A stretch of DNA of 64,000 nt from Bdellovibrionales bacterium (GCA_016786465.1 JAEUWC010000026.1:124001-188000), one strand, 5' to 3'. Numbered from the stretch's first letter, positions 1-64,000 are shown. Translations and numbers: made by a program. The notes: a model not told the origin generated them from the letters alone.

Positions 1-488
1 ACGCGGTCTTGACCATACTGGTCCATGTAATCGCGGATACGGACGGCGTGGTTTGCCATCTGGTCCAGCATTTTGCGGTTGGTTTTTGAAAACCAATAAT
101 TGTTCTTAAAAAAGTCCACGTGCCCGTAAACGTGCGCCATGACGATCTTCTGATCGACATAACTATTGCTTTTCATCAAGTAGGCGTACGAAGGGTCGGT
201 GTTGATCACCATTTCATAAATTTTTTGAAGACCCCATTCATAGCCCTTGGACATCTGGTCGTAATCCATTCCAAAGCGCCAGTGCGGGTAACGAACGGGA
301 AACCCGCCCAAGGAAGCCAACGAATTGATCTGGTCATAGTCGACCATTTCAAAGACGGTTTCGAAAAAATCCAATCCAAAGCCGCGCGCGTATCCTTGGA
401 TTTCGTCGCGAAGCTTCGCCAGTTCCGGGGTCAGGTTGGTGTCGGATCCCATGGCTGCCATGCTATTGTCTTTTCCCGCCTGCGGCAT
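1..488 (-). CDS. SpoVR family protein, N-terminal part (runs off the window)
   Basis: The reverse strand from an ATG at 488 stays open to the window edge (162 codons). The translation, not just the overlapping plus-strand frame, reads as the N-terminus of SpoVR/YcgB, with segments such as [18 protein letters not shown] and [14 protein letters not shown] that are typical of the family. SpoVR proteins are cytoplasmic, of unsettled biochemical role, and are encoded with a PrkA kinase and a YeaH/YhbH protein in many bacteria. Here the same trio is transcribed in the order PrkA, YeaH, SpoVR, with 9 bp between the YeaH stop and this start. The 3' end is outside the window. Confidence 0.85.
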
Positions 489-497
489 TTAGGGGCA

Positions 498-1619
498 TCA
501 TTTGCCCTTCCCCAAGAAATCTTTGATCGACTGTAAAATTCCGTCCTTGTTTTCGATCTTCGAAAGAATGACGGAATCATGTTCGGTCCCAAAGAATTCT
601 TTCAGATCTTTATAGAACTGACCTGATCCATAGCGGCTTTCGACCTGGCCGTAGCAAAACGTGTTCACCAACGGCAAAAGTTCCTGCTTCAAAAGATCCA
701 AGCAAAGTTTCGTGTCTTCGCCTGACCAGTTGTCGCCGTCTGAAAAATGAAACGGATAAATGTTCCAGTCTTGCGGCGGATAATCATTATCGATGATCTT
801 TTGGCAAAGCTTATAAGCCGAAGAAATCAAGGTTCCGCCGCTTTCGCGGGTTTTGAAAAAAGTCTGTTCGTCGACTTCGCGCGCGGTCGCGTCGTGAATG
901 ATGTAACGGGTTTCAATGCCTTTGTACTGTGAACGAAGCCAGGTATCGATCCAGAAGGCTTCGGTCCGAACAATTTCTTTTTGCTCGTCGCCCATCGAAC
1001 CCGACACGTCCATCATGTAAATGATGACCGCATTGTTTTCATGACGAACGTCGGTTTTCCAAGACCGGTACCGCATGTCGCTTTTGATCGGCACGATCAC
1101 GGGCTTATCGGGGTTATAGGTTCCCGATGCGATCTGGCGACGCAAAGTTTCTTTGAAAGTGCGCTTGAAATGACGAAGGCTGTTCGGCCCTTGGTTCGCA
1201 ATCCCGGTGTATTTTTCCGTTTTTGCGCGAACCGTGTTGTGACCTCGCGGTTCAATCTTGGGCAGTTCCAACTGTTCGCCCATGATTTCGGCCAATTCCT
1301 GCAAAGTCAGATCGACTTCTAATCCGTGTTCGCCTGACTGGTTTCCGGCCTGACCTTCTCCGCCTTCACCTTCTTGCGGATCACCCGAACCCCCGACCGG
1401 ATCACCGGGCTGGCCATCCCCTTGCCCCACCCCACCGGCTTCTTTATCCCCGTACTTAAAATGCGGGATTTCGATCTGAGGAAGCGGAATGGACACCATG
1501 TCCTTTCCCTTGCGGCCGATCATTTCGCCGTGGGTGATGTACTTTTTCAGATCCTGCTTGATCTTGCCCTTCACGATGTTGCGGAAGCGGGCATGATCGC
1601 GGTGGATATTGTAGATCAT
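498..1619 (-). CDS. yeaH: YeaH/YhbH family protein (DUF444), von Willebrand A-like
   Basis: A 373-residue protein of the YeaH/YhbH family. A basic N-terminus is followed by a Gly/Glu-rich low-complexity linker (about residues 60-95), then a vWA-like domain with the metal-site motif DVSGSMG. The family is cytoplasmic and linked genetically to PrkA kinase signalling in starvation or sporulation; its molecular activity is not established. It lies 68 bp downstream of the PrkA gene and 9 bp upstream of the SpoVR gene on the same strand, so the three are probably one transcript. Confidence 0.9.
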
Positions 1620-1687
1620 TGCAACCTAGGCCGGCTTCGCTTGCCGTCGGGCATCGAGTTTTTCATGGATTGCCAAAACCCCACTGA

Positions 1688-3820
<2,133 letters not shown>

Positions 3821-3973
3821 GGGTTCGTCCTTTCTTGGACTTGGTCTTGGACTTGGGACTTGATCTTGAACTTTTGAAGACTTCAACTGCCGCCGGCAAT
3901 TCTTGCCGACTTGACTTCAATTTTGCTTGTCGATTTTCAATTACGCAAGCTACCCTTTCGAAAAGGTCGAGCC

Positions 3974-5335
3974 ATGAAAAATCTACATAGCCAGTCGGGA
4001 GAGCGCATTTCGGCTCACCCCGTTTTAAAACAGGCCCAAAAAGTCCTTCAATCCAAAAACATCAAGGATTTCGAACTATTCTACAGCGGGCGATCGGTGA
4101 CTAAGGTTGAAGCCAAAGAAGGTAAAATCGATTCATTGACCCGTGCCGAAGACGTGGGGCTGGCCGTCCGGGTGATTCGGGACCAGAAATTGGGGTTTAG
4201 CTTCACGACTTCGATCGAAGACACCCAGGTTGAACGCGCGGTCCTTTCGGCAATCGAAGTCGCGGAACTGATGCCCAAAGACGAAAACATCGGCTTTGCA
4301 AACTTCAAAAAGCACCAGTATTTCAGCGAAAAACCGGCGGCAAAACCGTCATCGACGGAAGCCAAGGTTGAAGCTGCGCTTTGGCTTGAAAAGCTTTGCT
4401 TGAAAGCGGATCCGCGAATTCAACGCGTTCGTCAAGCAACGGTTTCCGAAACCGAATACGTATCGGCGATGATGGATCCGTCTGGAAACATCATTGATGA
4501 ATCCGGCTGCATCGTATCGGCTTCAGTCAGCTGCAAAGCGGAAGAAAACGGCGAAGGCCAAATGGGCGGCGATTACGGATTTGGTTACCAAATCAGCGAT
4601 TTAAAGCTGCCTGAAATCGCAAACGAAGCGGCGCGAACGGCGACGGAACTTCTTGGGGCTGGGTCGACTGAAACCATGAAGTGTCCAGCCGTGATTCGAA
4701 ACAGCGTTGTGTCAGACCTTCTGGGATTTTTGTCGGGAAGTTTTTCAGCCGAAGAATTCGACAAGGGCCGAAGCCTGCTTGCAGGGAAAATGGGTCAGAA
4801 AATTTTTGCCGAATGCGTGAACTTGATTGACGACGGAAGGCTTCCAGGCGGCCTAGGAACCGGGGTTTTTGATGGCGAAGGCGTTCCCGCCCAAACCACC
4901 CCGCTAGTTCAAAATGGCGTGATGAAAAACTGGATTTCCGATTTGTACCATTCAAAAAAACTGGGAATCCCGGCCACCGGAAATGCTTCGCGAAGCATCA
5001 AGGCCCAGCCTTCGATTTCGACGACCAACCTAGTGATGCCCGCGGGCAAGACCCCCTTTGACCAAATGATCGGATCGATTGATCGCGGAATCCTGATTGT
5101 GGATTTGATGGGCGTTCACACCGCCAATCCAGTGACGGGTGATTTTTCCTTAGGAGCAAGCGGGATTCTGATTGAATCAGGAAAGTTAACGCGGCCTGTT
5201 CGCGGATTCGCGGTTGCGGGCAATGTGTTGGATCTTTTCGCAAAAATCACGGATATTGGAAGTGATCAAAGATCTTTTGGGAGCGTCTGGTGCCCATCGA
5301 TTCGAATCGCCGAGCTTTCGGTCGGCGGCCAATAG
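3974..5335 (+). CDS. pmbA: TldD/PmbA (TldE) family protein
   Basis: A 453-residue cytoplasmic protein of the TldD/PmbA family, whose members form TldD-TldE heterodimeric metalloproteases that process small peptides and degrade unfolded antitoxins. The sequence follows the family pattern: an N-terminal domain with SLTRAEDVGLAVRV, and a C-terminal beta-rich domain with TPLVQNGVMKNW and an SLGASGILIESGK stretch. No clear TldD-type HExxxH zinc motif is visible, which favours the TldE/PmbA partner. The ATG at 3974 follows AAAGGTCGAGCC; the earlier ATG at 3911 is less likely. A TldD partner gene is not in the window. Confidence 0.85.
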   Translation: MKNLHSQSGERISAHPVLKQAQKVLQSKNIKDFELFYSGRSVTKVEAKEGKIDSLTRAEDVGLAVRVIRDQKLGFSFTTSIEDTQVERAVLSAIEVAELMPKDENIGFANFKKHQYFSEKPAAKPSSTEAKVEAALWLEKLCLKADPRIQRVRQATVSETEYVSAMMDPSGNIIDESGCIVSASVSCKAEENGEGQMGGDYGFGYQISDLKLPEIANEAARTATELLGAGSTETMKCPAVIRNSVVSDLLGFLSGSFSAEEFDKGRSLLAGKMGQKIFAECVNLIDDGRLPGGLGTGVFDGEGVPAQTTPLVQNGVMKNWISDLYHSKKLGIPATGNASRSIKAQPSISTTNLVMPAGKTPFDQMIGSIDRGILIVDLMGVHTANPVTGDFSLGASGILIESGKLTRPVRGFAVAGNVLDLFAKITDIGSDQRSFGSVWCPSIRIAELSVGGQ

Positions 5336-5353
5336 GTACCTAAAGGTAAAGAA

Positions 5354-6169
5354 TTGGATCAGAACACAGCTGAACCGCAAACGAAGTCGAACCTGAATTT
5401 CAGTAAGCAATTCGAAGACAAGATGTACCGGTGCGCGATTCGCACGGACGTGGGTAAGAAGCGGGCTCAGAACCAAGACAACGGCGGAATTTTTCCTGAA
5501 CTGGGACTTTTCATGGTCGCAGACGGACTAGGCGGACACCGCGGCGGAGAAACAGCCAGCACCCTGGCCGTTGAAACGATTTCAGCCCACATCAAGGCCG
5601 GCCAGGCCCAACCCTATTGGGATCCAAGAAGCCTAGCCGTCAGTTCAATTAAACAGGCGAACGCCAAGATTTTTGAAACCGCGAAAAAGAACCCTCAACT
5701 GGACGGAATGGGAACCACCGCGGTGGTTTGCCTGATCAAAAACGCGACTGCGTACATCGCGCACGTGGGTGATTCCCGCGCGTACCTGGTTGCAAAAAAC
5801 GGAATTTGGCAAATGACCCGTGACCATTCGCTGGTTCAGGAAAAACTTCGCGCGGGCTTGATCACTCGCGAACAATTGAAAAGCGATCGCATGAAGAACG
5901 TGATCACACGTTCAGTGGGATTTGAAAGCACGGTCGATGTGGACCTTTACGAAATGCCTTTAGACGTGGGTGATTCCATTCTGATGTGCAGCGACGGGCT
6001 TTCCGGAATGCTGGATGATCCTGCCATTTTGAAAACCATTCACGAAAGCTGGAAATCGGGCCAGGACGTTCTTGCGGCGGTGGATCAGTTGATTCAGCGG
6101 GCAAACGAAAATGGCGGAGAAGACAATGTGACCGCGGTCTTGGTCACTTCACTAGTGAAGCGAGCATAA
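5354..6169 (+). CDS. PP2C-type serine/threonine phosphatase
   Basis: A protein phosphatase 2C of the bacterial Stp type (271 residues from a TTG start preceded by AAAGG). All metal-site motifs are present: RAQNQD, VADGLGGHRGG, GMGTT, HVGDSRAYL, CSDGLSGML and GGEDNVT. The enzyme would dephosphorylate Ser/Thr phosphoproteins in the cytoplasm with two Mn/Mg ions. The gene follows pmbA by 18 bp and precedes the M23 peptidase gene by 2 bp, so it belongs to a plus-strand run ending at secA. An internal ATG at 5423 also matches the usual family N-terminus, so the start is uncertain. Confidence 0.9.
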   Translation: MDQNTAEPQTKSNLNFSKQFEDKMYRCAIRTDVGKKRAQNQDNGGIFPELGLFMVADGLGGHRGGETASTLAVETISAHIKAGQAQPYWDPRSLAVSSIKQANAKIFETAKKNPQLDGMGTTAVVCLIKNATAYIAHVGDSRAYLVAKNGIWQMTRDHSLVQEKLRAGLITREQLKSDRMKNVITRSVGFESTVDVDLYEMPLDVGDSILMCSDGLSGMLDDPAILKTIHESWKSGQDVLAAVDQLIQRANENGGEDNVTAVLVTSLVKRA

Positions 6170-6171
6170 GC

Positions 6172-7251
6172 ATGATTAAAGGTTCAAATCGTTTTTTCAC
6201 CATCTTGATTGTTCCCGAAAAAACTTCTCAGGTTCGAAGGATCGTCATTCCCGCTTGGCTGGTTCGCGGCGGAATGGTCGGGGTGCTTTTTGCGATGATT
6301 TTGGGTTCGATCATGATTTTGGACTACTGGTACGTCATGAGCCAGATCGGCGAAAACAAGCAGTTGAAAATCGAAAACCGCCGTCTTCGCCAGCAAGTTC
6401 AAATCTTCAAAAACAAAATGCAAACGATCGATGCGACCATGGATCGCATCAAGACTTTTGCGACTCGGTTAAAAGTCATCACCAACATCGAAGACCGCGG
6501 CGGACTTCTGCAAAGCTTGAACGACGGAAAACTTCCGGACGCGAACACGAACATCGGAAAATACGCGCAGACCGAAACCACGGATTCAAAAGAAGAACCG
6601 TCGACTGCGCAACAAGTCGCGCAAGCGGCGCAGGTGGCGCAGTTGAAAGCCGATGCCACGGGCGGTGCGGGCCTGACGCCAAAACAGCTGGATCCTTCAA
6701 CGATTTTTGCTGACCGAAGTCCCGAAGAAGCCCATTTGTGGAAAGAATATCAAGAACTGGACAGCCGCTTTAGCGAACTGAACCACGAATCGCTTTTGAT
6801 CGAACACGTTCTTCAAGATCAGTACGAACTTTTAGCCGACAAGAAAGCCTTCTTGGCTGCCCTTCCCACCCGCCGCCCCGCGGTCGGGTACCTGACGTCT
6901 GGATTTGGCGTTCGCCGCTCACCGACGGGTGACCGCGTCAAAATGCATGAAGGAATGGACATCGCGAATCACATCGGAACACCGATCAAGGCCACGGCTG
7001 ACGGAACGGTTGTGTTTTCTGACGTCAAGGCCGGCTACGGCCAGACCTTGATCATCGATCACGGGTACGGGCTAGAAACCTGGTACGCGCACAACAAGAA
7101 ATTGGTAGCCCGAAAAGGGGAACGCGTTCGTCGGGGTGACACCGTTGCGCAGCTTGGCAATAGCGGTCGAAGCACCGGCCCCCACTGTCATTACGAAGTC
7201 AGAATTAATGGAACGCCGGTCGATCCGCTTTCCTACATCCTCGAGAACTGA
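6172..7251 (+). CDS. Membrane-anchored M23 family metallopeptidase
   Basis: A 359-residue cell-wall peptidase. One N-terminal transmembrane segment (about residues 34-55), a coiled coil (about 60-100), an Ala/Gln-rich linker, then a C-terminal LytM/M23 domain. The zinc and catalytic residues are visible in MHEGMD and GPHCHYEV, so the domain looks active rather than of the degenerate EnvC type. The topology puts the peptidase in the periplasm, where it would cut peptidoglycan cross-bridges. The gene is 2 bp from the phosphatase and 15 bp from secA. Confidence 0.9.
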   Translation: MIKGSNRFFTILIVPEKTSQVRRIVIPAWLVRGGMVGVLFAMILGSIMILDYWYVMSQIGENKQLKIENRRLRQQVQIFKNKMQTIDATMDRIKTFATRLKVITNIEDRGGLLQSLNDGKLPDANTNIGKYAQTETTDSKEEPSTAQQVAQAAQVAQLKADATGGAGLTPKQLDPSTIFADRSPEEAHLWKEYQELDSRFSELNHESLLIEHVLQDQYELLADKKAFLAALPTRRPAVGYLTSGFGVRRSPTGDRVKMHEGMDIANHIGTPIKATADGTVVFSDVKAGYGQTLIIDHGYGLETWYAHNKKLVARKGERVRRGDTVAQLGNSGRSTGPHCHYEVRINGTPVDPLSYILEN

Positions 7252-7266
7252 TAGTCTCGGCGAACA

Positions 7267-10182
7267 ATGACACTGACCGCTAACATCACGAATTTCGCCA
7301 AGAAAGTCTTTGGGACTCAGAACGAACGCGAACTGAAGTCGATCTATCCGTTGGTCCACAAGATCAACGCGCTTGAACCGTCGATGAAAAAACTTTCAGA
7401 CGCTGAACTGAAAGAAATGACGACGAAATTCAAAGCCCGTCTAGCCCAAGGTGAAACCTTGGACCAGATTCTGCCCGAAGCTTTTGCAGTGGTTCGCGAA
7501 GCCGCTTGGCGCGTGATTGGTCAACGCCACTATGATGTTCAGCTGATTGGCGGCATCAGTCTTCACCGCGGTCGTATCGCTGAAATGCGAACCGGCGAAG
7601 GTAAAACCCTGGTCGCAACCCTAGCCTGCTATCTGAACGCGCTTGCCGGAAAAGGCGTTCACGTCATCACCGTCAACGATTACCTAGCCCGCCGGGATTC
7701 GGCGTGGATGGGTCAGATTTACGGATTCTTGGGCCTAACCACCGGGATCATCGTTCACGGCTTAACCGATAAGCAGCGCAAGGAAAACTACGGCTGCGAC
7801 ATCACTTACGGAACGAACAACGAATTTGGATTCGATTACCTTCGCGACAACATGAAGTTTCGGCTGGAAGATTACGTTCAGCGCGAATTAAATTTTGCGA
7901 TCGTTGACGAAGTCGATTCGATTTTGATCGACGAAGCCCGCACTCCTTTGATCATCAGCGGTCCGACTGATGAAACCACCGATCTTTATTACCGAATCGA
8001 CGAACAGATTCGCGCAGGCGGCGGGTTGACCAAAGAAACGGATTACACGGTTGATGAAAAATCCAAGACCGCAGCGCTGACGGAAGCCGGCGTTGAAAAA
8101 ATGGAAAAACGCCTGGGTATCGATAACCTTTACGATCCCAAGCACATTGAAATTCTTCACCATGTGAACCAGGCCCTTCGTGCGCACGTCCTTTACCACC
8201 GCGATGTCGAATACGTCGTGAAGGACGGCGAAGTCATGATCGTCGACGATTTCACGGGCCGCTTGATGCCGGGACGGCGTTGGTCAGATGGCCTTCACCA
8301 AGCCATCGAAGCTAAAGAAGGCGTCACCATTGAAAACGAAAACCAGACGCTAGCGACGATCACCTTTCAGAACTTTTTCAGGATGTACAACAAGCTTTCG
8401 GGAATGACCGGTACGGCCGACACCGAAGCGACTGAATTCAAGCAGATCTATAAATTAGACGTCACGATCATCCCCACCCACCGCGCGGTTCAGCGGATCG
8501 ATCATTCCGACGTCATTTACAAATCGCAGCTGGCGAAATTCAAAGCCATCGCCGAAGAAATCAAAGTGCTTTCGGCCAAGGGGCAACCCGTTTTGGTCGG
8601 AACCGTGTCGGTTGAAAAATCCGAACTTCTTTCGCAGCTTTTGAAACAGCAGGGTGTGAAGCACAACGTCCTAAACGCCAAACAACACGAACGTGAAGCT
8701 GAAATCGTCGCGCAAGCGGGCCGAAAGTCCGCAGTGACGATTGCCACCAACATGGCCGGTCGCGGAACCGACATTCTTTTGGGCGGCAACGCAGAATTCT
8801 TAGCCAAGGCCGAAGTCGGCCCGCTGAAAAAAGACGCAACTGACGAAGAAAAAGTCGCGCACGCCAAGGCGCTTGAAGAAGCGCAGATGAAGTGGAAAAA
8901 AACCTGCGACGATGAACGTGAAATCGTCAAAGCCGCGGGTGGCCTTTTCATCCTAGGAACCGAACGCCACGAATCCCGTCGAATCGACAACCAGCTTCGG
9001 GGTCGTGCCGGCCGTCAAGGCGATCCGGGTACTTCCCGCTTCTATCTTTCATTTGATGACGATCTTCTTCGCATCTTTGGTCAAAGCACTTTGTTAAAGC
9101 AAACGGTTGCGGCCATGGAAGAAGATGTGCCGATCGAACACCGCTGGACCACCAAAGCGATTGAAAACGCCCAGCGAAAAGTCGAAGGCCACAATTACGA
9201 CATTCGTAAGCACCTTCTGGAATACGACGATGTCATGAACCAGCAGCGCAAAGTGGTCTATGCTTGGCGCCGCGAAGTTCTGGCACGCGGTGATTTGCGC
9301 GACATGGCGTTTTCAATGGTCGACGAACTAGCCGGCGCGATTGCCGAAGATTTCTTTCCAGGCGGCAAGCCCAAGCGCGTGAACGGATCGATTGCGATCA
9401 ACGAAAAAGAACTGTCCGAAGCCATCGTCACGACCTTTAGCTTAAGCGAACCGATTCGTGAAAAAGACATCACCCCGTTTAACGGCGAAGGCCTTCGCAA
9501 AGTGATTCACGACCGCGCGGAAAAAGCCTATCAGGCCAAAGAAGCCAAGATGGGCTCTGAAAACATGCGCAACATCGAAAAGATGGTCCTTCTGACCACG
9601 ATCGATGGCCTTTGGAAAGATCACCTTTTGGCGATGGACCACCTTCGTGAAGGCATCGGTCTTCAGGGCTATGGCCAAAAAGATCCGCTGATTGCCTACA
9701 AAAAAGAAGGCTTCCGTTTCTTTGAAATGATGATGGGCCAGATCACGGGTGACGTGGTTCGAAAACTTTTTTCGGTTCAGATGTCAGACGACGCAAGCGA
9801 CATCATCGAAGAATACGAAGAAGAACTGGAAGAAGAACATTCCGAAGCCAAGATGAACTTCAACGTCAGTGCCGACGGAGAACTGATTTCCAATCAGAAG
9901 AATCCTCCGGCCAAGTCCATCGACTTTGAAGATGATCTTTTGGCTGCGCGAAACGCACCCCGGGGTGCTGGAGGTGCACAGCCCCGCCAAATCGACTTCA
10001 ATGCGATGATGGCCGAACGGGCGAAGCGCCAAATGATGAATCAAAGCCTAAGCGCGGGGGGCGGTCCGGCAAGCCCGGCTGCGCCTCAGACGATCAACGG
10101 CGTGGATCTGTCAAAAGTTGGACGCAACGACACCTGTCCTTGCGGCAGCGGCAAGAAATTCAAAAAGTGCCACGGCGCGTAA
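7267..10182 (+). CDS. secA: Preprotein translocase ATPase SecA
   Basis: SecA, the ATPase motor that drives preproteins through SecYEG. The 971 residues contain Walker A MRTGEGKT (near 100), the DEAD-type [15 protein letters not shown] segment, the second ATPase-domain motif [14 protein letters not shown] and a C-terminal zinc-binding SEC-C tail with [14 protein letters not shown]. It is longer than the E. coli protein mainly through an insertion after the DILLGG motif, which is common in other phyla. It follows the M23 peptidase gene closely; the following gene starts 40 bp downstream. Confidence 0.98.
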
Positions 10183-10222
10183 GTATCTAGTTTTTGCGGC
10201 AAAATCCCGAAATGTAAGGGAT

Positions 10223-11746
10223 ATGTTCCGTCTGGGCTTAATCACAGCCGTACTTTCGTTTCTGCCCTTTTTTGATGGCAGCCCGCGCGCGCACGCACAA
10301 AACGCTCAGGGTTGTCAGGGCTGCAAGATGCCCAAGTTCACAAAAGCTAGCCCCGATGTGAATGTCGCCGCGATCGTGGATTTTGCAAAAAAAATTGGGC
10401 GCGAAGACTTTTTTAAAAACTGTGGGCATGCGCCTGCTCGTCTTTTTGAAGGCAAGATTCAGGTCAGTTCGAAATCGCTTTGGGAAAGCCGCAAGGCTGC
10501 TTCGCAGGCACCGATACAACCCGGTTCGCCACAAATGATCGAGCAAGTGTACACCCCTAAGGCGCCACCCTTGATCAAGGTTTTTCCGGTTTTTTTGGAC
10601 ACTTATTCTTCAAATAAACCAAAAGCAGTCATTCAAAAAGAAAAGCTTCAAGGCTCACACCACATCACTCCCGAAATGGCCCAAAGCGTACACTTTTTAT
10701 CCCTAAGGGACCCGAAGGAAGTTTCGACCCAACCAACCGAAAGCCCCGTCAAACTTTCGCTTCTGGATGCCCACGACTTAGAAATCTATGAATTGATTTC
10801 CATACCCGATGCACAACTTAAGAATCAAAACACGCCCATGGTCTTTATCCCCAATCCGAATCTTTCGATTGCAGACCTTTTTCAAGCACTGGGCCCGCTG
10901 GCAGTCGAATTGACCGACTACAGCTGCCCGCTGCCCAAAAAAGATCAGCAAAATTTTTGCGAAAAAGAATTGCCGCCGTATGACCCAGCTGAAATCAACC
11001 CTGACGAAGCGAATACCTTGAATTCAAAATACAAAGGCGATCTTTGGTACCCAGAACTTTTGCAAAACAACAAAGGGTTTTCCTACATTGTCCAATACTT
11101 AACCCCAAAAGGAAAATTGGTCCCCGAAAGGCCCATCAACCGTTTCACGGCAAGCGCGTACACTTTTCAAAATCTTTTCACCAAGCCCCCCTGCCCAGGA
11201 TGGAAAGTCGTTCGCTTGATCACAAATTTTCACAATGGTCCGGCCCCGCACGCGAATCGATTGGTGAAAAAACAAGACGGTACTTCGGAACTGAAGAATT
11301 CTGAATCCATGGATGCCGATTACCTTCTGAAGCATCATTCCGAAGATCTTTTAAAGAACTTCGCACCGGGTGCGTTTGTTCGCCTAGCCGCCTGCTGGTC
11401 GCTGAACGGCGAAAACGGAATCGCCATGGGGGATGCCTTGAAAATGCTGGACCCCAAGCGAAACCCGATTGCTAGGATCGAAGGCAACAGCGGGGTTTGT
11501 ACGACCTATTCAATCGACGCCGACAGCAAAATGGTTCCTTTCAGGGACGGACACTTCGAATCTTGGTTCAATCATCGATTGGCTCAATCTTGCGCGGGTT
11601 CGATCAGCGCAGAAGAAGTCCGCAGCTGCAAACCTGTGCGGCTTTCGCCAAAGGCGTACCTTTGCACGACTGGAAAATCTCAAGGTTGTTGCTATCAAGG
11701 CGACAGTGAATCTAAACTGTATCAGCGTGATTACAAGTGCCCTTAG
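10223..11746 (+). CDS. Secreted protein of unknown function, cysteine-containing
   Basis: About 507 residues from the ATG at 10223, with an N-terminal signal peptide (hydrophobic stretch ending near AHAQ) directly followed by a Cys-rich GCQGCK segment. More cysteines sit in the C-terminal third, including a CCYQGD segment. No catalytic family motif was recognised. The cysteine spacing suggests a disulfide-bonded periplasmic or outer-membrane-associated protein. The longer open frame starting inside secA (10118) lacks a signal peptide and is less likely. The next gene starts 21 bp downstream. Confidence 0.65.
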   Translation: MFRLGLITAVLSFLPFFDGSPRAHAQNAQGCQGCKMPKFTKASPDVNVAAIVDFAKKIGREDFFKNCGHAPARLFEGKIQVSSKSLWESRKAASQAPIQPGSPQMIEQVYTPKAPPLIKVFPVFLDTYSSNKPKAVIQKEKLQGSHHITPEMAQSVHFLSLRDPKEVSTQPTESPVKLSLLDAHDLEIYELISIPDAQLKNQNTPMVFIPNPNLSIADLFQALGPLAVELTDYSCPLPKKDQQNFCEKELPPYDPAEINPDEANTLNSKYKGDLWYPELLQNNKGFSYIVQYLTPKGKLVPERPINRFTASAYTFQNLFTKPPCPGWKVVRLITNFHNGPAPHANRLVKKQDGTSELKNSESMDADYLLKHHSEDLLKNFAPGAFVRLAACWSLNGENGIAMGDALKMLDPKRNPIARIEGNSGVCTTYSIDADSKMVPFRDGHFESWFNHRLAQSCAGSISAEEVRSCKPVRLSPKAYLCTTGKSQGCCYQGDSESKLYQRDYKCP

Positions 11747-11767
11747 GAAAGCCAAAAAATAGCGAAA

Positions 11768-13651
11768 ATGGGTAACGATAACGATCCAATCACAGAATTC
11801 GAATCCCTGGACGACTTCACCAAAAAGGCCGCTGCGGCAGGTGAACTTCCCCCGCTTCCGGGCGGCGGCGAAGCGTTCATGGAAGCCAAGCCCATCGAAA
11901 GCATTTCAAATTTTGAATCGCTGGACGACTATACGAAGTCGCATCCGGACGAAATGGCCAAGGAACAGCCGTTGGATCTGCCCCCACCTGAAATGGCACT
12001 TGCCCCACCGCCTGCACCTGATTTTGCTCCTCCAAGTTTACCGGCTGACGGCACGCTGACCGAAGTCGGCACCGACCCGTTTGCCGTGACACCCCAAGAC
12101 CCAGGCGCCCCGCTTTCAGGCCTTTCTGGAATGGGTGATCCAACGGGACAGGTTCCGCCACTTGATTTGCAAGCGCCTTTGCCCCCACAAACCGATCACA
12201 CCCAAGGCTTCATGTCCCTGGGTGATACGTCGGCCACTGCCGATGTCGTCGCCTTGGAACAAGAACGGGGCGTGGCACCACCCCATGATTTTTCCGACCT
12301 TTCGGCGGCGCAAACCGGAATCATCGGACACGTTCCATTGGGCGAATCAGGATCTGGAATCCTGGTTCCGCCGCCTGCACTTCCGGAATCGCCTGATGTT
12401 GCGCACTTGATGACAGATGCCGCACCCGAACCGAAAGATGACTTTTCGATTCCGAAAGTCCCCGCGGCACCTGCGCCTAGTCTGGACACGGTACGAAAGT
12501 ATTCAGAAGAAGCCCGAAATTTTTCAAACGTCACTGCGGCAGCCAACCTTCCCTTTACGGTTTTGATCGAAGGAAAACTGGAAGACGACGAACGGGCGCG
12601 ACTGGTCGATATCGTGAATCGAGAAAAATTGGGCGTCACTGAACTTGACCTTGAACCCCAGTTCGCAGCAAATCGCGTTTTGATTCCAAGGGTCAGTGAA
12701 TACGCCGCGATTCTGATTGTATCTGCGCTTCGTTCGATGAAGGGGCGAATGCGAATCAGCCCCAGTGAAGTCATGGATCAGGTCATGGGGAAAAAGTCAG
12801 AAAAGGAAACCGACGCGCCGGTTCCACAAACCTCGGGCGGTGTTGAAATCCACCCGATGCTTTCCATGGTCACGGGTGCAGGTGGCAAAGACGAATCCAT
12901 TCACCCTGCTGAAATCATTCCGGTGACTTCGGCCGAAGCCCTGCCCGGCTTTGGTGCCTATCATGTGGTGGATGCCGTCACGGCGACCGCCAGTGTTCGC
13001 ATCCCGCATGGACGAATCGAGTTTTCTCCGGAATACCGCGACTTATCCGAAAAACTGAAAGTAGAACTTCAATTCAAAGCGTATCGAAAAGGCGCAAACG
13101 GGATCATCCATTTTTCGATTCAAATCGTGCCGCTGACGGATCCTACCGTCTTTCGTCTTTTGGCTGCAGGGTCTGCGATTCGTTCGGGCGCCGAACCCCG
13201 GATTCCAAAAGCTTTGGATCTTCCGTCCAGTTCACGGGATACCCGAATTGCAAAGCCACGGGCGAAAGAAATCAAAGCCACAAAAATTTTTGATCCGCCG
13301 CACCCCGAAAATTTTCCAAACCAGCCGACCCAGCGTGCGGCCGTTGATCTGACGCAAGCCAAGATCGGGGCATCTTCCCCTTCTTGGACGCCAGCGGTTC
13401 CAGATCCCACGGATGCGGAATTTCCGCGCCCTACCCCTTTGGATCCGTCCGTTCAAAGCGCGGTGGATCAGGCGTCGCTGGATGTTTATGATCCGATGCT
13501 GAATACGCTAGAAGGCGACGCTGCGCTCTCGGTTGCGCCACCTAGCGAACTTCCGCAGCCTCTGCCCCCGCCGCCGGGTGCAACTCTGCAAGACGATCCA
13601 GAAGCCAGTTTGCTTTTGCAGCTCAGTCTAGACGAACCTTCGAAATCCTAA
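11768..13651 (+). CDS. Proline-rich protein of unknown function with an internal FESLDD repeat
   Basis: A 627-residue, probably cytoplasmic protein with no signal peptide. The N-terminus carries two copies of a short motif (EFESLDDFTK near residue 10, NFESLDDYTK near residue 50), followed by a long Pro/Ala/Asp-rich region. A folded middle region (about residues 245-480) contains FTVLIEGKLEDDERARL. A second proline-rich tail follows. The layout looks like an adaptor or scaffold protein, but no family was recognised. Its end overlaps the convergent protease gene by 4 bp. Confidence 0.6.
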   Translation: MGNDNDPITEFESLDDFTKKAAAAGELPPLPGGGEAFMEAKPIESISNFESLDDYTKSHPDEMAKEQPLDLPPPEMALAPPPAPDFAPPSLPADGTLTEVGTDPFAVTPQDPGAPLSGLSGMGDPTGQVPPLDLQAPLPPQTDHTQGFMSLGDTSATADVVALEQERGVAPPHDFSDLSAAQTGIIGHVPLGESGSGILVPPPALPESPDVAHLMTDAAPEPKDDFSIPKVPAAPAPSLDTVRKYSEEARNFSNVTAAANLPFTVLIEGKLEDDERARLVDIVNREKLGVTELDLEPQFAANRVLIPRVSEYAAILIVSALRSMKGRMRISPSEVMDQVMGKKSEKETDAPVPQTSGGVEIHPMLSMVTGAGGKDESIHPAEIIPVTSAEALPGFGAYHVVDAVTATASVRIPHGRIEFSPEYRDLSEKLKVELQFKAYRKGANGIIHFSIQIVPLTDPTVFRLLAAGSAIRSGAEPRIPKALDLPSSSRDTRIAKPRAKEIKATKIFDPPHPENFPNQPTQRAAVDLTQAKIGASSPSWTPAVPDPTDAEFPRPTPLDPSVQSAVDQASLDVYDPMLNTLEGDAALSVAPPSELPQPLPPPPGATLQDDPEASLLLQLSLDEPSKS

Positions 13652-14514
13652 AAATCGAAGTAAGCCGCATCGTACCCAATCATGTTGCAGCGTTCGCCTT
13701 TTTTATTGGTCGCTTTCGACCACATGTAACCTTTGTCGCCCCAGGCGGTTCCCCAGGAATTTCGAATGACCCAAGTGCCCACTGTTGGCGGAAGGTTTCC
13801 GGCTTGGTCAAAAACGCAGTTGCCGTTTGAATCGACTGAACTTTCGCAGTCGTATCCTTCGATCATGACCATGTGATTGATTCCGTCTTCGGTTTGATCG
13901 GTGCAGCCCGACCAAGGTTTTTTTCCACCCCAGTACTGCTGTTGCCAAGAATCATCCGCCGCCACGACGACGGCCACCGGCCTTTTCAAAACGCCCACGA
14001 CGTACGCGATGTCGCGAAAGCTTGGAGTCGTTCCACCCGGTCCCAGCATTCGGTATTCAACTGCCGAACCCGCCACCGGTTTTGCCTGACACTTACTTTG
14101 GCGTGCGCGGTAAACGCCATCGGCGCCGTAAATCGGCGCGCCTTTTGGGGTCAAAAGCCACGCGGCCGCGTCGAAGTATCCGCCCTGACAACCCAGCTGA
14201 TCCGTCGCGCAGTTCAAAAGATAATTATACGAAAGCCGCCCGGGATCTTTTCCCGCCGTCATCAGGCTTCCGCGCAAAGTTGCCGTTAAAGCAAAATCCC
14301 AGCAGCTTCCGCAATTTCCCTGATCTTCAACCGCACCGGTTAGCCCTCGAAGCGTTGCCTTGCCCGGCACCAGCCCATCGGCATCGGTGAATTCTTTTGT
14401 CGGAACCGATTTCAGCGCCGCTTTGGTTTGTGGGGTTCGAATCAATCCGGTGGGATAAGTCTTGGCGAAGCTTTGGGCGGGAAAAACCAGCGAAAGCGCT
14501 AGGACGGTCAGCAT
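13648..14514 (-). CDS. Secreted papain-like (C1A) cysteine protease
   Basis: A 288-residue exported protease. A signal peptide (about residues 1-17, ending near QSFA) precedes the papain-fold catalytic motifs: QGNCGSCW with oxyanion Gln at about 65 and nucleophile Cys at about 71, the His in INHMVMIEGYD and the Asn in NSWGTAWG. The ATG at 14514 is chosen because AGGGG lies six bases upstream. There is little room for a classical inhibitory propeptide. C1A proteases are unusual in most bacteria; in a predatory or surface-active organism one could act on external protein. The gene is divergent from ssrA. Confidence 0.88.
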   Translation of the reverse strand: MLTVLALSLVFPAQSFAKTYPTGLIRTPQTKAALKSVPTKEFTDADGLVPGKATLRGLTGAVEDQGNCGSCWDFALTATLRGSLMTAGKDPGRLSYNYLLNCATDQLGCQGGYFDAAAWLLTPKGAPIYGADGVYRARQSKCQAKPVAGSAVEYRMLGPGGTTPSFRDIAYVVGVLKRPVAVVVAADDSWQQQYWGGKKPWSGCTDQTEDGINHMVMIEGYDCESSVDSNGNCVFDQAGNLPPTVGTWVIRNSWGTAWGDKGYMWSKATNKKGERCNMIGYDAAYFDF

Positions 14515-14588
14515 CGAAAACCCCTCCATGGGTTATATCGACTATGATGAAGCATTCCGGCCCGAGTGTCCAAAGATTAGGCATCGAT

Positions 14589-14613
14589 TTGACACCTTGC
14601 GCTGTGCTATCAT
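14589..14613 (+). promoter_or_regulatory. Possible ssrA promoter
   Basis: TTGACA at 14589-14594 and TATCAT at 14608-14613 lie just upstream of the tmRNA 5' end (14622). The -10-like hexamer is at a sensible distance from the start, but the spacer is only 13 nt rather than about 17, so the assignment of the -35 element is weak. Confidence 0.4.
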
Positions 14614-14621
14614 GTTTTTAT

Positions 14622-14970
14622 GGGGACGATCCGGCTTCGACGGGAGCATGAAAGTCCTGACTGCGTGCCGAGGTGCCATAGGCCTCGCTAAAAAATGGCA
14701 ACTTGTAATTGCAAATAACAATTACGCTCTAGCTGCTTAATTAAGTCAGCTTCGTTCACCTGGGAATCGCCTGTGTTGTTGGGATGAACGTCATTTAGCA
14801 GGCTAGCTTCGTGCTCCTCATCAGCGGGCATGCGGCGAAATAAAGATTGATGGGGAATGAACTGGGTTTGTCCTTGGAAACAGTTCATTCAACCTAAACA
14901 GGGACTACGCATGTAGACGTTGGCGATGGACGGCTTTCGGACGTGGGTTCGACTCCCACCGTCTCCACCA
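14622..14970 (+). ncRNA. ssrA: Transfer-messenger RNA (tmRNA)
   Basis: tmRNA rescues stalled ribosomes by trans-translation. The 5' GGGGACG pairs with the 3' CGTCTCC before an encoded ACCA, forming the tRNA-like acceptor stem. The usual 5' GATCCGGCTTCGACGG block and the 3' GGTTCGACTCCC T-arm are present. The internal tag frame at 14711-14740 encodes ANNNYALAA. The 3' end (14964-14970) forms part of the prophage attachment core; integration leaves the mature RNA sequence intact. Confidence 0.97.
14711..14740 (+). other. tmRNA tag-peptide reading frame
   Basis: Codons GCA AAT AAC AAT TAC GCT CTA GCT GCT followed by TAA give the tag ANNNYALAA, with the ALAA end recognised by ClpXP-type proteases. 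A second in-line TAA follows immediately in ttaattaa. Confidence 0.9.
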
Positions 14971-16542
14971 TTTTGAATTTCGTTGCATTTGCGAGACAAC
15001 CTGAAACGGTTTTCTCAAATCATATTCAACGGTTGATCCTCGTAGTCTCTGGTTAGAGAGTAGCTTTTCCAAGAACTCTCTTCGTTCCCAGGGGCTACGA
15101 GTATTCCACAAAGATTTCACTGAAGTAGCCAGTTGGAGAGTAGATATTGCGGTCTCTCTCACCGACCCCACAGTGGAGCGTTTGATCCCTTCCATTTCGG
15201 CGATCATCTGCTCTCTCTCTGTTCTCAGCCGTTGAATCTGCCGCTGATACATTTCCGAATCCAACGTACCAGTAGCAAATAAATCGTATGCTTGATCTTT
15301 CCTTCCGTCAATGCCTGCGAGCGCACCTTCGTACTTTCGCAAGCTCTCTTTCATTTTTGCTTCCGCGTTTACAAAACTGTCGTTCAATCTTTCCGTGATT
15401 TTTTCCACGAGTTCTTCGGGCAAAGTGATCTCATCAATCACCGTGGAAAACTGCTCCCATAGCGATTCTTCGGACACGTACATGCCTTTGCGCGATTTGT
15501 GCCAAGGGGCTCCGTCCGCGTCGGTCCTGCCGTTTGTGCAGTGGTACAAGTGATAGGTTCGAATCTCGCCGGTCGCCTTAATGCGCTTCGTGTGCGGATC
15601 GTAAACGATGTTGCAGCCGCAATCCGCGCAAACAAGCCAGCCACCCGTGAGCGCACCGTAGTCGCCCAAGATGCGCTTCACTTTCTTTTTTCCGAAAGTA
15701 GCGGCGACCTTATCGCGAATCGGCTTAGGAATGAAAAGCGGGTGTTTTCCCTCGTATTCAATGCCTTTCCAGTCGAAAAATCCGGAGTAAAATTTATTTT
15801 TGAGTCGCCATTCAATCGTCGAAACGTAGTATTTCTTGATCGGGATTCCGCACTTTTGAGCCAACCCGTCGCCGACAATTTCGGCACGAATTTCTTCGTA
15901 GGTCATTCCCTTTGCTCGAAGCTCGTATTCCTTACGCACGAGAGGCGCGGTCTCATCGTCAATGACGATCGTGGTTTGAGCCTTCCGAAGGTCGTTCCCT
16001 TTCTCGTCCTTCGGGCGAATATGCTTGTAGCCTAGATAGACGTGATTCCCAGGAAACCAGCCCTTTTCGGCCTTCACACGGCACGCATCGGAGATTTTCT
16101 CTCCCATGTTTCGGCTTTGGTGTTTGTTGGTGACGGCCTGGATGTCACGCATGAAAAAATCGGACCCAGGGCTTTTCTTGTGAAAAACTTTTCTATCGTG
16201 GACGTAGTGGAGAATGATGACGCCTTCTTTGATGAGGCGTTCGTTGCGTTCGTTATCCGTGAGATTCCGTGTCTCGCGGTCGAACATATAAAAAAGAATG
16301 TGTTGAGCCTTCTGCCTAATCGCGCGATCCATCGCCGCTGCGTATTTCTTTCGGTCTTCCTTGAAGGCTGATTCGACGATTGGAATGATGTCGTCTTTGG
16401 AGAGTTCAAGCCCGTGCTCTTCGCAATAGCGCTTGATGTCTGCTTCCTGCGTCTCGTGTGAAACGCCGTCTTTTTGCCGCTTGCTACTGACACGCAATAC
16501 GGCGAATGCTTTCTTGTTCGTGGTTCCCCATTCTTGATTCAT
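14905..16542 (-). CDS. Large serine recombinase (phage integrase)
   Basis: A 545-residue site-specific recombinase of the large serine family. The catalytic N-terminal domain has the LRVSSKRQ motif (nucleophile probably Ser19, with Arg17), followed by a recombinase DNA-binding domain, a zinc ribbon (CADCGC and a later YHC, near residues 300-350) and a C-terminal coiled-coil region. ATG at 16542 has GGAG nine bases upstream. The frame crosses attL and stops inside ssrA, so the last 19 residues (RRWESNPRPKAVHRQRLHA) are encoded by host tmRNA DNA. Serine integrases more often use protein-coding or intergenic sites than tmRNA genes. Confidence 0.93.
   Translation of the reverse strand: MNQEWGTTNKKAFAVLRVSSKRQKDGVSHETQEADIKRYCEEHGLELSKDDIIPIVESAFKEDRKKYAAAMDRAIRQKAQHILFYMFDRETRNLTDNERNERLIKEGVIILHYVHDRKVFHKKSPGSDFFMRDIQAVTNKHQSRNMGEKISDACRVKAEKGWFPGNHVYLGYKHIRPKDEKGNDLRKAQTTIVIDDETAPLVRKEYELRAKGMTYEEIRAEIVGDGLAQKCGIPIKKYYVSTIEWRLKNKFYSGFFDWKGIEYEGKHPLFIPKPIRDKVAATFGKKKVKRILGDYGALTGGWLVCADCGCNIVYDPHTKRIKATGEIRTYHLYHCTNGRTDADGAPWHKSRKGMYVSEESLWEQFSTVIDEITLPEELVEKITERLNDSFVNAEAKMKESLRKYEGALAGIDGRKDQAYDLFATGTLDSEMYQRQIQRLRTEREQMIAEMEGIKRSTVGSVRETAISTLQLATSVKSLWNTRSPWERREFLEKLLSNQRLRGSTVEYDLRKPFQVVSQMQRNSKWWRRWESNPRPKAVHRQRLHA
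14964..14974 (+). repeat. attL core (11-bp direct repeat, TCCACCATTTT)
   Basis: TCCACCATTTT spans the last seven bases of the tmRNA and four bases beyond. It is repeated exactly and in the same orientation at 61102-61112; identity stops at both ends of the 11-mer. The two copies enclose the integrase, all phage modules and the metal cargo, so they mark the crossover region of the element. Confidence 0.85.
15049..15061 (+). repeat. 13-bp repeat CTGGTTAGAGAGT, copy near attL
   Basis: Exact copy of a 13-mer also found, inverted, at 22897-22909 and 22982-22994, and with one mismatch at 61008-61020. It starts 75 bp inside attL. A weaker copy (10 of 13) lies at 15130-15142. It falls in the integrase coding sequence. 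Role unknown; possibly a binding site for an excision or regulatory protein. Confidence 0.55.
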
Positions 16543-16681
16543 GTTTTACTTCTCCAGGTACTAGCGTGAGGTGCTTTGCTGCCGCAGCCTCATCACGCCA
16601 TTGTTTCAAAATTTTAAATACATCGACTACAAGCTCGAATTCCTCTTCAGTCAGCGCGCCCTCACGTACTGCTATCGCCAT
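16484..16681 (-). CDS. Small phage protein upstream of and overlapping the integrase
   Basis: A 65-residue protein. The ATG at 16681 has AAGGAGGG upstream, a strong ribosome-binding site; the longer frame from 16729 lacks one. The protein is acidic and helical (LTEEEFELVVDVFKIL) with a basic tail. The last 59 bp overlap the start of the integrase gene in another frame, implying co-transcription and possibly coupled translation. Its position makes a recombination directionality factor possible, but no family was recognised. Confidence 0.55.
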   Translation of the reverse strand: MAIAVREGALTEEEFELVVDVFKILKQWRDEAAAAKHLTLVPGEVKHESRMGNHEQESIRRIACQ

Positions 16682-16796
16682 CGTCACCCTCCTTTCCGCG
16701 CTTAGTTGAGAGCTGCGAGCCAGGACCATCCCGACTCGCAGCCCCCGTATTCCCCCGCGTTTCTCAGCACGTTATTTACGAGAGAAATTTTAAAAA

Positions 16797-17732
16797 TTAT
16801 TTGATCGAGTGCGGATTGACCGGACCTCCTTGGAAGTTGTCGAAGGTATCTTGCTTCTCCGGCTCACGTAATGTTTGCTTTTCGACAGTAGGTTCAGGCT
16901 CCGCTTTCTTCGCCGGTGTCGCAGCTTTCACGCGACTATTGAGGTCGCTTGCTTTGCCACCGTGATCTTGCGGAAGCTTGAAGTAGTCGCCGACGTTGCC
17001 GAATCCGTCTTTGAGAGACTGATAAATTCGGCGAAGCTGCGAGAGCTGGCGCTCGGTGATCGCATCGGCCTTGCAGCCGAAAGTATTTTCGATCATCGCG
17101 CGAGTGACTGCGACTTCCTCCATTGCCTTGAGCATGGAAGCGATTCGATCCTTCAAAGGCGTATCCGATTTCGAGAGAGTCTTGTCGCACTCTTCGAGGA
17201 AAGAATCGGTCACGTCGCCGGGAATGACGGCTAGGATACAGTTTCGGAGTCTTCGCGAGCCATCGTTCATCGTGCGTTCGTAAACGTCGCGGCTCGAATT
17301 CAAAGCCACGGCTCCATCCGACTTGTCGCGCACGTGAGGAACGGTGAATTCCAGAAATTTCCAGGTATTCGTTTCCAAGTCGCCGGCGTAAGCCATCATG
17401 ATCGACTCACGCTTGAGCGGATCGCGTTTCACTTCGGTAATGCCGGACATGATGTTGCCCCAACATTGCTGAAGAGTTTCGGCGGCGCGGATCGAAGGGC
17501 CGCTCACGAGAGAGCCTCCACGTTTGTATTCGTACTCCGCGGCCTCCGCGAGCTTGCGGCGCTGGGCGGCCTGCTTGATTCGATTGATCGCCTGCACTTC
17601 GTCGCGCGGAAAGCGTTTGGCTACGGCCATTGCGCCTTGAATCTGTGCAACGGCTTTCGCCGTTTCCACGTCCATCAAACTCTTTTCCTGTTGTACTGCC
17701 GGAAGTCCGGACTCAACTTGTTCTAGTTCCAT
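16797..17732 (-). CDS. Conserved phage protein, probable partner of the RecE-like exonuclease
   Basis: A 311-residue protein beginning with an acidic helix, then AVAKRFPRDEVQAINRI, a segment with YKRGGSLVSGPSIRAAETLQ and a Pro/Glu/Lys-rich tail. Proteins of this look are frequent in phage genomes beside RecE/YqaJ-type exonucleases, where a single-strand annealing role is plausible. I do not recognise a formally named family, so function is inferred from position: its start is 18 bp downstream of the exonuclease stop. Confidence 0.7.
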   Translation of the reverse strand: MELEQVESGLPAVQQEKSLMDVETAKAVAQIQGAMAVAKRFPRDEVQAINRIKQAAQRRKLAEAAEYEYKRGGSLVSGPSIRAAETLQQCWGNIMSGITEVKRDPLKRESIMMAYAGDLETNTWKFLEFTVPHVRDKSDGAVALNSSRDVYERTMNDGSRRLRNCILAVIPGDVTDSFLEECDKTLSKSDTPLKDRIASMLKAMEEVAVTRAMIENTFGCKADAITERQLSQLRRIYQSLKDGFGNVGDYFKLPQDHGGKASDLNSRVKAATPAKKAEPEPTVEKQTLREPEKQDTFDNFQGGPVNPHSIK

Positions 17733-17750
17733 CTTCGTTTCTCCTTTGGG

Positions 17751-18638
17751 TTAAGCTAGGGCTTCCATCTCGCGTTGCCGTGCCCAATCGTGCATGCCGA
17801 TGTCGGCAAACCCCGGCCAGATGCCAGTCTTTTGAGCTTCGGCGATTTGCTTAAGCAGACGTTTGTACTTGCGGCGTCCGATTTCGATGTCGATTTCATT
17901 CGCTGGTACGCAGAGAATTCGATTCGGCTGCGACTTCTCGATGAAAACAAAAACGTAGGGACCGGGCTCGACACCGACGGTCTTGAGTCCGTCGATCGTG
18001 AAAGCCGCGGACACGTAGTAATGATGATCGGTGATCGCGTCTTGAATATGGCGCTTTGAAAATTGGCCGATCGTTTTCCAGTCGATGACTGTCGGCTGCC
18101 CCAAATACTCGGTCATGCGCTTATCGGGACGGCACTTGCAGAGCACTCCCGAATCCGGATCGGTCCAGAAAACAGTTTCCTCGTAGAGCCCGTTCGATTC
18201 AACAATCGAGCGCGACTGAGGATTAGCCATGAGGCCCGCGTACATGGATTCGATGTCTTCGGCTTGGCTCTCGGTGAGAATGGTCGCGCCTTTATGAGCA
18301 AGCTCCCATTCTTCGCCGGCGACACGTGCGCCGGTGCCAGTGAATTTTGGTTTTACGGCGAAAAGGTTTTTGTACTCTTCGAGATTCAAACGAAACTCGA
18401 TGCGCGAATGCAAGAGTTTGCCGATAAGTAGAGCATCGTTGTCGAACTCTTCGCGGTTTTTCCGCGCCATCATGTTCGCCAAGCTCCACGAAGCATATTC
18501 AATATCGGTTTTAGAGACGCCGGGAAGTTCACGGTGATACTGGTCTCCGTCGATGTCTCCGAAGAGTCCGGCGAGCTTGTTTGCTTCCGCGAGCTGGTGA
18601 AAGCTTTTGATAATTTTTGGTTCCAATTTTTTCATCAT
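17751..18638 (-). CDS. RecE-like PD-(D/E)XK exonuclease
   Basis: A 295-residue nuclease resembling the exonuclease VIII / PDDEXK_1 group used by phages for homologous recombination. Visible features: an early GKLLHSRIEF segment, CRPDKR followed by VIDWKT (the metal-binding Asp and the D-x-K catalytic pair), and a later HHYYVSAAF helix matching the QxxxY-type region. It would resect double-stranded DNA to give 3' tails for the partner protein encoded next. GGGGGA lies just before the ATG at 18638. Confidence 0.85.
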   Translation of the reverse strand: MMKKLEPKIIKSFHQLAEANKLAGLFGDIDGDQYHRELPGVSKTDIEYASWSLANMMARKNREEFDNDALLIGKLLHSRIEFRLNLEEYKNLFAVKPKFTGTGARVAGEEWELAHKGATILTESQAEDIESMYAGLMANPQSRSIVESNGLYEETVFWTDPDSGVLCKCRPDKRMTEYLGQPTVIDWKTIGQFSKRHIQDAITDHHYYVSAAFTIDGLKTVGVEPGPYVFVFIEKSQPNRILCVPANEIDIEIGRRKYKRLLKQIAEAQKTGIWPGFADIGMHDWARQREMEALA

Positions 18639-18644
18639 TCCCCC

Positions 18645-18857
18645 TTAAACTTCCGGTGCGACGCCATTTTGGGCGCGTTGAAGAGTATTTTTCAGTAAGT
18701 GCCAGCTCGACTCTACGTGGTCGCGCAAAGTAGAAATTCTGTCGCAATCGGCATTCATTCCACGCACTCCAGCGAGTTCCATGACGGCCCGCTCTAAAGA
18801 ACTTTGCGCCTCTCCGATGTGATTCATTGCTTGTTGAATTCGACTTTTCTCTTCCAT
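18645..18857 (-). CDS. Small phage protein, predicted helical
   Basis: A 70-residue protein with a start 4 bp downstream of the previous leftward gene and a stop 6 bp before the exonuclease start. The composition is polar and helical with heptad-like spacing in the N-terminal half. No family recognised. It is credible mainly because it fills the tight leftward operon exactly. Confidence 0.55.
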   Translation of the reverse strand: MEEKSRIQQAMNHIGEAQSSLERAVMELAGVRGMNADCDRISTLRDHVESSWHLLKNTLQRAQNGVAPEV

Positions 18858-18861
18858 GCCG

Positions 18862-19122
18862 TTACTCTTTCTCCCTGACAGGGCTTTGCTTTTGTGCGGG
18901 GGGCTGCGGGGCGGGATCGTTTCGCTTTCCTAAAAGCGTGGATTCTGGTAGTCCTGTGGCTAGGGAAAGAGCTGATAGTGTGCCTTTTGAAATGGGCTCA
19001 CCGTTAAGCGCCCGATACACAGTTCCAATTCCGAGTCCTGAAAGACTAACGAGATCGACGGCACGGCGATTTGTTTTGCTGAGCCATGCGTTTAGCGTTG
19101 GAATGTGGATGACATACTTCAT
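18862..19122 (-). CDS. Cro-like helix-turn-helix regulator (leftward)
   Basis: About 86 residues from the ATG at 19122. The segment AVDLVSLSGLGIGTVYRALNG is a helix-turn-helix of the XRE type, followed by a second helix (TLSALSLATGLP) and a Pro/Gln-rich tail. A longer frame from 19203 would overlap the divergent repressor gene and cover its operators, so it is rejected. Two palindromic operators lie directly upstream. By position it is the Cro-like partner of the repressor on the other strand and heads the recombination operon. Confidence 0.7.
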   Translation of the reverse strand: MKYVIHIPTLNAWLSKTNRRAVDLVSLSGLGIGTVYRALNGEPISKGTLSALSLATGLPESTLLGKRNDPAPQPPAQKQSPVREKE

Positions 19123-19132
19123 AGGGGGTGAT

Positions 19133-19150
19133 ATTACCAGTTTAGGTAAC
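19133..19150. promoter_or_regulatory. Lysogeny operator 1 (ATTACC-N6-GGTAAC)
   Basis: Inverted half-sites ATTACC and GGTAAC with a six-base spacer, in the divergent region between two helix-turn-helix genes. Its centre is 24 bp from that of operator 2, so a protein on each would sit on nearly the same DNA face. Confidence 0.7.
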
Positions 19151-19156
19151 ACAGTC

Positions 19157-19174
19157 AATACCAAAATAGGTAAT
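19157..19174. promoter_or_regulatory. Lysogeny operator 2 (AATACC-N6-GGTAAT)
   Basis: Same architecture as the site at 19133: inverted half-sites with a six-base spacer. It ends 10 bp before the repressor start codon at 19185, so binding would affect the rightward gene directly. There is no room for an ordinary ribosome-binding site before that ATG, which suggests a leaderless or very short-leader repressor transcript. Confidence 0.7.
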
Positions 19175-19184
19175 ACGATAGATA

Positions 19185-19598
19185 ATGGGAAACCAGTGGT
19201 CACTACTTAAAAATCAAATCAACGCGGAGATGGACGCCCAAGGTGTAACCAAAGCGGACCTCGCGCGTCGGCTAAAATGGCCGCCGCCGCACGTCACTCG
19301 CTATTTAGGTGAAGACGCTCAAGAGCCAGGCTTAGATAAGATCGCGGAAATCAGCGAAGCGCTGAACATTCCTTTGAACGAGCTTTATAAACGCGCCATT
19401 GAAAGTCACGCGCGGAAAGCAGGCCCGCACATGGTAGCGACGCCGCCGCGAGACACGATGCTCGTGAAACTCATCTGTGAGCTTTGCTCGATGAGCCCGG
19501 AAGAAATTCAGTCGATCGCAAACACTCTTCGAATGATGAAAGAAAAACGGTCAGCCACCAAAGGCTCGTCTGCGAAGAAGTCGAATCAAGCGGGATAA
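19185..19598 (+). CDS. XRE-family repressor, CI-like
   Basis: A 137-residue protein with an N-terminal helix-turn-helix (KADLARRLKWPPPHVTRYLG, about residues 22-41) and a second helical block (IAEISEALNIPLNELYKRA). The C-terminal part lacks a recognisable LexA-type protease or metallopeptidase domain, so induction would not be by RecA-assisted self-cleavage. It is divergent from the Cro-like gene, with two paired operators between, and is one of the few plus-strand phage genes: the layout expected of a prophage maintenance repressor. Confidence 0.82.
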   Translation: MGNQWSLLKNQINAEMDAQGVTKADLARRLKWPPPHVTRYLGEDAQEPGLDKIAEISEALNIPLNELYKRAIESHARKAGPHMVATPPRDTMLVKLICELCSMSPEEIQSIANTLRMMKEKRSATKGSSAKKSNQAG

Positions 19599-19858
19599 AG
19601 CTCGCTCATCTCTTTTTGCTGTTGCTCAACCAACTCGAAAAACGCCGTTTCTTGTCCCATTCGAATCGCAGGGCGAACCTGAGACATACATTTCGGCGTA
19701 ATGAGCTTGAAAGCAGCTCTTCGCTTGACGGCATCGAGTTCTTGACACCGTTTCAAATTCTCTCTACAGTCTACGGCCTGAGCTAAAAACTCAGCCGCCA
19801 ACTCTTCGAGCTGGGCACACGATTCGGCAACGGTCCACTTTTGAGATACGTTTGGCAT
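19586..19858 (-). CDS. Small phage protein of unknown function
   Basis: About 90 residues from the ATG at 19858, which has GGGGAG upstream; the longer frame from 19891 adds residues upstream of that site. The sequence is helical with two or three cysteines and an acidic C-terminus. Its last 13 bp overlap the end of the repressor gene on the other strand. No family recognised. The 226 bp upstream (19859-20084) are A/T-rich and show no gene. Confidence 0.5.
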   Translation of the reverse strand: MPNVSQKWTVAESCAQLEELAAEFLAQAVDCRENLKRCQELDAVKRRAAFKLITPKCMSQVRPAIRMGQETAFFELVEQQQKEMSELYPA

Positions 19859-20084
19859 TCTAACTCCCCACCACGTCTTGGGGAAAAACACTTAAATGCG
19901 AAAATCTCATAAGACAAGTTAAAATATTCTTAACCGCATATTTACCGGCAAATTCACAAACATTTATTATTTCATCGAAGCCGACTTGTCGCATCGTAGT
20001 TCCACAGTGCAATTTGCAAACTCAAGCGATTCACAAAAGTTTATATATACGCTCCATTGTTGAGTGAAAAGAGGCTGTTTTTAG

Positions 20085-20423
20085 CTATTTTTCTCGTGCT
20101 TCGCGAATTGCAGCGATGAATGCGTTGCCGCGCTCGACAATCTTTGCCGCGGACTCTTCAGAAATTCTTTCGATCAAAGTCTCTCTCCGAATTTCTCCAG
20201 CTTCATTCACTCGGTAGGAGTTCACATACCACGTTCCATCCGTCTCAGCCTGCGCGGAGAAAAAATCACGCTTCGCTTTCGATGATTCGATCAAGCTTTC
20301 AGAGTGCGCGGGCGAAATTGCGCGCTCGCCGCACCCTGGGCACTCCTCGTCAACCTGACAATCCCAAACATCGTCCCACTCGGTCTTGCACGTTGGGCAC
20401 TGGTAAAAATTTCGGAAACTCAC
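20085..20423 (-). CDS. Small zinc-ribbon protein
   Basis: A 112-residue protein with two CxxC pairs near the N-terminus (CPTC at about 9-12, CPGC at about 28-31), typical of a rubredoxin-like zinc ribbon, followed by a helical C-terminal part. Its start overlaps the stop of the upstream gene by 4 bp (ATGA type). Zinc ribbons of this size in phages often bind nucleic acid or modify host transcription, but no specific role can be assigned. Confidence 0.65.
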   Translation of the reverse strand: MSFRNFYQCPTCKTEWDDVWDCQVDEECPGCGERAISPAHSESLIESSKAKRDFFSAQAETDGTWYVNSYRVNEAGEIRRETLIERISEESAAKIVERGNAFIAAIREAREK

Positions 20424-20728
20424 GCGACACCGCCTTTCGATTTCGGAACCTTTGCATAGACGCGCTGGATTTCAGCGCTCAAGTCTGAATCGGAGAATGT
20501 GCAGCCCTTTATGCTGCGACCAAAAAAAACGTGCTCCTGTACCAGCTTTCGATTGAGAAAAACTTCGAGGTAGTAGCCGATTTCTCGGATTGTCTGGATG
20601 TCGAACATATCTTGAATGCCGGCTGCAAGAAGCACGTTCGAGAGCATGCGCAAGGTTCGATCGTTGTCCGCGGAAAGATCCTGGAACTCGATCGCGTAGC
20701 CTTGAAACTTTGAGCAGCACGACTTCAT
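20420..20728 (-). CDS. Small phage protein of unknown function
   Basis: About 102 residues from the ATG at 20728, 11 bp after the upstream stop. The middle part (TLRMLSNVLLAAGI and TIREIGYYLEVFLNRKLV) looks like folded helical protein, whereas the two competing frames through this region become basic and low in structure. The exact start is uncertain because a longer frame reaches 20788. Confidence 0.5.
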   Translation of the reverse strand: MKSCCSKFQGYAIEFQDLSADNDRTLRMLSNVLLAAGIQDMFDIQTIREIGYYLEVFLNRKLVQEHVFFGRSIKGCTFSDSDLSAEIQRVYAKVPKSKGGVA

Positions 20729-20739
20729 TTGCAGGGACT

Positions 20740-20955
20740 TCACGCAACATCGCTCCCGTGAATTGCACCTGCACAATCGGCTGGGCATGTTGTTTCAGCG
20801 TCCGCGAATTCGCCAACACCCACGGTATTCAGCTCGTGCCGAAAGCTTCGAATGATGCACTCGCGATCGTCCTCGCATCCTTCCTCGCCGTTGACGAGTA
20901 ATGCGTAAACTCGGCCCAAGGTGAACACTAAACTATCTGGGAGTTGGCGTTTCAT
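20740..20955 (-). CDS. Small phage protein of unknown function
   Basis: A 71-residue protein whose ATG overlaps the stop of the upstream gene (20952-20955). It begins MKRQLPDSLVFTLGRVYALL and is acidic in the middle (GEEGCEDDREC), with several cysteines. Support comes from the tight operon arrangement; no family recognised. Confidence 0.5.
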   Translation of the reverse strand: MKRQLPDSLVFTLGRVYALLVNGEEGCEDDRECIIRSFRHELNTVGVGEFADAETTCPADCAGAIHGSDVA

Positions 20956-21584
20956 GCGACACCGCCTTGGATGACTGAGAATTGCGGGGTTTTGAAAGTA
21001 AGTCCGGGTCTCACGCGCTTTTCGCGTGCTCGCTCCAAACGAATCACGCGCATGCGTTCGCGGTGCTCAGCCTCAAGACGATCGGAGTCGAGGTCTTCGC
21101 GTGCTTCCTTTTCAGTCACGATGTCCCGACATGCATCGCCTGACCAGCCTTTGCCACGATCGCCGCCGTAGTTCCAATCATTCACTCGGCCCGAGCGAGT
21201 GCGTACCGTGTAGTTTCCGGAGGTGATCGTAGCGACCAAGCCGAACTTGTCGAAAATATCGTTCACCAAATGATTGAAGTCCTCGCGCTGTTCCCAGGTG
21301 GGGACATTGGTGCGCTTGTATCCTTTCGGGGATTGAATGCCGTGCCAACCGTAGGCATTCGTGCGACCCACGCGGGCGTTGTACCCAAGCTTCGTGGTGT
21401 TGATCCGAAAGCTACTCATGTGCATGCCGATTTTGATGGCCGATCCGGTGAGCCGGTGACTGCCCGTGATGAATCCCGCTTTCGCAGCCTTTTCCAAGAT
21501 GATTTCGCAGAGGTCATCCAGGAATCGCTCGGTAGGTTTTCCGCCGCCGTTTTTTTCATTGTATCGAATTGCACTTGCTTTCAT
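20952..21584 (-). CDS. Phage protein of unknown function
   Basis: A 210-residue protein. The ATG at 21584 has AAGGAG seven bases upstream, preferred over the ATG at 21605. Features: an N-terminal MKASAIRYNEKNGGGKPT segment, a Gly/Tyr-rich middle region and a charged helical C-terminus with many Arg/Glu residues. It is the first gene of the leftward early set 20.1-21.6 kb and lies downstream of the palindromic operators at 21617-21700, so it is probably controlled by the regulator at 21707. No family recognised. Confidence 0.6.
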   Translation of the reverse strand: MKASAIRYNEKNGGGKPTERFLDDLCEIILEKAAKAGFITGSHRLTGSAIKIGMHMSSFRINTTKLGYNARVGRTNAYGWHGIQSPKGYKRTNVPTWEQREDFNHLVNDIFDKFGLVATITSGNYTVRTRSGRVNDWNYGGDRGKGWSGDACRDIVTEKEAREDLDSDRLEAEHRERMRVIRLERAREKRVRPGLTFKTPQFSVIQGGVA

Positions 21585-21616
21585 TTGGTACTCCTTCGTT
21601 ATCAAGACAAAGACAG

Positions 21617-21638
21617 ATTATACGAATATTCGTATAAT
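21617..21638. promoter_or_regulatory. 22-bp perfect palindromic operator (TACGAA half-sites)
   Basis: A perfect 22-bp inverted repeat whose core is TACGAATATTCGTA. It lies in the divergent region between the leftward gene starting at 21584 and the rightward XRE gene at 21707, and shares its TACGAA/TTCGTA half-sites with the second palindrome 66 bp away. Together they suggest cooperative binding by the regulator encoded alongside. Confidence 0.75.
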
Positions 21639-21682
21639 TGCAACAAAAAAGTACGCACTGCATTGATCTGTGAAATTAGATA

Positions 21683-21700
21683 TTTACGAATTTTCGTAAA
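21683..21700. promoter_or_regulatory. Second palindromic operator (TTTACGAA-TT-TTCGTAAA)
   Basis: Two eight-base arms around a TT centre, with the same TACGAA half-site as the 22-bp palindrome at 21617. It ends six bases before the XRE start codon, so occupation would block expression of that gene, as expected for autoregulation. Confidence 0.75.
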
Positions 21701-21706
21701 ACGGGC

Positions 21707-21976
21707 ATGATTGAATTAATGAGAGACAAGGCCGAATCCATCAAAAAACAGCTCATCGCTGCCATTCGAGCAGAAATAGAAGTCTTGGAAAAAACCATGA
21801 CTCAGACTGCGATTGCCAAAAAGGCCGGCGTCTATCAGCCATTCCTTTCGGCGCTTCGAAACATGAATGAAAAGAGCCTGAAAACAGTGGCACTCCAAAA
21901 GCTCATTCCAATGGCTGAAAAACTCGGTCTCGACGTTGAATTGATTATCCGGAAAAACGGCGAACGAATTAAGTGA
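21707..21976 (+). CDS. XRE-family transcriptional regulator
   Basis: An 89-residue regulator with a helical N-terminal extension (about residues 1-35) and a helix-turn-helix (TQTAIAKKAGVYQPFLSALR), followed by a helix and short beta-like tail (LGLDVELIIRKNG). Layout resembles HigA-type or phage Cro-type proteins. No toxin partner is adjacent, so a plain regulator is favoured. Two palindromes lie directly upstream. Its end overlaps the convergent gene by 8 bp. Confidence 0.78.
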   Translation: MIELMRDKAESIKKQLIAAIRAEIEVLEKTMTQTAIAKKAGVYQPFLSALRNMNEKSLKTVALQKLIPMAEKLGLDVELIIRKNGERIK

Positions 21977-22709
21977 CCTTTTCAGCGGGGGGCAAATGCT
22001 GCGCGTCCCGCTCCTCAGACTCCAATTCCTTGAGCCTCTGTTCTATCTGCGCCATGCGCTTTAGCTGAGTCTCGGTGTCTCCTGAGTCCGGCGCTCCGAG
22101 CGCTGCGGGTGTATTGCCCGCGCCGAGCCCCGCATGCAGGTGAGCTTTGCGGTCCACGGGCATTCCGAGTGCGCGGTCCTCGATTTGTTTGCCAACCTGG
22201 ACGACGAGCTTGCCGATCGAAGGCACAATGCGGCCTTTCTTATCGGTTAGCGGAAGGTTCAGGATTTCCCATTGCCTCTCGATCCAACAATACAAGAGCG
22301 GATAGATCATTTTCTCGTAGTCGCGGATCGGCGACAGGAGCCAAGCTACCTTGGCAGGATTGCCCAGCACATGACCGTAAAACAACGCTTCTGAGCAGAT
22401 ACCTCCGAAGACCTCACGGGGCGCGATCCGTTTCTCGGACGTTGGGTCGTTCGACGCTCTCCTGATCTCGTTCCAGAGAGCGCACTTGAGCGCGTAATCC
22501 GTGCGGCTGGGCTCGGCCATAGCTTGCAGCTCACCGTCGGGACGCTCCCAATAGTCAGCCGGCACGCCTTCTACGGCACGAGCAAAGGCTTCGCTATCCA
22601 CGAGGCGCACGAATCCATTCCGATTCTCCGAAACGAGCGCAGGCGGCGTCGGTTCAGTTGACGGATTTAGTGCATCGACAGTGAAGGCATTTAGCTTTTT
22701 TCGGCCCAT
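21969..22709 (-). CDS. Phage protein of unknown function
   Basis: A 246-residue protein: a short basic N-terminus, a helical globular middle (ALKCALWNEIRRA, SEALFYGHVLGNPAKVAWLLSP, YPLLYCWIERQWEIL) and a charged C-terminal helix rich in Glu/Lys. No domain recognised. It could be an early accessory protein. Upstream (22710-23237) lies a long non-coding stretch with the 11-bp repeat array, which may serve its promoter or be an origin. Confidence 0.6.
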   Translation of the reverse strand: MGRKKLNAFTVDALNPSTEPTPPALVSENRNGFVRLVDSEAFARAVEGVPADYWERPDGELQAMAEPSRTDYALKCALWNEIRRASNDPTSEKRIAPREVFGGICSEALFYGHVLGNPAKVAWLLSPIRDYEKMIYPLLYCWIERQWEILNLPLTDKKGRIVPSIGKLVVQVGKQIEDRALGMPVDRKAHLHAGLGAGNTPAALGAPDSGDTETQLKRMAQIEQRLKELESEERDAQHLPPAEKVT

Positions 22710-22830
22710 CTCAAATTCAGTTTATCCGAAGCGTGAAAACCCCGCAATTTCCAAGGTGTTTCGACGAAATGATTTGTGGTGGGGAAATGGAGACGGGGGA
22801 AATTCCGCGAAGCGCGCACGAGATAGAGTT

Positions 22831-22896
22831 AGCGAACCGTTCGCTTACCGTTACCAAACCCTTTGCATACCCTTAGCTAACCCTTTGCGAACCGTT
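22831..22896 (+). repeat. Six tandem 11-bp units, consensus nnnnWACCSTT
   Basis: Six contiguous 11-bp units, each ending in AACCGTT, TACCGTT, AACCCTT, TACCCTT, AACCCTT and AACCGTT in order. The first four bases of each unit vary while the last seven are conserved, and the period is exactly 11 (about one helical turn). The conserved heptamer matches that of the 11-bp-phased array inside the replication initiator gene (60503-60553). Confidence 0.85.
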
Positions 22897-22909
22897 ACTC
22901 TCTAACCAG
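22897..22909 (-). repeat. 13-bp repeat CTGGTTAGAGAGT (inverted copy)
   Basis: Exact inverted copy of the 13-mer at 15049, beginning at the base after the sixth 11-bp unit. Direct abutment suggests the two motifs belong to one functional site. Confidence 0.6.
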
Positions 22910-22981
22910 CAAGTCACTGATTTCTCTTCGATCAATGCCGAAAAACAGCGCATCAATTCCAGCGTGGTAGACCATCGGCCA

Positions 22982-22994
22982 ACTCTCTAACCAG
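22982..22994 (-). repeat. 13-bp repeat CTGGTTAGAGAGT (second inverted copy)
   Basis: Another exact inverted copy of the same 13-mer, 85 bp from the copy at 22897, in non-coding DNA upstream of the metal-efflux promoter. Confidence 0.6.
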
Positions 22995-23237
22995 CCCAAG
23001 TTCGAACCTAGCTTCGATTCGGACTCACGAGCCTAGCTCGGAACCGAAGCATAGCGCGCACAAGGCCGCTATACGCACGCAGGAGAGCAAGGCATTGTCT
23101 TGAGCATTAGGGATAGGTCGCGCAGCCTGGGCAATTCCTGGGGCCGAGGTAAGCCGTTGCATGGGGGGATGGGGGTCGTCTCGGTTTCTATCCGGATCGT
23201 CCCCACCGTCCGCGAAAATTTAATAAAAGGGGGAAGC

Positions 23238-23266
23238 TTGACAAGTAATATACCCCCCTATACTAT
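23238..23266 (+). promoter_or_regulatory. Promoter of the metal-efflux operon
   Basis: TTGACA at 23238-23243, a 17-base spacer and TACTAT at 23261-23266. A transcript starting about seven bases later would begin at or next to the ATG at 23273, so the regulator may be translated from a leaderless message. The spacer contains the operator at 23249. Confidence 0.65.
23249..23262. promoter_or_regulatory. RcnR/CsoR-type operator, TATA-CCCCCC-TATA
   Basis: A run of six C flanked on both sides by TATA, lying between and touching the -35 and -10 elements of the efflux promoter. RcnR/CsoR family repressors are known to bind G/C tracts with flanking inverted repeats, and the gene directly downstream encodes such a repressor. 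The expected behaviour is repression without metal and release when Ni, Co or a similar ion binds. Confidence 0.75.
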
Positions 23267-23272
23267 AGTCTT

Positions 23273-23542
23273 ATGCATACGGTTCGAGAGAAAGAGAAAA
23301 TCATTGCTCGCGTAAATCGTATTAAAGGGCAGCTAGATGCCTTTGCAAAGGCTATTGAGGCTCACGACGACTGCTACAAGGTCATGCAACTTCTTGCGTC
23401 TTGTCGTGGAGCACTGAATGGGCTGATGGGCGATGTGATTGAAGGACACGTTCGAGAGCACATTGTAGAGGCTGAAAACAAAAAAATTGCGGCCAGCTCT
23501 GGAGAAGAGTTGATCGAGATCATGAAAAGCTTTTGGAAGTAA
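23273..23542 (+). CDS. dmeR: RcnR/DmeR-type metal-sensing repressor
   Basis: An 89-residue helical repressor of the FrmR/RcnR/CsoR family. The metal-ligand pattern of the Ni/Co-sensing RcnR branch is visible: a His at position 2, a Cys in AHDDCYKV and two His in EGHVREHIV (H-C-H-H), unlike the Cu-sensing CsoR pattern. It should repress the operon from the TATA-C6-TATA site and release on metal binding. It is followed by a DmeF-type transporter gene, the known dmeRF arrangement. No ribosome-binding site precedes the ATG. Confidence 0.88.
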   Translation: MHTVREKEKIIARVNRIKGQLDAFAKAIEAHDDCYKVMQLLASCRGALNGLMGDVIEGHVREHIVEAENKKIAASSGEELIEIMKSFWK

Positions 23543-23544
23543 AA

Positions 23545-24492
23545 ATGGAAAAAACTGCCACGACCTCAGAATTGTACTGTAACCAGCTTGGTGAGCTCGC
23601 CGTTGAGTTCGAAGAGATTGCAAAAAATGAGCGCCGCACTTTGATTGTCGTGCTCCTTACGGCTGCGATGATGGTCGTTGAAATTATAGCGGGCTACATG
23701 ACGGGCTCGATGGCTCTGCTTGCGGATGGCTATCACATGGCCTCTCATGCTGGAGCATTGGGAATTGCTTACTTGGTCTACCGCCTGGCACGTTCTACAA
23801 AAATTAAGGAACATCTGACTTTTGGCAGCGGAAAACTTCTCCCGTTGGGGGGATATTCGAGCGCAATCGGACTGGGAATTATTGCGGTTTGGATGTCGGT
23901 TGAATCCATTCATCGGATTTTCAATCCGGTTTCCATCGAGTTTAACGAAGCTATCTTTATTGCCGTTGTCGGCCTCGTAGTGAACTTATTGAGCGCCTTA
24001 GTCTTGGGCTCTTCATCGGGACATCATCATCACGACCATGGAGATCACGATCACCATGACCATGATCACGTTCACGATAGCAATCACCGAAGCGCACTCA
24101 TGCATGTTTTGGCCGACGCGCTGACTTCGGTTACTGCCATCGTCGCGCTAATTATCGGCAAATACTATTCTGCGGTCTGGCTTGATCCTGCAATGGGCGT
24201 GGTCGGTTCGGCAGTTATCTTGCGGTGGGCTTATGTGCTCTGCAAGGATGCTGCATGGGAACTGCTCGATGGCCACGCGAAAGGAATCTCTATTCCTGAA
24301 ATTCGTAAAAACGTCGAAGACGCTGGCCATAAAGTGCTCGATCTGCACTTGTGGAAAGTTGGACCTGGAAATTTTTCTTGTCAGTTGATCGTCGAATCGA
24401 AAACTTTGCGAGGAGCGGAGTATTTTCGGCAAAAGCTCGCCGGCAAACTTGGCGCTACACACCTAGTAATAGAAGAAAGGATCGCTCAATAG
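23545..24492 (+). CDS. dmeF: DmeF-type cation diffusion facilitator
   Basis: About 315 residues from the ATG at 23545 (GGAAG just upstream). A cation diffusion facilitator with six predicted membrane segments. Metal-site residues appear in LLADGYHMASH (second segment) and HVLADALTS (fifth). A His/Asp-rich cytoplasmic loop (HHHHDHGDHDHHDHDHVHD) lies between the fourth and fifth segments, as in DmeF Co/Ni exporters. The C-terminal domain is the usual cytoplasmic dimerisation fold. It exports Co, Ni or related ions to the periplasm in exchange for protons. Confidence 0.9.
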   Translation: MEKTATTSELYCNQLGELAVEFEEIAKNERRTLIVVLLTAAMMVVEIIAGYMTGSMALLADGYHMASHAGALGIAYLVYRLARSTKIKEHLTFGSGKLLPLGGYSSAIGLGIIAVWMSVESIHRIFNPVSIEFNEAIFIAVVGLVVNLLSALVLGSSSGHHHHDHGDHDHHDHDHVHDSNHRSALMHVLADALTSVTAIVALIIGKYYSAVWLDPAMGVVGSAVILRWAYVLCKDAAWELLDGHAKGISIPEIRKNVEDAGHKVLDLHLWKVGPGNFSCQLIVESKTLRGAEYFRQKLAGKLGATHLVIEERIAQ

Positions 24493-24538
24493 ACTTGAGG
24501 TTTTTCCAGAAACTCAAGTAGAATAGTAAGAACTGCTT

Positions 24539-24925
24539 ATGTTGAGAAAACTGTATCTCATTTTACTCGCTGCATTAGTCGCTTTGCCGCTCATCACGAA
24601 TGAGCGAGCGCTGTTGCAGCTTCAAGAAATGAATACGCTTGCTCACTTGGCAGCGGTGGAAGCTCAGCACGGCCATAGCCATAGTCAGGCTGACCAACGC
24701 GATGGCAAGCACTCCCACAAACATCAGCATTCGCCCGATGAGCCAGTCCACGAGCACAGCCATTCCGATTCGGCGTTAGTGAATACGGATGTCGCTCGGG
24801 TGGCTCCGCGCTTGTCTGAGCAGTTATTTCGATTGGCTCCCAATCATCACTCGTATCCTTTATTCGATCAGACTCTCCCTCCTAATTTCTTTCTCAAGCT
24901 CACCCTTCGTCCACCCATCGCCTAA
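24539..24925 (+). CDS. Histidine-rich exported protein of the efflux operon
   Basis: A 128-residue protein with a hydrophobic N-terminal signal or anchor (LYLILLAALVALPLI) and a central His-rich stretch with many HSH/HKH repeats (about residues 43-80), followed by a tail without His clusters. A periplasmic metal buffer or sensor is likely. It lies between the dmeF and RND pump genes on the same strand, 47 bp and 69 bp from each. No catalytic motif is visible. Confidence 0.7.
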   Translation: MLRKLYLILLAALVALPLITNERALLQLQEMNTLAHLAAVEAQHGHSHSQADQRDGKHSHKHQHSPDEPVHEHSHSDSALVNTDVARVAPRLSEQLFRLAPNHHSYPLFDQTLPPNFFLKLTLRPPIA

Positions 24926-24994
24926 GCCTTTCTCGGCTTCTTCTTAAATCTGACAGTTTTAGTCTTATTAACCACTTGGCTTGGGGCTTTGGGT

Positions 24995-27900
24995 ATGTTG
25001 AATGCGGTCATTCGTTTTGCTTTAAAATTTAGACTTACAATCCTGTTTCTCGCGGCATCCGCACTCATCTACGGCGGATGGATCGCAAAGAACCTTCCGA
25101 TTGACGTTTTTCCAGACCTCAATCGCCCCACGGTCTCTATTCTGACCGAGGCTCATGGTCTTGCGCCCGAGGAAGTGGAAACCCTGGTCACGCTGCCCGT
25201 CGAGTCTGTGCTGAACGGCACGCCTGGGGTAATTCGCGTGAGATCATCAAGCGGCATCGGCATCTCCATTGTTTATGTGGAGTTCGATTGGGGAACGGAG
25301 ATTTTCAAGAACCGACAGTTTGTGTCCGAACGTCTTCAGCTCGTTCGAGATCGACTCCCCCCAGGCATGACTCCAATGATGGGTCCAGTGACTTCGATCA
25401 TGGGAGAGATTCAGTTCGTCGGTTTAACCAGTCCAGACGCAAGTGTCGATCCAATGGATTTGCGCACGCTTGCCGACTGGACAGTACGCCCTCGGCTCAT
25501 GACGATTCCCGGAATCAGCCAAGTAGTCGTCATGGGCGGACAGGTTAAGCAGTACCAAATCCTCGTTTCGAGCGACAAGCTTCAGCGCAAGGGAATCTCG
25601 CTTGAAGACCTGAAACACGCTCTTGCTGAGATGAGCGAAAACACGACGGGCGGATTTATCGACGTAGGCGAGAAAGAGCTATTGATCCGCCCAATCGGAC
25701 GGGTCGATTCGATTGAACAAATCGAGAATTCATCCATTGGTCTTCATCTCGGACGCCCGGTTTTGGTGAAAGACGTGGCCGAAGTAAAAATCGGTCCAAA
25801 GACAAAACGTGGCGAAGCCAGCATCAACGGCAAACACTCGGTCATCATGACCGTTCAGAAACAACCGGGCGCAAGCACGATCGACCTTACAAAAAAGATC
25901 GACGCTATGCTCGCGGACCTTCAAAAAACGCTGCCTAAAGGGGTGAAGATCGAAAGCGATCTTTTCAAGCAATCCCACTTTATCCAATCATCCATTTCCA
26001 ATGTTGAAGAGGCACTACGCGATGGCGCGATCATGGTCGCGATTATTCTCTTCCTTTTCCTCATGAACGTGCGCACGACCGGCATCACGCTCATCACAAT
26101 CCCTCTTTCACTCCTGATAAGTGCAATCGTTTTCCGCTTCCTTGGAATGAGCATTAACACGATGACTCTCGGCGGATTGGCAGTGGCGATCGGCGAGCTC
26201 GTGGACGACGCGATTGTGGATGTTGAAAACGTCTTTCGGAGACTCCGCGAGAATCGGGCTCTTTCTTCTCCCAAACCCACTCTTGAAGTAGTCTACGAGG
26301 CTTCAAGTGAGGTTAGAAATTCGATCGTCTTCTCGACAATCATCGTAATTTTAGTTTTCATTCCGCTCTTTGCCCTGGGTGGAATCGAAGGACGCTTGTT
26401 TGCCCCTCTCGGTGTGGCCTACATCGTGTCGCTTGCGGCATCGCTCCTTGTTTCATTGACCGTGACGCCTGTGCTTTGTTCTTACCTGCTTCCGAACATG
26501 AAAACGATTGCGCACAAAGAAGATGGCTTCCTGGTGCGCTACCTCAAGTCGGTTGATGAAAAAATTCTCAAAAAGGTCATCGGTCGTCCGTATCTTGTTT
26601 TGGGATTTTGCGGCGTACTTCTGCTTGGCTCTCTTGCGCTACTGCCGTTTATGGGGAGCAATTTCCTGCCGGCGTTCAATGAGGGCACCGCAACTTTAGG
26701 TGTTGCCGCCGCGCCCGGAATTTCACTTTCGGCGTCTGACAATTTGGGAACGAAAGTCGAAGAAGCGCTTCTTACAATTCCCGAAGTCAAATCCACGATC
26801 CGACGAACTGGGCGCGCGGAAATGGATGAGCATGCCGAAGGCGTTCACTGGAGCGAAATCGACGTAGATTTCAAAGAAAGCGAAAGGCCCAAGGGAGTCG
26901 TGCTCCAAGAGCTTCGTGAAAAAGTAGAAAAAGTCGGCGACATTTACCTCAATATTGGTCAGCCCATCAGCCACCGTCTCGATCATCTTTTGTCTGGCGT
27001 CCGTGCGCAAATCGCCGTGAAGCTTTTCGGGCCAGAGCTTCCGGAATTGCGCCGCATCGGAGCGCAAATCGAAGGAGTTTTAAAAGAAATTCCAGGAATA
27101 GTCGATCTTCAGCTTGAGCCATTGGTGCTGATTCCGCAGCTAAAGATTGCCATCAATCGAGAAGAAGCCGCTCGTTTCGCTGTTCGTCCAGGCTCCCTTG
27201 CTGAAGATCTCGAAATGGCTTTGAACGGCGAGCAGGTCGCAAGCTTTCTACAAAGCCAACGAATCTACGATATTTTCATGCGCCTCGACGATCAGTCGCG
27301 CGTTTCTCCGGATGCCATCAAAGCAACGCTTATGAAAACGCTTCCAAATGGGCAAACTATTCGCGTTTCCGATGTCGCTGAAGTCTATCAGGGTACTGGC
27401 CCCAATATGGTGAACCGCGAAGATATGCAGCGGCGAATCGTCGTATCGGCAAACTCTCAAGGCAGAGACTTGGGGAGTTTGATCCAAGAAATCCAATCTA
27501 AAATTCAGGAAAAAGTGAAGCTGCCGACAGGTTATTTCATCGTCTATGGCGGCCAATTTGAAAGTCAGCAACAAGCATCAAGACTACTCCTGTTTTTAGG
27601 CATCCTTTCCCTGATCGGAATTTTCGTTGTCCTCTACATTCACTTTAAGTCGATCGCTCTCACGCTTCAGGTCATGCTCAACGTACCGTTGGCTTTAATC
27701 GGAAGCATAATTGCGATCTACATGACCGAGAGAGTTCTTTCTGTTGCCACTCTCATCGCCTTCATCACTCTTTGCGGTATCGCAAGCCGCAACGGAATCA
27801 TGATGATTAGTCACTACATCCACCTAGTGAAGGAAGAGGGAGAAAAGTTCGACGAAAATATGATTATTCGCGGATCTCTCGAACGCTTGGTCCCGGTGTT

Positions 27901-28138
27901 GATGACCGCATTCTCTGCTGCGCTCGCCCTCGTTCCACTTTTGCTCTCGAAGGGTGAGCCGGGAAAAGAAATTCTTTATCCAGTCGCAGTCGTCATCGTA
28001 GGTGGCCTTCTCTCATCGACGCTTTTGGACATTTTTGTAACACCCGCAGTTTTCTACCGTTTTGGGAGACGATCAGTCGAAAAACTGATCGCTTCTCAGA
28101 AGCAACCAACCCTCAACAATAAAGGAGAACAATCATGA
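24995..28138 (+). CDS. czcA: Heavy-metal efflux RND pump (CzcA/CusA family)
   Basis: A 1047-residue inner-membrane pump of the HME-RND family: one N-terminal membrane helix, a large periplasmic domain, a block of helices, a second periplasmic domain and a final block. Transmembrane motif 4 reads AIGELVDDAIVDVENV: the Asp and Glu of the proton relay are there, but the first Asp of the classical Czc motif is replaced, as in Cus-type pumps, so the substrate cannot be fixed. The pump would pass metal to the TolC-like channel encoded downstream. The ATG at 24995 is preferred over the TTG at 24989. Confidence 0.93.
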   Translation: MLNAVIRFALKFRLTILFLAASALIYGGWIAKNLPIDVFPDLNRPTVSILTEAHGLAPEEVETLVTLPVESVLNGTPGVIRVRSSSGIGISIVYVEFDWGTEIFKNRQFVSERLQLVRDRLPPGMTPMMGPVTSIMGEIQFVGLTSPDASVDPMDLRTLADWTVRPRLMTIPGISQVVVMGGQVKQYQILVSSDKLQRKGISLEDLKHALAEMSENTTGGFIDVGEKELLIRPIGRVDSIEQIENSSIGLHLGRPVLVKDVAEVKIGPKTKRGEASINGKHSVIMTVQKQPGASTIDLTKKIDAMLADLQKTLPKGVKIESDLFKQSHFIQSSISNVEEALRDGAIMVAIILFLFLMNVRTTGITLITIPLSLLISAIVFRFLGMSINTMTLGGLAVAIGELVDDAIVDVENVFRRLRENRALSSPKPTLEVVYEASSEVRNSIVFSTIIVILVFIPLFALGGIEGRLFAPLGVAYIVSLAASLLVSLTVTPVLCSYLLPNMKTIAHKEDGFLVRYLKSVDEKILKKVIGRPYLVLGFCGVLLLGSLALLPFMGSNFLPAFNEGTATLGVAAAPGISLSASDNLGTKVEEALLTIPEVKSTIRRTGRAEMDEHAEGVHWSEIDVDFKESERPKGVVLQELREKVEKVGDIYLNIGQPISHRLDHLLSGVRAQIAVKLFGPELPELRRIGAQIEGVLKEIPGIVDLQLEPLVLIPQLKIAINREEAARFAVRPGSLAEDLEMALNGEQVASFLQSQRIYDIFMRLDDQSRVSPDAIKATLMKTLPNGQTIRVSDVAEVYQGTGPNMVNREDMQRRIVVSANSQGRDLGSLIQEIQSKIQEKVKLPTGYFIVYGGQFESQQQASRLLLFLGILSLIGIFVVLYIHFKSIALTLQVMLNVPLALIGSIIAIYMTERVLSVATLIAFITLCGIASRNGIMMISHYIHLVKEEGEKFDENMIIRGSLERLVPVLMTAFSAALALVPLLLSKGEPGKEILYPVAVVIVGGLLSSTLLDIFVTPAVFYRFGRRSVEKLIASQKQPTLNNKGEQS

Positions 28139-28581
28139 GGAAGCTTGCCATTGCAGTCAGTATGTTCGTTTCGTTTAGCGCGTTTGCGCATGATGAAGGT
28201 CACGGTCCTAAGCTCACGGATACGGGACGCCAAGGCGGAATCGTCGCACCAGTAGTGGATGCGAAGGACGCCGCAAAAGGAGCCGGAGCACAGGCCGTTT
28301 TCAAATCTGAATTGGTGAGGTCCGATGACGGATCTATTCGTCTTTTTCTCTACGATAAGAGCATGAATCCTGCGGACCTCAGTAAATTCGGAAAAACTGC
28401 GCAAGGAACCCTTCTTTCCAAGAAAAGCAAAAAAATGGCGAAGGAAACCTTCTCGTTGAATCAAGAAGACGGAAGTTTTTTCGGCAAAGCCCCCAAGGCA
28501 GCCAGCAAACCTTTCAATATTGAAGTTCGCGTTAAAGAAGGCAGCAAAGAGCTTCTTACTGCGTTTGAAAACCTAGACTGA
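28135..28581 (+). CDS. Small exported protein of the efflux operon, possible metal-binding adaptor
   Basis: A 148-residue protein with a clear signal peptide (cleavage near FAHDEG) and a mature N-terminus starting HDEGHGP that could bind metal. Its ATG overlaps the pump stop codon (ATGA), so translation is coupled. It occupies the place where a membrane fusion protein (CzcB) is expected but is far too short and has no hairpin or lipoyl halves. It may be a periplasmic chaperone; whether it acts as an adaptor is inference. Confidence 0.7.
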   Translation: MRKLAIAVSMFVSFSAFAHDEGHGPKLTDTGRQGGIVAPVVDAKDAAKGAGAQAVFKSELVRSDDGSIRLFLYDKSMNPADLSKFGKTAQGTLLSKKSKKMAKETFSLNQEDGSFFGKAPKAASKPFNIEVRVKEGSKELLTAFENLD

Positions 28582-28609
28582 ATCGTAAATGGATCGCGCA
28601 AGGTGGATT

Positions 28610-29872
28610 ATGAAAGAGAAGAATTTCCGATTAGCAATACTATTGTTGTTTTTCACAGCGACTTCGGCTCTCGGGGCTTCGTCTCTTGAAGTAAAGCCAG
28701 ATGATTTGCCGAAGCTGCTCTCAGACAGAAACCAAAACGTGCGGGGCTCTGCACTGATGGTCGATGCAGCCGAAGCCAAAACTGGACACCTTGCGCGTTC
28801 CTATCTTCCCACGCTGAACTTCGAGGTGGGCGGAGAAACCTTTCAAACTGGCTCCTATCCCACGAAAACCGAGCCTTATGGACTACTTGAAGCAAAGCTT
28901 AACCTTTTTCGTGGTGGAAAGGACTTGTTAGAAGAGCGAATTAACCGTGCTCAAGTGCGATTGGCAGATGCTCAGTCGAAGCAAGTCACAAGTGCTGAGC
29001 TTGTAAACACTAGAAAACTTTATTGGACCTTGGTTTTTCAACGGGAAGAAATTTTAATCCTGAAAGATGCGTTGGAGCAGAACGAAAAAAATCTAAATGC
29101 TGCTAATCGCAGAATTCAACGGGGTCTTACGAGCGACACCGATCGTTTGGACTTTGAAATCAACCGCGATCAACTCAAGGAAGACATAAAGAGCTTAGAA
29201 CACGAGGCAGAGCTTACGCAGATCAAATTGCGCGCTCTTCTCGCATTGTCTGAAGACGTAGAGATCAAAACCTTAGCCGTCATTCCTCACGACCATGACG
29301 AAGAGTTGCTAAAAACCAAGTTTCAGGGCGAAGGAAACTTTCACGTTGAAACAGTAAAGGCCAGTGGCGAAGTCTCAGAGAATCAGAGCGCACGTGAGAA
29401 CCGCTGGTGGACACCTACACTAGATTTATACGCTGGTTACTATCTCTACACTCTGAGGGACCGCGATTATTTATCCATTGGTCAACGCGATGATCGCGTT
29501 GCTGGGATTCGGCTCACTTTTCAGCTCTTCGATGGATTTCAGGCAAAAAGCATCGCGTCCTCTTACTCAATTCAAGCTCAAGCATACGAGAACCAGGCCA
29601 TTCAAAAGCGCCGAGACACCGAGGCCGATTTCACTCTCGCAAAAGAGGAAATGCAGCACATGCATGAGTTGATTCATCAAGCGGAGAAAAGAATTGAGCA
29701 AGGCAAGCTGTATCTTTCAAAAACTTTGTCGGAATACGACCGCGGAGTGAAGAATTCTCCCGACGTTTTGGGTGCAATCCTTCGCCAGAATCAGTTTCGA
29801 AGACGTTACGCAGAAATAAGAAAAAACTATGTTTTTTCGAAAGCTGAACTGCTCTCAATTTTGGGGAAGTGA
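28610..29872 (+). CDS. TolC/CzcC-type outer-membrane efflux protein
   Basis: A 420-residue outer-membrane factor. Signal peptide (cleavage near ALGAS), then two similar halves rich in long helices, for example LEQNEKNLNAANRRIQRGLT and MHELIHQAEKRIEQGKLYLS, which form the periplasmic helical barrel, with beta-strand segments such as YAGYYLYTLRD between. AAGGTGG precedes the ATG at 28610; the earlier GTG/ATG choices lack this. It would be the outer channel for the RND pump. Confidence 0.88.
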   Translation: MKEKNFRLAILLLFFTATSALGASSLEVKPDDLPKLLSDRNQNVRGSALMVDAAEAKTGHLARSYLPTLNFEVGGETFQTGSYPTKTEPYGLLEAKLNLFRGGKDLLEERINRAQVRLADAQSKQVTSAELVNTRKLYWTLVFQREEILILKDALEQNEKNLNAANRRIQRGLTSDTDRLDFEINRDQLKEDIKSLEHEAELTQIKLRALLALSEDVEIKTLAVIPHDHDEELLKTKFQGEGNFHVETVKASGEVSENQSARENRWWTPTLDLYAGYYLYTLRDRDYLSIGQRDDRVAGIRLTFQLFDGFQAKSIASSYSIQAQAYENQAIQKRRDTEADFTLAKEEMQHMHELIHQAEKRIEQGKLYLSKTLSEYDRGVKNSPDVLGAILRQNQFRRRYAEIRKNYVFSKAELLSILGK

Positions 29873-29939
29873 CGTTTATTTCCTCGATGGTTCCTGCAAA
29901 TGCATTGGTCGCAAAGGCCGTGCATATTTCAGTCGTGTG

Positions 29940-29974
29940 GCCCCGAGCGACGCGGGAATCGGGGCACCTTTTTT
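29940..29974 (+). terminator. Rho-independent terminator of the efflux operon
   Basis: Stem GCCCCGA / TCGGGGC (29940-29946 with 29959-29965), 12-base loop, then a run of six T at 29969-29974. It lies between the TolC-like gene and the small lipoprotein gene and would end the main efflux transcript. Confidence 0.85.
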
Positions 29975-30000
29975 AACAAACACGAATGAGGAGATCAAAA

Positions 30001-30342
30001 ATGATGAATAGAACGATATTAACACTGGTTTTGGCAGGGTCCATTGGCACGCTCGCAGGTTGCGCCCACGGTGGGCCTGCGTTGGGAACACTTGCATTGA
30101 AACATTCCGACACTGAAGCCGACGTATATTTGCACACCGAGGATCTAAAAAAGGGTGATAAATTGGCATTTTTTCAGAATGAATGTCGCTCCAGGGAGAG
30201 TGCGCGAGGAACGAGAAACGTATGCAATAAAGTTAAAGTCGGCAGCGGCGAAGTGGTTCAAGTTCTGAATGAGCACTATTCAACTGTGAGATTGCCTGCA
30301 AGTGTTCAGCTCGGTGAAGGCACTCTTGTTGAAAAGGAATAG
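30001..30342 (+). CDS. Small lipoprotein at the end of the cargo
   Basis: A 113-residue protein with a type II signal peptide ending in LAGC (Cys near residue 20). GAGGAG lies seven bases before the ATG at 30001. The mature part has a KKGDKLAFFQNEC segment and a short beta-rich C-terminus. It follows the operon terminator, so it may be expressed by readthrough. Its stop is two bases from the end of the convergent phage late operon, marking the cargo border. No family recognised. Confidence 0.65.
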   Translation: MMNRTILTLVLAGSIGTLAGCAHGGPALGTLALKHSDTEADVYLHTEDLKKGDKLAFFQNECRSRESARGTRNVCNKVKVGSGEVVQVLNEHYSTVRLPASVQLGEGTLVEKE

Positions 30343-30344
30343 TC

Positions 30345-30722
30345 TCAGTACCGCGAAAGGGCTTCGCCTTGAAGTGACCAGGGATTCAAGCCGCGCGGAG
30401 CCGGGCCTTCACTCTGTTTATCCAAATTCTGCTGCGCAGGCGGTGCGGATGCGTACCCATTTTGGGTGCCAAGCCCGCCTGCATTTGGAAAGCTCGGATA
30501 GGCATTCGCGTTGATCGCCTGCTGGTAGGCTTGCATCTGACTTTGAAGTTGATTCTGCATACCGGGAATTCCCGCGGCAGCGCCTTGAGCAGCGTTCACG
30601 TTTCCTTGCTGCGATTGCACGAAAGACGACCAGGGATTCGAGCCGTAGTCAGGCGTCGGAAGAAAATTCAGGTAGCCGTTTGAATCGTAGGAAGTGTCGC
30701 CGTAGCCAGCTTGATAAGCCAT
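30345..30722 (-). CDS. Late-operon protein with two NPWS motifs
   Basis: A 125-residue Gln/Asn/Tyr/Pro-rich protein, the last gene of the late operon. NPWS occurs near residue 29 and again near residue 113 (GLNPWSLQG). The same motif occurs in two other small late proteins (33930 and 35160) and, as SPWS, at the portal C-terminus. Little predicted structure. A virion or ejection-associated role is inferred from position. Confidence 0.6.
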   Translation of the reverse strand: MAYQAGYGDTSYDSNGYLNFLPTPDYGSNPWSSFVQSQQGNVNAAQGAAAGIPGMQNQLQSQMQAYQQAINANAYPSFPNAGGLGTQNGYASAPPAQQNLDKQSEGPAPRGLNPWSLQGEALSRY

Positions 30723-30725
30723 CGC

Positions 30726-31004
30726 TTAGTCTCCCATGTCGTCCGAGCGGCCCATCGAATTGCGGAGCTCCCTGAGTTGGCTGAGCGAGCGCGGCCTTTT
30801 CTCGGCGTGCTTGGCAATCACGTCAGAAAGTCCGGTGATGGCTTTCATCTTGCGACCGGCTTTGCTCGCCACACGCTTCATGAGTTTTTGGTCCTGCTTG
30901 ATCTCTTCTGCTCGCGTAAGCGTTTCGAGCGCGGAATCCGCCTCGTAATCGTTTTCGGATTTGGGAGCAGCCAGGGCTCCATCGCTTTTCTTTGCCATCT
31001 TCAT
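30726..31004 (-). CDS. Small basic late-operon protein
   Basis: A 92-residue Lys/Arg-rich protein (KKSDGALAAPK at the N-terminus; LMKRVASKAGRKMKAI in the middle). Its ATG overlaps the stop of the upstream ejection-protein gene (ATGA). High charge suggests contact with DNA in the virion, but nothing beyond that is visible. Confidence 0.6.
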   Translation of the reverse strand: MKMAKKSDGALAAPKSENDYEADSALETLTRAEEIKQDQKLMKRVASKAGRKMKAITGLSDVIAKHAEKRPRSLSQLRELRNSMGRSDDMGD

Positions 31005-32431
31005 CTCTCCTCTTTGTTGAGTAGTGACCAGGCTGATCGCTCCACGGCTTTTGGAGCCACGACGCTATCGCCGAATCGGTACATGAGTTTGCCCGCCGTC
31101 GAGCGCGGTCCCTGAAGCTTGGCGATGTCGGCGGCCTTTTTCAGAAGCCACCATTTCGGGCTCGCTTCGGAAGCGCCCAATGCGCCCAGCGTCAAAGCAT
31201 CGACCGAGGTGAAGAGGTTTTTCATCTCCTCTTTGCCGACCTCGCCGAGCTCCTTTTTCCTCGTGCCCAGAAGCGTTCCCAGGCGCTCATTCAGGTTCGC
31301 AAGCGTTGCTCCGGCCCCTGGCCCCAGCGCGCGCTCCGTAGACTCTTCGGTGGCTTCCTTGAGCCCTTTGGCCAGCGCCTTGTTGAGCTTCGTTCCGGCG
31401 GAGGTTTGAGCATAGGGAGCCCAGCCCGCCGACGGCACACCCTCATAGAAGAACGATTTGATGTCGCTCGCTTTGGAAGGGCTGGTGCCGGGACGAGCCG
31501 GCTGCCCTGGAATTACTTTCTCGACTTGACGCATCATTGGCTTGCCGGCTTCATCCACGAGCGAACTTGGTAATTCCTCAACAATTGTTGAGGCCGGGAC
31601 CGCGGGCTTGGGCCGTAGGCGCTCAAACGATTTGAGTTCGGTGGCGATGGCGTCGGCTACCTGATCGGCCTGATCCACCCCGAGGCCGCGGTAATGGTCG
31701 ATGAGCTCTTGGCCGTAGCGCGTGGCCTTGTCCACGTCGATCTTTCCGCCGGCGTCGGTCGCGGCTTCGAGAATCGAGTTTCTGGCGTTGAGGAGACCTT
31801 CGGCGAGGTTTCCCATTTCTTTGTTGATCCCGCGAGACGTGAGCCCGGAGACGCCGCCCTCCATGAGTACCTGCGAGGGCATGATCTTTTTGCCCTGCTT
31901 GAGCGCTTCGACATCGAGTGATTTGAAAGCGGATTTCCACGTACTTTTTCCGGCAGCCTTCGAGAGAGCCTGAATCGGATTGACTGCGGCCTTGGCGACT
32001 TCGCCGGCTTTCCCAAGTTTGCTGAGCTTTGAAAGTGCCGAGAGCCCGCCGGAAGCATAGGTGCTTGGGGCGGTGGCGACATCGAGACCCATGCCCAAGA
32101 GAAATTTCGCCGTCTTGCTATCGGGCGCGTAACCCGCGCGCTCAAGAAGCTCTGAGCTCGACGGATAGTCGGATTCAAAGCGCCGCGCTTTCTCTACTTC
32201 GTCTTCGCGGTAAACGTCTTTGCCGCTCACTTTTTCAAGGAGCTTGGCGAGCACGGGTCCGCCAGTAAGCGCGCGATCGTAGTCAAGACCGCGGAGGCCC
32301 TTTTGCAAATAGGATTCTTTTGGCTTTCCGAGCTCAGACTCAAGGGCCGCGAGCTCAGCGTCCTCTTCCGAGGTCAAGCCCTGCGATTCAAGCGAAGCGA
32401 GTTCGGCTTCTTCTTCTTTGGAAAGAGCCAT
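31001..32431 (-). CDS. Probable internal virion (ejection) protein
   Basis: A 476-residue protein, largely helical and Ala/Leu/Lys-rich. The N-terminus contains a duplicated Glu-rich element (EEEAELASLESQGL and EEDAELAALESELG). The mid-region (SGGLSALSKLSKLGKAGEVAKAA) is amphipathic and could insert in membranes. Proteins of this composition at the 3' end of podoviral late operons are often internal core or ejection proteins that form the channel for DNA delivery. The start overlaps the previous stop (TAATG). Confidence 0.6.
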   Translation of the reverse strand: MALSKEEEAELASLESQGLTSEEDAELAALESELGKPKESYLQKGLRGLDYDRALTGGPVLAKLLEKVSGKDVYREDEVEKARRFESDYPSSSELLERAGYAPDSKTAKFLLGMGLDVATAPSTYASGGLSALSKLSKLGKAGEVAKAAVNPIQALSKAAGKSTWKSAFKSLDVEALKQGKKIMPSQVLMEGGVSGLTSRGINKEMGNLAEGLLNARNSILEAATDAGGKIDVDKATRYGQELIDHYRGLGVDQADQVADAIATELKSFERLRPKPAVPASTIVEELPSSLVDEAGKPMMRQVEKVIPGQPARPGTSPSKASDIKSFFYEGVPSAGWAPYAQTSAGTKLNKALAKGLKEATEESTERALGPGAGATLANLNERLGTLLGTRKKELGEVGKEEMKNLFTSVDALTLGALGASEASPKWWLLKKAADIAKLQGPRSTAGKLMYRFGDSVVAPKAVERSAWSLLNKEER

Positions 32432-33918
32432 TATCCACCGCCTTTCTTCTTACGCAGGAAATCGGCGCGCATCTTTTTCATCTCCGTGCTTGCGTCGGCT
32501 GGGAGCGCTGTTGATCCGTCGTAGGAGCTATTTGCTTTTCTCGGAGCTGTGACGTTTTTGAGCGGACCTTCTTTCTTGTCGTAGCCGCCGTATTTTCTGA
32601 GATCCGAAATCATTTGCTGGGCAGGGCTGACGATCTCGCCCAACGGGACGTTCTTATAGCTCGACGAGCCTTTGTACTGGCCGACTTTTCGATCAAGCTG
32701 CTTGGAGTAGCGATCGACCATGTTTCGCGCGGCAATCCCGATTAGCTGCTTGAGTCCGCGCGTGAGATCGGGCGGAACTTCCGTGTTGGGATTGCTCGTG
32801 AAGTAGGCTTCGACTTTTGCAAGATCGCCTTCAAACGTGCGCGGGAGCCAGCGATTTAAGTCTTGGTTCGAGAGAGCGCCGGAGTCCGCACCGACGTTTT
32901 TGGCGAGAACAGAAAGCATGCCGACCGCCGACTGATAGTCGTTTCGATCGAGCGATTCTTTTGCGTTCAAGAGCTGGTTGTAGCCCGTCTCCAAAGGCTC
33001 CATCGTTTTATTCACGGAGTCGCGCACGTCCTTCTCCTTGATTCGAAGATCGGACATGATCGCGTTTGGCGAGAGCGGCTTGACCATTGCGTTTGGATCT
33101 TTCGCCTCGGAAGATTTTTTATTGATGAGATCCTGGTAAAGCATCTCTTGCATCGTGCCGGCTTTTTGTTTTCCGATCGCGTCGATGATCGTTTTCGCGA
33201 GATCCTTGCGGTCGTCTTGGATCTTGAGCATGTAGTCGGCCAAGCGCTTCTGGCGATTCTCAGGCGGAGTGTAGCCGGCGAGAAGTTTCGATCCGGTCAA
33301 AGAATCCGTGAGTGCCGCAAGCGGCGCGAGATTGAGCTGCGAGGGAGCCTGGGATTCCATCGCAAGAAGATCGCGAATATCATTGATGCCTTTCATCTGC
33401 TCTTGGATCGCGGGCGTTTGCATCGCCGATTCGTAAGAGGACTGCCATTCGTCAGGGCTCATGGTAAGCATGCGCTGGACGTTCGTGCGCCCGCCGGCTT
33501 TTCCAGTCGCCTCGTCACTTTGCTCAAGTCCGGAGCCCTTCGGGATCGCCTTCACCTGCGGCTCGGGAAGCATCGGCATTTGAATCTTACTGAACACGCC
33601 AGGGGTTGAGCTTGGAACCGAAGGAGCGCCGACCGCCTGGCCCTGCATTTCTGCGCGCCGTTGATTCATAAGCGCCGTGGCCTCATCCGAATTCATGGCG
33701 AGCATTTTTGATTCCGGATCAGCGCCAATCTGCAATTGCTTGAGCGCTGGGCTCACGTCGCGGCTGATCGTCTGGACTTCTTTCATCGCTTCTTCGGGCG
33801 AGATGATCCCCATCGCGATAGCTTGCTGGCCCACCGAAGCGAGGCGTTGCGTGTCCTCCATCGGGTTTTGCATCATCGCTAGGAGCTGCCAGGTATCAGG
33901 GTTTTTCTTCGCGCGCAC
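32431..33918 (-). CDS. Probable internal virion protein
   Basis: About 495 residues from a GTG at 33918, chosen because GGAGG lies six bases upstream; the ATG at 33957 would read through the previous gene's end. The protein is Gln/Met/Pro-rich in its N-terminal half and helical in the C-terminal half. Its position among small NPWS proteins and before the 476-aa protein suggests a virion-interior or ejection protein. No enzymatic motif seen. Confidence 0.6.
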   Translation of the reverse strand: MRAKKNPDTWQLLAMMQNPMEDTQRLASVGQQAIAMGIISPEEAMKEVQTISRDVSPALKQLQIGADPESKMLAMNSDEATALMNQRRAEMQGQAVGAPSVPSSTPGVFSKIQMPMLPEPQVKAIPKGSGLEQSDEATGKAGGRTNVQRMLTMSPDEWQSSYESAMQTPAIQEQMKGINDIRDLLAMESQAPSQLNLAPLAALTDSLTGSKLLAGYTPPENRQKRLADYMLKIQDDRKDLAKTIIDAIGKQKAGTMQEMLYQDLINKKSSEAKDPNAMVKPLSPNAIMSDLRIKEKDVRDSVNKTMEPLETGYNQLLNAKESLDRNDYQSAVGMLSVLAKNVGADSGALSNQDLNRWLPRTFEGDLAKVEAYFTSNPNTEVPPDLTRGLKQLIGIAARNMVDRYSKQLDRKVGQYKGSSSYKNVPLGEIVSPAQQMISDLRKYGGYDKKEGPLKNVTAPRKANSSYDGSTALPADASTEMKKMRADFLRKKKGGG

Positions 33919-33929
33919 GGTCTGCCTCC

Positions 33930-34349
33930 TTAGTAGCTGTATCCGCCTAAGCTCCACGGGTTTCGATTCTGCTGATAGAGCTCCGGCATGACCGAGTACC
34001 TGGGCGGAGCCGCCATCATCGGCGACTGCGTGGGTGCGGTCACGACCTGAACGCTCGTCGGCGTCGCGTATTGCTTGTCCATGTTAGAGAGCAGCTTCTC
34101 GTTGAAGTTTTTGTTGAAGTCGCGCGTTTCGATCGACTGACCGAGCATCGCGCCCGTCGAGCCGAACTGCATCGCGGACCCAAGCGGATCAGCTTCTTGG
34201 ACTTGCTGGCTCGGCGTGAGTCCCGTCCACGGAGAGTAACGAATCTCCGCGGCTCGTGTTTTCCGTTGCCGTTGCTCGCGTGGTCTATCCACGAGCTCCG
34301 ACTTCAAGATCCCGACGCCGGCACCAATTGCGAGTGCGATTAATGGCAT
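33930..34349 (-). CDS. Small virion-type protein with SPWT and NPWS motifs
   Basis: A 139-residue protein with an N-terminal hydrophobic helix containing ALAIGAGVGIL, a basic segment, then RYSPWTGLTP (about residues 37-46), a Gln/Met/Pro-rich stretch and the C-terminal ending NRNPWSLGGYSY. GGGAGGG precedes the ATG, which overlaps the end of the preceding gene by 10 bp. The hydrophobic start suits a membrane-contacting ejection protein; function is inferred. Confidence 0.62.
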   Translation of the reverse strand: MPLIALAIGAGVGILKSELVDRPREQRQRKTRAAEIRYSPWTGLTPSQQVQEADPLGSAMQFGSTGAMLGQSIETRDFNKNFNEKLLSNMDKQYATPTSVQVVTAPTQSPMMAAPPRYSVMPELYQQNRNPWSLGGYSY

Positions 34350-34744
34350 ATTACCCTCCCAAAGTTTGCGACACCTTCATCCGTTTTAGTGAAGCCGTGC
34401 CGCTCGAATCGCTCCATGAGCCTCGGAAGGTTCGTAGAGCAGCAAACCATTTCAAAACCTTCGCCAGCGGCGACGTGAGTAAGGCTTTCGATCAAAGAGT
34501 CCAGACCTGCGTGGCGGATTTCGCCGGGCGCATCCGGATTCGAGACAAGGTGCCCGATGATCGCAGCTCCCGCGTCGGAGCGAAAAAGGAAACCTGCGCA
34601 GATCGGCATCTCGCCGTAGAAGACAACGGCACCAATCGGCGGAAGGAATCTCGGGTTTGGAGCCGGAAACTGGCGAAGATCAAACCAGGATTTCAAAAGA
34701 TCGAAGTGTTTCTCAGGCTCGTACTTAAATATTGAAAATTTCAT
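34340..34744 (-). CDS. GNAT-like acetyltransferase in the late operon (1)
   Basis: A 134-residue protein with the fold signature of a small GNAT domain: a beta-rich core (GAVVFYGEMPICAGFLFRSD), a central helix and a C-terminal NLPRLMERFERHGFTKTDE typical of the last GNAT helix-strand. The acetyl-CoA loop (Q/RxxGxG/A) is not clear, so activity is uncertain. The ATG overlaps the stop of the second GNAT gene (ATGA). Target unknown. Confidence 0.6.
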   Translation of the reverse strand: MKFSIFKYEPEKHFDLLKSWFDLRQFPAPNPRFLPPIGAVVFYGEMPICAGFLFRSDAGAAIIGHLVSNPDAPGEIRHAGLDSLIESLTHVAAGEGFEMVCCSTNLPRLMERFERHGFTKTDEGVANFGRVICH

Positions 34745-35163
34745 GCGAACTCCTTCATGTGCTCAAGCAGCACGGCCCCATGAAAATTGCGAACGCCCAC
34801 GATCTGAAAGCCTCGTTTCATGGCAAGTTTCAGCATGGCGAAATTCGTGTTCTCGACGACGAACGTGATTCGGCGATACGCGCGTCTTGCCCAATCAAGT
34901 GCGGCATCAAAGCATGCGAGACTCCAGAGCGTTCCTTTCGTACCCGGCATCGCTCCGCCGAATTGCCAGTACACCGTTTCGTGATCGAACTCTCGGCACG
35001 TGATGTAGCCACCAGGAGCATTCGTGCGTTTGTCCACCATGAGCATAGCGTAGTCGATCCGATCCCAGCTCGCGGGCTTGTCTTTGCCGAACGCGATTAG
35101 GTGCGCTTGCTCGGAGTAATTTTTTTTCCAGTCTTCCGAATCAATCACAACGACCTCGATCAT
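34741..35163 (-). CDS. GNAT-like acetyltransferase in the late operon (2)
   Basis: About 140 residues from the ATG at 35163, which overlaps the stop of the upstream gene (ATGA). Strand-helix pattern of GNAT: YAMLMVDKRTNAPGGYITCREF, then a helix ending ALDWARRAYRRITFVVENTN and the final AMLKLAMKRGFQIVG. Lying directly next to another GNAT-like gene, the two could form a pair that modifies a virion or host protein. Substrate unknown; the acetyl-CoA loop is weak. Confidence 0.62.
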   Translation of the reverse strand: MIEVVVIDSEDWKKNYSEQAHLIAFGKDKPASWDRIDYAMLMVDKRTNAPGGYITCREFDHETVYWQFGGAMPGTKGTLWSLACFDAALDWARRAYRRITFVVENTNFAMLKLAMKRGFQIVGVRNFHGAVLLEHMKEFA

Positions 35164-35837
35164 TTCTTGCCAGCATTTTCCGTCGCTTGCGCTTGGCGGT
35201 TCGACGCCCAGGCTTGCATCTGCTGCTGGTAGAGCATTTGGTTCCATTGATTTCTCCGCTCGTTTTCCTGCTGAACGCGCTGAAGATCAGCGTTTCTTGC
35301 ATTCTCCCAAAGTTGTTCCTTTTGAAGTCCTGCTTGGAGGTTCGCGTTCTCCATGCCGGGAAGCATGCCGAGCTGCGAGATTCGATTCTGCTCGTCGTTG
35401 ATCCCGATCTGCATACGGTTCAAGTTTCCCTGGCGGCCCACGTCCTGGGACATGGCAAGCAGGTTCTTTGCGCCGCCGGCGGTTAGCCTTTCACGAGCTC
35501 CGCCCGAAAGACCGCCGCGCATGGCGAGATCAGCCTCGGCTTGCGCTTGAGAAGAACGGGCCTCTTGCTTGGCGCGCTCTCTTGAGTCGGCCTCTTCTGC
35601 AAACTGCTTTTTCGTCGAGAGCTTCGCCCAGGAGGACGGACCTTTGCGAAGCGCCTCTCGGCGAAACGCCTCAAGCCCGCGCGTATCGAGCGCGAGCGCA
35701 TTGAGCCTTTGCTGAACTTCAGGCGCAAAGGCCATCGTGTTTTGGTCGTAAACTGTTCCGTATCCGGGCTGACCTGGCATCCCGTAGTACGGCGACCAGG
35801 GATTGTTTGTGTCCGGAGCCCAGGCTGTAGTCGCCAT
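35160..35837 (-). CDS. Virion-associated protein with an N-terminal NPWS motif, helical
   Basis: A 225-residue protein. NPWS is at residues 12-15, then a helical Gln/Arg/Glu-rich body with long coiled-coil potential (EADSRERAKQEARSSQAQAE). GGAGG precedes the ATG. Position between the adaptor gene and the GNAT pair, and the high Gln/Ala content, fit a virion interior protein. No catalytic motif. Confidence 0.6.
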   Translation of the reverse strand: MATTAWAPDTNNPWSPYYGMPGQPGYGTVYDQNTMAFAPEVQQRLNALALDTRGLEAFRREALRKGPSSWAKLSTKKQFAEEADSRERAKQEARSSQAQAEADLAMRGGLSGGARERLTAGGAKNLLAMSQDVGRQGNLNRMQIGINDEQNRISQLGMLPGMENANLQAGLQKEQLWENARNADLQRVQQENERRNQWNQMLYQQQMQAWASNRQAQATENAGKK

Positions 35838-35848
35838 GATTCCTCCTT

Positions 35849-36892
35849 TCAGCTCATCTCTTCGTAATGGCTTAAATCCGGCTCAACCTCATCGTCGTTG
35901 TCCGGTTCCATGTTGGTGAGTGTGTCGATCATCTGCTCGCGCTGCTGCTTGAGTTGGGCTGCCGCTTTTGCGAGCCGTGGATCGCCAACGTCTTTGTCGA
36001 GGATCTGGACCTTGACGTACTGTTGGAGGAAGGCGGCGAACTCAGGGATGTCGATGATTGTTGCGTCGATGATCGCTGTCGTGGCCGCCACCCGCAGAGT
36101 GTGAAATCCAGTTCCTTGCGTGGTGAGGTCGATTGAAGTGCCGGCTTTCGCGTTGGCCAACGAAGAAGCCAGCTTGACCTCATTATCTGATACTCGGATC
36201 GCGTAGTAAACCGTGTTTTGGGAAAGCGGAGCCGGAAGGCCGCCGCTATTGGCTTTGAGCTTCACCTTGTCGCCGGTCACATAGGGCACGAGTGGCGCGA
36301 CCGAGATCACGTCGGTTCCGATGTTCACCGCAGCCGGCAGCACGTCTTCCGGATTCGTGTACTCACCAGGGAGAGGGATTCGGTTAGCCTGGCGGATGTA
36401 CCAGCGCTGCATGGGCGTAAAGGTCACAGGCAACGGCGGAAGCACCGCCGTTTCGCGCGAGGGCGGATCGAGAACAAAGCGCCTTTGTCCTGGCGCATCA
36501 TTGGTCAGGAAGTACCGATAATAGTCGCTTTGAGAGAATTGCTTGGAAACGGCGATCGACTCGAACTTGTTTCGAGTTCGGAACTTTTTGACTGGATAGA
36601 TGATCGAGCCATTGGCGTAGACGATCCCGCGCAATTTGTTGGCGTAGATATTCCTGGGCATCGCGTACTCCGAAACACCCACTTGGAGCGGCACGTAGTC
36701 CGAGGTGAGAAAGTAATCCTCGTGCAGGTTCGTGATCTCCGCTTCGGCGTCGTCGATGCCGTCGTTGAAGTAGCCGATCAGCTCTTCGTAGGTCACGAAT
36801 TTCTCTTCGGGATCTTCCTCGTTCAAAACGAGATCGAGCTTCACCTTGTCGGCGTGCTCTTTGAAGGTCCATAGTTTTTGTTCATCGCTCAT
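35849..36892 (-). CDS. Head-tail adaptor / tail tubular A-like protein
   Basis: A 347-residue protein with an acidic N-terminal helical part (EELIGYFNDGIDDAEAEI) and a beta-rich middle containing VSEYAMPRNIYANKLRGIVY and ITLY-type strands. This combination, and its place near the large tail protein, matches the podoviral adaptor that joins portal to tail. Such proteins form a dodecameric ring under the portal. GGGGGTG precedes the ATG. Confidence 0.62.
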   Translation of the reverse strand: MSDEQKLWTFKEHADKVKLDLVLNEEDPEEKFVTYEELIGYFNDGIDDAEAEITNLHEDYFLTSDYVPLQVGVSEYAMPRNIYANKLRGIVYANGSIIYPVKKFRTRNKFESIAVSKQFSQSDYYRYFLTNDAPGQRRFVLDPPSRETAVLPPLPVTFTPMQRWYIRQANRIPLPGEYTNPEDVLPAAVNIGTDVISVAPLVPYVTGDKVKLKANSGGLPAPLSQNTVYYAIRVSDNEVKLASSLANAKAGTSIDLTTQGTGFHTLRVAATTAIIDATIIDIPEFAAFLQQYVKVQILDKDVGDPRLAKAAAQLKQQREQMIDTLTNMEPDNDDEVEPDLSHYEEMS

Positions 36893-36895
36893 TGT

Positions 36896-38053
36896 TCACC
36901 CCCGCCATCCTTGGACGGCCATCGAAATTTCAAGAAACATATCTCCGCTCGTGACGGCGACGCTGTTTCCGTTGAGCTTTTGAAAAGCGTTGCTTGCTCC
37001 TGCGTTTGCAAAGAAAAGCCTGTCCGTGCTCGTATTGTCGTAGAAAAGGACGTAAGTGTTGTTGGCCGACCAGAAGGCACTCGATGCCCCGTTTGTCACA
37101 TGGAATGCCAAGCCGAGATTGTAGCCACGGGCATTGATCGAGAGCTTCGTCGTATCGACCCGGATATTGGTCGGAAAGCGCACGTCGGCAATCGCCGCGG
37201 CAGTTGTCCCCGCACGAAAGGTCCACTTGAAAATAATTCGGTCTCCGTCTCGCCGCCATTGGTAGTGCGTGAGAGAAACGGTTCCGAAGTTCGTGATCGC
37301 CGATGGGTTCGCGTAGAATGTCGATCGCCATTCTTTCGGGTAGTCCCTAAGAAGAATTCGCCAGTTCGTTCCGTCGGACTGAAGCGTGATGCGCTCGCGA
37401 TACGTGCAAAGAGTCGTGTTCGTTTGGCCGTCGATCGTCTGCGTGCTTTTGAATGGCAGCACTTGATGTTGGATGAAATTGTCGTCGTTTTTCTGAAACT
37501 GGATGCTCCGGCCCTTGTAGAGCGTCGCATCGGGGAGCGTAACCGCGGTAGAGTCCGAATCGTTTGGTGTTCCGATCAGGATCAGGTCGTCGGAATCTTG
37601 AACGAGGTACGCACGGATGACTGAGGTGATGTTTCCGTTTTTTCCTGGGATCGTCGGGATCTTCGCAAAGAAATCCTCGGTGTCGGTTTCGCCGGGGTTG
37701 ATCTGGCTTGCGTCTCGAAAGTAAGTGCCCACGTAGCAGCGCACGCGCACGGAGTTGGTTGTAGAGACGTTGATGAATTCGTCATCGAAAAGCCTATGAT
37801 TGAAAGTGCAGACGCCAGGGCCAGTGACTTTCGATCGTATAATATCCTTGGGCGTAAAACCCAAGCCGTGCGGAACCTTCTGCTCCGTCACGGACCCGTC
37901 GAAGGTGAACTCCAAGAACTTGAAATTGAGAAGCTGATTTTGCTCGGCGAAATAGCGCGCAAGCGCGTTGAAGTTCTCCCTAATGTAAACGTCGGTGATC
38001 TCTTTGACTGCGAGAGGTGGACTTGCGCGGTTTCCTTTGGATTGATTTATCAT
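36896..38053 (-). CDS. Probable tail fibre or receptor-binding protein
   Basis: A 385-residue protein: an N-terminal helical segment (NFNALARYFAEQNQLLNF) probably for assembly on the tail, a beta-rich centre and a C-terminal domain with GDRIIFKWTFRAGTTAA and NAFQKLNGNSVAV resembling C1q- or jelly-roll-type fibre heads. A polar loop reads TQTIDGQTNTTLCTY. The ATG overlaps the stop of the 1231-aa gene (ATGA). Confidence 0.62.
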   Translation of the reverse strand: MINQSKGNRASPPLAVKEITDVYIRENFNALARYFAEQNQLLNFKFLEFTFDGSVTEQKVPHGLGFTPKDIIRSKVTGPGVCTFNHRLFDDEFINVSTTNSVRVRCYVGTYFRDASQINPGETDTEDFFAKIPTIPGKNGNITSVIRAYLVQDSDDLILIGTPNDSDSTAVTLPDATLYKGRSIQFQKNDDNFIQHQVLPFKSTQTIDGQTNTTLCTYRERITLQSDGTNWRILLRDYPKEWRSTFYANPSAITNFGTVSLTHYQWRRDGDRIIFKWTFRAGTTAAAIADVRFPTNIRVDTTKLSINARGYNLGLAFHVTNGASSAFWSANNTYVLFYDNTSTDRLFFANAGASNAFQKLNGNSVAVTSGDMFLEISMAVQGWRG

Positions 38054-41000
38054 TGCGCATTCTCCCCGCGGCTCTCAAGGCCCGCATAGGCTGCTCCAGG
38101 CTCACCAAAAGTGCTAAACTGAAGCAGATACGAAAGAATCGAAATGCGCTGCTCTTTCATCACGCCGCGAATGACCCAGGTGGCGGCGGGATCGTCCACG
38201 GCCTTGCTGTCCGGATCAAGGAACGTGATCTCGTCGTCGAGCACGGACTCGATTGTGAACTCTTGCTCGTAGTTGTCAGTGGAAAACGCGATTCGCATGT
38301 CATCGACATCAAGCGGCCAAAGGATCTCGGTGTAGCCCGAAGGGGTCGCGATCGTCGCCGTCTTGGCCGTGGCATCGACATCGGCGGTTGAGCCTTCCGG
38401 GAAATCCTCGTATCTGTACACGCCCACGTCGTCGGCTGGCGTGATCTGAAGCTGGCGGAACTGCGAGCGCAGGCTTCCCGCAGGAAAGCGCCGCTTTTCA
38501 TCGAGCTTGCCGTCGTAACGCCAGGCGAACTCCGGATCTCCCCAATCAATCGTAGCGTCTCCCCAAGTGGGGTTTCGCGTGTAGCGCACGGGAGCCGTCG
38601 CCCGCTTCGTGAGCAGGTTGTTCTCCTTGATGCTATTGACGTGGAAGGCAGCGTTGCCGGCGTTCTTCCCGAGTACGTGGATTTTCGTGACCCACTGGCC
38701 GGTGGCGGTATTGCCGAAATCGAGTGCGCATGAGCGATAGTCGTAAGGGAGATGAACGGTGCCCCACTCAGAAAGCGGCGTCGAAACGTCGGATGGCACC
38801 TTGGGATCGGTCTTGTAGTTTGGATCGTGGCGGAAGAGCAGCCCACGCTCGTCGCCGCGGATGAGGTAGCCTTGCTGAAACGTGACCGCGGACGGGCGAA
38901 AGTGCGAACCGTTAGAAGCCGTCGTGAAAACGCCCGAAGGCTTCACGCCGTAGTTGAGGTAAAAAATAAAGCAGGCGTTGCAATCGGTATCGGTTTGCTC
39001 CTCTTGCACTGTCCACCAAATCCGGCGCGTGAGCCTATCGTAGCTTCCCGTGATCCGCGTTCTTTGTTCTTCGGTTCGAGTGAGCCTGGCGTAAGTCTCA
39101 TCGAGGTCGATCGAGATTTTGATGAGCTGGAATCCGTCGGTGAAATAAAAACCGTCGTTGCCGGCAAAGAAAATACCGATCTCCGTTCGGACGATCGAGC
39201 GCGTGGAGATGCAGCCAATTTCATCTGAAATTCTCTCGTGGGTGATCGCGCCTTGGCCCAGGTTATTGAAAGCGCCGCTCAGACGGTAAACGCTCGTCCG
39301 CCCAAGAGCCACGACGTTATTTCTCGTCGAGCTGATCCCCATGAGGAAATCTTCGATGTCGTCAAAGAACGTAAGTGAAACTGCGTCTGGAGATCCGGGA
39401 ATCGACTGCAAAATCCGGTTGGGAAATCGCTGGCCGGCGTCCGTAATGTCGCCGTAGTAAGCGATGTCGTTCAAAATGTGCAGGTAGCGGCAAAGCGGCG
39501 GTGACTCGTTGGCCACGATTCCGCCCGTCGTGTAGAGCACTTCTCGGGTGTCGAGACGATCCACGCCCGGCCCGTCGAGAGAGTCCGCGATTCCATCGGT
39601 GAAAGAGACCGTGCCGTTATCGACTTCGCCCTCTAGGTAGTAAGTGTTTCCGGAGTCGATCGTGCGGTAAATTTGCACGTCGATTTCTGCGGTGTCGTAG
39701 TTGGTACTTGGATCGTTGGTGAGCGTCGGGAGATTCGAGACCGCGACGGTCGCGACTTCGCTGACTATGCCATCATCCACGAAATCGGATTCAATCCCGG
39801 ATGGAAGCCCGGTGAACTTCGGATAGATTTTGCAGGTCTCAACGGGGCCTGCAAAAATGGGCGTCGAGAGATTCAGGAATTCAACGCCGTTTTCCGTCGT
39901 GTACTTGTATTTGTAAGTGAACGCATAGGCGTAGGATGAAACCTCGGGCTTGTAAAACGCGCCGCCTTGCAAGAAGTTTATTATCGCTTCGCCCTGAATG
40001 TGGGTGGCACCGTTTCCGATGTGGGCAGCGATGGCGTTGAAGAGCTCAGCGCCGTCTTCAATCCACGCTTCAAGCGTCGGGGGCATGACCCAATCCTCGC
40101 CAACACTGCCTTCAAGAAATTCGTCTGATCCCGCTCTTTGGTTTGTCGTCGTGATGAGGGAACCGAATTGAGTTGCGCCGTGATAAAACGAAAGCGAGTG
40201 CTGCACGGCCTGGTCGCCCACGGTGTTTTGCAGAGTCTTCGAGAGCGTTGCCGTTCCGGAAGCCGAACTCACCACGCGCGCGGCTTTTTGGTTGTCGGGA
40301 TTCGGATCGTTGAAAATCGCGCTGGTCGAAATCACCCATGCATCGGTGGGGAGCGTGATCGGAGACCCGCCAATTTTTACGTCCGCGACGTTGGCCGATC
40401 CCGACGTAGTGTCCATCGTGAAATTCGTGTGCTGCGGCCAATTAGAATCGAAGACGTGAAGGTTCCCGTACATGACCCGGACCCAATAAAGAATGAGGTA
40501 GGCCGTATCGAGATCCGTCGCGTCCGGAAGCGTGACGTGATGATAGAAAAGGGAGTTTTCAAGCTGATAGTGCCAGTAGTCGATGACGAAAAAGTAATCG
40601 ACGACGCCGTTGGTGACGTGCGCGTTGAAGACTTGTTTGAGCCTGTTCACGTAATTGAAAAACGGCTGGTAGTTCGGCGTGAGCTTCGGAACGCCATCAA
40701 GATCAATCGTGCCGATCGCGGGCTTGGTCACGCGGTACTTGTTCATGCCGCTGTAGTCGTTGAAAGCCGCGTGCGTATAGACGTTGAACTGGTGCCAGTA
40801 CCATTTGGTGCGAAGCTCATCGAGCTGACGAGCGGCTTGCTCAAGAGTTATCGGTTTGGTGTTATCGTTCAGCCGTTGGTACGGTCCCTTGGGTGGAACA
40901 GTGCTACCGCCTCCGCCTGTATCGAGCAAAACCTCGAAGTGATAGAAGCTATTGAAAGCATCGGCCCCGTGGTGCTCGAATGCCAAGCAAAGCGCTTCGA

Positions 41001-41745
41001 TGAGATTAAAGAGCGATGCTTGATCGGTCGCCAGGGGCCGAGGCGTGGGTGTGGGTGTTGGGCCAGGATACTCGGTATCGAAGATGAACCACGTTTGCGG
41101 CTCGAAGTAACTTAGGCTCCACTTGTCGAGAAGGCCGTGAAGAAATCCCGCCACCGCCCCGCCAAATGGGTTCGTGTTCGAGATATCCTTGATGTGAGCG
41201 ACCATGCTCGTGCGCAGATCGTTGGCGAGAGCAATGCACGCATTTAAAAGCGAAGCATTGGTGTACGCCGGCACGCATTTAGGCTTAGGCAGTCCAGCCG
41301 TGCGCACTTGGAGCACGCTGAGTTTATCGCGATAGATTTTGCTGGGGATTGCACCCGTATTCGGCACGAGAAACGAATGCCCGTTCCAATCCGATGCAGT
41401 AACTTGCGTGTACGATCCACCCGAGCCCAGAGCCTCGTTTCCTGTTGGCCCAAGAAGCCTTGTCCAGTTCGGGTTGAGGTAATGGATATCGCGCCCGGCC
41501 TGCGCGAAGAGCTCTTTTTCGTTGTTGAAGTGAACGAAGCCGTCGATTCTTCTCGGCTGCCCTGGAATGCGGTAGTTCACCGAATCGAAAGGAGCGGAGC
41601 CGTAGCGGCTCTCTAGCTTTCGGTCGATGTTGATGATGAGGTTGTCCGCCCGCTGATAGCGCGTAGGACCGCCCTGAAGGAAGTAATCGGTCATTCCCCC
41701 GGAGAAGTCGCGCACTTCATAGGGCTGAACGACCGGACTATCCAT
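38050..41745 (-). CDS. Large tail protein, tail tubular B / stabilisation-type
   Basis: A 1231-residue protein. The N-terminus (RDFSGGMTDYFLQGGPTRYQRADNLIIN) resembles podoviral tail-hub and stabilisation proteins, which begin with a similar GG..D segment followed by a ..N..I..DG-type propeller start. It is beta-rich throughout. It is the longest phage gene, flanked by fibre and adaptor genes. The ATG overlaps the previous stop by 8 bp. It probably forms the tail nozzle that contacts the envelope. Confidence 0.7.
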   Translation of the reverse strand: MDSPVVQPYEVRDFSGGMTDYFLQGGPTRYQRADNLIINIDRKLESRYGSAPFDSVNYRIPGQPRRIDGFVHFNNEKELFAQAGRDIHYLNPNWTRLLGPTGNEALGSGGSYTQVTASDWNGHSFLVPNTGAIPSKIYRDKLSVLQVRTAGLPKPKCVPAYTNASLLNACIALANDLRTSMVAHIKDISNTNPFGGAVAGFLHGLLDKWSLSYFEPQTWFIFDTEYPGPTPTPTPRPLATDQASLFNLIEALCLAFEHHGADAFNSFYHFEVLLDTGGGGSTVPPKGPYQRLNDNTKPITLEQAARQLDELRTKWYWHQFNVYTHAAFNDYSGMNKYRVTKPAIGTIDLDGVPKLTPNYQPFFNYVNRLKQVFNAHVTNGVVDYFFVIDYWHYQLENSLFYHHVTLPDATDLDTAYLILYWVRVMYGNLHVFDSNWPQHTNFTMDTTSGSANVADVKIGGSPITLPTDAWVISTSAIFNDPNPDNQKAARVVSSASGTATLSKTLQNTVGDQAVQHSLSFYHGATQFGSLITTTNQRAGSDEFLEGSVGEDWVMPPTLEAWIEDGAELFNAIAAHIGNGATHIQGEAIINFLQGGAFYKPEVSSYAYAFTYKYKYTTENGVEFLNLSTPIFAGPVETCKIYPKFTGLPSGIESDFVDDGIVSEVATVAVSNLPTLTNDPSTNYDTAEIDVQIYRTIDSGNTYYLEGEVDNGTVSFTDGIADSLDGPGVDRLDTREVLYTTGGIVANESPPLCRYLHILNDIAYYGDITDAGQRFPNRILQSIPGSPDAVSLTFFDDIEDFLMGISSTRNNVVALGRTSVYRLSGAFNNLGQGAITHERISDEIGCISTRSIVRTEIGIFFAGNDGFYFTDGFQLIKISIDLDETYARLTRTEEQRTRITGSYDRLTRRIWWTVQEEQTDTDCNACFIFYLNYGVKPSGVFTTASNGSHFRPSAVTFQQGYLIRGDERGLLFRHDPNYKTDPKVPSDVSTPLSEWGTVHLPYDYRSCALDFGNTATGQWVTKIHVLGKNAGNAAFHVNSIKENNLLTKRATAPVRYTRNPTWGDATIDWGDPEFAWRYDGKLDEKRRFPAGSLRSQFRQLQITPADDVGVYRYEDFPEGSTADVDATAKTATIATPSGYTEILWPLDVDDMRIAFSTDNYEQEFTIESVLDDEITFLDPDSKAVDDPAATWVIRGVMKEQRISILSYLLQFSTFGEPGAAYAGLESRGENAQ

Positions 41746-42106
41746 AGAGCGCCTTCATCGAAATCGTGTTGTCGTTCGAGTAGACGTAGTACGTGGTCGC
41801 ACTCACGCGCTCGACCTTGGGATAGATGACCTCGCCGCCCGAAGAGCGAACCTCGATGCGGGTCTGATCGAACTGAAATCCCGCGGGCATGGTCATGAGC
41901 TGGCGATAGAAGCCGCCGCCCAGATCCGAGCCCCAATTAGCCGAGAGAATATCTTGAGTCGTCACCGCGATCAGCGCGCCGTCGGTCCCGTTATGGGTGT
42001 GGTCGTTCATGCGCTGGATGTTTTCTTCCATCGCAGGAAACCAAGCGTCGCCGGTCGTCGGATTCGTGGGCTTTTTATAGCCCTTCGAGAGTGTTGAAAT
42101 TGGCAT
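41738..42106 (-). CDS. Small tail-associated protein
   Basis: A 122-residue protein beginning MPISTLSKGYKKPTNPTTGD, then EENIQRMNDHTHNGTDG and a beta-rich C-terminus (IEVRSSGGEVIYPKVERV). Short proteins with an HTHxGTDG loop are found in phage tail-fibre clusters and may act as a fibre adaptor. GGGAGG precedes the ATG. Confidence 0.6.
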   Translation of the reverse strand: MPISTLSKGYKKPTNPTTGDAWFPAMEENIQRMNDHTHNGTDGALIAVTTQDILSANWGSDLGGGFYRQLMTMPAGFQFDQTRIEVRSSGGEVIYPKVERVSATTYYVYSNDNTISMKALYG

Positions 42107-42108
42107 GT

Positions 42109-42312
42109 TTACCTCCCATCAATCTTTTTCAGTCGATCGGACTCCTCGTTTGCTTTCTGGTTGTCGGATTGGGATTGCTTCCGGGCGTCTTCGACTTCGG
42201 TTTTCTGGCGAGCAGTTCGATAGGCTTGAATCCATTTCGTGACTTGCTTGCCGATCCACCAAGTAGCGAAGACGCCCAGAATCGTGGCGATGATTTGAAG
42301 AACCGTGCTCAT
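42109..42312 (-). CDS. Holin- or spanin-like small membrane protein
   Basis: About 67 residues from the ATG at 42312: one strong membrane segment (LQIIATILGVFATWWIGKQV) and a charged coiled tail rich in Lys/Glu/Gln. The shape fits a small holin or an inner-membrane spanin. It is directly downstream of a lipoprotein gene in the lysis region, which may be an outer-membrane spanin partner. Confidence 0.55.
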   Translation of the reverse strand: MSTVLQIIATILGVFATWWIGKQVTKWIQAYRTARQKTEVEDARKQSQSDNQKANEESDRLKKIDGR

Positions 42313-42322
42313 GAGCTCGCCC

Positions 42323-42883
42323 TCACTTGCATTGGACGGCTCCTCGGCCCGCGGTCGAATACTGAACCTTGCAGCTTGTTTTCCAGGCCGCAAAACCAGA
42401 GTCGATCGGGAGGCGGTCGTAGCCTTCTTTGGTGACGACGAGCTTGGCGATGCCCCGGAATTTCACTACTTCCTCGATCCCCTCCGGCGTCTTCCACCGA
42501 ACGAGGACCAAGGCCAGAGCTTCGCCATCGAGGTCGCTTGTCCATCGGTCTTGAGAAAAGAAATCGCGCCACGGGATTTCGACGACGCTTCCAGTGACGC
42601 CGTACTGTCGATGAACGTCTCGATAGTAAACGTCGATCTCGCCACCTTGGACGATGTTCTTTCCTTGCGGGACGATAAGTTTCCACGAACTTTCGATCGC
42701 GGTGTTCTCTCGGACGCGGCAAATGTCCATGCCGCCACCGGGTACGTTCTCGCACGCACTGATCGCCAGCGTGTAATCGCCGGCAGCAACGGCAGGCATG
42801 CTCCGGTCTACAACGAGACTGGAGCATGCCGCCGTGAACAGCACGCCAACTATCATCCCTGAACCGAAGGAGTGCCATTTCAT
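42323..42883 (-). CDS. Phage lipoprotein
   Basis: A 186-residue protein with an N-terminal signal ending in FTAAC, a lipobox followed by SSL, so the mature protein is probably lipid-anchored. The rest is beta-rich with cysteines but no proline-rich rod typical of outer-membrane spanins. It sits in the lysis cassette and its ATG overlaps the previous stop. Lysis, outer-membrane remodelling or superinfection exclusion are all possible. Confidence 0.6.
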   Translation of the reverse strand: MKWHSFGSGMIVGVLFTAACSSLVVDRSMPAVAAGDYTLAISACENVPGGGMDICRVRENTAIESSWKLIVPQGKNIVQGGEIDVYYRDVHRQYGVTGSVVEIPWRDFFSQDRWTSDLDGEALALVLVRWKTPEGIEEVVKFRGIAKLVVTKEGYDRLPIDSGFAAWKTSCKVQYSTAGRGAVQCK

Positions 42884-43215
42884 GCCGCCTTAACCGCCTT
42901 GATGAGTTCGTAGTTGGCGACGATCGCTTTGAGAGCCTTTTCGATAACCAACCGTGCCTTGGCATCGTCGATGACGAGTTTCGCCATCACGTGCGCCACG
43001 ACATCGGCGGCCTCTTCAGTGCTCAGGTCAGCGAGCTCGGCGGGAATCTCACCAATTCCGTCAAGCGCGGGTTGAATCGTAGGTACGAGCTTCAAGAGAA
43101 GCCCGAGGTCTTCGACGCCAATATGGCCGTCTTTTTGAGCAGCGACACCAACCTCCACTCCAGTCAGAGCAAGATCCAGCAGTTCCTTAATTTCCTTCGT
43201 TCCCTTTTGTTCCAT
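42880..43215 (-). CDS. Small helical protein in the lysis cassette
   Basis: A 111-residue acidic helical protein (ELLDLALTGVEVGVAAQKDGHIGVEDLG, then AELADLSTEEAADVVAHVMAKLVIDDAK). No membrane segment and no family recognised. Its start lies within the end of the upstream membrane-protein gene with GAGG upstream, and its stop overlaps the lipoprotein start. A regulator or tail-associated role is possible. Confidence 0.55.
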   Translation of the reverse strand: MEQKGTKEIKELLDLALTGVEVGVAAQKDGHIGVEDLGLLLKLVPTIQPALDGIGEIPAELADLSTEEAADVVAHVMAKLVIDDAKARLVIEKALKAIVANYELIKAVKAA

Positions 43216-43390
43216 TTGTTTTCCTCACTTTGGTTAAGACGTAGGCTCCGAAGAGAACTACGCCGCAAATAATCAGCTCGATCAGGCTGGCCTGCCGGAC
43301 CTTGCTCGTTTTTCCGAGCCAATATTCCAGGGCTGCGTAGCCCAAGAGAGTCAGCCCAAACTTCCACCACTCAACGTCTTGGCAATTCAT
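43187..43390 (-). CDS. Small two-helix membrane protein, probable holin
   Basis: A 67-residue protein with two membrane segments (about residues 10-25, with LTLLGYAALEYWL, and 35-53, with LIELIICGVVLFGAYVL) and a polar C-terminal tail. This size and topology fit a class II holin. The ATG overlaps the stop of the endolysin gene (ATGA), giving a coupled endolysin-holin pair. Confidence 0.65.
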   Translation of the reverse strand: MNCQDVEWWKFGLTLLGYAALEYWLGKTSKVRQASLIELIICGVVLFGAYVLTKVRKTNGTKGNEGN

Positions 43391-43851
43391 GCCTGCGCGC
43401 TCCTTTCGATCATCGTGAGCGCGGCACTGAGTCCTTGCGTTTTGTAGGCTTCACCGATGGCGGCCCAGCGGACGTTGATCTTGAGTTCGTTGTGGTAGCG
43501 ATCTTGGTGCTTAAAAATTCCGCCCCAGCGCGCGCCGACGGATTCGCAAGCGCGCTGATAGACGTTCCAGCGCGAGTCGTTGAGCGGAAGCCAAAGAGGT
43601 TTCCGATCGGCAAACAAAGTCCAGTCCGAAGCGCAGCCATAATTGTGCGGCGACTCGCCGGGCTCAGCGTCGGTCACGATCGCGCCAGGAAGGGTTCGCC
43701 CCTGAGCGTAGATTTGCTCCTGCTCTTCAAACGTGCGCACGCCCCAAAACGGCTGCCAGTCTTCGGGAAGCTGCTCGCAAAGAGCGTCGTAAATCGGGAT
43801 GTACAAGTGATGGAGTCCGCGGCGGAACTTGGCGCGTCTTGCTTCGCTCAT
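43387..43851 (-). CDS. Endolysin, VanY-like peptidase (D-Ala-D-Ala / L-Ala-D-Glu type)
   Basis: A 154-residue peptidase without a signal peptide. Motifs of the VanY/Peptidase_M15 fold: GVRTFEEQEQIYAQGRT, SPHNYGCASDW (zinc His and Asp) and the later DRYHNEL (His). It would cut peptidoglycan peptide bridges during lysis. It starts with an ATGA overlap after the small membrane protein and ends with one before the putative holin gene. Confidence 0.85.
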   Translation of the reverse strand: MSEARRAKFRRGLHHLYIPIYDALCEQLPEDWQPFWGVRTFEEQEQIYAQGRTLPGAIVTDAEPGESPHNYGCASDWTLFADRKPLWLPLNDSRWNVYQRACESVGARWGGIFKHQDRYHNELKINVRWAAIGEAYKTQGLSAALTMIERSAQA

Positions 43852-44087
43852 CGCTTGCTCCCTTGCTCGATGTTGAGCTTTCCTTCGATCCGCGCCAGGC
43901 GCTCCGAAATTTCGTTGAGCCTTTGCACGACTGTATCGACGGTTTTTGAAGCAGCGTTGGCTTGAAAGCTGATGTTGACGATCCAGGCGATGCCCGCGAT
44001 CAAAATGACGAGAGAGCCGATCGGAACCAAAGTCCGCTCGCTCAAGTATCCCATTCTTCTTTCGGGTCGCTCCATGTCAGCCTCCAT
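43848..44087 (-). CDS. Small membrane protein with a coiled coil, lysis-associated
   Basis: About 79 residues from the ATG at 44087, which has GGAG five bases upstream; a GTG at 44093 is the alternative. One membrane segment (LVPIGSLVILIAGIAWIV) and a C-terminal coiled coil with heptad pattern (VQRLNEISERLARIEGKL). The layout resembles an inner-membrane spanin or XhlA-like haemolysin. Confidence 0.6.
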   Translation of the reverse strand: MEADMERPERRMGYLSERTLVPIGSLVILIAGIAWIVNISFQANAASKTVDTVVQRLNEISERLARIEGKLNIEQGSKR

Positions 44088-44089
44088 GC

Positions 44090-45637
44090 TCACTCCAGAA
44101 GTTTCAGGTAGTTTTTCGCGACTCGCGGGACGGTGTACGTCATCACGAATGGCGACGAGTTCAGTGAAAGAGAAACGAGCTCACCACTCGGATGCCAAAC
44201 CACGTCGTTGGCTTGCACACCCGGAGGTCCGCCATCAAAGGGAAGCGGCGGAAGCGTGATCCCGCCCGAGGCGTTGTAGGCCCAAATTGTCAATTGCGGA
44301 GAAGCCGACGATGCCGCTGCGAGGAACTGCCCATCGGGACTCCACGCAAGGCCATTGATGTTGCCCGCCGGCAGAAAAAACGGGGGGCCGAGAAACGGGG
44401 GAAATCCAAACGTGCCTGCACCACGGTCAAAAGGAACGAGGTAGATGAAGTTTCCACCCGTCATGCCCATCGCAATCCAGTCACCTTGAGGCCGCCAAGC
44501 AATCACTTTTCCGCCAAGTGTGGGCGCTGCGTTCGTAGGGAGCGATGCGGGAGCCGAGACTTTCGTTCCGAATCCCGTGAAATAGTCGAATGGGTAAACC
44601 TCGATGAAGGGCGACGAGTTGACCGCGATGGCGACGTAATCGCCTTGCGGAGAAAAAGCCACACCGTTGACCTGGGCCGTAGGAAGAGAGCCAGGATTCG
44701 AGAGCTTCGTCCCGAATCCGTTGTTGATCGGGTACGCTTCCATGAATGGGCTTGTACCGCCGCCCACAATTACGTGCGATCCGGCGGGATGAACGTCGAT
44801 GCAGATGCGCGCAGCCGTCGGGAGCGTGCCGGGGTTCGAGTACGAAAGAAGGCTCGGGTTCCCGTTCGGGTCGATGGCCCTCATTCCGATGAAAGGTGAC
44901 GTGCTGGACGCGAAGAAAAGAAATTTTCCGTTGGGCGCGACTGCGACCGAGTTCACTTGGCCAGGCCCAGCCGTTACCGACGTGGGGTTTACGCCGATGG
45001 CATAGACTTTCGGGCCGTCGTCGAGGAGTTGGTAAAAATGAACAAAGGGGCTCGTACCGTTGCCCTGGTAGAGAGTTTTTCCATCGGGCGAATAGCAGAT
45101 CCCGAAAGCCGCCGTGGAGAGCAGCGAGTTCGGATTTCCGAAAGCGCCAGGGATTGTCGCATACGCTGGGACTGTTCCCGCGGCGTAATACCACTTGTGC
45201 ATACCGATCGCGGAGCTCTGAAGGAGACCGCTCGGCTGGTACGGCGTGCGCCGGCTTGCCTGATCGGTCAGGTTGAACTTGTAGACGAAAGGCTTTGCAC
45301 CGGGAATTTCTGTCGCGTTTTGAAGGACGACAAGCGTGTGCGCTTCTCCGGGCACTGGATTGGAAAAGGAGATGATGCAGTTGTCGGTGAGCGTGAGTTT
45401 TTGCGAAAGACCGTTGGCCCAATTAATCGTGGCCGCTTTTCCGGAGTTACCGGCGTTGTAGAGAGGATCGGTCTGACCGAGCTTGAAAGGCTGCCAACCC
45501 AAGCCGTTGTGGAACTTCGGCACCGCAGTCGTTCCGCCGGACGTATCGGCATAAATGCGGCCCCGAGCGCCCGGTGTTGGGTTGGCGCTTGCGATATTCT
45601 CGAATTGGGCTACCTCAAGTGGTCCATAAACCTTCAT
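44090..45637 (-). CDS. Virion protein with a seven-bladed beta-propeller
   Basis: A 515-residue protein. An N-terminal assembly region (residues about 1-160) precedes a C-terminal half with seven consecutive WD40/YVTN-like repeats, each built on a WSPDG-type turn (YSPDG, APNG, HPAG, SPQG, RPQG, SPDG, HPSG) followed by a variant of SSPF. Seven repeats close a full propeller. It could be a spike or receptor-binding decoration. It is late, between the capsid-accessory genes and the lysis cassette. Confidence 0.75.
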   Translation of the reverse strand: MKVYGPLEVAQFENIASANPTPGARGRIYADTSGGTTAVPKFHNGLGWQPFKLGQTDPLYNAGNSGKAATINWANGLSQKLTLTDNCIISFSNPVPGEAHTLVVLQNATEIPGAKPFVYKFNLTDQASRRTPYQPSGLLQSSAIGMHKWYYAAGTVPAYATIPGAFGNPNSLLSTAAFGICYSPDGKTLYQGNGTSPFVHFYQLLDDGPKVYAIGVNPTSVTAGPGQVNSVAVAPNGKFLFFASSTSPFIGMRAIDPNGNPSLLSYSNPGTLPTAARICIDVHPAGSHVIVGGGTSPFMEAYPINNGFGTKLSNPGSLPTAQVNGVAFSPQGDYVAIAVNSSPFIEVYPFDYFTGFGTKVSAPASLPTNAAPTLGGKVIAWRPQGDWIAMGMTGGNFIYLVPFDRGAGTFGFPPFLGPPFFLPAGNINGLAWSPDGQFLAAASSASPQLTIWAYNASGGITLPPLPFDGGPPGVQANDVVWHPSGELVSLSLNSSPFVMTYTVPRVAKNYLKLLE

Positions 45638-45643
45638 AGTGAG

Positions 45644-45964
45644 TTACCCCAAAAAGTTGATGACAAGATCGCCTGAGCTTGTATCCGCCCCCAATGCGCG
45701 AGCCGAAATTCGCGAGCCACGAGTGAAGTCCTGCGAGATCACCGGACTGGTAACGCCCGGACCCACATAGAACGGGATCTCTTGCTCTTGTCCGGAGCCG
45801 CCTACGCCGATCCGGAGAATTCGGTTTGTCGTGTTGATGACCTGAAAAGCCGCCGCTGATTTCGCCAAGTTCGCCGTCACCTGCGTCCAAGCAGCCGTTG
45901 CGATCGGCGTACTTCCTGGAATCGTGAGAGCGAGAACTGGCGCAAGAATTCCTTGATTGCTCAT
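45644..45964 (-). CDS. Small capsid- or tail-accessory protein, paralogue of 58383-58715
   Basis: A 106-residue beta-rich protein with IGVGGSGQEQEIPFYVGPGV and a C-terminal RGSRISARALGADTSSGDL. A protein in the other structural group of this phage (58383-58715) has the same order of features: an IPG start, a GQEQ.....GPGV core, an RGTRISLRSM segment and an ending FLGD. The two are probably paralogues. Confidence 0.65.
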   Translation of the reverse strand: MSNQGILAPVLALTIPGSTPIATAAWTQVTANLAKSAAAFQVINTTNRILRIGVGGSGQEQEIPFYVGPGVTSPVISQDFTRGSRISARALGADTSSGDLVINFLG

Positions 45965-45975
45965 GAATCCCCCCC

Positions 45976-46524
45976 TTAGTCGCTGAGCTCATAGTGAATG
46001 AGCACGTTGAATTTTCCGGTCGTCAGATCCGATGTCGCCACCGTCGCTATCGGTGTCCGATCCGCCGTCAGTTTGATCGCGGTGGCCGCCGTTCCGACCG
46101 GAACGCATGTGACGAGCCCTGTGTAGGAAGCGATCGCTGTCGCTGCTTTTAAGTCCGTCGCGGTTTGACCCGTTCCGAGTGCAATCGTTGCTGAGCCACC
46201 TACCGGAGTCGTCAGCACGTCGATCAAGCAGTCGCGAACGACTGCCCCTTTCGGGAGCTTCGCCGCTTTACCATCTGGACCAAGAAGCTGGATTGCACCT
46301 TGAACTCCACCTTGTTTGGCAAAGTCATAGGTTGCTTTCAGCGTGTGAACTTGTTCGCGAAAGAGCAGAGTTCCAAGCTGCGTTTCTGCCATTGCTTGCG
46401 TTGAAGCTTGATTGAGTTTGTGCTCGGCACTTCCGAGATCGGATGCCGAGAGTGCCCAGACATTGCTTGCGCAAAGAGCCAGGGCCACAAACGCGAGATA
46501 GAGACCTTCACAATATTTTTTCAT
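45976..46524 (-). CDS. Structural protein with an N-terminal signal-like segment
   Basis: About 182 residues from the ATG at 46524 (GGAAAACCC upstream). The N-terminus MKKYCEGLYLAFVALALC looks like a secretory signal or membrane helix, unusual in a virion-region protein. The rest is Ala/Thr-rich and beta-like, e.g. GGSATIALGTGQTATD and a matching VGTAATAIKL, as in phage head-decoration proteins. It could instead be exported to the periplasm. Confidence 0.6.
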   Translation of the reverse strand: MKKYCEGLYLAFVALALCASNVWALSASDLGSAEHKLNQASTQAMAETQLGTLLFREQVHTLKATYDFAKQGGVQGAIQLLGPDGKAAKLPKGAVVRDCLIDVLTTPVGGSATIALGTGQTATDLKAATAIASYTGLVTCVPVGTAATAIKLTADRTPIATVATSDLTTGKFNVLIHYELSD

Positions 46525-46588
46525 GGGTTTTCCTTTCAGAGAGAGTCCGCGGGCCAACCTTGCGGGGTCAGCCCGCGGAACTCAGGGA

Positions 46589-47836
46589 TTAGAAGTTGAT
46601 GCCGAAGATGATTCCGCAGTACGAAGGCCGCACCACGATCAACTCCCCGAAGAGGCAAATATCGACGAGATATTCGTAGCCAGTTTGGTTACGAATCACG
46701 AAGTATTCGAGCCCATCCGGAGAACGCTGCTTGCGGAAGAAGCCGTTGGAGGCGAATTTCAGCGCTCTCCAATCCATGAAGATGATGATGTCGTCATCAG
46801 CCTCTTGGATACCGACGAACTTAATCACGCCGCCGGTGACGGAACCGATCGTGACTTCCTGCCAGTTGTAGACGGAAGTCTTTCTCGAATCCGGCACGAC
46901 GTTGAACGAACCCTTGGACGATTCAACCGCTTTGACGATCGCGCCAAAGTTTTTGTACGAGCACCAAATCTCGGTGGCGTTCCCTTTGCTGAGAAGCCTG
47001 TAGCGAGTGAGTGCATCGAACACTTTGAGCAGGATGTTCGCTCCGGTGATGTCGTTTCCGGGAATGTTGATGGCCTGGAGGTACGGGTACGCGAGCTTCG
47101 TCTGCCCGTAGAGCGCCGCACTGCCACCGTTCGCCGCGGAAAGCAGAGCCTTCCGAACCGAGTTGAACGCGCTGGTTTGCGCGCCAGGGTGATAAGTCCG
47201 AGCGTTCTGCGCCGTGGTCATGTTGTTGGCCGAGAAGTCAACCGGCGTAGCGCCGCCTCGCGTGGTGACGAGAGTCACCCGGAAGTTGTTGATGTCGATG
47301 GCCGAAACATAGCCCGTGGCCGGGGACGAGTTGTCATCGTCCACGAGAACCTTTTGGCCCACGGTGAAGCGATCCGGACGATCGACGGTGATGATACCGT
47401 CGTTGGCCGTGGAGTCTGCCGTGAGCTTGGCGAAGTGATCGCCAACGAGAAGGTTCACCGAGACCACGTTCTTCATGTAGTCCATGAAGTCTTCGATCTC
47501 GTCGGGCAAAAGGCGGAGGAAGTTTTGCTCCGAGATTTTGTCGTGCTCCATCAAATCTCGGGAATTGAACTTCATCGTTCCCCAGATTTCGATTTGCGCA
47601 TCGACGCTACCGCGGACGTACTTGCTCGACGCAACGTCGTTAGACGCCGTGAGCTGGCCGTACTCTACGCTCGACGCGTAAGCGCCGCGGAAGGGTACGA
47701 CGTACTTTCCACCTTTCCACCCATCGTCCTTCTCAATGTTCTTGAGGACGTAGGTTCGCGGAATGAACTCTTCACGAAGCAAATCTTCGTTCAGATATTC
47801 ATTCAGCATGTCTTGAAATTCACGATTGGTCGCCAT
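46589..47836 (-). CDS. Major capsid protein
   Basis: A 415-residue protein, by position and content the capsid protein: it directly follows the scaffold gene, lacks signal peptide or enzymatic motif and mixes helix and strand as in the HK97 fold, with the N-arm MATNREFQDMLNEYLNEDLL and a C-terminal beta-rich part (GVIKFVGIQEADDDIIIFMD). AAAGGAGC precedes the ATG. No cleavage site could be identified. Confidence 0.78.
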   Translation of the reverse strand: MATNREFQDMLNEYLNEDLLREEFIPRTYVLKNIEKDDGWKGGKYVVPFRGAYASSVEYGQLTASNDVASSKYVRGSVDAQIEIWGTMKFNSRDLMEHDKISEQNFLRLLPDEIEDFMDYMKNVVSVNLLVGDHFAKLTADSTANDGIITVDRPDRFTVGQKVLVDDDNSSPATGYVSAIDINNFRVTLVTTRGGATPVDFSANNMTTAQNARTYHPGAQTSAFNSVRKALLSAANGGSAALYGQTKLAYPYLQAINIPGNDITGANILLKVFDALTRYRLLSKGNATEIWCSYKNFGAIVKAVESSKGSFNVVPDSRKTSVYNWQEVTIGSVTGGVIKFVGIQEADDDIIIFMDWRALKFASNGFFRKQRSPDGLEYFVIRNQTGYEYLVDICLFGELIVVRPSYCGIIFGINF

Positions 47837-47882
47837 TTCTTGCTCCTTTTAAGAGCCAGTGCGACGGCATTCGTCTGCTGAA

Positions 47883-49064
47883 TTACGTGCTTGCCGCCTG
47901 GCCCAGTTTCCGAAGTTCCGCAATGGACTTCGGCCTTGGTTTCATCGGTGAGGCAGCACGTGAGGCGACATTCGGTATGACAGGAGCGGCAGGTCGAGGC
48001 GCGGCTGTGGTGGCCGCTGGGTTCCCTTGCTGGGGAGCTGTAGTTGTGGGGTTGGCCGCGGTGTTGGGGATGGCTTGCTGGCCTCCAGGCGGCGGCACGA
48101 TAACTCCAAATCTTTGCATGACCTGCTGGATTGCCTCTTCAGGAGACAGATCCATTTGTCCGTTCGTCTTAAACCAAACGTACTCGCCGTGCTCGCACAC
48201 CGATTTTCTAAAATCCCCAGGCTTTCGGCCCGGAGTTGATTCAAATGCTTGTGCGATGGCTTGGATGTCCGGCCTGGCCAGGCAGGAGTCGAGAAGCGCA
48301 CCCTTTGCGTGGGTGGCTGCGCTCATGGCTTGCTGAGAGTAACCTTGATTTTGCTTTTCGAGGTCTAGCAGCCGTTTCTGAGCAAAAACTTGTTGGTCGT
48401 AAGCCTTGCGGGCTTCGGGGTCCAACTCTCCATATTGTACCTTAGCCAAAGCGTATTGCAAGATGACCTGATCCGGAATTTTCAGTCGGTCGAAAAAATC
48501 ATCGAGCAGTAGCAGGTTTCCAGTGCTCACGGCTTGCTGGTACACGCTTCTCAGGTCTTGAACTGCGCCGAGCACGTCGTTGAAGTTTCGTTCTACTTCA
48601 GTGTGCTTGGTCTTGAGTTGTTCGTACTTGGGTTTTTGGTGATCGAGGCCGTAAGCCTTCTCGAAAATTTCTCGGACTTCTTTTTCGGTCGTGGCGTCCT
48701 TCATGAGCTCGCGGAATTTCTCCGGGATCTCGTGCTCCTGGTCCATGACCTTGAACTTGAAATTGGGCGTAAACGCCGGCGACGTGACAACGGGAGGCTG
48801 AGTGGTGGCCGCGGGAGCAGCTTCGGATTCGGGAGTTTTTGGCTGAGCTTCAGCAGCGGTCTTTCGCGCTTTGGCTTTGCTTGCGATCTTCTCGGGCGTA
48901 AGCCGCGAGTTTTCGCCTTCGATTTGGCTTGGCGCTTGGGTTACGCCGGTGGCGGCAGGAGTATGTTCTCCTCCATCGTTTTCGGTAGTGGCTGTTTCCG
49001 TAACCTGGCTTTCGGTTTCGGTGCTTGCGCCTTCCGCTCCCTGGGTCAATTCCTCAGTCGTCAT
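47883..49064 (-). CDS. Scaffolding protein
   Basis: A 393-residue protein between portal and capsid genes, the usual scaffold position in podoviral late operons. Ala/Thr/Glu/Pro-rich ends flank a helical middle (EVERNFNDVLGAVQDLRSVYQQAV), and the C-terminal tail is basic (ASPMKPRPKSIAELRKLGQ). High charge and low complexity suit an assembly core that is removed from the finished head. Confidence 0.75.
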   Translation of the reverse strand: MTTEELTQGAEGASTETESQVTETATTENDGGEHTPAATGVTQAPSQIEGENSRLTPEKIASKAKARKTAAEAQPKTPESEAAPAATTQPPVVTSPAFTPNFKFKVMDQEHEIPEKFRELMKDATTEKEVREIFEKAYGLDHQKPKYEQLKTKHTEVERNFNDVLGAVQDLRSVYQQAVSTGNLLLLDDFFDRLKIPDQVILQYALAKVQYGELDPEARKAYDQQVFAQKRLLDLEKQNQGYSQQAMSAATHAKGALLDSCLARPDIQAIAQAFESTPGRKPGDFRKSVCEHGEYVWFKTNGQMDLSPEEAIQQVMQRFGVIVPPPGGQQAIPNTAANPTTTAPQQGNPAATTAAPRPAAPVIPNVASRAASPMKPRPKSIAELRKLGQAAST

Positions 49065-49078
49065 CGTGATCTCCTATT

Positions 49079-51268
49079 TCATGCGACGGCACTCCACGGA
49101 GAAGCGCCATTGCTCATACCTCCGCCCTGGGGAGCTGGGAGCCCCGGTGGCGAGGATTGGGTGGCGTGCTGAGAAATTTCTGCCAAGACTCCTGAGTTCA
49201 TCGTCTGGAGCTCTGCAAGCCCACTGCCTTGGGCTTCGAGCTGCTTGATGAGCCACACGAGCGATTCGTAAGGGAGTCGCGCGCGTTGGGTCTTGTTCGG
49301 GTTTTTGGGGTCCGGCATGTAAAGGTCGCAAACCACAAGGTATCCGCCGGTGGGGATATAGCCTTGCTTCGCGCGCTGAATCTGGAGCTGATTGAAGGCT
49401 TCCATCTTCTCATGGAGCGCGACTTTTTGCTGGTAGTTCATCTGCACCTGCGGAGGCAGGAATTTGAAGTCGGCCTGGCGCATGCGCGCGGTCAGGCGCT
49501 TGATGAAGTACGGGTGTGGATCATAAGGATGAACCGGCGGCGTCTCGCCGCGATCGAGCGCAAGTACGTCGTTCGTCACGTTGTCGTAATCGAGCGTGAG
49601 GTCATCGAAGCTCTGATCGAAGTTCGCGTAAGGCATCTGGCGCATGAGCTTGCCGATGTCTTCGGGCTTGAGCTGCGTACCCACGTACTGAAGCGCATGA
49701 TTGATGACGATTTGCTTGCCGAGCTTCGTTTCGATGTCGTCGCTTTGAGCCTCAACTTTCACTTCGTAGCAGAGATCGGAGCTGGAGCGGAATTCGGCAA
49801 TGTTGACGGCTTCGTTCGTGCCGATCGCGTAGATCACGGCATCGTCCGGCAAGTGGATCTTCGCGAGCTTGAGGTAAGTTTTCACGAGGTCGATCAAGAA
49901 ACGCTCAAAGCCCTTGATGTAACGCTGGAACTGTTTTTTCTGGCGCGCGGAGCGGAAAAGCATGACGTAGGGATCAAGCTGCGCTGGGAGCTCGGCGGTT
50001 TCCTCTTGAACCATTGCGACCTGATACATTTCTGCAATCTGCGTGGTCATGTAGTTGAGGTACTGCGAGCCGTCGCGGCCCTGGAGAATCTTGGGCTCCA
50101 TGCCCGTGTAGTTCACAGTGCGCACGCCTGGGAGCGAGACGCCGGCGGATACCTTCGTACCGTTTTGAATGAGAAGCTTGTCGTCGCCGAGCGTGATCTG
50201 GTGCTCGGCCATTTTGGAAGCTGCGCGATTGATCTCGGCTTGATAGGGCCTGAGCGTCTTGACGACGGCACGACCGCGCGGAGTCGTCTGTACGCGATCG
50301 AATCCGCGGAAAATAATTGGGAACACGCCACCAGGAAGTTCACCTTCGGCAACGATTCCTTCTTTTGTGGAGAAGTAGAAATATCCGTTTGGATAGAGCG
50401 TGCATGGACGGAAATAAAACTCGCGGAGTAGAACTTGGTCTTTGGCGTGGCTGTAGCCGCCTTTGCCGCTATCGAAAACAAGGAAGGTCTCGTCCTGGCT
50501 TGATTGCGCAAGTTTTTCAATTCCAGGTATGTCACGGAAACGCGCGATCAGCTCTTCGCGATCAATCATCTTTCGGACGCAGAGCCAGGGCGCTTTGCGG
50601 ATGTCTTTCGCTTCCGGAGGACGCAGGCAGTTGAAGCCGAAGACTTCCTCGAAAACGAACTCTCCTTCATGAACCGGGCGGCTTTGATCGGGCGCGGGCT
50701 GGAACTGCATGCCCATCATCGAGCCGTCGTCGGTTGTTTCCTGGCCATTTGGATCGAGAAAAAGAGGCTGGCCTTGTTTGTTGAGCTTCTGCTCGTAGCC
50801 TTTGATTTTGCCGGCGCTTGCGTCCCAGAAAAGTTTTACGATCGTTTCACCGATCTGCACGTAGTTGTCAGCCCAATCGTCAATGAGCTCGTCGATACTG
50901 TACTTTTCAACGGCATCACGCCAAACGGCGTGGTGGAGTTTTGAAACTTTCTGGTCGTGGACTTCTTTTTCGTTCTTAGGCGAGAAGCCCACACCGGGGT
51001 TCGCGGAGATGATGTTGTTTGAGTAAATTTTGCAGATGCGCTGAATATGGTTTTTGGTGAGCCGGAGTTTTTGCTCGTTGCTGAGATCCTTCGCCTCGCG
51101 GATTCGACGATAAAAGGAGCTCATCCGGCGGTTGTAGTGCTCCCCGGAAACAAGCAGTAGATTTGATCTCTGCTCAGCAAAAATTTCTTGGTCTACGGTC
51201 TCGGCATCTCTATAAAGACTGTTTAAGTCTTCAATCGAGTGCTTCTGACTCATCCGATTCTTCGGCAT
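49079..51268 (-). CDS. Portal protein
   Basis: A 729-residue podovirus-type portal. An N-terminal helical region (SLYRDAETVDQEI), the portal-fold middle (IGETIVKLFWDASAGKIKGYEQKL, GVFPIIFRGFDRVQTTPRGRAV) and a long C-terminal helical barrel. The C-terminus ends with SPWS, matching the motif of the small virion proteins. It follows the terminase genes and overlaps the preceding small gene by 38 bp; an ATG at 51253 is an alternative start. Confidence 0.85.
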   Translation of the reverse strand: MPKNRMSQKHSIEDLNSLYRDAETVDQEIFAEQRSNLLLVSGEHYNRRMSSFYRRIREAKDLSNEQKLRLTKNHIQRICKIYSNNIISANPGVGFSPKNEKEVHDQKVSKLHHAVWRDAVEKYSIDELIDDWADNYVQIGETIVKLFWDASAGKIKGYEQKLNKQGQPLFLDPNGQETTDDGSMMGMQFQPAPDQSRPVHEGEFVFEEVFGFNCLRPPEAKDIRKAPWLCVRKMIDREELIARFRDIPGIEKLAQSSQDETFLVFDSGKGGYSHAKDQVLLREFYFRPCTLYPNGYFYFSTKEGIVAEGELPGGVFPIIFRGFDRVQTTPRGRAVVKTLRPYQAEINRAASKMAEHQITLGDDKLLIQNGTKVSAGVSLPGVRTVNYTGMEPKILQGRDGSQYLNYMTTQIAEMYQVAMVQEETAELPAQLDPYVMLFRSARQKKQFQRYIKGFERFLIDLVKTYLKLAKIHLPDDAVIYAIGTNEAVNIAEFRSSSDLCYEVKVEAQSDDIETKLGKQIVINHALQYVGTQLKPEDIGKLMRQMPYANFDQSFDDLTLDYDNVTNDVLALDRGETPPVHPYDPHPYFIKRLTARMRQADFKFLPPQVQMNYQQKVALHEKMEAFNQLQIQRAKQGYIPTGGYLVVCDLYMPDPKNPNKTQRARLPYESLVWLIKQLEAQGSGLAELQTMNSGVLAEISQHATQSSPPGLPAPQGGGMSNGASPWSAVA

Positions 51269-51623
51269 CCCCCAACTCTCCGTTCATCAGCATGCGCTCG
51301 GCTTCGAGCGGGTTTTCGATGAACAATTGCGCAAGGCGATCCTCTTTGAGCCGAAGTTCGTCGGCTTCAAGAGCGTCTTGGGTTTGTTTGTTGTGCTGTT
51401 CCTCTGAGATGGCCTTCTCAGGAGGTGCGGATGAAGGGATTGAAGGTCTTGCGAGTGCCGGGCCGGGCGACAGGGATTCGGCGGGCCTGCCGAACCGGAC
51501 GTGGAGACCGTGGAAGCGAAGTTCCTGGACTCCTACCTTTGCACCTACTTCAAGAATACGGCAAATTTCCGTTGTAGACCAGGGAGTTCTTTTATCCGCT
51601 TCCGTAGGCGTGGTTCCACTCAT
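51231..51623 (-). CDS. Small late protein between terminase and portal
   Basis: About 130 residues from the ATG at 51623, inside the last codons of the terminase gene. A helical segment with WSTTEICRILEVGAKVGVQELRF looks like a DNA- or protein-binding helix pair, followed by a Pro/Ser-rich part and an acidic tail (GELGDAEESDESEALD). Small terminase subunits can sit next to the large one, but this one lies downstream of it, so that is only a possibility. Confidence 0.55.
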   Translation of the reverse strand: MSGTTPTEADKRTPWSTTEICRILEVGAKVGVQELRFHGLHVRFGRPAESLSPGPALARPSIPSSAPPEKAISEEQHNKQTQDALEADELRLKEDRLAQLFIENPLEAERMLMNGELGDAEESDESEALD

Positions 51624-53124
51624 CGAATTCGTCTTCGACCTTTTGGTTTTCTTCTTGTTCAAACCTGGCTTTCCTTTCTTTGATTTCGAGTTCTTCAGGG
51701 GTGAGCTCCTTCTCGGGAAGTGCCTCTCGTTGGGCCTCGGGGATTGTGAGTGCCGAGAAATCCCAAGGCACGGCCATGAGCGCGTAGCGTAGCGCGTCAA
51801 TGAAGTCGTCCTTCGCATGGTTCTTCGGTGTTTCCGCCCGGAGGGTCGAAAGCTCGCTTGCGAGTTTCGAGAGTTCGGCGTCTTCGTAGATGGCAAGCAT
51901 CTCGAATTTGAAAAGGGTGTTCAGGACTTCTTCGCCTTTTTCGTGGGATTTATTGGCGGGCGCAAAAGATTCGCCCATGCGGCTTGCGATCTCCAAGAAA
52001 TCCTTGCTCGCCCAATCGTAGGACTGCGCGATCGGCGCAAGTGAGTGCGCGTTTTTCATCTCCATGAATTTTTCCACCACGTCGCCGGTTGTGGTCGTGA
52101 TGCCGTCGCCGCGCCAGCCTAGAAAAACTCGGCCCGCCCTGAAATCTGGACGAACCGCTACGAAGCAGATCGCCGCCGGGTGTCCTTTCTGTCCACCCGA
52201 TCCCGGATCAACGCCGGCGAACACCAGCCAATTACCTGGAAGCGGGTGCCTGGGTTTGACGTGTTTCGTGGCATCGAAGGTGGGGAACTTCCGGCCTTTC
52301 TCGACGACGAATCTTCCGTAAACGCGGCGAAGAACTGCGGCGTGCGACTTACAGCGCGCGCGGACCTGGGCGATCTTCTCTTCCGTCCAATGCGTGAGCG
52401 TACCGTCTTCGTAGTTTTTGCATTCGTAGAGCGAGACGGTCCATTTCGCTGCCTGCGGAAATTTTTCTTCTTCGCCTTTTCCGGGCTCCATCGTGAGCCG
52501 CCAAATTTCTTGGCCAAGTGTCGCGGTGAAGACCATGTGGAAGTAGCCGTCGGTAGCCGACAAGCGCATGATGAGCTCGTCGTAGTGCTCCTCTGGAAGT
52601 TCCTCATCGCAGAAAATCGCATCGACCGTTCCGGTCTGAAGGTGTTGGGTGTCTTTCGTATAGGTGCGGAAGAAAACGAAGACGCCGCTATTGAAGCGGA
52701 TGCCCTTGATGTCGCCGCGGTCTTTGATCTCTTTCCAGCCGTAGACCGCGTGACTTTTGTATTCGTCTTTCGGGAGAAACTGTTTCCACTTGAGCTCGAA
52801 CTCGATATTGACGACTTCTTGCGATGGATAGAGATACCAAAACTGCGTGGGCTGGTGATTCCAGAGCTCGGGCCACAGGTCTTTTGCCGTTGCCCAATGG
52901 ATGCACTTTCGGATCTGCGTGGAGGATTTCGAGATTTGGTTTGCGGCACAGAGAAAGTTTTGGCGGTTCGTACTTTCAAAGAATTCCCGCGCCCACTTGT
53001 ACCACTTCCAGCCATGCAAATGCGGAAGGCCACGCATGTAAGCCATGCGCTCCTCGCGAAGACGAAGACGTTCTTCCTGTTTTTTTAGCTTTTCGGAGAG
53101 TGATTTTTTGGAAGGCTCAGGCAT
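51592..53124 (-). CDS. Terminase large subunit
   Basis: A 510-residue DNA-packaging motor with ATPase and nuclease domains. Walker A-like segment AANQISKSST (about residues 60-69), Walker B AIFCDEE (near 190), and nuclease acidic residues in VFAGVDPGS and DDFIDALRYAL. The N-terminal basic coiled stretch and the HLHGWKWYKWAREFF segment match podoviral TerL proteins. It heads the late operon; a GGA lies before the ATG. Confidence 0.92.
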   Translation of the reverse strand: MPEPSKKSLSEKLKKQEERLRLREERMAYMRGLPHLHGWKWYKWAREFFESTNRQNFLCAANQISKSSTQIRKCIHWATAKDLWPELWNHQPTQFWYLYPSQEVVNIEFELKWKQFLPKDEYKSHAVYGWKEIKDRGDIKGIRFNSGVFVFFRTYTKDTQHLQTGTVDAIFCDEELPEEHYDELIMRLSATDGYFHMVFTATLGQEIWRLTMEPGKGEEEKFPQAAKWTVSLYECKNYEDGTLTHWTEEKIAQVRARCKSHAAVLRRVYGRFVVEKGRKFPTFDATKHVKPRHPLPGNWLVFAGVDPGSGGQKGHPAAICFVAVRPDFRAGRVFLGWRGDGITTTTGDVVEKFMEMKNAHSLAPIAQSYDWASKDFLEIASRMGESFAPANKSHEKGEEVLNTLFKFEMLAIYEDAELSKLASELSTLRAETPKNHAKDDFIDALRYALMAVPWDFSALTIPEAQREALPEKELTPEELEIKERKARFEQEENQKVEDEFDEWNHAYGSG

Positions 53125-53202
53125 GAAACGTCCATAGGGAGTTTCGTGCTGAGTATGATTAGTCTAGCAAAGCAAAGTGGAAAGTAAAACGAAAGATCGG
53201 TT

Positions 53203-53580
53203 TCAGCACTGCTCGCCCAAAAGAAAGTCAACAACCGCGAGGAAATCCTGTTTCGTGTGCGGTTTGGGCATACCCCCGACGGCCCCCATCTCACGGAGCT
53301 TGCACATAGGAATTCTCTGTCCGGAAACGATCATAGCACGTGCGTTACTCTTGTCCTTGATTCGGGAGAGGAGCCATTCGCCATTTCCATTGGGCATGTT
53401 GAAGTCCGAGATCACTAGAGAGAACTCGTGCTCATTGATTAGCTCAAGTGCCTTTTCTCCACAGTCGGCTGAGAAAACCTGAATGTCGTTTCGATCCTTC
53501 AGGCTCGTTTCAACGATCCAGCGGTTTTGTGCTTCGTCGTCAACGACTAGGACTTTTCGGACTCCAAGCTGAGAGCACAT
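53203..53580 (-). CDS. Stand-alone response-regulator receiver domain
   Basis: A 125-residue single-domain receiver. The acidic pair is in VLVVDDE (about residues 14-15), the phosphoacceptor Asp in LVISDFNMPNG (about residue 59), Ser in AMIVSG and the conserved Lys in GMPKPH. No output domain. The start overlaps the upstream stop in TAATG, so translation is coupled to the MORN-like gene. In a prophage this could tap host two-component signalling; no kinase is encoded in the element. Confidence 0.85.
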   Translation of the reverse strand: MCSQLGVRKVLVVDDEAQNRWIVETSLKDRNDIQVFSADCGEKALELINEHEFSLVISDFNMPNGNGEWLLSRIKDKSNARAMIVSGQRIPMCKLREMGAVGGMPKPHTKQDFLAVVDFLLGEQC

Positions 53581-53933
53581 TAATGCAAAGCCCCTGGTGG
53601 CATTGAAGCGTGAGGCATATCGAATCTGCACTGCCGAAAGACATCCAGAAAATCGAGAATCAGGTTCTCGATTCGGTCGTCGATTTTTTCTCCCGAGGGC
53701 AAGAAGTAATCCCAATCGCCGCTTCGGTTTCCGGTATCGAAAATGCCACGGATCGCAGGCTTACCGTTCGGATAGAAGAGCGTAAATGGACCGTCGAAGT
53801 CTTTGCCTTTGGTTTTGAGCTCCAAGCACCAATCGCTTTCGAGCCTATAGCTGCAAGAATTCTTTTCGTCTCGGCGCTCTCCCAGCGCTACTACTTGCGG
53901 AATTTTTAGTTCCAGCATGGATTTCAAATTCAT
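53580..53933 (-). CDS. Small protein with a MORN-like segment
   Basis: About 117 residues from the ATG at 53933, chosen because AAAGG lies upstream. The mid-region GPFTLFYPNGKPAIRGIFDTGNR followed by SGDWDYFLPSG has the YxNGxxxxxGxFxxGxxxGxWxYY pattern of MORN repeats. Coupled through TAATG to the receiver gene. An inverted repeat (ACGACCTC/GAGGTCGT) lies 28 bp upstream. Function unknown. Confidence 0.65.
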   Translation of the reverse strand: MNLKSMLELKIPQVVALGERRDEKNSCSYRLESDWCLELKTKGKDFDGPFTLFYPNGKPAIRGIFDTGNRSGDWDYFLPSGEKIDDRIENLILDFLDVFRQCRFDMPHASMPPGALH

Positions 53934-53961
53934 AAAAACTGCCTTTCTACCCACCCATATA

Positions 53962-53979
53962 ACGACCTCTGGAGGTCGT
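53962..53979. promoter_or_regulatory. Palindromic operator ACGACCTC-TG-GAGGTCGT
   Basis: Two eight-base arms with a two-base centre, upstream of the MORN-like/receiver pair (minus strand) and of the divergent XRE gene at 54061. A close relative lies at 54383-54400, next to the second XRE gene, so both are probably read by one of these regulators. Confidence 0.65.
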
Positions 53980-54028
53980 CCATGAGCCTATAGCATACCT
54001 TCGTCTAAACTACCACCGTCGGTGTGTG

Positions 54029-54045
54029 TAATACCGTAGGTATTA
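54029..54045. promoter_or_regulatory. Palindromic operator TAATACC-GTA-GGTATTA
   Basis: Seven-base arms around GTA, 16 bp before the XRE start codon at 54061. A shorter palindrome CACCGTCGGTG lies just before it (54014-54024). Its AATACC/GGTATT half-sites resemble those of the lysogeny operators at 19133-19174, though with a shorter spacer. Confidence 0.6.
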
Positions 54046-54060
54046 GTTCGACAATGGGGT

Positions 54061-54348
54061 ATGAAGAAAATAACAAGACCCGGCTATCGACGCGGGGGCT
54101 TGGATTTCGCAAACCTGGAGTTCTCCGGTGCCGCGGAAATAGAGTACGTGAAAGCTCACGTCGAGCGGATTGCCCGGAAAGTGCATGCCGCCCGAAAAGA
54201 GCAAAAGATTTCGCAGGAAAGACTTGCCGAGCTTGTCTCGGCCAGCACGTCCACTATCCGAGCAATTGAACAAGGTCAGCGTGCCCCAAGCCTTCCGATG
54301 CTTCTCAAAATCCTTTTTGTCCTGGATCGCAAGGCGAAGATTTGGTGA
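54061..54348 (+). CDS. XRE-family regulator
   Basis: A 95-residue regulator: an extended basic N-terminus, then KISQERLAELVSASTSTIRA (helix-turn-helix, about residues 48-67), EQGQRAPSLPMLLKILFVL (next helices) and a short tail. Layout resembles HipB/HigA-type XRE proteins; no toxin gene is adjacent. It is on the plus strand, opposite to both neighbouring operons, with three palindromes upstream. Confidence 0.78.
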   Translation: MKKITRPGYRRGGLDFANLEFSGAAEIEYVKAHVERIARKVHAARKEQKISQERLAELVSASTSTIRAIEQGQRAPSLPMLLKILFVLDRKAKIW

Positions 54349-54382
54349 AAAACGACCGTATTTCTCATAGCTTATAAATAAC

Positions 54383-54400
54383 CCGACCGCCAGAGGTCGT
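54383..54400. promoter_or_regulatory. Palindromic operator CCGACCGC-CA-GAGGTCGT
   Basis: Imperfect version of the site at 53962; the GAGGTCGT arm is identical. An additional half-site AGGTCGT lies at 54411-54417, ahead of the second XRE gene. Confidence 0.6.
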
Positions 54401-54434
54401 GGTCCTGCTTAGGTCGTCCTCCGACAATAAGAGG

Positions 54435-54668
54435 ATGAAAAGAAAGCAGGAAATTGACAAAAAGACCTGGCGACTTGTCAGAAAGATCGCTCGAAATATT
54501 CGGCGTGTTCGTGAAGAGCGGAAGCTAACGCAGGAAGACATGGAGAACCACGGATTCGGCCCGCGTTGGTATCAACGCTTTGAGTCCGGCAAACACATCC
54601 TCACGCTTCCTACCCTGGATAAGTTGGCCAGGGCCTTCAAGGTCGATATTACCGAATTCTTCAAGTAG
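54435..54668 (+). CDS. XRE-family regulator
   Basis: About 77 residues from the ATG at 54435; the GTG at 54399 lies within the operator and is less likely. Basic N-terminus, then an XRE helix-turn-helix (RKLTQEDMENHGFGPRWYQRFESG) and a final TLDKLARAFKVDITEFFK. It follows the previous XRE gene on the same strand with 86 bp between. AGAGG touches the ATG, so translation may start without normal spacing. Confidence 0.75.
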   Translation: MKRKQEIDKKTWRLVRKIARNIRRVREERKLTQEDMENHGFGPRWYQRFESGKHILTLPTLDKLARAFKVDITEFFK

Positions 54669-54707
54669 AGGGCTTTCGAGAGCTTAGACCCCCGAAAGCC
54701 CTGCTCC

Positions 54708-55175
54708 TTACTTCACGCGCGCAAGCATCGAGTGACCGCGCTCGGCCTCCGTGTCGTCGATCAGATTCTTGAGGCTGTCTTGGTCGAGGGCCGACATCGG
54801 CATATCGCGCAGGTCGTGCAACGTGAGCGCCGGGCGATCAATCCAAACCGTCTTTTCGCCGAAGGCTTTGAACGCCTCTTTCAGTGCATCCTTTTGAGAA
54901 TCTTCAGGCACGAAGCCCAGCGGATCTTTTTCGGGCTGAACACGGATGACGTTGCCGCTTTCATCTTTCTTTGAGAATTTTTTCACGATTTCTTCGTCGT
55001 ATTCTGCCGCGATTTTCTTTTTTGCCTCGTTCACGGCTCGACACATTTTTTTGATCTTGTAGGCGGTGTGCCCGTCGGTCACGACTTCGGCCATCCGAGC
55101 GAGGGTCGAGTCGATATGGAAGTTCGAGAGATCCGAATACTTCACTTCAATGCCAGTTGCTTTAGCTTTTTCCAT
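54708..55175 (-). CDS. Phage protein of unknown function, mainly helical
   Basis: A 155-residue protein with AAAGGA before the ATG. Central helices (KIKKMCRAVNEAKKKIAAEYDEEIVKKF) look like a charged coiled coil. No enzymatic motif. It is the last gene of the leftward right-end operon and stops 40 bp from the end of the second XRE gene. Confidence 0.6.
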   Translation of the reverse strand: MEKAKATGIEVKYSDLSNFHIDSTLARMAEVVTDGHTAYKIKKMCRAVNEAKKKIAAEYDEEIVKKFSKKDESGNVIRVQPEKDPLGFVPEDSQKDALKEAFKAFGEKTVWIDRPALTLHDLRDMPMSALDQDSLKNLIDDTEAERGHSMLARVK

Positions 55176-55350
55176 TGCGGTTCCTTTGTGGTTTTTGCTG
55201 AGAAAAGTTTTGTTTCTTGGGGTGGATTCGTTTCGGCAAACGTCCCTTGGGGGTTGCCCTCATCCATTCATCGAAGGTTTCTTGGCTGATCTTTCCGTCT
55301 TTCAAAAGCTGGCGGAACTTCTCGACCTGCGCATCACTCCTGAACGGCAT
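55162..55350 (-). CDS. Very small basic phage protein
   Basis: A 62-residue protein with GAGG before the ATG at 55350. Acidic/helical first half (SDAQVEKFRQLLKDGKISQETF), then Arg/Lys-rich C-terminus. Overlaps both neighbours by 14-17 bp in the operon. Confidence 0.55.
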   Translation of the reverse strand: MPFRSDAQVEKFRQLLKDGKISQETFDEWMRATPKGRLPKRIHPKKQNFSQQKPQRNRNGKS

Positions 55351-55759
55351 AGGGTTTTCCTCGAATGATTTTTGCGATCTGCGGCTTGCGGTGATCGCCT
55401 TTCCAAATAAAAAGATCCATCGAACCTTGGCCCTTCCACGCCTGGCAAATCGTGCGAAAGCGCATATTCTCAAAACCTTTGGCCTCATGCGCCTCGTCGG
55501 CTTCGCGTGCTTTGTTGAAAATCACGAAGTCGGATTTCCAGTAGAGATTTCCGCAAACATGGAGGCGTTGCTCGATGCGGAGGTTTTCGTACTCGCCAGA
55601 GAGAAGCCAGAGCTTGAGCTCGCAGTAGACTGCCGCGTGAAACTTTGAGGGAAAATGGTAGCCGTCAACCACGGTAGGTTGAGCCTTCACATAGGACTCG
55701 CTCTTCTGCGATAGTCCCATCTTTCGTGCGTAATGAGCGGCGAACCGACGTAGAGACAT
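55334..55759 (-). CDS. DUF1064 family nuclease-like protein
   Basis: About 141 residues. The sequence matches DUF1064 phage proteins: a basic N-terminus, YHFPSKFHAAVYCELKLWLL (an F.S..E...Y.EL..-like motif in which the usual Glu is Ala), a strand DFVIFNKAREADEAHEAKGFE (the metal-binding Asp/Glu-Lys pattern) and a C-terminal IRGKPYAVQE. The family is predicted to have an endonuclease fold related to PD-(D/E)XK enzymes. The start at 55759 follows the previous stop by two bases. Confidence 0.75.
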   Translation of the reverse strand: MSLRRFAAHYARKMGLSQKSESYVKAQPTVVDGYHFPSKFHAAVYCELKLWLLSGEYENLRIEQRLHVCGNLYWKSDFVIFNKAREADEAHEAKGFENMRFRTICQAWKGQGSMDLFIWKGDHRKPQIAKIIRGKPYAVQE

Positions 55760-55761
55760 GC

Positions 55762-55947
55762 CTAGCTCTGCTGCCAGTTTTCCAGCTCGCGAAGAATGGT
55801 CTTGAGATCGCACAACCAAAGGTCGATCGTCTCGCGATTCTTGGTTCGAATGCGGATTGCCCCTTCACCGGCGGGACTGTTTTCGATTTTCACCGACTGT
55901 CCGGTGTCTGCGTCGATTGCGACTGCAAGAAATTTTGCTTCTGCCAT
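55762..55947 (-). CDS. Small phage protein, single-domain
   Basis: A 61-residue protein: AKFLAVAIDADTGQSVKIENS (beta), GAIRIRTKNRET (beta) and a C-terminal helix (WLCDLKTILRELENW). AAGGGG precedes the ATG. Could be a small DNA-binding or structural subunit; no family recognised. Confidence 0.55.
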   Translation of the reverse strand: MAEAKFLAVAIDADTGQSVKIENSPAGEGAIRIRTKNRETIDLWLCDLKTILRELENWQQS

Positions 55948-55960
55948 AGTGTTCCCCTTT

Positions 55961-56203
55961 TTAAATAATCACGTACTTACCAAGCTGATCGCTTGGGATT
56001 TCGAGTCGCTTGCAATGCGGGCAAACGAATCGGTAAAACTTTGCTTGTTTCTCTTCGACCTCAAACGCCGCAATTGGAGCGATGCCTCTGAGCTCATGGC
56101 CACCGAACTTCGTTCCGCACCGAGGACATGGCGTCCAGAAATATCCAAGGCATCGCGCGTAGATGAGGTTTAGAAGGCGGGTTATTTTTTCTTTCCAGTT
56201 CAT
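55961..56203 (-). CDS. Small zinc-ribbon protein
   Basis: An 80-residue protein with two CxxC pairs (CPRC at about residues 26-29 and CPHC near 61-64) that would form a zinc ribbon, and an N-terminal basic helix. Role unknown; phage proteins of this kind often bind nucleic acid. Confidence 0.65.
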   Translation of the reverse strand: MNWKEKITRLLNLIYARCLGYFWTPCPRCGTKFGGHELRGIAPIAAFEVEEKQAKFYRFVCPHCKRLEIPSDQLGKYVII

Positions 56204-56213
56204 TTAGTTTTCC

Positions 56214-56789
56214 TTACTTGAGGGCAAGCCACGTTGATTTTTTGAGCGTTGCCGAAATTTTTCCGTCGATATTTTCTGATACTGCTTTTCCGAATGTTCC
56301 CGTTTCACCCGAATGCAGAATCATCGGACGTGACCAAACTGCGGCTGCGATCTCGTCAGCGGACGGTTGAAAGCCAATGCGAATGAGAGCGAAGAGATTG
56401 GCCGGCCCGATCAGCCCGACGTTTGAGAAGCCACCAAAGGCAGTGATGAGCGCGTCCATGAACTTGAGTCCCGTGAGCGCGGCATTCGCCACAATCCCAA
56501 TCGCCGAGATCGTCGTCGCGATACTTCCAGTGCCTTCGAGCGGAGCTGCGTTCACCACACCCACAGAGCGATTACCGAAGGTCACACCCATGCCGCCGTC
56601 TTTGATTGCTGGAGCAAAGGAGTTATTTGGTCGGTAGCCCACAGGAATTGCGTCGATGTAATCGGAATTGAATCGCCTCGCTGAAAGAGCTCCGGGGCCG
56701 TCCTGCACCGAGCGCACGGCGACCCCGAAGTTTGCCCCTCGGAAACTCATCGGATACTGAGTGTTGATGTCAGTATTGGGTCTCAGCAT
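56214..56789 (-). CDS. Virion-like protein, hydrophobic C-terminal half
   Basis: A 191-residue protein from the ATG at 56789 (TAATG overlap with the previous gene). Beta-rich N-terminal region (SFRGANFGVAVRSVQDG), a Gly/Ala-rich hydrophobic segment (ATTISAIGIVANAALTGLKFMDALITAF) and a tail with AAAVWSRPMILHSGETGTFGKAV. Coupled to the next protein and so probably part of a virion sub-assembly. Confidence 0.6.
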   Translation of the reverse strand: MLRPNTDINTQYPMSFRGANFGVAVRSVQDGPGALSARRFNSDYIDAIPVGYRPNNSFAPAIKDGGMGVTFGNRSVGVVNAAPLEGTGSIATTISAIGIVANAALTGLKFMDALITAFGGFSNVGLIGPANLFALIRIGFQPSADEIAAAVWSRPMILHSGETGTFGKAVSENIDGKISATLKKSTWLALK

Positions 56790-57664
56790 TAGTTCCAGCC
56801 CTGGTCGAGGTATCCGTTGAAGTTGGTATTCGCAACCGTCGCAGCTCCAGTGAACATGAGCCACGCCAAGCACGCGCCGTCTTCGATTTTTGGAAGCGAT
56901 GGCATTTGGAACAGAAGATCGCGTTCGGATTGTACGCCCAATGTCGTGAGCGGAATCGTAGTCAATGGCTTGCAAAGAACTAGCGCCGCCGTTCCAGCCG
57001 CACCAGAAGATGCGGATAGCTGAACCGACTGCACCGACCGCATTCCTCGATCTCCATTTGCAAGCGGAAGAAACGGCCCGTAGTTATTGGCCGCGGTTCC
57101 AGAATGCGTAAGATGCGGAACAATCGCCGACGCAGTGCAAGCAACGGTGACGGGATTGACCGAGCCTGCAACGCCACCTTCATCGGTGTAGTTGTAAGCC
57201 AAGTTGTGCGCCGTCGCGCCCGTTGTCGCCGTGATTTCAAGGAATGCTCGCACGCCCTCACCACTAGCGTATCTCGGAAGACCAACACCGTTCGTGAGCG
57301 TTTGGAGCGTGTTGATGTTCATGTTGATGCCGGGGTAGTACATGAGCAAATCCACCAGCATGAGCGTTGAAGGTACGCCCGTTGCGACCGCTGTGACCGC
57401 CCCCACGTTGAGCAAGTGCTTCGTGTCGGGACTCACGTTCCCGCCATGCCACATGGCTCCTTGAGAAGCGTCACTGAGCTGCTGCGCATTCAGTGCGGTG
57501 CCGGTGTAGTTCCCGGCGATCGGCGTGCCGTTCAGCAAGAACGTGTTGTACCAGCGGCCAGCGGTGTAGGCCGCGGCTCCGGTGACTTTGTTCCACTGCG
57601 TTTTGTTGAACTTCCCGCTAACTGTGATCGCGTTTACAAGCGCGTCGATAGATGAAAACCCCAT
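56789..57664 (-). CDS. Virion-like protein, Ala/Thr/Gly-rich
   Basis: A 291-residue protein with GGAGG before the ATG. Composition and pattern (GAAAYTAGRWYNTFLLNG, HGGNVSPDTKHLL, then a long beta-rich part) resemble phage head-decoration or fibre subunits. Position away from the main late operon suggests a separate structural group. Confidence 0.62.
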   Translation of the reverse strand: MGFSSIDALVNAITVSGKFNKTQWNKVTGAAAYTAGRWYNTFLLNGTPIAGNYTGTALNAQQLSDASQGAMWHGGNVSPDTKHLLNVGAVTAVATGVPSTLMLVDLLMYYPGINMNINTLQTLTNGVGLPRYASGEGVRAFLEITATTGATAHNLAYNYTDEGGVAGSVNPVTVACTASAIVPHLTHSGTAANNYGPFLPLANGDRGMRSVQSVQLSASSGAAGTAALVLCKPLTTIPLTTLGVQSERDLLFQMPSLPKIEDGACLAWLMFTGAATVANTNFNGYLDQGWN

Positions 57665-57667
57665 TGC

Positions 57668-58078
57668 TTAGTCCTCCTGAACCTGTAGGGCCGCGACTGG
57701 AAACTGCGGCGTGATGAGATTGGAAACGGCGAGCGGTGAATTGAGCGCGCCCGAATAAAGAATCTGACCTGCACCGCTTGGGAGCGTACCGATCGAAACG
57801 TGAGTGATCGTGTTTGATCCGCCCGTACATTGGGGGAAAGCGATCACGCCCGTATTCGATGACTGGTTTCCGGCGATCGTCCACCCGAGCGCATCTCGCG
57901 AAACCGCCACGCGCGCATAGCTCGTGTAGGTCGCCTCGCTCGTGCTCTGGTCTCCGCCTTCGCCGGGATCAGCGGTGTGAAGGGCCACGTACAAATTCGT
58001 GTTCGCGTCCCAAGGAATGGCCGTGTTGTTGAAGAGTTTTTTTACTACGTCGTTTTCTGTCGCGTTGGATTTGCTCAT
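57668..58078 (-). CDS. Virion-like protein (tail fibre or decoration type)
   Basis: A 136-residue protein with LYVALHTADPGEGG, TYTSYARVAVSRD and GWTIAGNQSSNTGVIAFPQC in order, a pattern seen in small phage structural proteins annotated as tail fibre-like. Starts after GGGGGA. Probably assembles with the two proteins encoded next. Confidence 0.65.
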   Translation of the reverse strand: MSKSNATENDVVKKLFNNTAIPWDANTNLYVALHTADPGEGGDQSTSEATYTSYARVAVSRDALGWTIAGNQSSNTGVIAFPQCTGGSNTITHVSIGTLPSGAGQILYSGALNSPLAVSNLITPQFPVAALQVQED

Positions 58079-58088
58079 GATTCCCCCT

Positions 58089-58382
58089 TTACGAGTAAGC
58101 TAGGCTTGCGCGGTCAGCCCAAATGTTGTCGAAGTTCGTATTGCCGTCGGCAAACTGAACGGTTGTTACTGCACCGGAAACCTGAATGCGCTGAACCTGC
58201 CAAAGCGGATCGGAGTCAGTCGTGCCGGCAAGCGCTTTGCCGACGTAAGTGAGTGCTGACGAAACCTCATCGACTCGCGTGGCGTAGACGGCATCCGCGG
58301 TCGAGAGCGTTCCTTCCACCTTGAGCGAGTTAGTTCCGGGATTGAAAATCTTGTTCAGGATCTCGAAGATGCCTTTGACCAT
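58089..58382 (-). CDS. Small virion-like protein
   Basis: A 97-residue protein, N-terminal helix (VKGIFEILNKIFNPG), then beta segments with TTVQFADGNTNFDNIW. It begins right after the previous stop codon with no gap. Structural role inferred from neighbours. Confidence 0.55.
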   Translation of the reverse strand: MVKGIFEILNKIFNPGTNSLKVEGTLSTADAVYATRVDEVSSALTYVGKALAGTTDSDPLWQVQRIQVSGAVTTVQFADGNTNFDNIWADRASLAYS

Positions 58383-58715
58383 TCAGGTGTCCCCCAAGAA
58401 CTGCACGCAGAGCTGGCCGTAATTCACCGGGTCGGGCGTCATCGAGCGCAGGCTGATTCGTGTTCCGCGGTGAAGCGAAACGTCTACCTCACGCACGCCG
58501 GGGCCGATGATGCATTCAAGCTGTTCTTGTCCCGGAAGGCCCTTGTAGACGCCGACCATTTGCTGAGCTGAGTCCGCGATCACGAGCTGATAGGAAGTCT
58601 TCGCGAGTGATGCGATCACCTGAAGCGGCGAGCTCGCGTTTCCAGGAATCGTGGTGATCGAGGCATCCAGCACTTCAGGCGTATCGAAGTAATCAACGAT
58701 CTTGAGAGACCTCAC
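58383..58715 (-). CDS. Small virion-like protein, paralogue of 45644-45964
   Basis: A 110-residue protein with an IPG segment, a GQEQLECIIGPGV core, an RGTRISLRSM segment and a C-terminal FLGD. The order and motifs match the 106-residue protein at 45644-45964. Starts at a GTG that overlaps the previous stop. Both are presumably surface-subunit folds; here it belongs to the right-end structural group. Confidence 0.65.
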   Translation of the reverse strand: MRSLKIVDYFDTPEVLDASITTIPGNASSPLQVIASLAKTSYQLVIADSAQQMVGVYKGLPGQEQLECIIGPGVREVDVSLHRGTRISLRSMTPDPVNYGQLCVQFLGDT

Positions 58716-58945
58716 TTTGATCCTCCTGACTCCTGGTCGATCATGCTTCCGTCGTCGGACACGAAGGTTTGCTGACCGTCCGCCTCGTTAGCCAGGCGTT
58801 CATACGTGCCGGGAAATTTGCGGCCACAAGTCTTTCCCATGCCAATAGCGATAGAACGTGGATGGCGTAGAATTCGTTTGCAAACACGACATGCAGTGCT
58901 TGCTCGGGCGAGAGTTTTTTCATTGGCTTCCTTGGCGTGATTCAT
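58712..58945 (-). CDS. Small zinc-finger protein (DUF6011-like)
   Basis: A 77-residue protein with CRVCKRILRHPRSIAIGMGKTCGRK: a CxxC pair, a DPxS-like loop replaced by HPRS, and a GxGxxC ligand site, as in phage proteins of the DUF6011 type. The acidic tail may fold back on it. The ATG overlaps the previous stop (ATGA). Confidence 0.65.
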   Translation of the reverse strand: MNHAKEANEKTLARASTACRVCKRILRHPRSIAIGMGKTCGRKFPGTYERLANEADGQQTFVSDDGSMIDQESGGSK

Positions 58946-59118
58946 TTTTTCCTCCGTGCTGAAAAAAAGAAGACGGCGAGCTCACCGGGAGCCGTGAGGC
59001 CCCCGGCTTCCTGAGCATGCGGCAGCATGAATTCAGGGCGCTCGCCGTCCTGCGCGGAACTGGTGAATGGGGAACAAACACCAGCTCGCGCAAATGCGTG
59101 GTTGTGGGGAGAGATCAT
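58942..59118 (-). CDS. Very small phage protein
   Basis: A 58-residue protein whose ATG overlaps the stop of the DnaC-like gene. Contains several His and an aromatic/basic C-terminal tail (ELAVFFFSARRKK). Support is only from the tight operon context. Confidence 0.45.
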   Translation of the reverse strand: MISPHNHAFARAGVCSPFTSSAQDGERPEFMLPHAQEAGGLTAPGELAVFFFSARRKK

Positions 59119-59984
59119 GTGCCCTCCTTTTTCGGGGGCATTCCAGCTCGGGCAGAAATCATTCGGAACCTGGCCATGATTTCCTCGTTCCGATGATCTT
59201 TGCCTTTCATCGTGAGAGGGATGCATTGACCGACGATTCGAGAAACGATGCGCTCATGCAGCCGTTCCTTGAGTTCGTCCATCGTCAAGTTTGTCGTGAC
59301 GAGTGTTGGAAAGCGTTGGCTCAGCCGATAGTCGAAAACACGATAGAAAACTTCGCGGCTCCATTCGGTAATGTGCTCCGTGCCCAGATCGTCGAGGATC
59401 ACGGGAGCCGAAGTGCGCACTCGATCCGGAAGGTCGAAGTCTCCACGCTTGATCTCAGCCAGTAGTTCCGTGACCGGATAGTAAGCCGGAAGCGGAGCCT
59501 GCGTGCTGCGAGCAAGAATCTGGTGTGCGACAGCTTGAGCGAATGCGAGCACGAGATGGCTTTTTCCGCAGCCAGCCGGCCCCATGAGAAGAAATCCAAA
59601 GTCGTCGTTCGTCCGCCAGCTTTGAAGCAGGCGCACGACACGCTCGTTTTCGGGAATCACTTTGAACGTCTGGAAGGTTTTTCTGTCGAGATCCCGTGGA
59701 AAGTTCGGGCGCTGCTTCCAGTGTTCAAGGCGATCGTGCCGCTGTTTTTGAATTTCCTCGGCCTTGCGCCGGCGTTCCTCGTCCACGCGAATCCGAGCGA
59801 CCGCGGCGGCGCACTCAGGGTGTTCGTCGTAGTCGTAGCAAAGCACGACGGCAAACGCGGCGGGCACGAGACTGCCGGGACGATAATTCGATTCCCAGCC
59901 GGGCTTGAGCCGTGGTGTGCGCGGTTTATTGCACGCTTCGCAGAGTTGTTCAGGAGCAACGGGGGGATTGATTGGAGCGCTCAT
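59115..59984 (-). CDS. DnaC/IstB-like helicase loader (AAA+)
   Basis: A 289-residue AAA+ ATPase. An N-terminal zinc-binding region (CEACNKP plus later Cys), then GPAGCGKSH (Walker A), VILDDLG (Walker B), TTNLT (sensor I) and ERIVSRI (arginine finger). It would load the replicative helicase on the origin melted by the upstream O-like initiator. ATGA-type overlap with the initiator gene. Confidence 0.92.
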   Translation of the reverse strand: MSAPINPPVAPEQLCEACNKPRTPRLKPGWESNYRPGSLVPAAFAVVLCYDYDEHPECAAAVARIRVDEERRRKAEEIQKQRHDRLEHWKQRPNFPRDLDRKTFQTFKVIPENERVVRLLQSWRTNDDFGFLLMGPAGCGKSHLVLAFAQAVAHQILARSTQAPLPAYYPVTELLAEIKRGDFDLPDRVRTSAPVILDDLGTEHITEWSREVFYRVFDYRLSQRFPTLVTTNLTMDELKERLHERIVSRIVGQCIPLTMKGKDHRNEEIMARFRMISARAGMPPKKEGT

Positions 59985-60943
59985 TGCTGCACCTCCGACA
60001 TCATGGCTGCCATTTCGGCATCCAGGCTTTCAGTTCGTTCGTGGGCAGTTTTCGAGCGTCCTGCGATTCCGTTCGGTTTCGGCGTGCCCCAATCGTATTT
60101 GCCTTCGAGAATCTTGGCGTGGTTATCGGGCCGGGTCAGGAACTCGATGTCGGCTTTCCAGCCACGGTTGTTCGTGCCCAGGCAAAACGGCGTGGCGTTG
60201 ATTTTCTCGATGACCGAAGTCCAGTAGGCGCGATCGGGCCGCTCCTCCCAGCGCTTCTCGCACGAAGTTCGGCGTGCGCTGTTGTTGGCCATCTCCCGAA
60301 CTTTTGGCAGGCGCTCATCCGCAAGCTCGTTCCAAAGCGCGGCGAGTTCCGGCAGATTGGATTCTTTCGGCGGCTTGGATTTCTTCGGAGGTGGAGGGTC
60401 CGCATCCTCGCTGGGCTGCGTTAAAGTTTTTTCTCCCAAACCCTCTTTTTCAAAATCTTGATCCTGATCTTTTTCTTTATCTTGATCCTTGTCTTTGTCT
60501 TTAAGGGTATCGGAACCCTTAGCAAACCCTTCGGTAAGGGTTACGGAACCCTTTGGATCAGTCGGGGTTTCAGGAACGAGAGATTGTTTTTCTTGGGATA
60601 GGGTTAAAGTTACAGGGTCGATGCCGTGCTTGCGCAGGGTCTTGATGGCAGCAATGTGCGGTTTGCAGTCTTCCGACAGGGTGCCGTATTGAAATTCGAT
60701 GAAGCCAGGAAGGAAAATCTTATCCTTGGCGATTCGGACGACGCGATCCCCGAAGGCTTCCTGGACCTCTGCCCAGGTAATTTCGTCGCCGATTTGAAAT
60801 GACGCGAGTCCGTAGTCCTCGCTCCAGATGCCCGCGAGATCACAGTTGTCTCGCAGGTACTCCCACATGCATTTGTTTTTTGGCTTTAGAAGTCTAAACC
60901 ACTGTTTGCCCCATTTTTCCGAATCCGTCATGCGCTTGGCCAT
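59981..60943 (-). CDS. O-like replication initiator with internal origin
   Basis: A 320-residue initiator from the ATG at 60943 (GGGGAG upstream). N-terminal WGKQWFRLLKPKNKCMWEYL suggests a helix-turn-helix replication-protein domain; the C-terminal part has the phage replisome-organiser pattern WNELADERLPKVREM, RRTSCEKRWEERP and NNRGWKADIEFL. The middle is a Lys/Asp linker (KDKDKDQDKEKDQDQD). The 11-bp iteron array is encoded between them (60503-60553), as in lambda O. Confidence 0.88.
   Translation of the reverse strand: MAKRMTDSEKWGKQWFRLLKPKNKCMWEYLRDNCDLAGIWSEDYGLASFQIGDEITWAEVQEAFGDRVVRIAKDKIFLPGFIEFQYGTLSEDCKPHIAAIKTLRKHGIDPVTLTLSQEKQSLVPETPTDPKGSVTLTEGFAKGSDTLKDKDKDQDKEKDQDQDFEKEGLGEKTLTQPSEDADPPPPKKSKPPKESNLPELAALWNELADERLPKVREMANNSARRTSCEKRWEERPDRAYWTSVIEKINATPFCLGTNNRGWKADIEFLTRPDNHAKILEGKYDWGTPKPNGIAGRSKTAHERTESLDAEMAAMMSEVQQ
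60440..60502. other. A/T-rich tract beside the iterons (probable DNA unwinding element)
   Basis: A pyrimidine-biased, A/T-rich stretch encoding the Lys/Asp linker of the initiator. It touches the iteron array, matching the arrangement of lambdoid origins in which an easily melted segment follows the initiator sites. Confidence 0.65.
60503..60553. repeat. Five 11-bp-phased iterons inside the initiator gene
   Basis: Heptamers AAGGGTA (60503), AACCCTT (60514), AACCCTT (60525), AAGGGTT (60536, inverted) and AACCCTT (60547), starting exactly 11 bases apart. The period is not a multiple of three and gives no protein repeat, so the pattern is maintained at the DNA level. The same heptamer and period recur at 22831-22896. 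Confidence 0.85.
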
Positions 60944-60959
60944 GTTTCTCCCCATTTTT

Positions 60960-60982
60960 CCCGCAAGATTCGGAATTGCGGG
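60960..60982. repeat. Hairpin CCCGCAA / TTGCGGG before the initiator gene
   Basis: Seven-base arms with a nine-base loop, 16 bases before the ATG of the O-like gene. In the message it would form a stem followed by GAAAAATGGGG. Operator or attenuator are possible. A near copy of the 13-mer overlaps its right arm (60979-60991). Confidence 0.6.
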
Positions 60983-61007
60983 TTAGAGAGAGTTCCGCTA
61001 GGCTGGT

Positions 61008-61020
61008 CTGGTTAGAGACT
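61008..61020 (+). repeat. 13-bp repeat near attR (12 of 13 match)
   Basis: CTGGTTAGAGACT, one mismatch from the exact 13-mer, 81 bp inside attR. A second copy (11 of 13) is at 60979-60991. In the circular form these would face the 15049 copy across attP in the same orientation. Confidence 0.55.
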
Positions 61021-61101
61021 CCGCCAGGGTAGAACTCTGTCTTTTCAATAGGTTTCAGGCTGACATTGGCAAGCAGGCAGTTAGAAACTCTTCCAGGTGG
61101 G

Positions 61102-61112
61102 TCCACCATTTT
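61102..61112 (+). repeat. attR core (11-bp direct repeat, TCCACCATTTT)
   Basis: Exact copy of the ssrA 3' end core at 14964-14974. To the right lies DNA that fits the original downstream flank of ssrA (hairpin at 61124-61147); to the left lies phage DNA. Confidence 0.85.
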
Positions 61113-61123
61113 ACCCAACAGGA

Positions 61124-61147
61124 GAACGCCCCCATCCGGGGGCGTTC
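61124..61147 (+). terminator. Displaced terminator-like hairpin of ssrA
   Basis: A ten-base-pair stem, GAACGCCCCC with GGGGGCGTTC, and loop ATCC. There is no T-run after it. In the reconstructed empty site it would start 19 bases after the last tmRNA base, the expected place for the ssrA terminator. Confidence 0.6.
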
Positions 61148-61274
61148 ATAAATAAGCGAAATCAATAAAAACCCGAGGACGAAAGTAGTTAGTCTGGTTC
61201 GATGTGCGTTTCTGGAAGTTACCCGATGTTTCGGGAGTTATGCACACACCCCGCACACTTTTGCACACAGTTTG

Positions 61275-61393
61275 GACCCATGATGGGTCGACGCTACAGA
61301 TGTAGCGGAGTCTATGTGTGTAGATCGTTCACCAAGTCAGTTTTCAAGAACTTAACGAATCCACGTCTATGTGAGTTGCAACTACACACATAG
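61275..61393. promoter_or_regulatory. Cluster of palindromes upstream of an XRE gene
   Basis: Within 120 bp: GACCCAT-G-ATGGGTC (61275-61289), CGCTACA-GA-TGTAGCG (61292-61307), CTATGTGTGTAG (61312-61323) with its exact inverse CTACACACATAG (61382-61393) 58 bp away, and AGTTGCAACT (61374-61383) between. Three GCACACA copies precede it. The 290 bp between attR and the XRE gene hold no credible gene, so the region is probably control DNA. Confidence 0.65.
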
Positions 61394-61405
61394 AAAGGAC
61401 CGTTT

Positions 61406-61753
61406 ATGTCTAAAAGAAGTAATGAAAGAAGAATCACACAGGGTGCTCGCACACTGAAGTTTCTGCGACAGCAAGCCAAATTGAGTTTTAGAGCGGCTGC
61501 GAGGGTGTCTGGTATGGGTGACGGAATGATCAATCACCTAGAGCATGGGCGCGCGCAAATCCATCAAAAGCACTTAGATCAGCTTTTGAAAGCTTATGGC
61601 ACCACACAGCAGACTTACGAAATGTTTGTGTCTGGGGCTGTGACCCTTCCTCAAGATCTACGAACTGATTGTATTGAAATCATTCGTGGGATGAGCCCTG
61701 AACAACTCAAGACGGTTCATCCGGTTTTGGCGTCGCTTGCGGTGAGAAAGTGA
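61406..61753 (+). CDS. XRE-family regulator in the right flank
   Basis: A 115-residue regulator with AAGGAC upstream of the ATG. Helix-turn-helix SFRAAARVSGMGDGMINHLEHG (about residues 27-48), then a helical C-terminal half (LKAYGTTQQTYEMFVSG and MSPEQLKTVHPVLASL). Preceded by a cluster of palindromes; probably autoregulatory. It belongs to the host flank or to an older element beyond attR. Confidence 0.78.
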   Translation: MSKRSNERRITQGARTLKFLRQQAKLSFRAAARVSGMGDGMINHLEHGRAQIHQKHLDQLLKAYGTTQQTYEMFVSGAVTLPQDLRTDCIEIIRGMSPEQLKTVHPVLASLAVRK

Positions 61754-61761
61754 GGATGATT

Positions 61762-61932
61762 ATGCTTAAAACCTTCATCAAGTTTTTAATGCTAACCTCG
61801 CTACTTCAAATTGGGATGGATATCGCGAGTCCTAAATGTAGGCGTGATCAAAAGAAGTGTTCGGCCATTAATTTTAGTTCGAGTGTGCGGCCGATTTCAA
61901 TTTTCCCCGAGGAAGCGAGGCGATTTCGATAA
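61762..61932 (+). CDS. Small possible membrane protein
   Basis: About 56 residues, starting nine bases after the XRE stop, with a hydrophobic segment (TFIKFLMLTSLLQIGMDI) then a basic/Ser-rich tail with two Cys. No ribosome-binding site of note and no family recognised; it may be a chance frame. Confidence 0.3.
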   Translation: MLKTFIKFLMLTSLLQIGMDIASPKCRRDQKKCSAINFSSSVRPISIFPEEARRFR

Positions 61933-61951
61933 GGTTCTAAAACCAGAATTC

Positions 61952-63145
61952 TTACTTTAAGTCGTCGGTAAATCGCCAGTCATAACCATATGCCTTTTTG
62001 CGGTTCCCGTAGCCAGTTGTGCATGGCTTACGAAGGCAGACGCTACTTATCGAGGAGGCACAATTCGTATTCTTAGCAATACCTGTTTCAACCAACCATC
62101 GCGCAGCCTCATGGATGCTTGAGAATTCTTTTAATACCTTACCAGTATTTAAATCAATCATTGAAACGGCCTTGCTAGTTTTTGCAGCCGCAGCCTTCGC
62201 TCTTTTTTTTGCATTTGAGTGAGCAAGTTCTGGATTATTGTCTTTAAATTTTTTTAAAGATAATTTGCGCTTTTCGTTCGCCTTCGGACTTGTTCGAGAC
62301 TTGATCAACTTTTCCTGCCATATTTTATATTCATCAGGGTTTTGTTCTGCGTATCTTTTTAAGCTAGCCTGACGTTTTTCCTGAACTTCTGACGACTTAA
62401 TCTTTTCGCGACTCTTTCTTCTGGCTTCTGCATATTCTTCAGGATTATTATTTTTCCAATTGATTATTCGTACTTGCGACATTTTTCGATATTTATCATC
62501 GCTCATTACTTCCTTAATTTTTTGTGAACGCGCACGAAGAGCCGGGGTATCTCCTGATGAGAAAGCTTCTTTAGCTGCTGTAAGCATAGCTTTAAATTGC
62601 TCAGGGTGTTTCTTCATGTATTCACGCTTTTTTTCACTTGTTTCAGCTATTGTAGGACGTTTACTAGTTCCACCGCCACCAGCAACAAGATTAAGGCATT
62701 TGTCATCAGACAATAGGCTAACAGTAACTATGGATGCTTCTAGTTTTTCCGTTTCCTCTGCCGTTTCACAAACCGCGATAAAATACCGAACAAACTCATC
62801 CTTGTGCTTGTTGAACTTACTTTTGAATTTTAAGCCTGATCCCTGATAGCGTTTCAGTTCGGACCACTTAGGACGATTTGCCTTCCCGATATAATACTCA
62901 CCAGTGCCCCAATTGAGCTGAATGTAAAGTACTCGGTAATAGCCATCTTTCAAATTGCGTTTACGAACTAATTCACTTGGCGACAGAACGTCAAACCAGC
63001 GGTCTTGAATTAAAACTCGCTCTTTATTAAAACCAAATCTGGCAGATGTACGTCTTGAATCGTAGGAATCGGTTCGATCAAATGATAAATCAAATGGATT
63101 ATATTCCTGCCAGATACTGATGTTGTCGTTAATTTTGATTATCAT
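61952..63145 (-). CDS. GIY-YIG nuclease with NUMOD-like modules
   Basis: A 397-residue protein. The nuclease core has YYRVLYIQLNWGTGEYYIGKA (GIY-YIG-type strands, with variant first motif) and a downstream Arg/Tyr pattern. The middle has several basic repeats with KRQASLKRYAEQNPDEY-like units (NUMOD3-like), and the C-terminus has MIDLNTGKVLKEFSSIHEAA, as in NUMOD1 DNA-binding modules. Such proteins are usually homing or mobility endonucleases. It lies between an XRE gene and a HerA-like gene; A/T-rich compared with the phage. Confidence 0.75.
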   Translation of the reverse strand: MIIKINDNISIWQEYNPFDLSFDRTDSYDSRRTSARFGFNKERVLIQDRWFDVLSPSELVRKRNLKDGYYRVLYIQLNWGTGEYYIGKANRPKWSELKRYQGSGLKFKSKFNKHKDEFVRYFIAVCETAEETEKLEASIVTVSLLSDDKCLNLVAGGGGTSKRPTIAETSEKKREYMKKHPEQFKAMLTAAKEAFSSGDTPALRARSQKIKEVMSDDKYRKMSQVRIINWKNNNPEEYAEARRKSREKIKSSEVQEKRQASLKRYAEQNPDEYKIWQEKLIKSRTSPKANEKRKLSLKKFKDNNPELAHSNAKKRAKAAAAKTSKAVSMIDLNTGKVLKEFSSIHEAARWLVETGIAKNTNCASSISSVCLRKPCTTGYGNRKKAYGYDWRFTDDLK

Positions 63146-63246
63146 TGCAAACTTATCACTTCATATCTGTTGAAACAGCTACTTCTCATGATTTTTGTCT
63201 TATTTAAAAGATTTGGAAGTGGTCTCATTCAGGCAACCCTTAACCC

Positions 63247-64000
63247 TCAAAGTAAATCTTCTAAACTTTGCTTTGGCACCAAATCCTTAAATCGCCTTGT
63301 GTGGCTTTTTGGTTTAGCTGCGTGAGCAAGCTCATTAACATTGATCTTCAAAGGCATTTGGCTAGCCACTCCGCTAAAAATACAAGTTCCCGTTGGCAAT
63401 GTTGGAATGGACTCTTCAGTGATTTTGTCAATGTACGAAACGGCACTTGAAATGGTCTCCAAGTCCCTTTGATTGATAAGCCTATGAATAAAGTAATTGT
63501 GAGCTTGGGAAGTGATCGTTGGGGAAATATCGTTTGGCCTTTGGCTGGAAATCGTAACGAACACTCCAAACTTACGGCCTTCTTTAATGATTTCTTCAAA
63601 TGTCTCTAGGCGGTAATCCTTCCATGCCTCTTCCTCGCGGAAGGATTCCCTTGAAAGAATGTTGTGAGCCTCGTCAATGATGATAGACAACGATTTTCCA
63701 TCAGCATCTAGTTTTTGTTCCGCGTAGACTCGTTTAGCGAGCAGTAGCGGAACTGTCTTTTTCATCTCAAGATTCACGTCGTTGAGATTGACTACAACAA
63801 AGTTTTTCTCCCAAAACATTCCACCATTCGTGTCAAATATTTTTTCAATGTCGTCTCGCTTGCTTTTGAGCTTATTGATTGCTGGTGAAATATGTTCGTT
63901 CTGTGCGCGATTGGTGAGCAAATCGTTAATCAACTGAACATAGAGGAAATCAATCACATAGGATAAAATGTTATTTTTAAATGTGATGTTTGCAATATTT
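63247..64000 (-). CDS. HerA/VirB4-like ATPase, C-terminal part (runs off the window)
   Basis: The frame remains open to the window edge beyond the GTG at 63957, so this is the 3' part of a longer gene (about 250 codons seen). Walker B is SLSIIIDEAHNIL; it is followed by FGVFVTISSQRPNDISPTI and LINQRDLETISSAV, the typical HerA / DUF87 order of sensor and arginine-finger regions. HerA-like ATPases translocate DNA and are frequent in repair and anti-phage defence with nuclease partners. The partner gene, if any, lies outside. Confidence 0.82.
   Translation of the reverse strand, partial: NIANITFKNNILSYVIDFLYVQLINDLLTNRAQNEHISPAINKLKSKRDDIEKIFDTNGGMFWEKNFVVVNLNDVNLEMKKTVPLLLAKRVYAEQKLDADGKSLSIIIDEAHNILSRESFREEEAWKDYRLETFEEIIKEGRKFGVFVTISSQRPNDISPTITSQAHNYFIHRLINQRDLETISSAVSYIDKITEESIPTLPTGTCIFSGVASQMPLKINVNELAHAAKPKSHTRRFKDLVPKQSLEDLL

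Follow-up and report, generated by a model that had tools for sequence, protein, structure and literature searches.

The 64,000-nucleotide stretch of a Bdellovibrionales bacterium that we analysed, hereafter the window (GCA_016786465.1, JAEUWC010000026.1:124001-188000), contains seven intact open reading frames, all rightward, at positions 23273-30342. They are preceded on the same strand by a promoter (TTGACA-17-TACTAT, 23238-23266) with the DmeR-type operator ATATACCCCCCTATACTAT in its spacer and -10 box. In order, they encode an RcnR/CsoR-family Co/Ni repressor, DmeR (23273-23542; PF02583, 1.9e-19, and ligand set); the CDF Co(II)/Ni(II) exporter DmeF, with a His-rich loop (23533-24492; NF033827); a probably NieI/CzcI-like, His-rich exported peptide ending in LRPPIA (24539-24925); a NieA-type HME-RND pump (24989-28138; TIGR00914, motifs and gene tree); a cep-like small exported protein beginning AHDEGHGPK, with a predicted Ig-like beta-sandwich (28135-28581); a NieC-like TolC-family outer-membrane channel (28589-29872; OEP, PF02321, 2e-34); and a small lipoprotein with the lipobox LAGC (29986-30342), which has counterparts in the operon of a second phage (G058) and near the pump of another locus (L030). 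The His-rich peptide, the small exported protein and the lipoprotein had no Pfam match; counterparts of the first stand at the equivalent position in L072, L090 and further loci. The full rightward operon of the original prediction was thus found in its place, with its families confirmed by profile, and its promoter, whose spacer holds an RcnR/DmeR-type operator, looks real.

The operon also ends, as had been claimed, two bases from the last late gene of the surrounding phage, here called L1 (30345-30722, minus strand): the lipoprotein stop at 30342 and the L1 stop at 30345 converge with 2 bp between them. L1 is intact at this junction, since its C-terminus GLNPWSLQGEALSRY agrees with GFNPWSLQGEALAR in a related phage (G059). 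The terminator that had been attributed to the operon did not hold up: there is none at 30343, and terminator-like matches number 10 against 11.4 expected from shuffles. Acquisition through insertion sequences or flanking repeats was considered and rejected, as none was found around the operon. The third-position GC content of the cargo genes (0.44-0.56) differs from that of the late and replication genes (0.59-0.74) and of the host (0.52-0.63), and composition shifts at both edges of the operon.

We read positions 14,964-61,112 as a 46.1 kb prophage with a serine integrase, inserted at the 3' end of the tmRNA gene ssrA. The 3' end of this putative target (14622-14970, plus strand, ARAGORN) forms attL, whose core TCCACCATTTT (14964-14974) recurs as an 11-bp direct repeat in attR (61102-61112), both on the plus strand. 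TCCACCATTTT consists of the ssrA 3' end followed by TTTT and has just these two copies in the window and 25 kb beyond. The large serine integrase (14905-16542, minus strand; Resolvase/Recombinase Pfam, PHROG 95) has a reading frame that leaves the phage and enters ssrA. The short core came to light only through k-mer comparison together with the hairpin AACGCCCCC-ATCC-GGGGGCGTT (61125-61146, plus strand) just past attR. A comparison of this kind should yield about one 11-bp match by chance, so the case for the att sites rests on the position of the repeat at the ssrA end beside the integrase and on this hairpin. In most relatives a GC-rich hairpin adjoins the ssrA end, where phage DNA stands here, and the hairpin beyond attR looks like the displaced ssrA terminator. 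There is no long att repeat, the 21-bp ssrA 3' end being single-copy, and a general repeat search returned chance families only. The motif CTGGTTAGAGA lies near both ends of the element and beside the cargo, every copy inside the element. Since the attL and attR repeats flank it, the operon (23,273-30,342) is enclosed well inside the prophage, which supports the earlier view that it is embedded in a phage. The serine integrase and the ssrA att site had escaped the earlier reader. The window lies centrally in a 212 kb contig of a 3.63 Mb genome, and the named relatives of the host genes point to the phylum Bdellovibrionota.

The prophage's gene sets for integration, recombination, replication, packaging, head and lysis look complete. 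Its recognizable genes, all on the minus strand, include a conserved phage protein (16797-17732; PHROG 3657, 3.3e-88) that may be the recombination partner of an exonuclease VIII-type PDDEXK nuclease (17751-18638; profile), a probable TerS (21969-22709), an endolysin (43387-43851; PHROG 15351), a portal protein (49079-51268; PHROG 156), the large terminase TerL (51592-53124; PHROG 2), and a DnaC-like helicase loader with an O/DnaD-like replication initiator (59115-60955; profile). The probable major capsid protein (46589-47836) had no PHROG match and was assigned by position and by its 54-63% identity to the counterpart in the closest phage contigs. The integrase, the enclosing att repeats and an intact set of genes for terminase, portal, capsid, lysis and replication are features that fit a temperate tailed phage.

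Its portal had no match in ~50,700 GenBank phage records, so we made the comparison in IMG/VR, which holds 34 relatives by this gene. In these the late-gene order from the terminase to L1 is kept, L1 being the last late gene, and in G059 it is followed by a convergent gene of the early side. The cargo of the window phage sits exactly at this late/early border. The probable TerS gene, without Pfam or PHROG match and assigned solely from the place of its homologue directly upstream of TerL in relatives, here lies apart from TerL, with cargo and late genes in between. This displacement is the main sign of rearrangement, and the phage may have been reshuffled or be defective. Another relative (G061) has genes of the TerC family and of a TerF-like vWA type past the end of its late operon. 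Among 369 genomes of the phylum a related capsid gene was found in only three others; one prophage with a capsid 38% identical (G237) has no metal cargo past the late genes. A further genome (G047) was considered as carrying a sister prophage, having a TerL/portal piece 97% identical, and was set aside because only ~3.8 kb of phage is present.

The regulatory and CDF genes at the head of the operon point to nickel or cobalt. DmeR has the ligand set His2, Cys34, His59 and His63, the RcnR/DmeR pattern. FrmR, its top NCBIfam match although below cut-off, was rejected as its identity, the ligand set being of RcnR type. DmeF matches the NCBIfam equivalog NF033827 with 341 bits against a cut-off of 250, and its relatives in three other genomes (G042, G046, G049) have no RND module nearby. 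The dmeRF operator of Sinorhizobium meliloti, ATAGGGTACCCCCCTATGCTATG, lies between -35 and -10 (PMC6044271), and the cargo operator ATATACCCCCCTATACTAT agrees with it. The operon joins an HCHH-type DmeR beside DmeF to a C-tract inverted-repeat operator in the same promoter position. It resembles the dmeRF loci of Rhizobium leguminosarum, Agrobacterium and S. meliloti in having an RcnR/CsoR-family DmeR directly followed by DmeF, and in the C-tract operator between -35 and -10 (PMC7055735, PMC6044271). In contrast to these, the dmeRF pair here heads a seven-gene operon with an RND module, on a phage.

The pump matches the CusA/CzcA HME-RND family TIGR00914 with 830 bits against a cut-off of 701 and has the motifs HAEGVH (615-620) and HRLDH, with GGLAVAIGELVDDAIVDVEN in TM4. 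On the strength of HAEGVH and HRLDH, NieA of Cupriavidus neocaledonicus was proposed to pump nickel and to represent a new HME class (PMC7060636), and by these motifs the cargo pump belongs with the NieA clade (HME5 or 'class 6'). CusA Met623 aligns with Trp621 of the cargo pump, and the methionine is not conserved. In our tree the pump falls in a fully supported (100/100) Bdellovibrionota clade of 20 members, otherwise mostly chromosomal. None of these 20 has a periplasmic adaptor gene within 6 kb of the pump, as against 51 of 63 other relatives that have one; the search used a profile built from adaptors beside related pumps, and in four cases a short contig restricted the reading on one side. 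The cargo has pump and channel and departs from tripartite (CBA) systems, and from the nieIC-cep-nieBA operon with its NieB, in the missing adaptor gene. The host genome has one weak HlyD/MFP-type adaptor gene elsewhere, away from metal pumps. Neither the NieA-type identity nor the absent adaptor had been noticed by the earlier reader.

In all clade members where the position could be read, an exported protein of 130-150 residues, starting AHDEGHGPK or AHEGH/GDH, directly follows the pump. AlphaFold models the cargo copy as a confident beta-sandwich (pLDDT 86.6). A profile of this protein matched the N-terminal regions of adaptors belonging to related pumps with 92% probability (E 9e-8, a single target), part of the score coming from the signal peptide and a His motif and some adaptor starts being mispredicted; homology to the adaptor N-terminal part is likely, not proven. 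The model has neither hairpin nor lipoyl domain, and the protein therefore cannot structurally replace the body of an adaptor. A PDB sequence search with the profile returned nothing, and a fold search gave weak Ig/FN3-like matches, none with E<=0.001 and just one to a metal protein, Helicobacter pylori CrdA (0.08), for which reason we claim no specific function from it. The C. neocaledonicus STM 6070 operon, in the order nieIC-cep-nieBA, also includes a 'conserved exported protein' and shares with the cargo the HAEGVH/HRLDH pump, a TolC-type channel and a small first gene (PMC7060636); the NieI and Cep homology of our small proteins is proposed from position, length and composition rather than from the STM 6070 sequences. 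The cargo differs in lacking a nieB adaptor gene, in gene order, in having dmeRF at its head and in being prophage-borne. With CusCFBA of E. coli and CzcCBA of Cupriavidus it shares the HME-RND permease and the TolC-type channel, and the small periplasmic metal binder CusF is a plausible functional parallel to the cargo's small protein, but there is no CusB/CzcB-type adaptor and CusA Met623 is not conserved.

A second phage, absent from the original prediction, carries a similar module. The myovirus-like IMG/VR contig 3300048589_001596 (G058) has a lambda-family portal, GpA terminase, capsid E, baseplate proteins and a tyrosine integrase, none related to genes of the window phage. Between its portal and protease genes stands a five-gene core of His-rich peptide, RND pump (70%), cep-like protein, TolC-family channel and lipoprotein, in a 10 kb insert that also holds an outer-membrane protein, a CorC-type gene and an HTH/DUF1232 gene. 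The gap between portal and protease is ~190 bp in eight relatives in which both genes are present, and a ninth carries a separate insert of 1.5 kb at this point, encoding an exported protein on the opposite strand. Because G058 is a metagenome contig whose insert interrupts the structural gene block, this phage may be defective. Its pump is sister to two chromosomal pumps (L091 and L093; 100/99), whereas the window pump branches separately, which argues that the phages drew on a chromosomal pool in two separate events. We conclude that the module was taken from a bacterial chromosome and that a separate capture gave the G058 copy. The concern that the operon might also occur without the phage was partly borne out, as the core of RND pump, exported protein and TolC-family channel is present outside any phage in Bdellovibrionota chromosomes; this shows the origin of the cargo but is no argument against its being cargo.

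Our results suggest, with a probability of about 0.82, that a temperate tailed phage inserted at ssrA carries a self-regulated operon for nickel/cobalt efflux as cargo, placed as a convergent unit directly behind its last late gene. DmeR bound to the operator would repress the operon until Ni(II) or Co(II) occupies the His/Cys/His/His site. DmeF would then move metal from the cytoplasm to the periplasm, and the NieA-type pump with the TolC-type channel would carry it out of the periplasm; the His-rich peptide and the cep-like Ig-fold protein would help by binding metal there. The adaptor might come from elsewhere in the genome, or be dispensable, and lysogens would gain tolerance to nickel and cobalt. 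A pump without adaptor may also fail to span the envelope. It is a speculative and rather doubtful idea that this Bdellovibrionota RND clade works without canonical adaptor, with the stand-alone Ig-fold exported protein as the missing adaptor's N-terminal metal-binding domain, and that unrelated phages repeatedly pick up and spread the module.

The displaced TerS and the change of composition at both operon edges might instead reflect two phage remnants, the left one with integrase, exonuclease and TerS and the right one with the late genes, around a chromosomal metal operon, with no single working phage. We consider this improbable: a single att pair encloses everything and the ssrA hairpin is restored past attR, CTGGTTAGAGA stands near both ends and next to the operon and never outside the element, and the operon joins an intact last late gene without flanking repeats. 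The same shifts of composition, in a genome of 30 contigs that may be metagenome-assembled, could suggest that operon and phage were misjoined in assembly. This is very improbable, as the operon sits centrally in a 212 kb contig where host genes flank it on either side and the att sites are consistent, and an independent phage contig bears similar cargo.

The phage cargo might also serve mainly zinc, cadmium or copper, or periplasmic metal handling in predation. CDF and HME-RND pumps often have a broad range, HME-class motifs are imperfect predictors of substrate, and S. meliloti dmeRF is also copper-responsive (PMC6044271). Yet the DmeR ligands, the DmeRF-type operator, the DmeF equivalog score and the NieA histidine motifs favour nickel and cobalt, and CusA Met623 is not conserved, which makes another main metal rather unlikely. 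On the same four lines of evidence the cobalt/nickel-type substrate suggested earlier stands as the best-supported guess from sequence, and efflux of nickel and cobalt by a phage-borne operon remains our preferred reading.

The adaptor is normally held indispensable, and it is absent from every operon of the clade that we examined. This turns a question about RND systems into a testable one: can metal cross the envelope by an RND pump and TolC when nothing but a small soluble domain takes the adaptor's place? Phages seem to move this adaptor-less pump among Bdellovibrio-related bacteria.

Metal resistance was originally taken to be rare in phages, which overstates the case, since one survey reports such genes from 8.9% of 63,058 soil prophages (PMC13343844). 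RND, CDF and P-ATPase genes have been described from viral contigs and prophages, including RND genes in the viral contig VC-2 from Cr-soil (PMC8240259) and metal transporters in Paracoccus prophages (PMC6536676). As metal genes were already reported in prophages, the kind is known, and the likeness lies in metal transport genes on temperate phages. The case described here differs from those in its complete self-regulated operon, att-defined ends, Bdellovibrionota-type host, and a core that recurs in an unrelated phage whose relatives show the empty site. In the literature searched, we found no description of dmeRF with an adaptor-less Nie-type module that is self-regulated, att-defined and recurrent in unrelated phages. 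Most claims of metal resistance in phages are database matches in metagenomic contigs; the two captures are shown here by element ends, a gene tree and empty-site logic, as the late operon of relatives runs into early genes and portal and protease adjoin in the relatives of G058. GenBank phage records with RND genes are mostly unannotated or mixed; Leptospira LE1-type phages carry RND genes too.

A phage fragment lies in a genome from another family of the same taxonomic order (G047:C2:4795-8557, loci L026/L034). Its TerL is 97% identical to that of the window phage and residues 1-271 of its portal protein are 96% identical, values that point to recent spread of the phage across families; the fragment itself is a decayed remnant. 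In another relative of the phage (G061:C1:37763-39346, locus L175), the stretch past the late operon codes for two proteins that are possibly another metal/tellurite-related cargo: a membrane protein of the TerC family and a vWA protein resembling TerF. In the window, the probable TerS (21969-22709), a homologue of the gene preceding TerL in relatives, is separated from TerL by about 30 kb.

The unrelated myovirus-like phage on IMG/VR contig 3300048589_001596 has the same five-gene core between portal and protease, and that junction is a recurrent cargo slot. One of its relatives has two additional genes there (L207 7549-8651), one encoding an exported protein on the opposite strand.

All four copies of the 11-mer CTGGTTAGAGA in the window are inside the prophage, at 15049, 22899 and 22984 (both on the minus strand) and 61008, with a shorter form at 60981. 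One copy occurs close to each of attL and attR, and the two minus-strand copies fall in the roughly 340 bp that precede the promoter of the cargo operon; all are possible phage operators or integrase/RDF-related sites.

The DNA immediately right of attR (window 61952-64000 and locus L024 3247-6941) holds a GIY-YIG-type gene, whose family match is weak. It also encodes a full-length HerA (PADLOC, 2e-207) adjoining SIR2 (4e-109), together a SIR2-HerA defence pair in AT-rich DNA; one further ORF alongside had no match.

The whole genome carrying the window has six RND matches and a single, weak adaptor (MFP) candidate above a family cut-off. In some adaptor-less operons, a second small exported protein (AHGEDKPGP.GG...MPGAFHTE) adjoins the cep-like protein encoded directly after the pump (L092 9552-9977, L094 9562-9984, L095 14778-15203 and L096 14769-15188).
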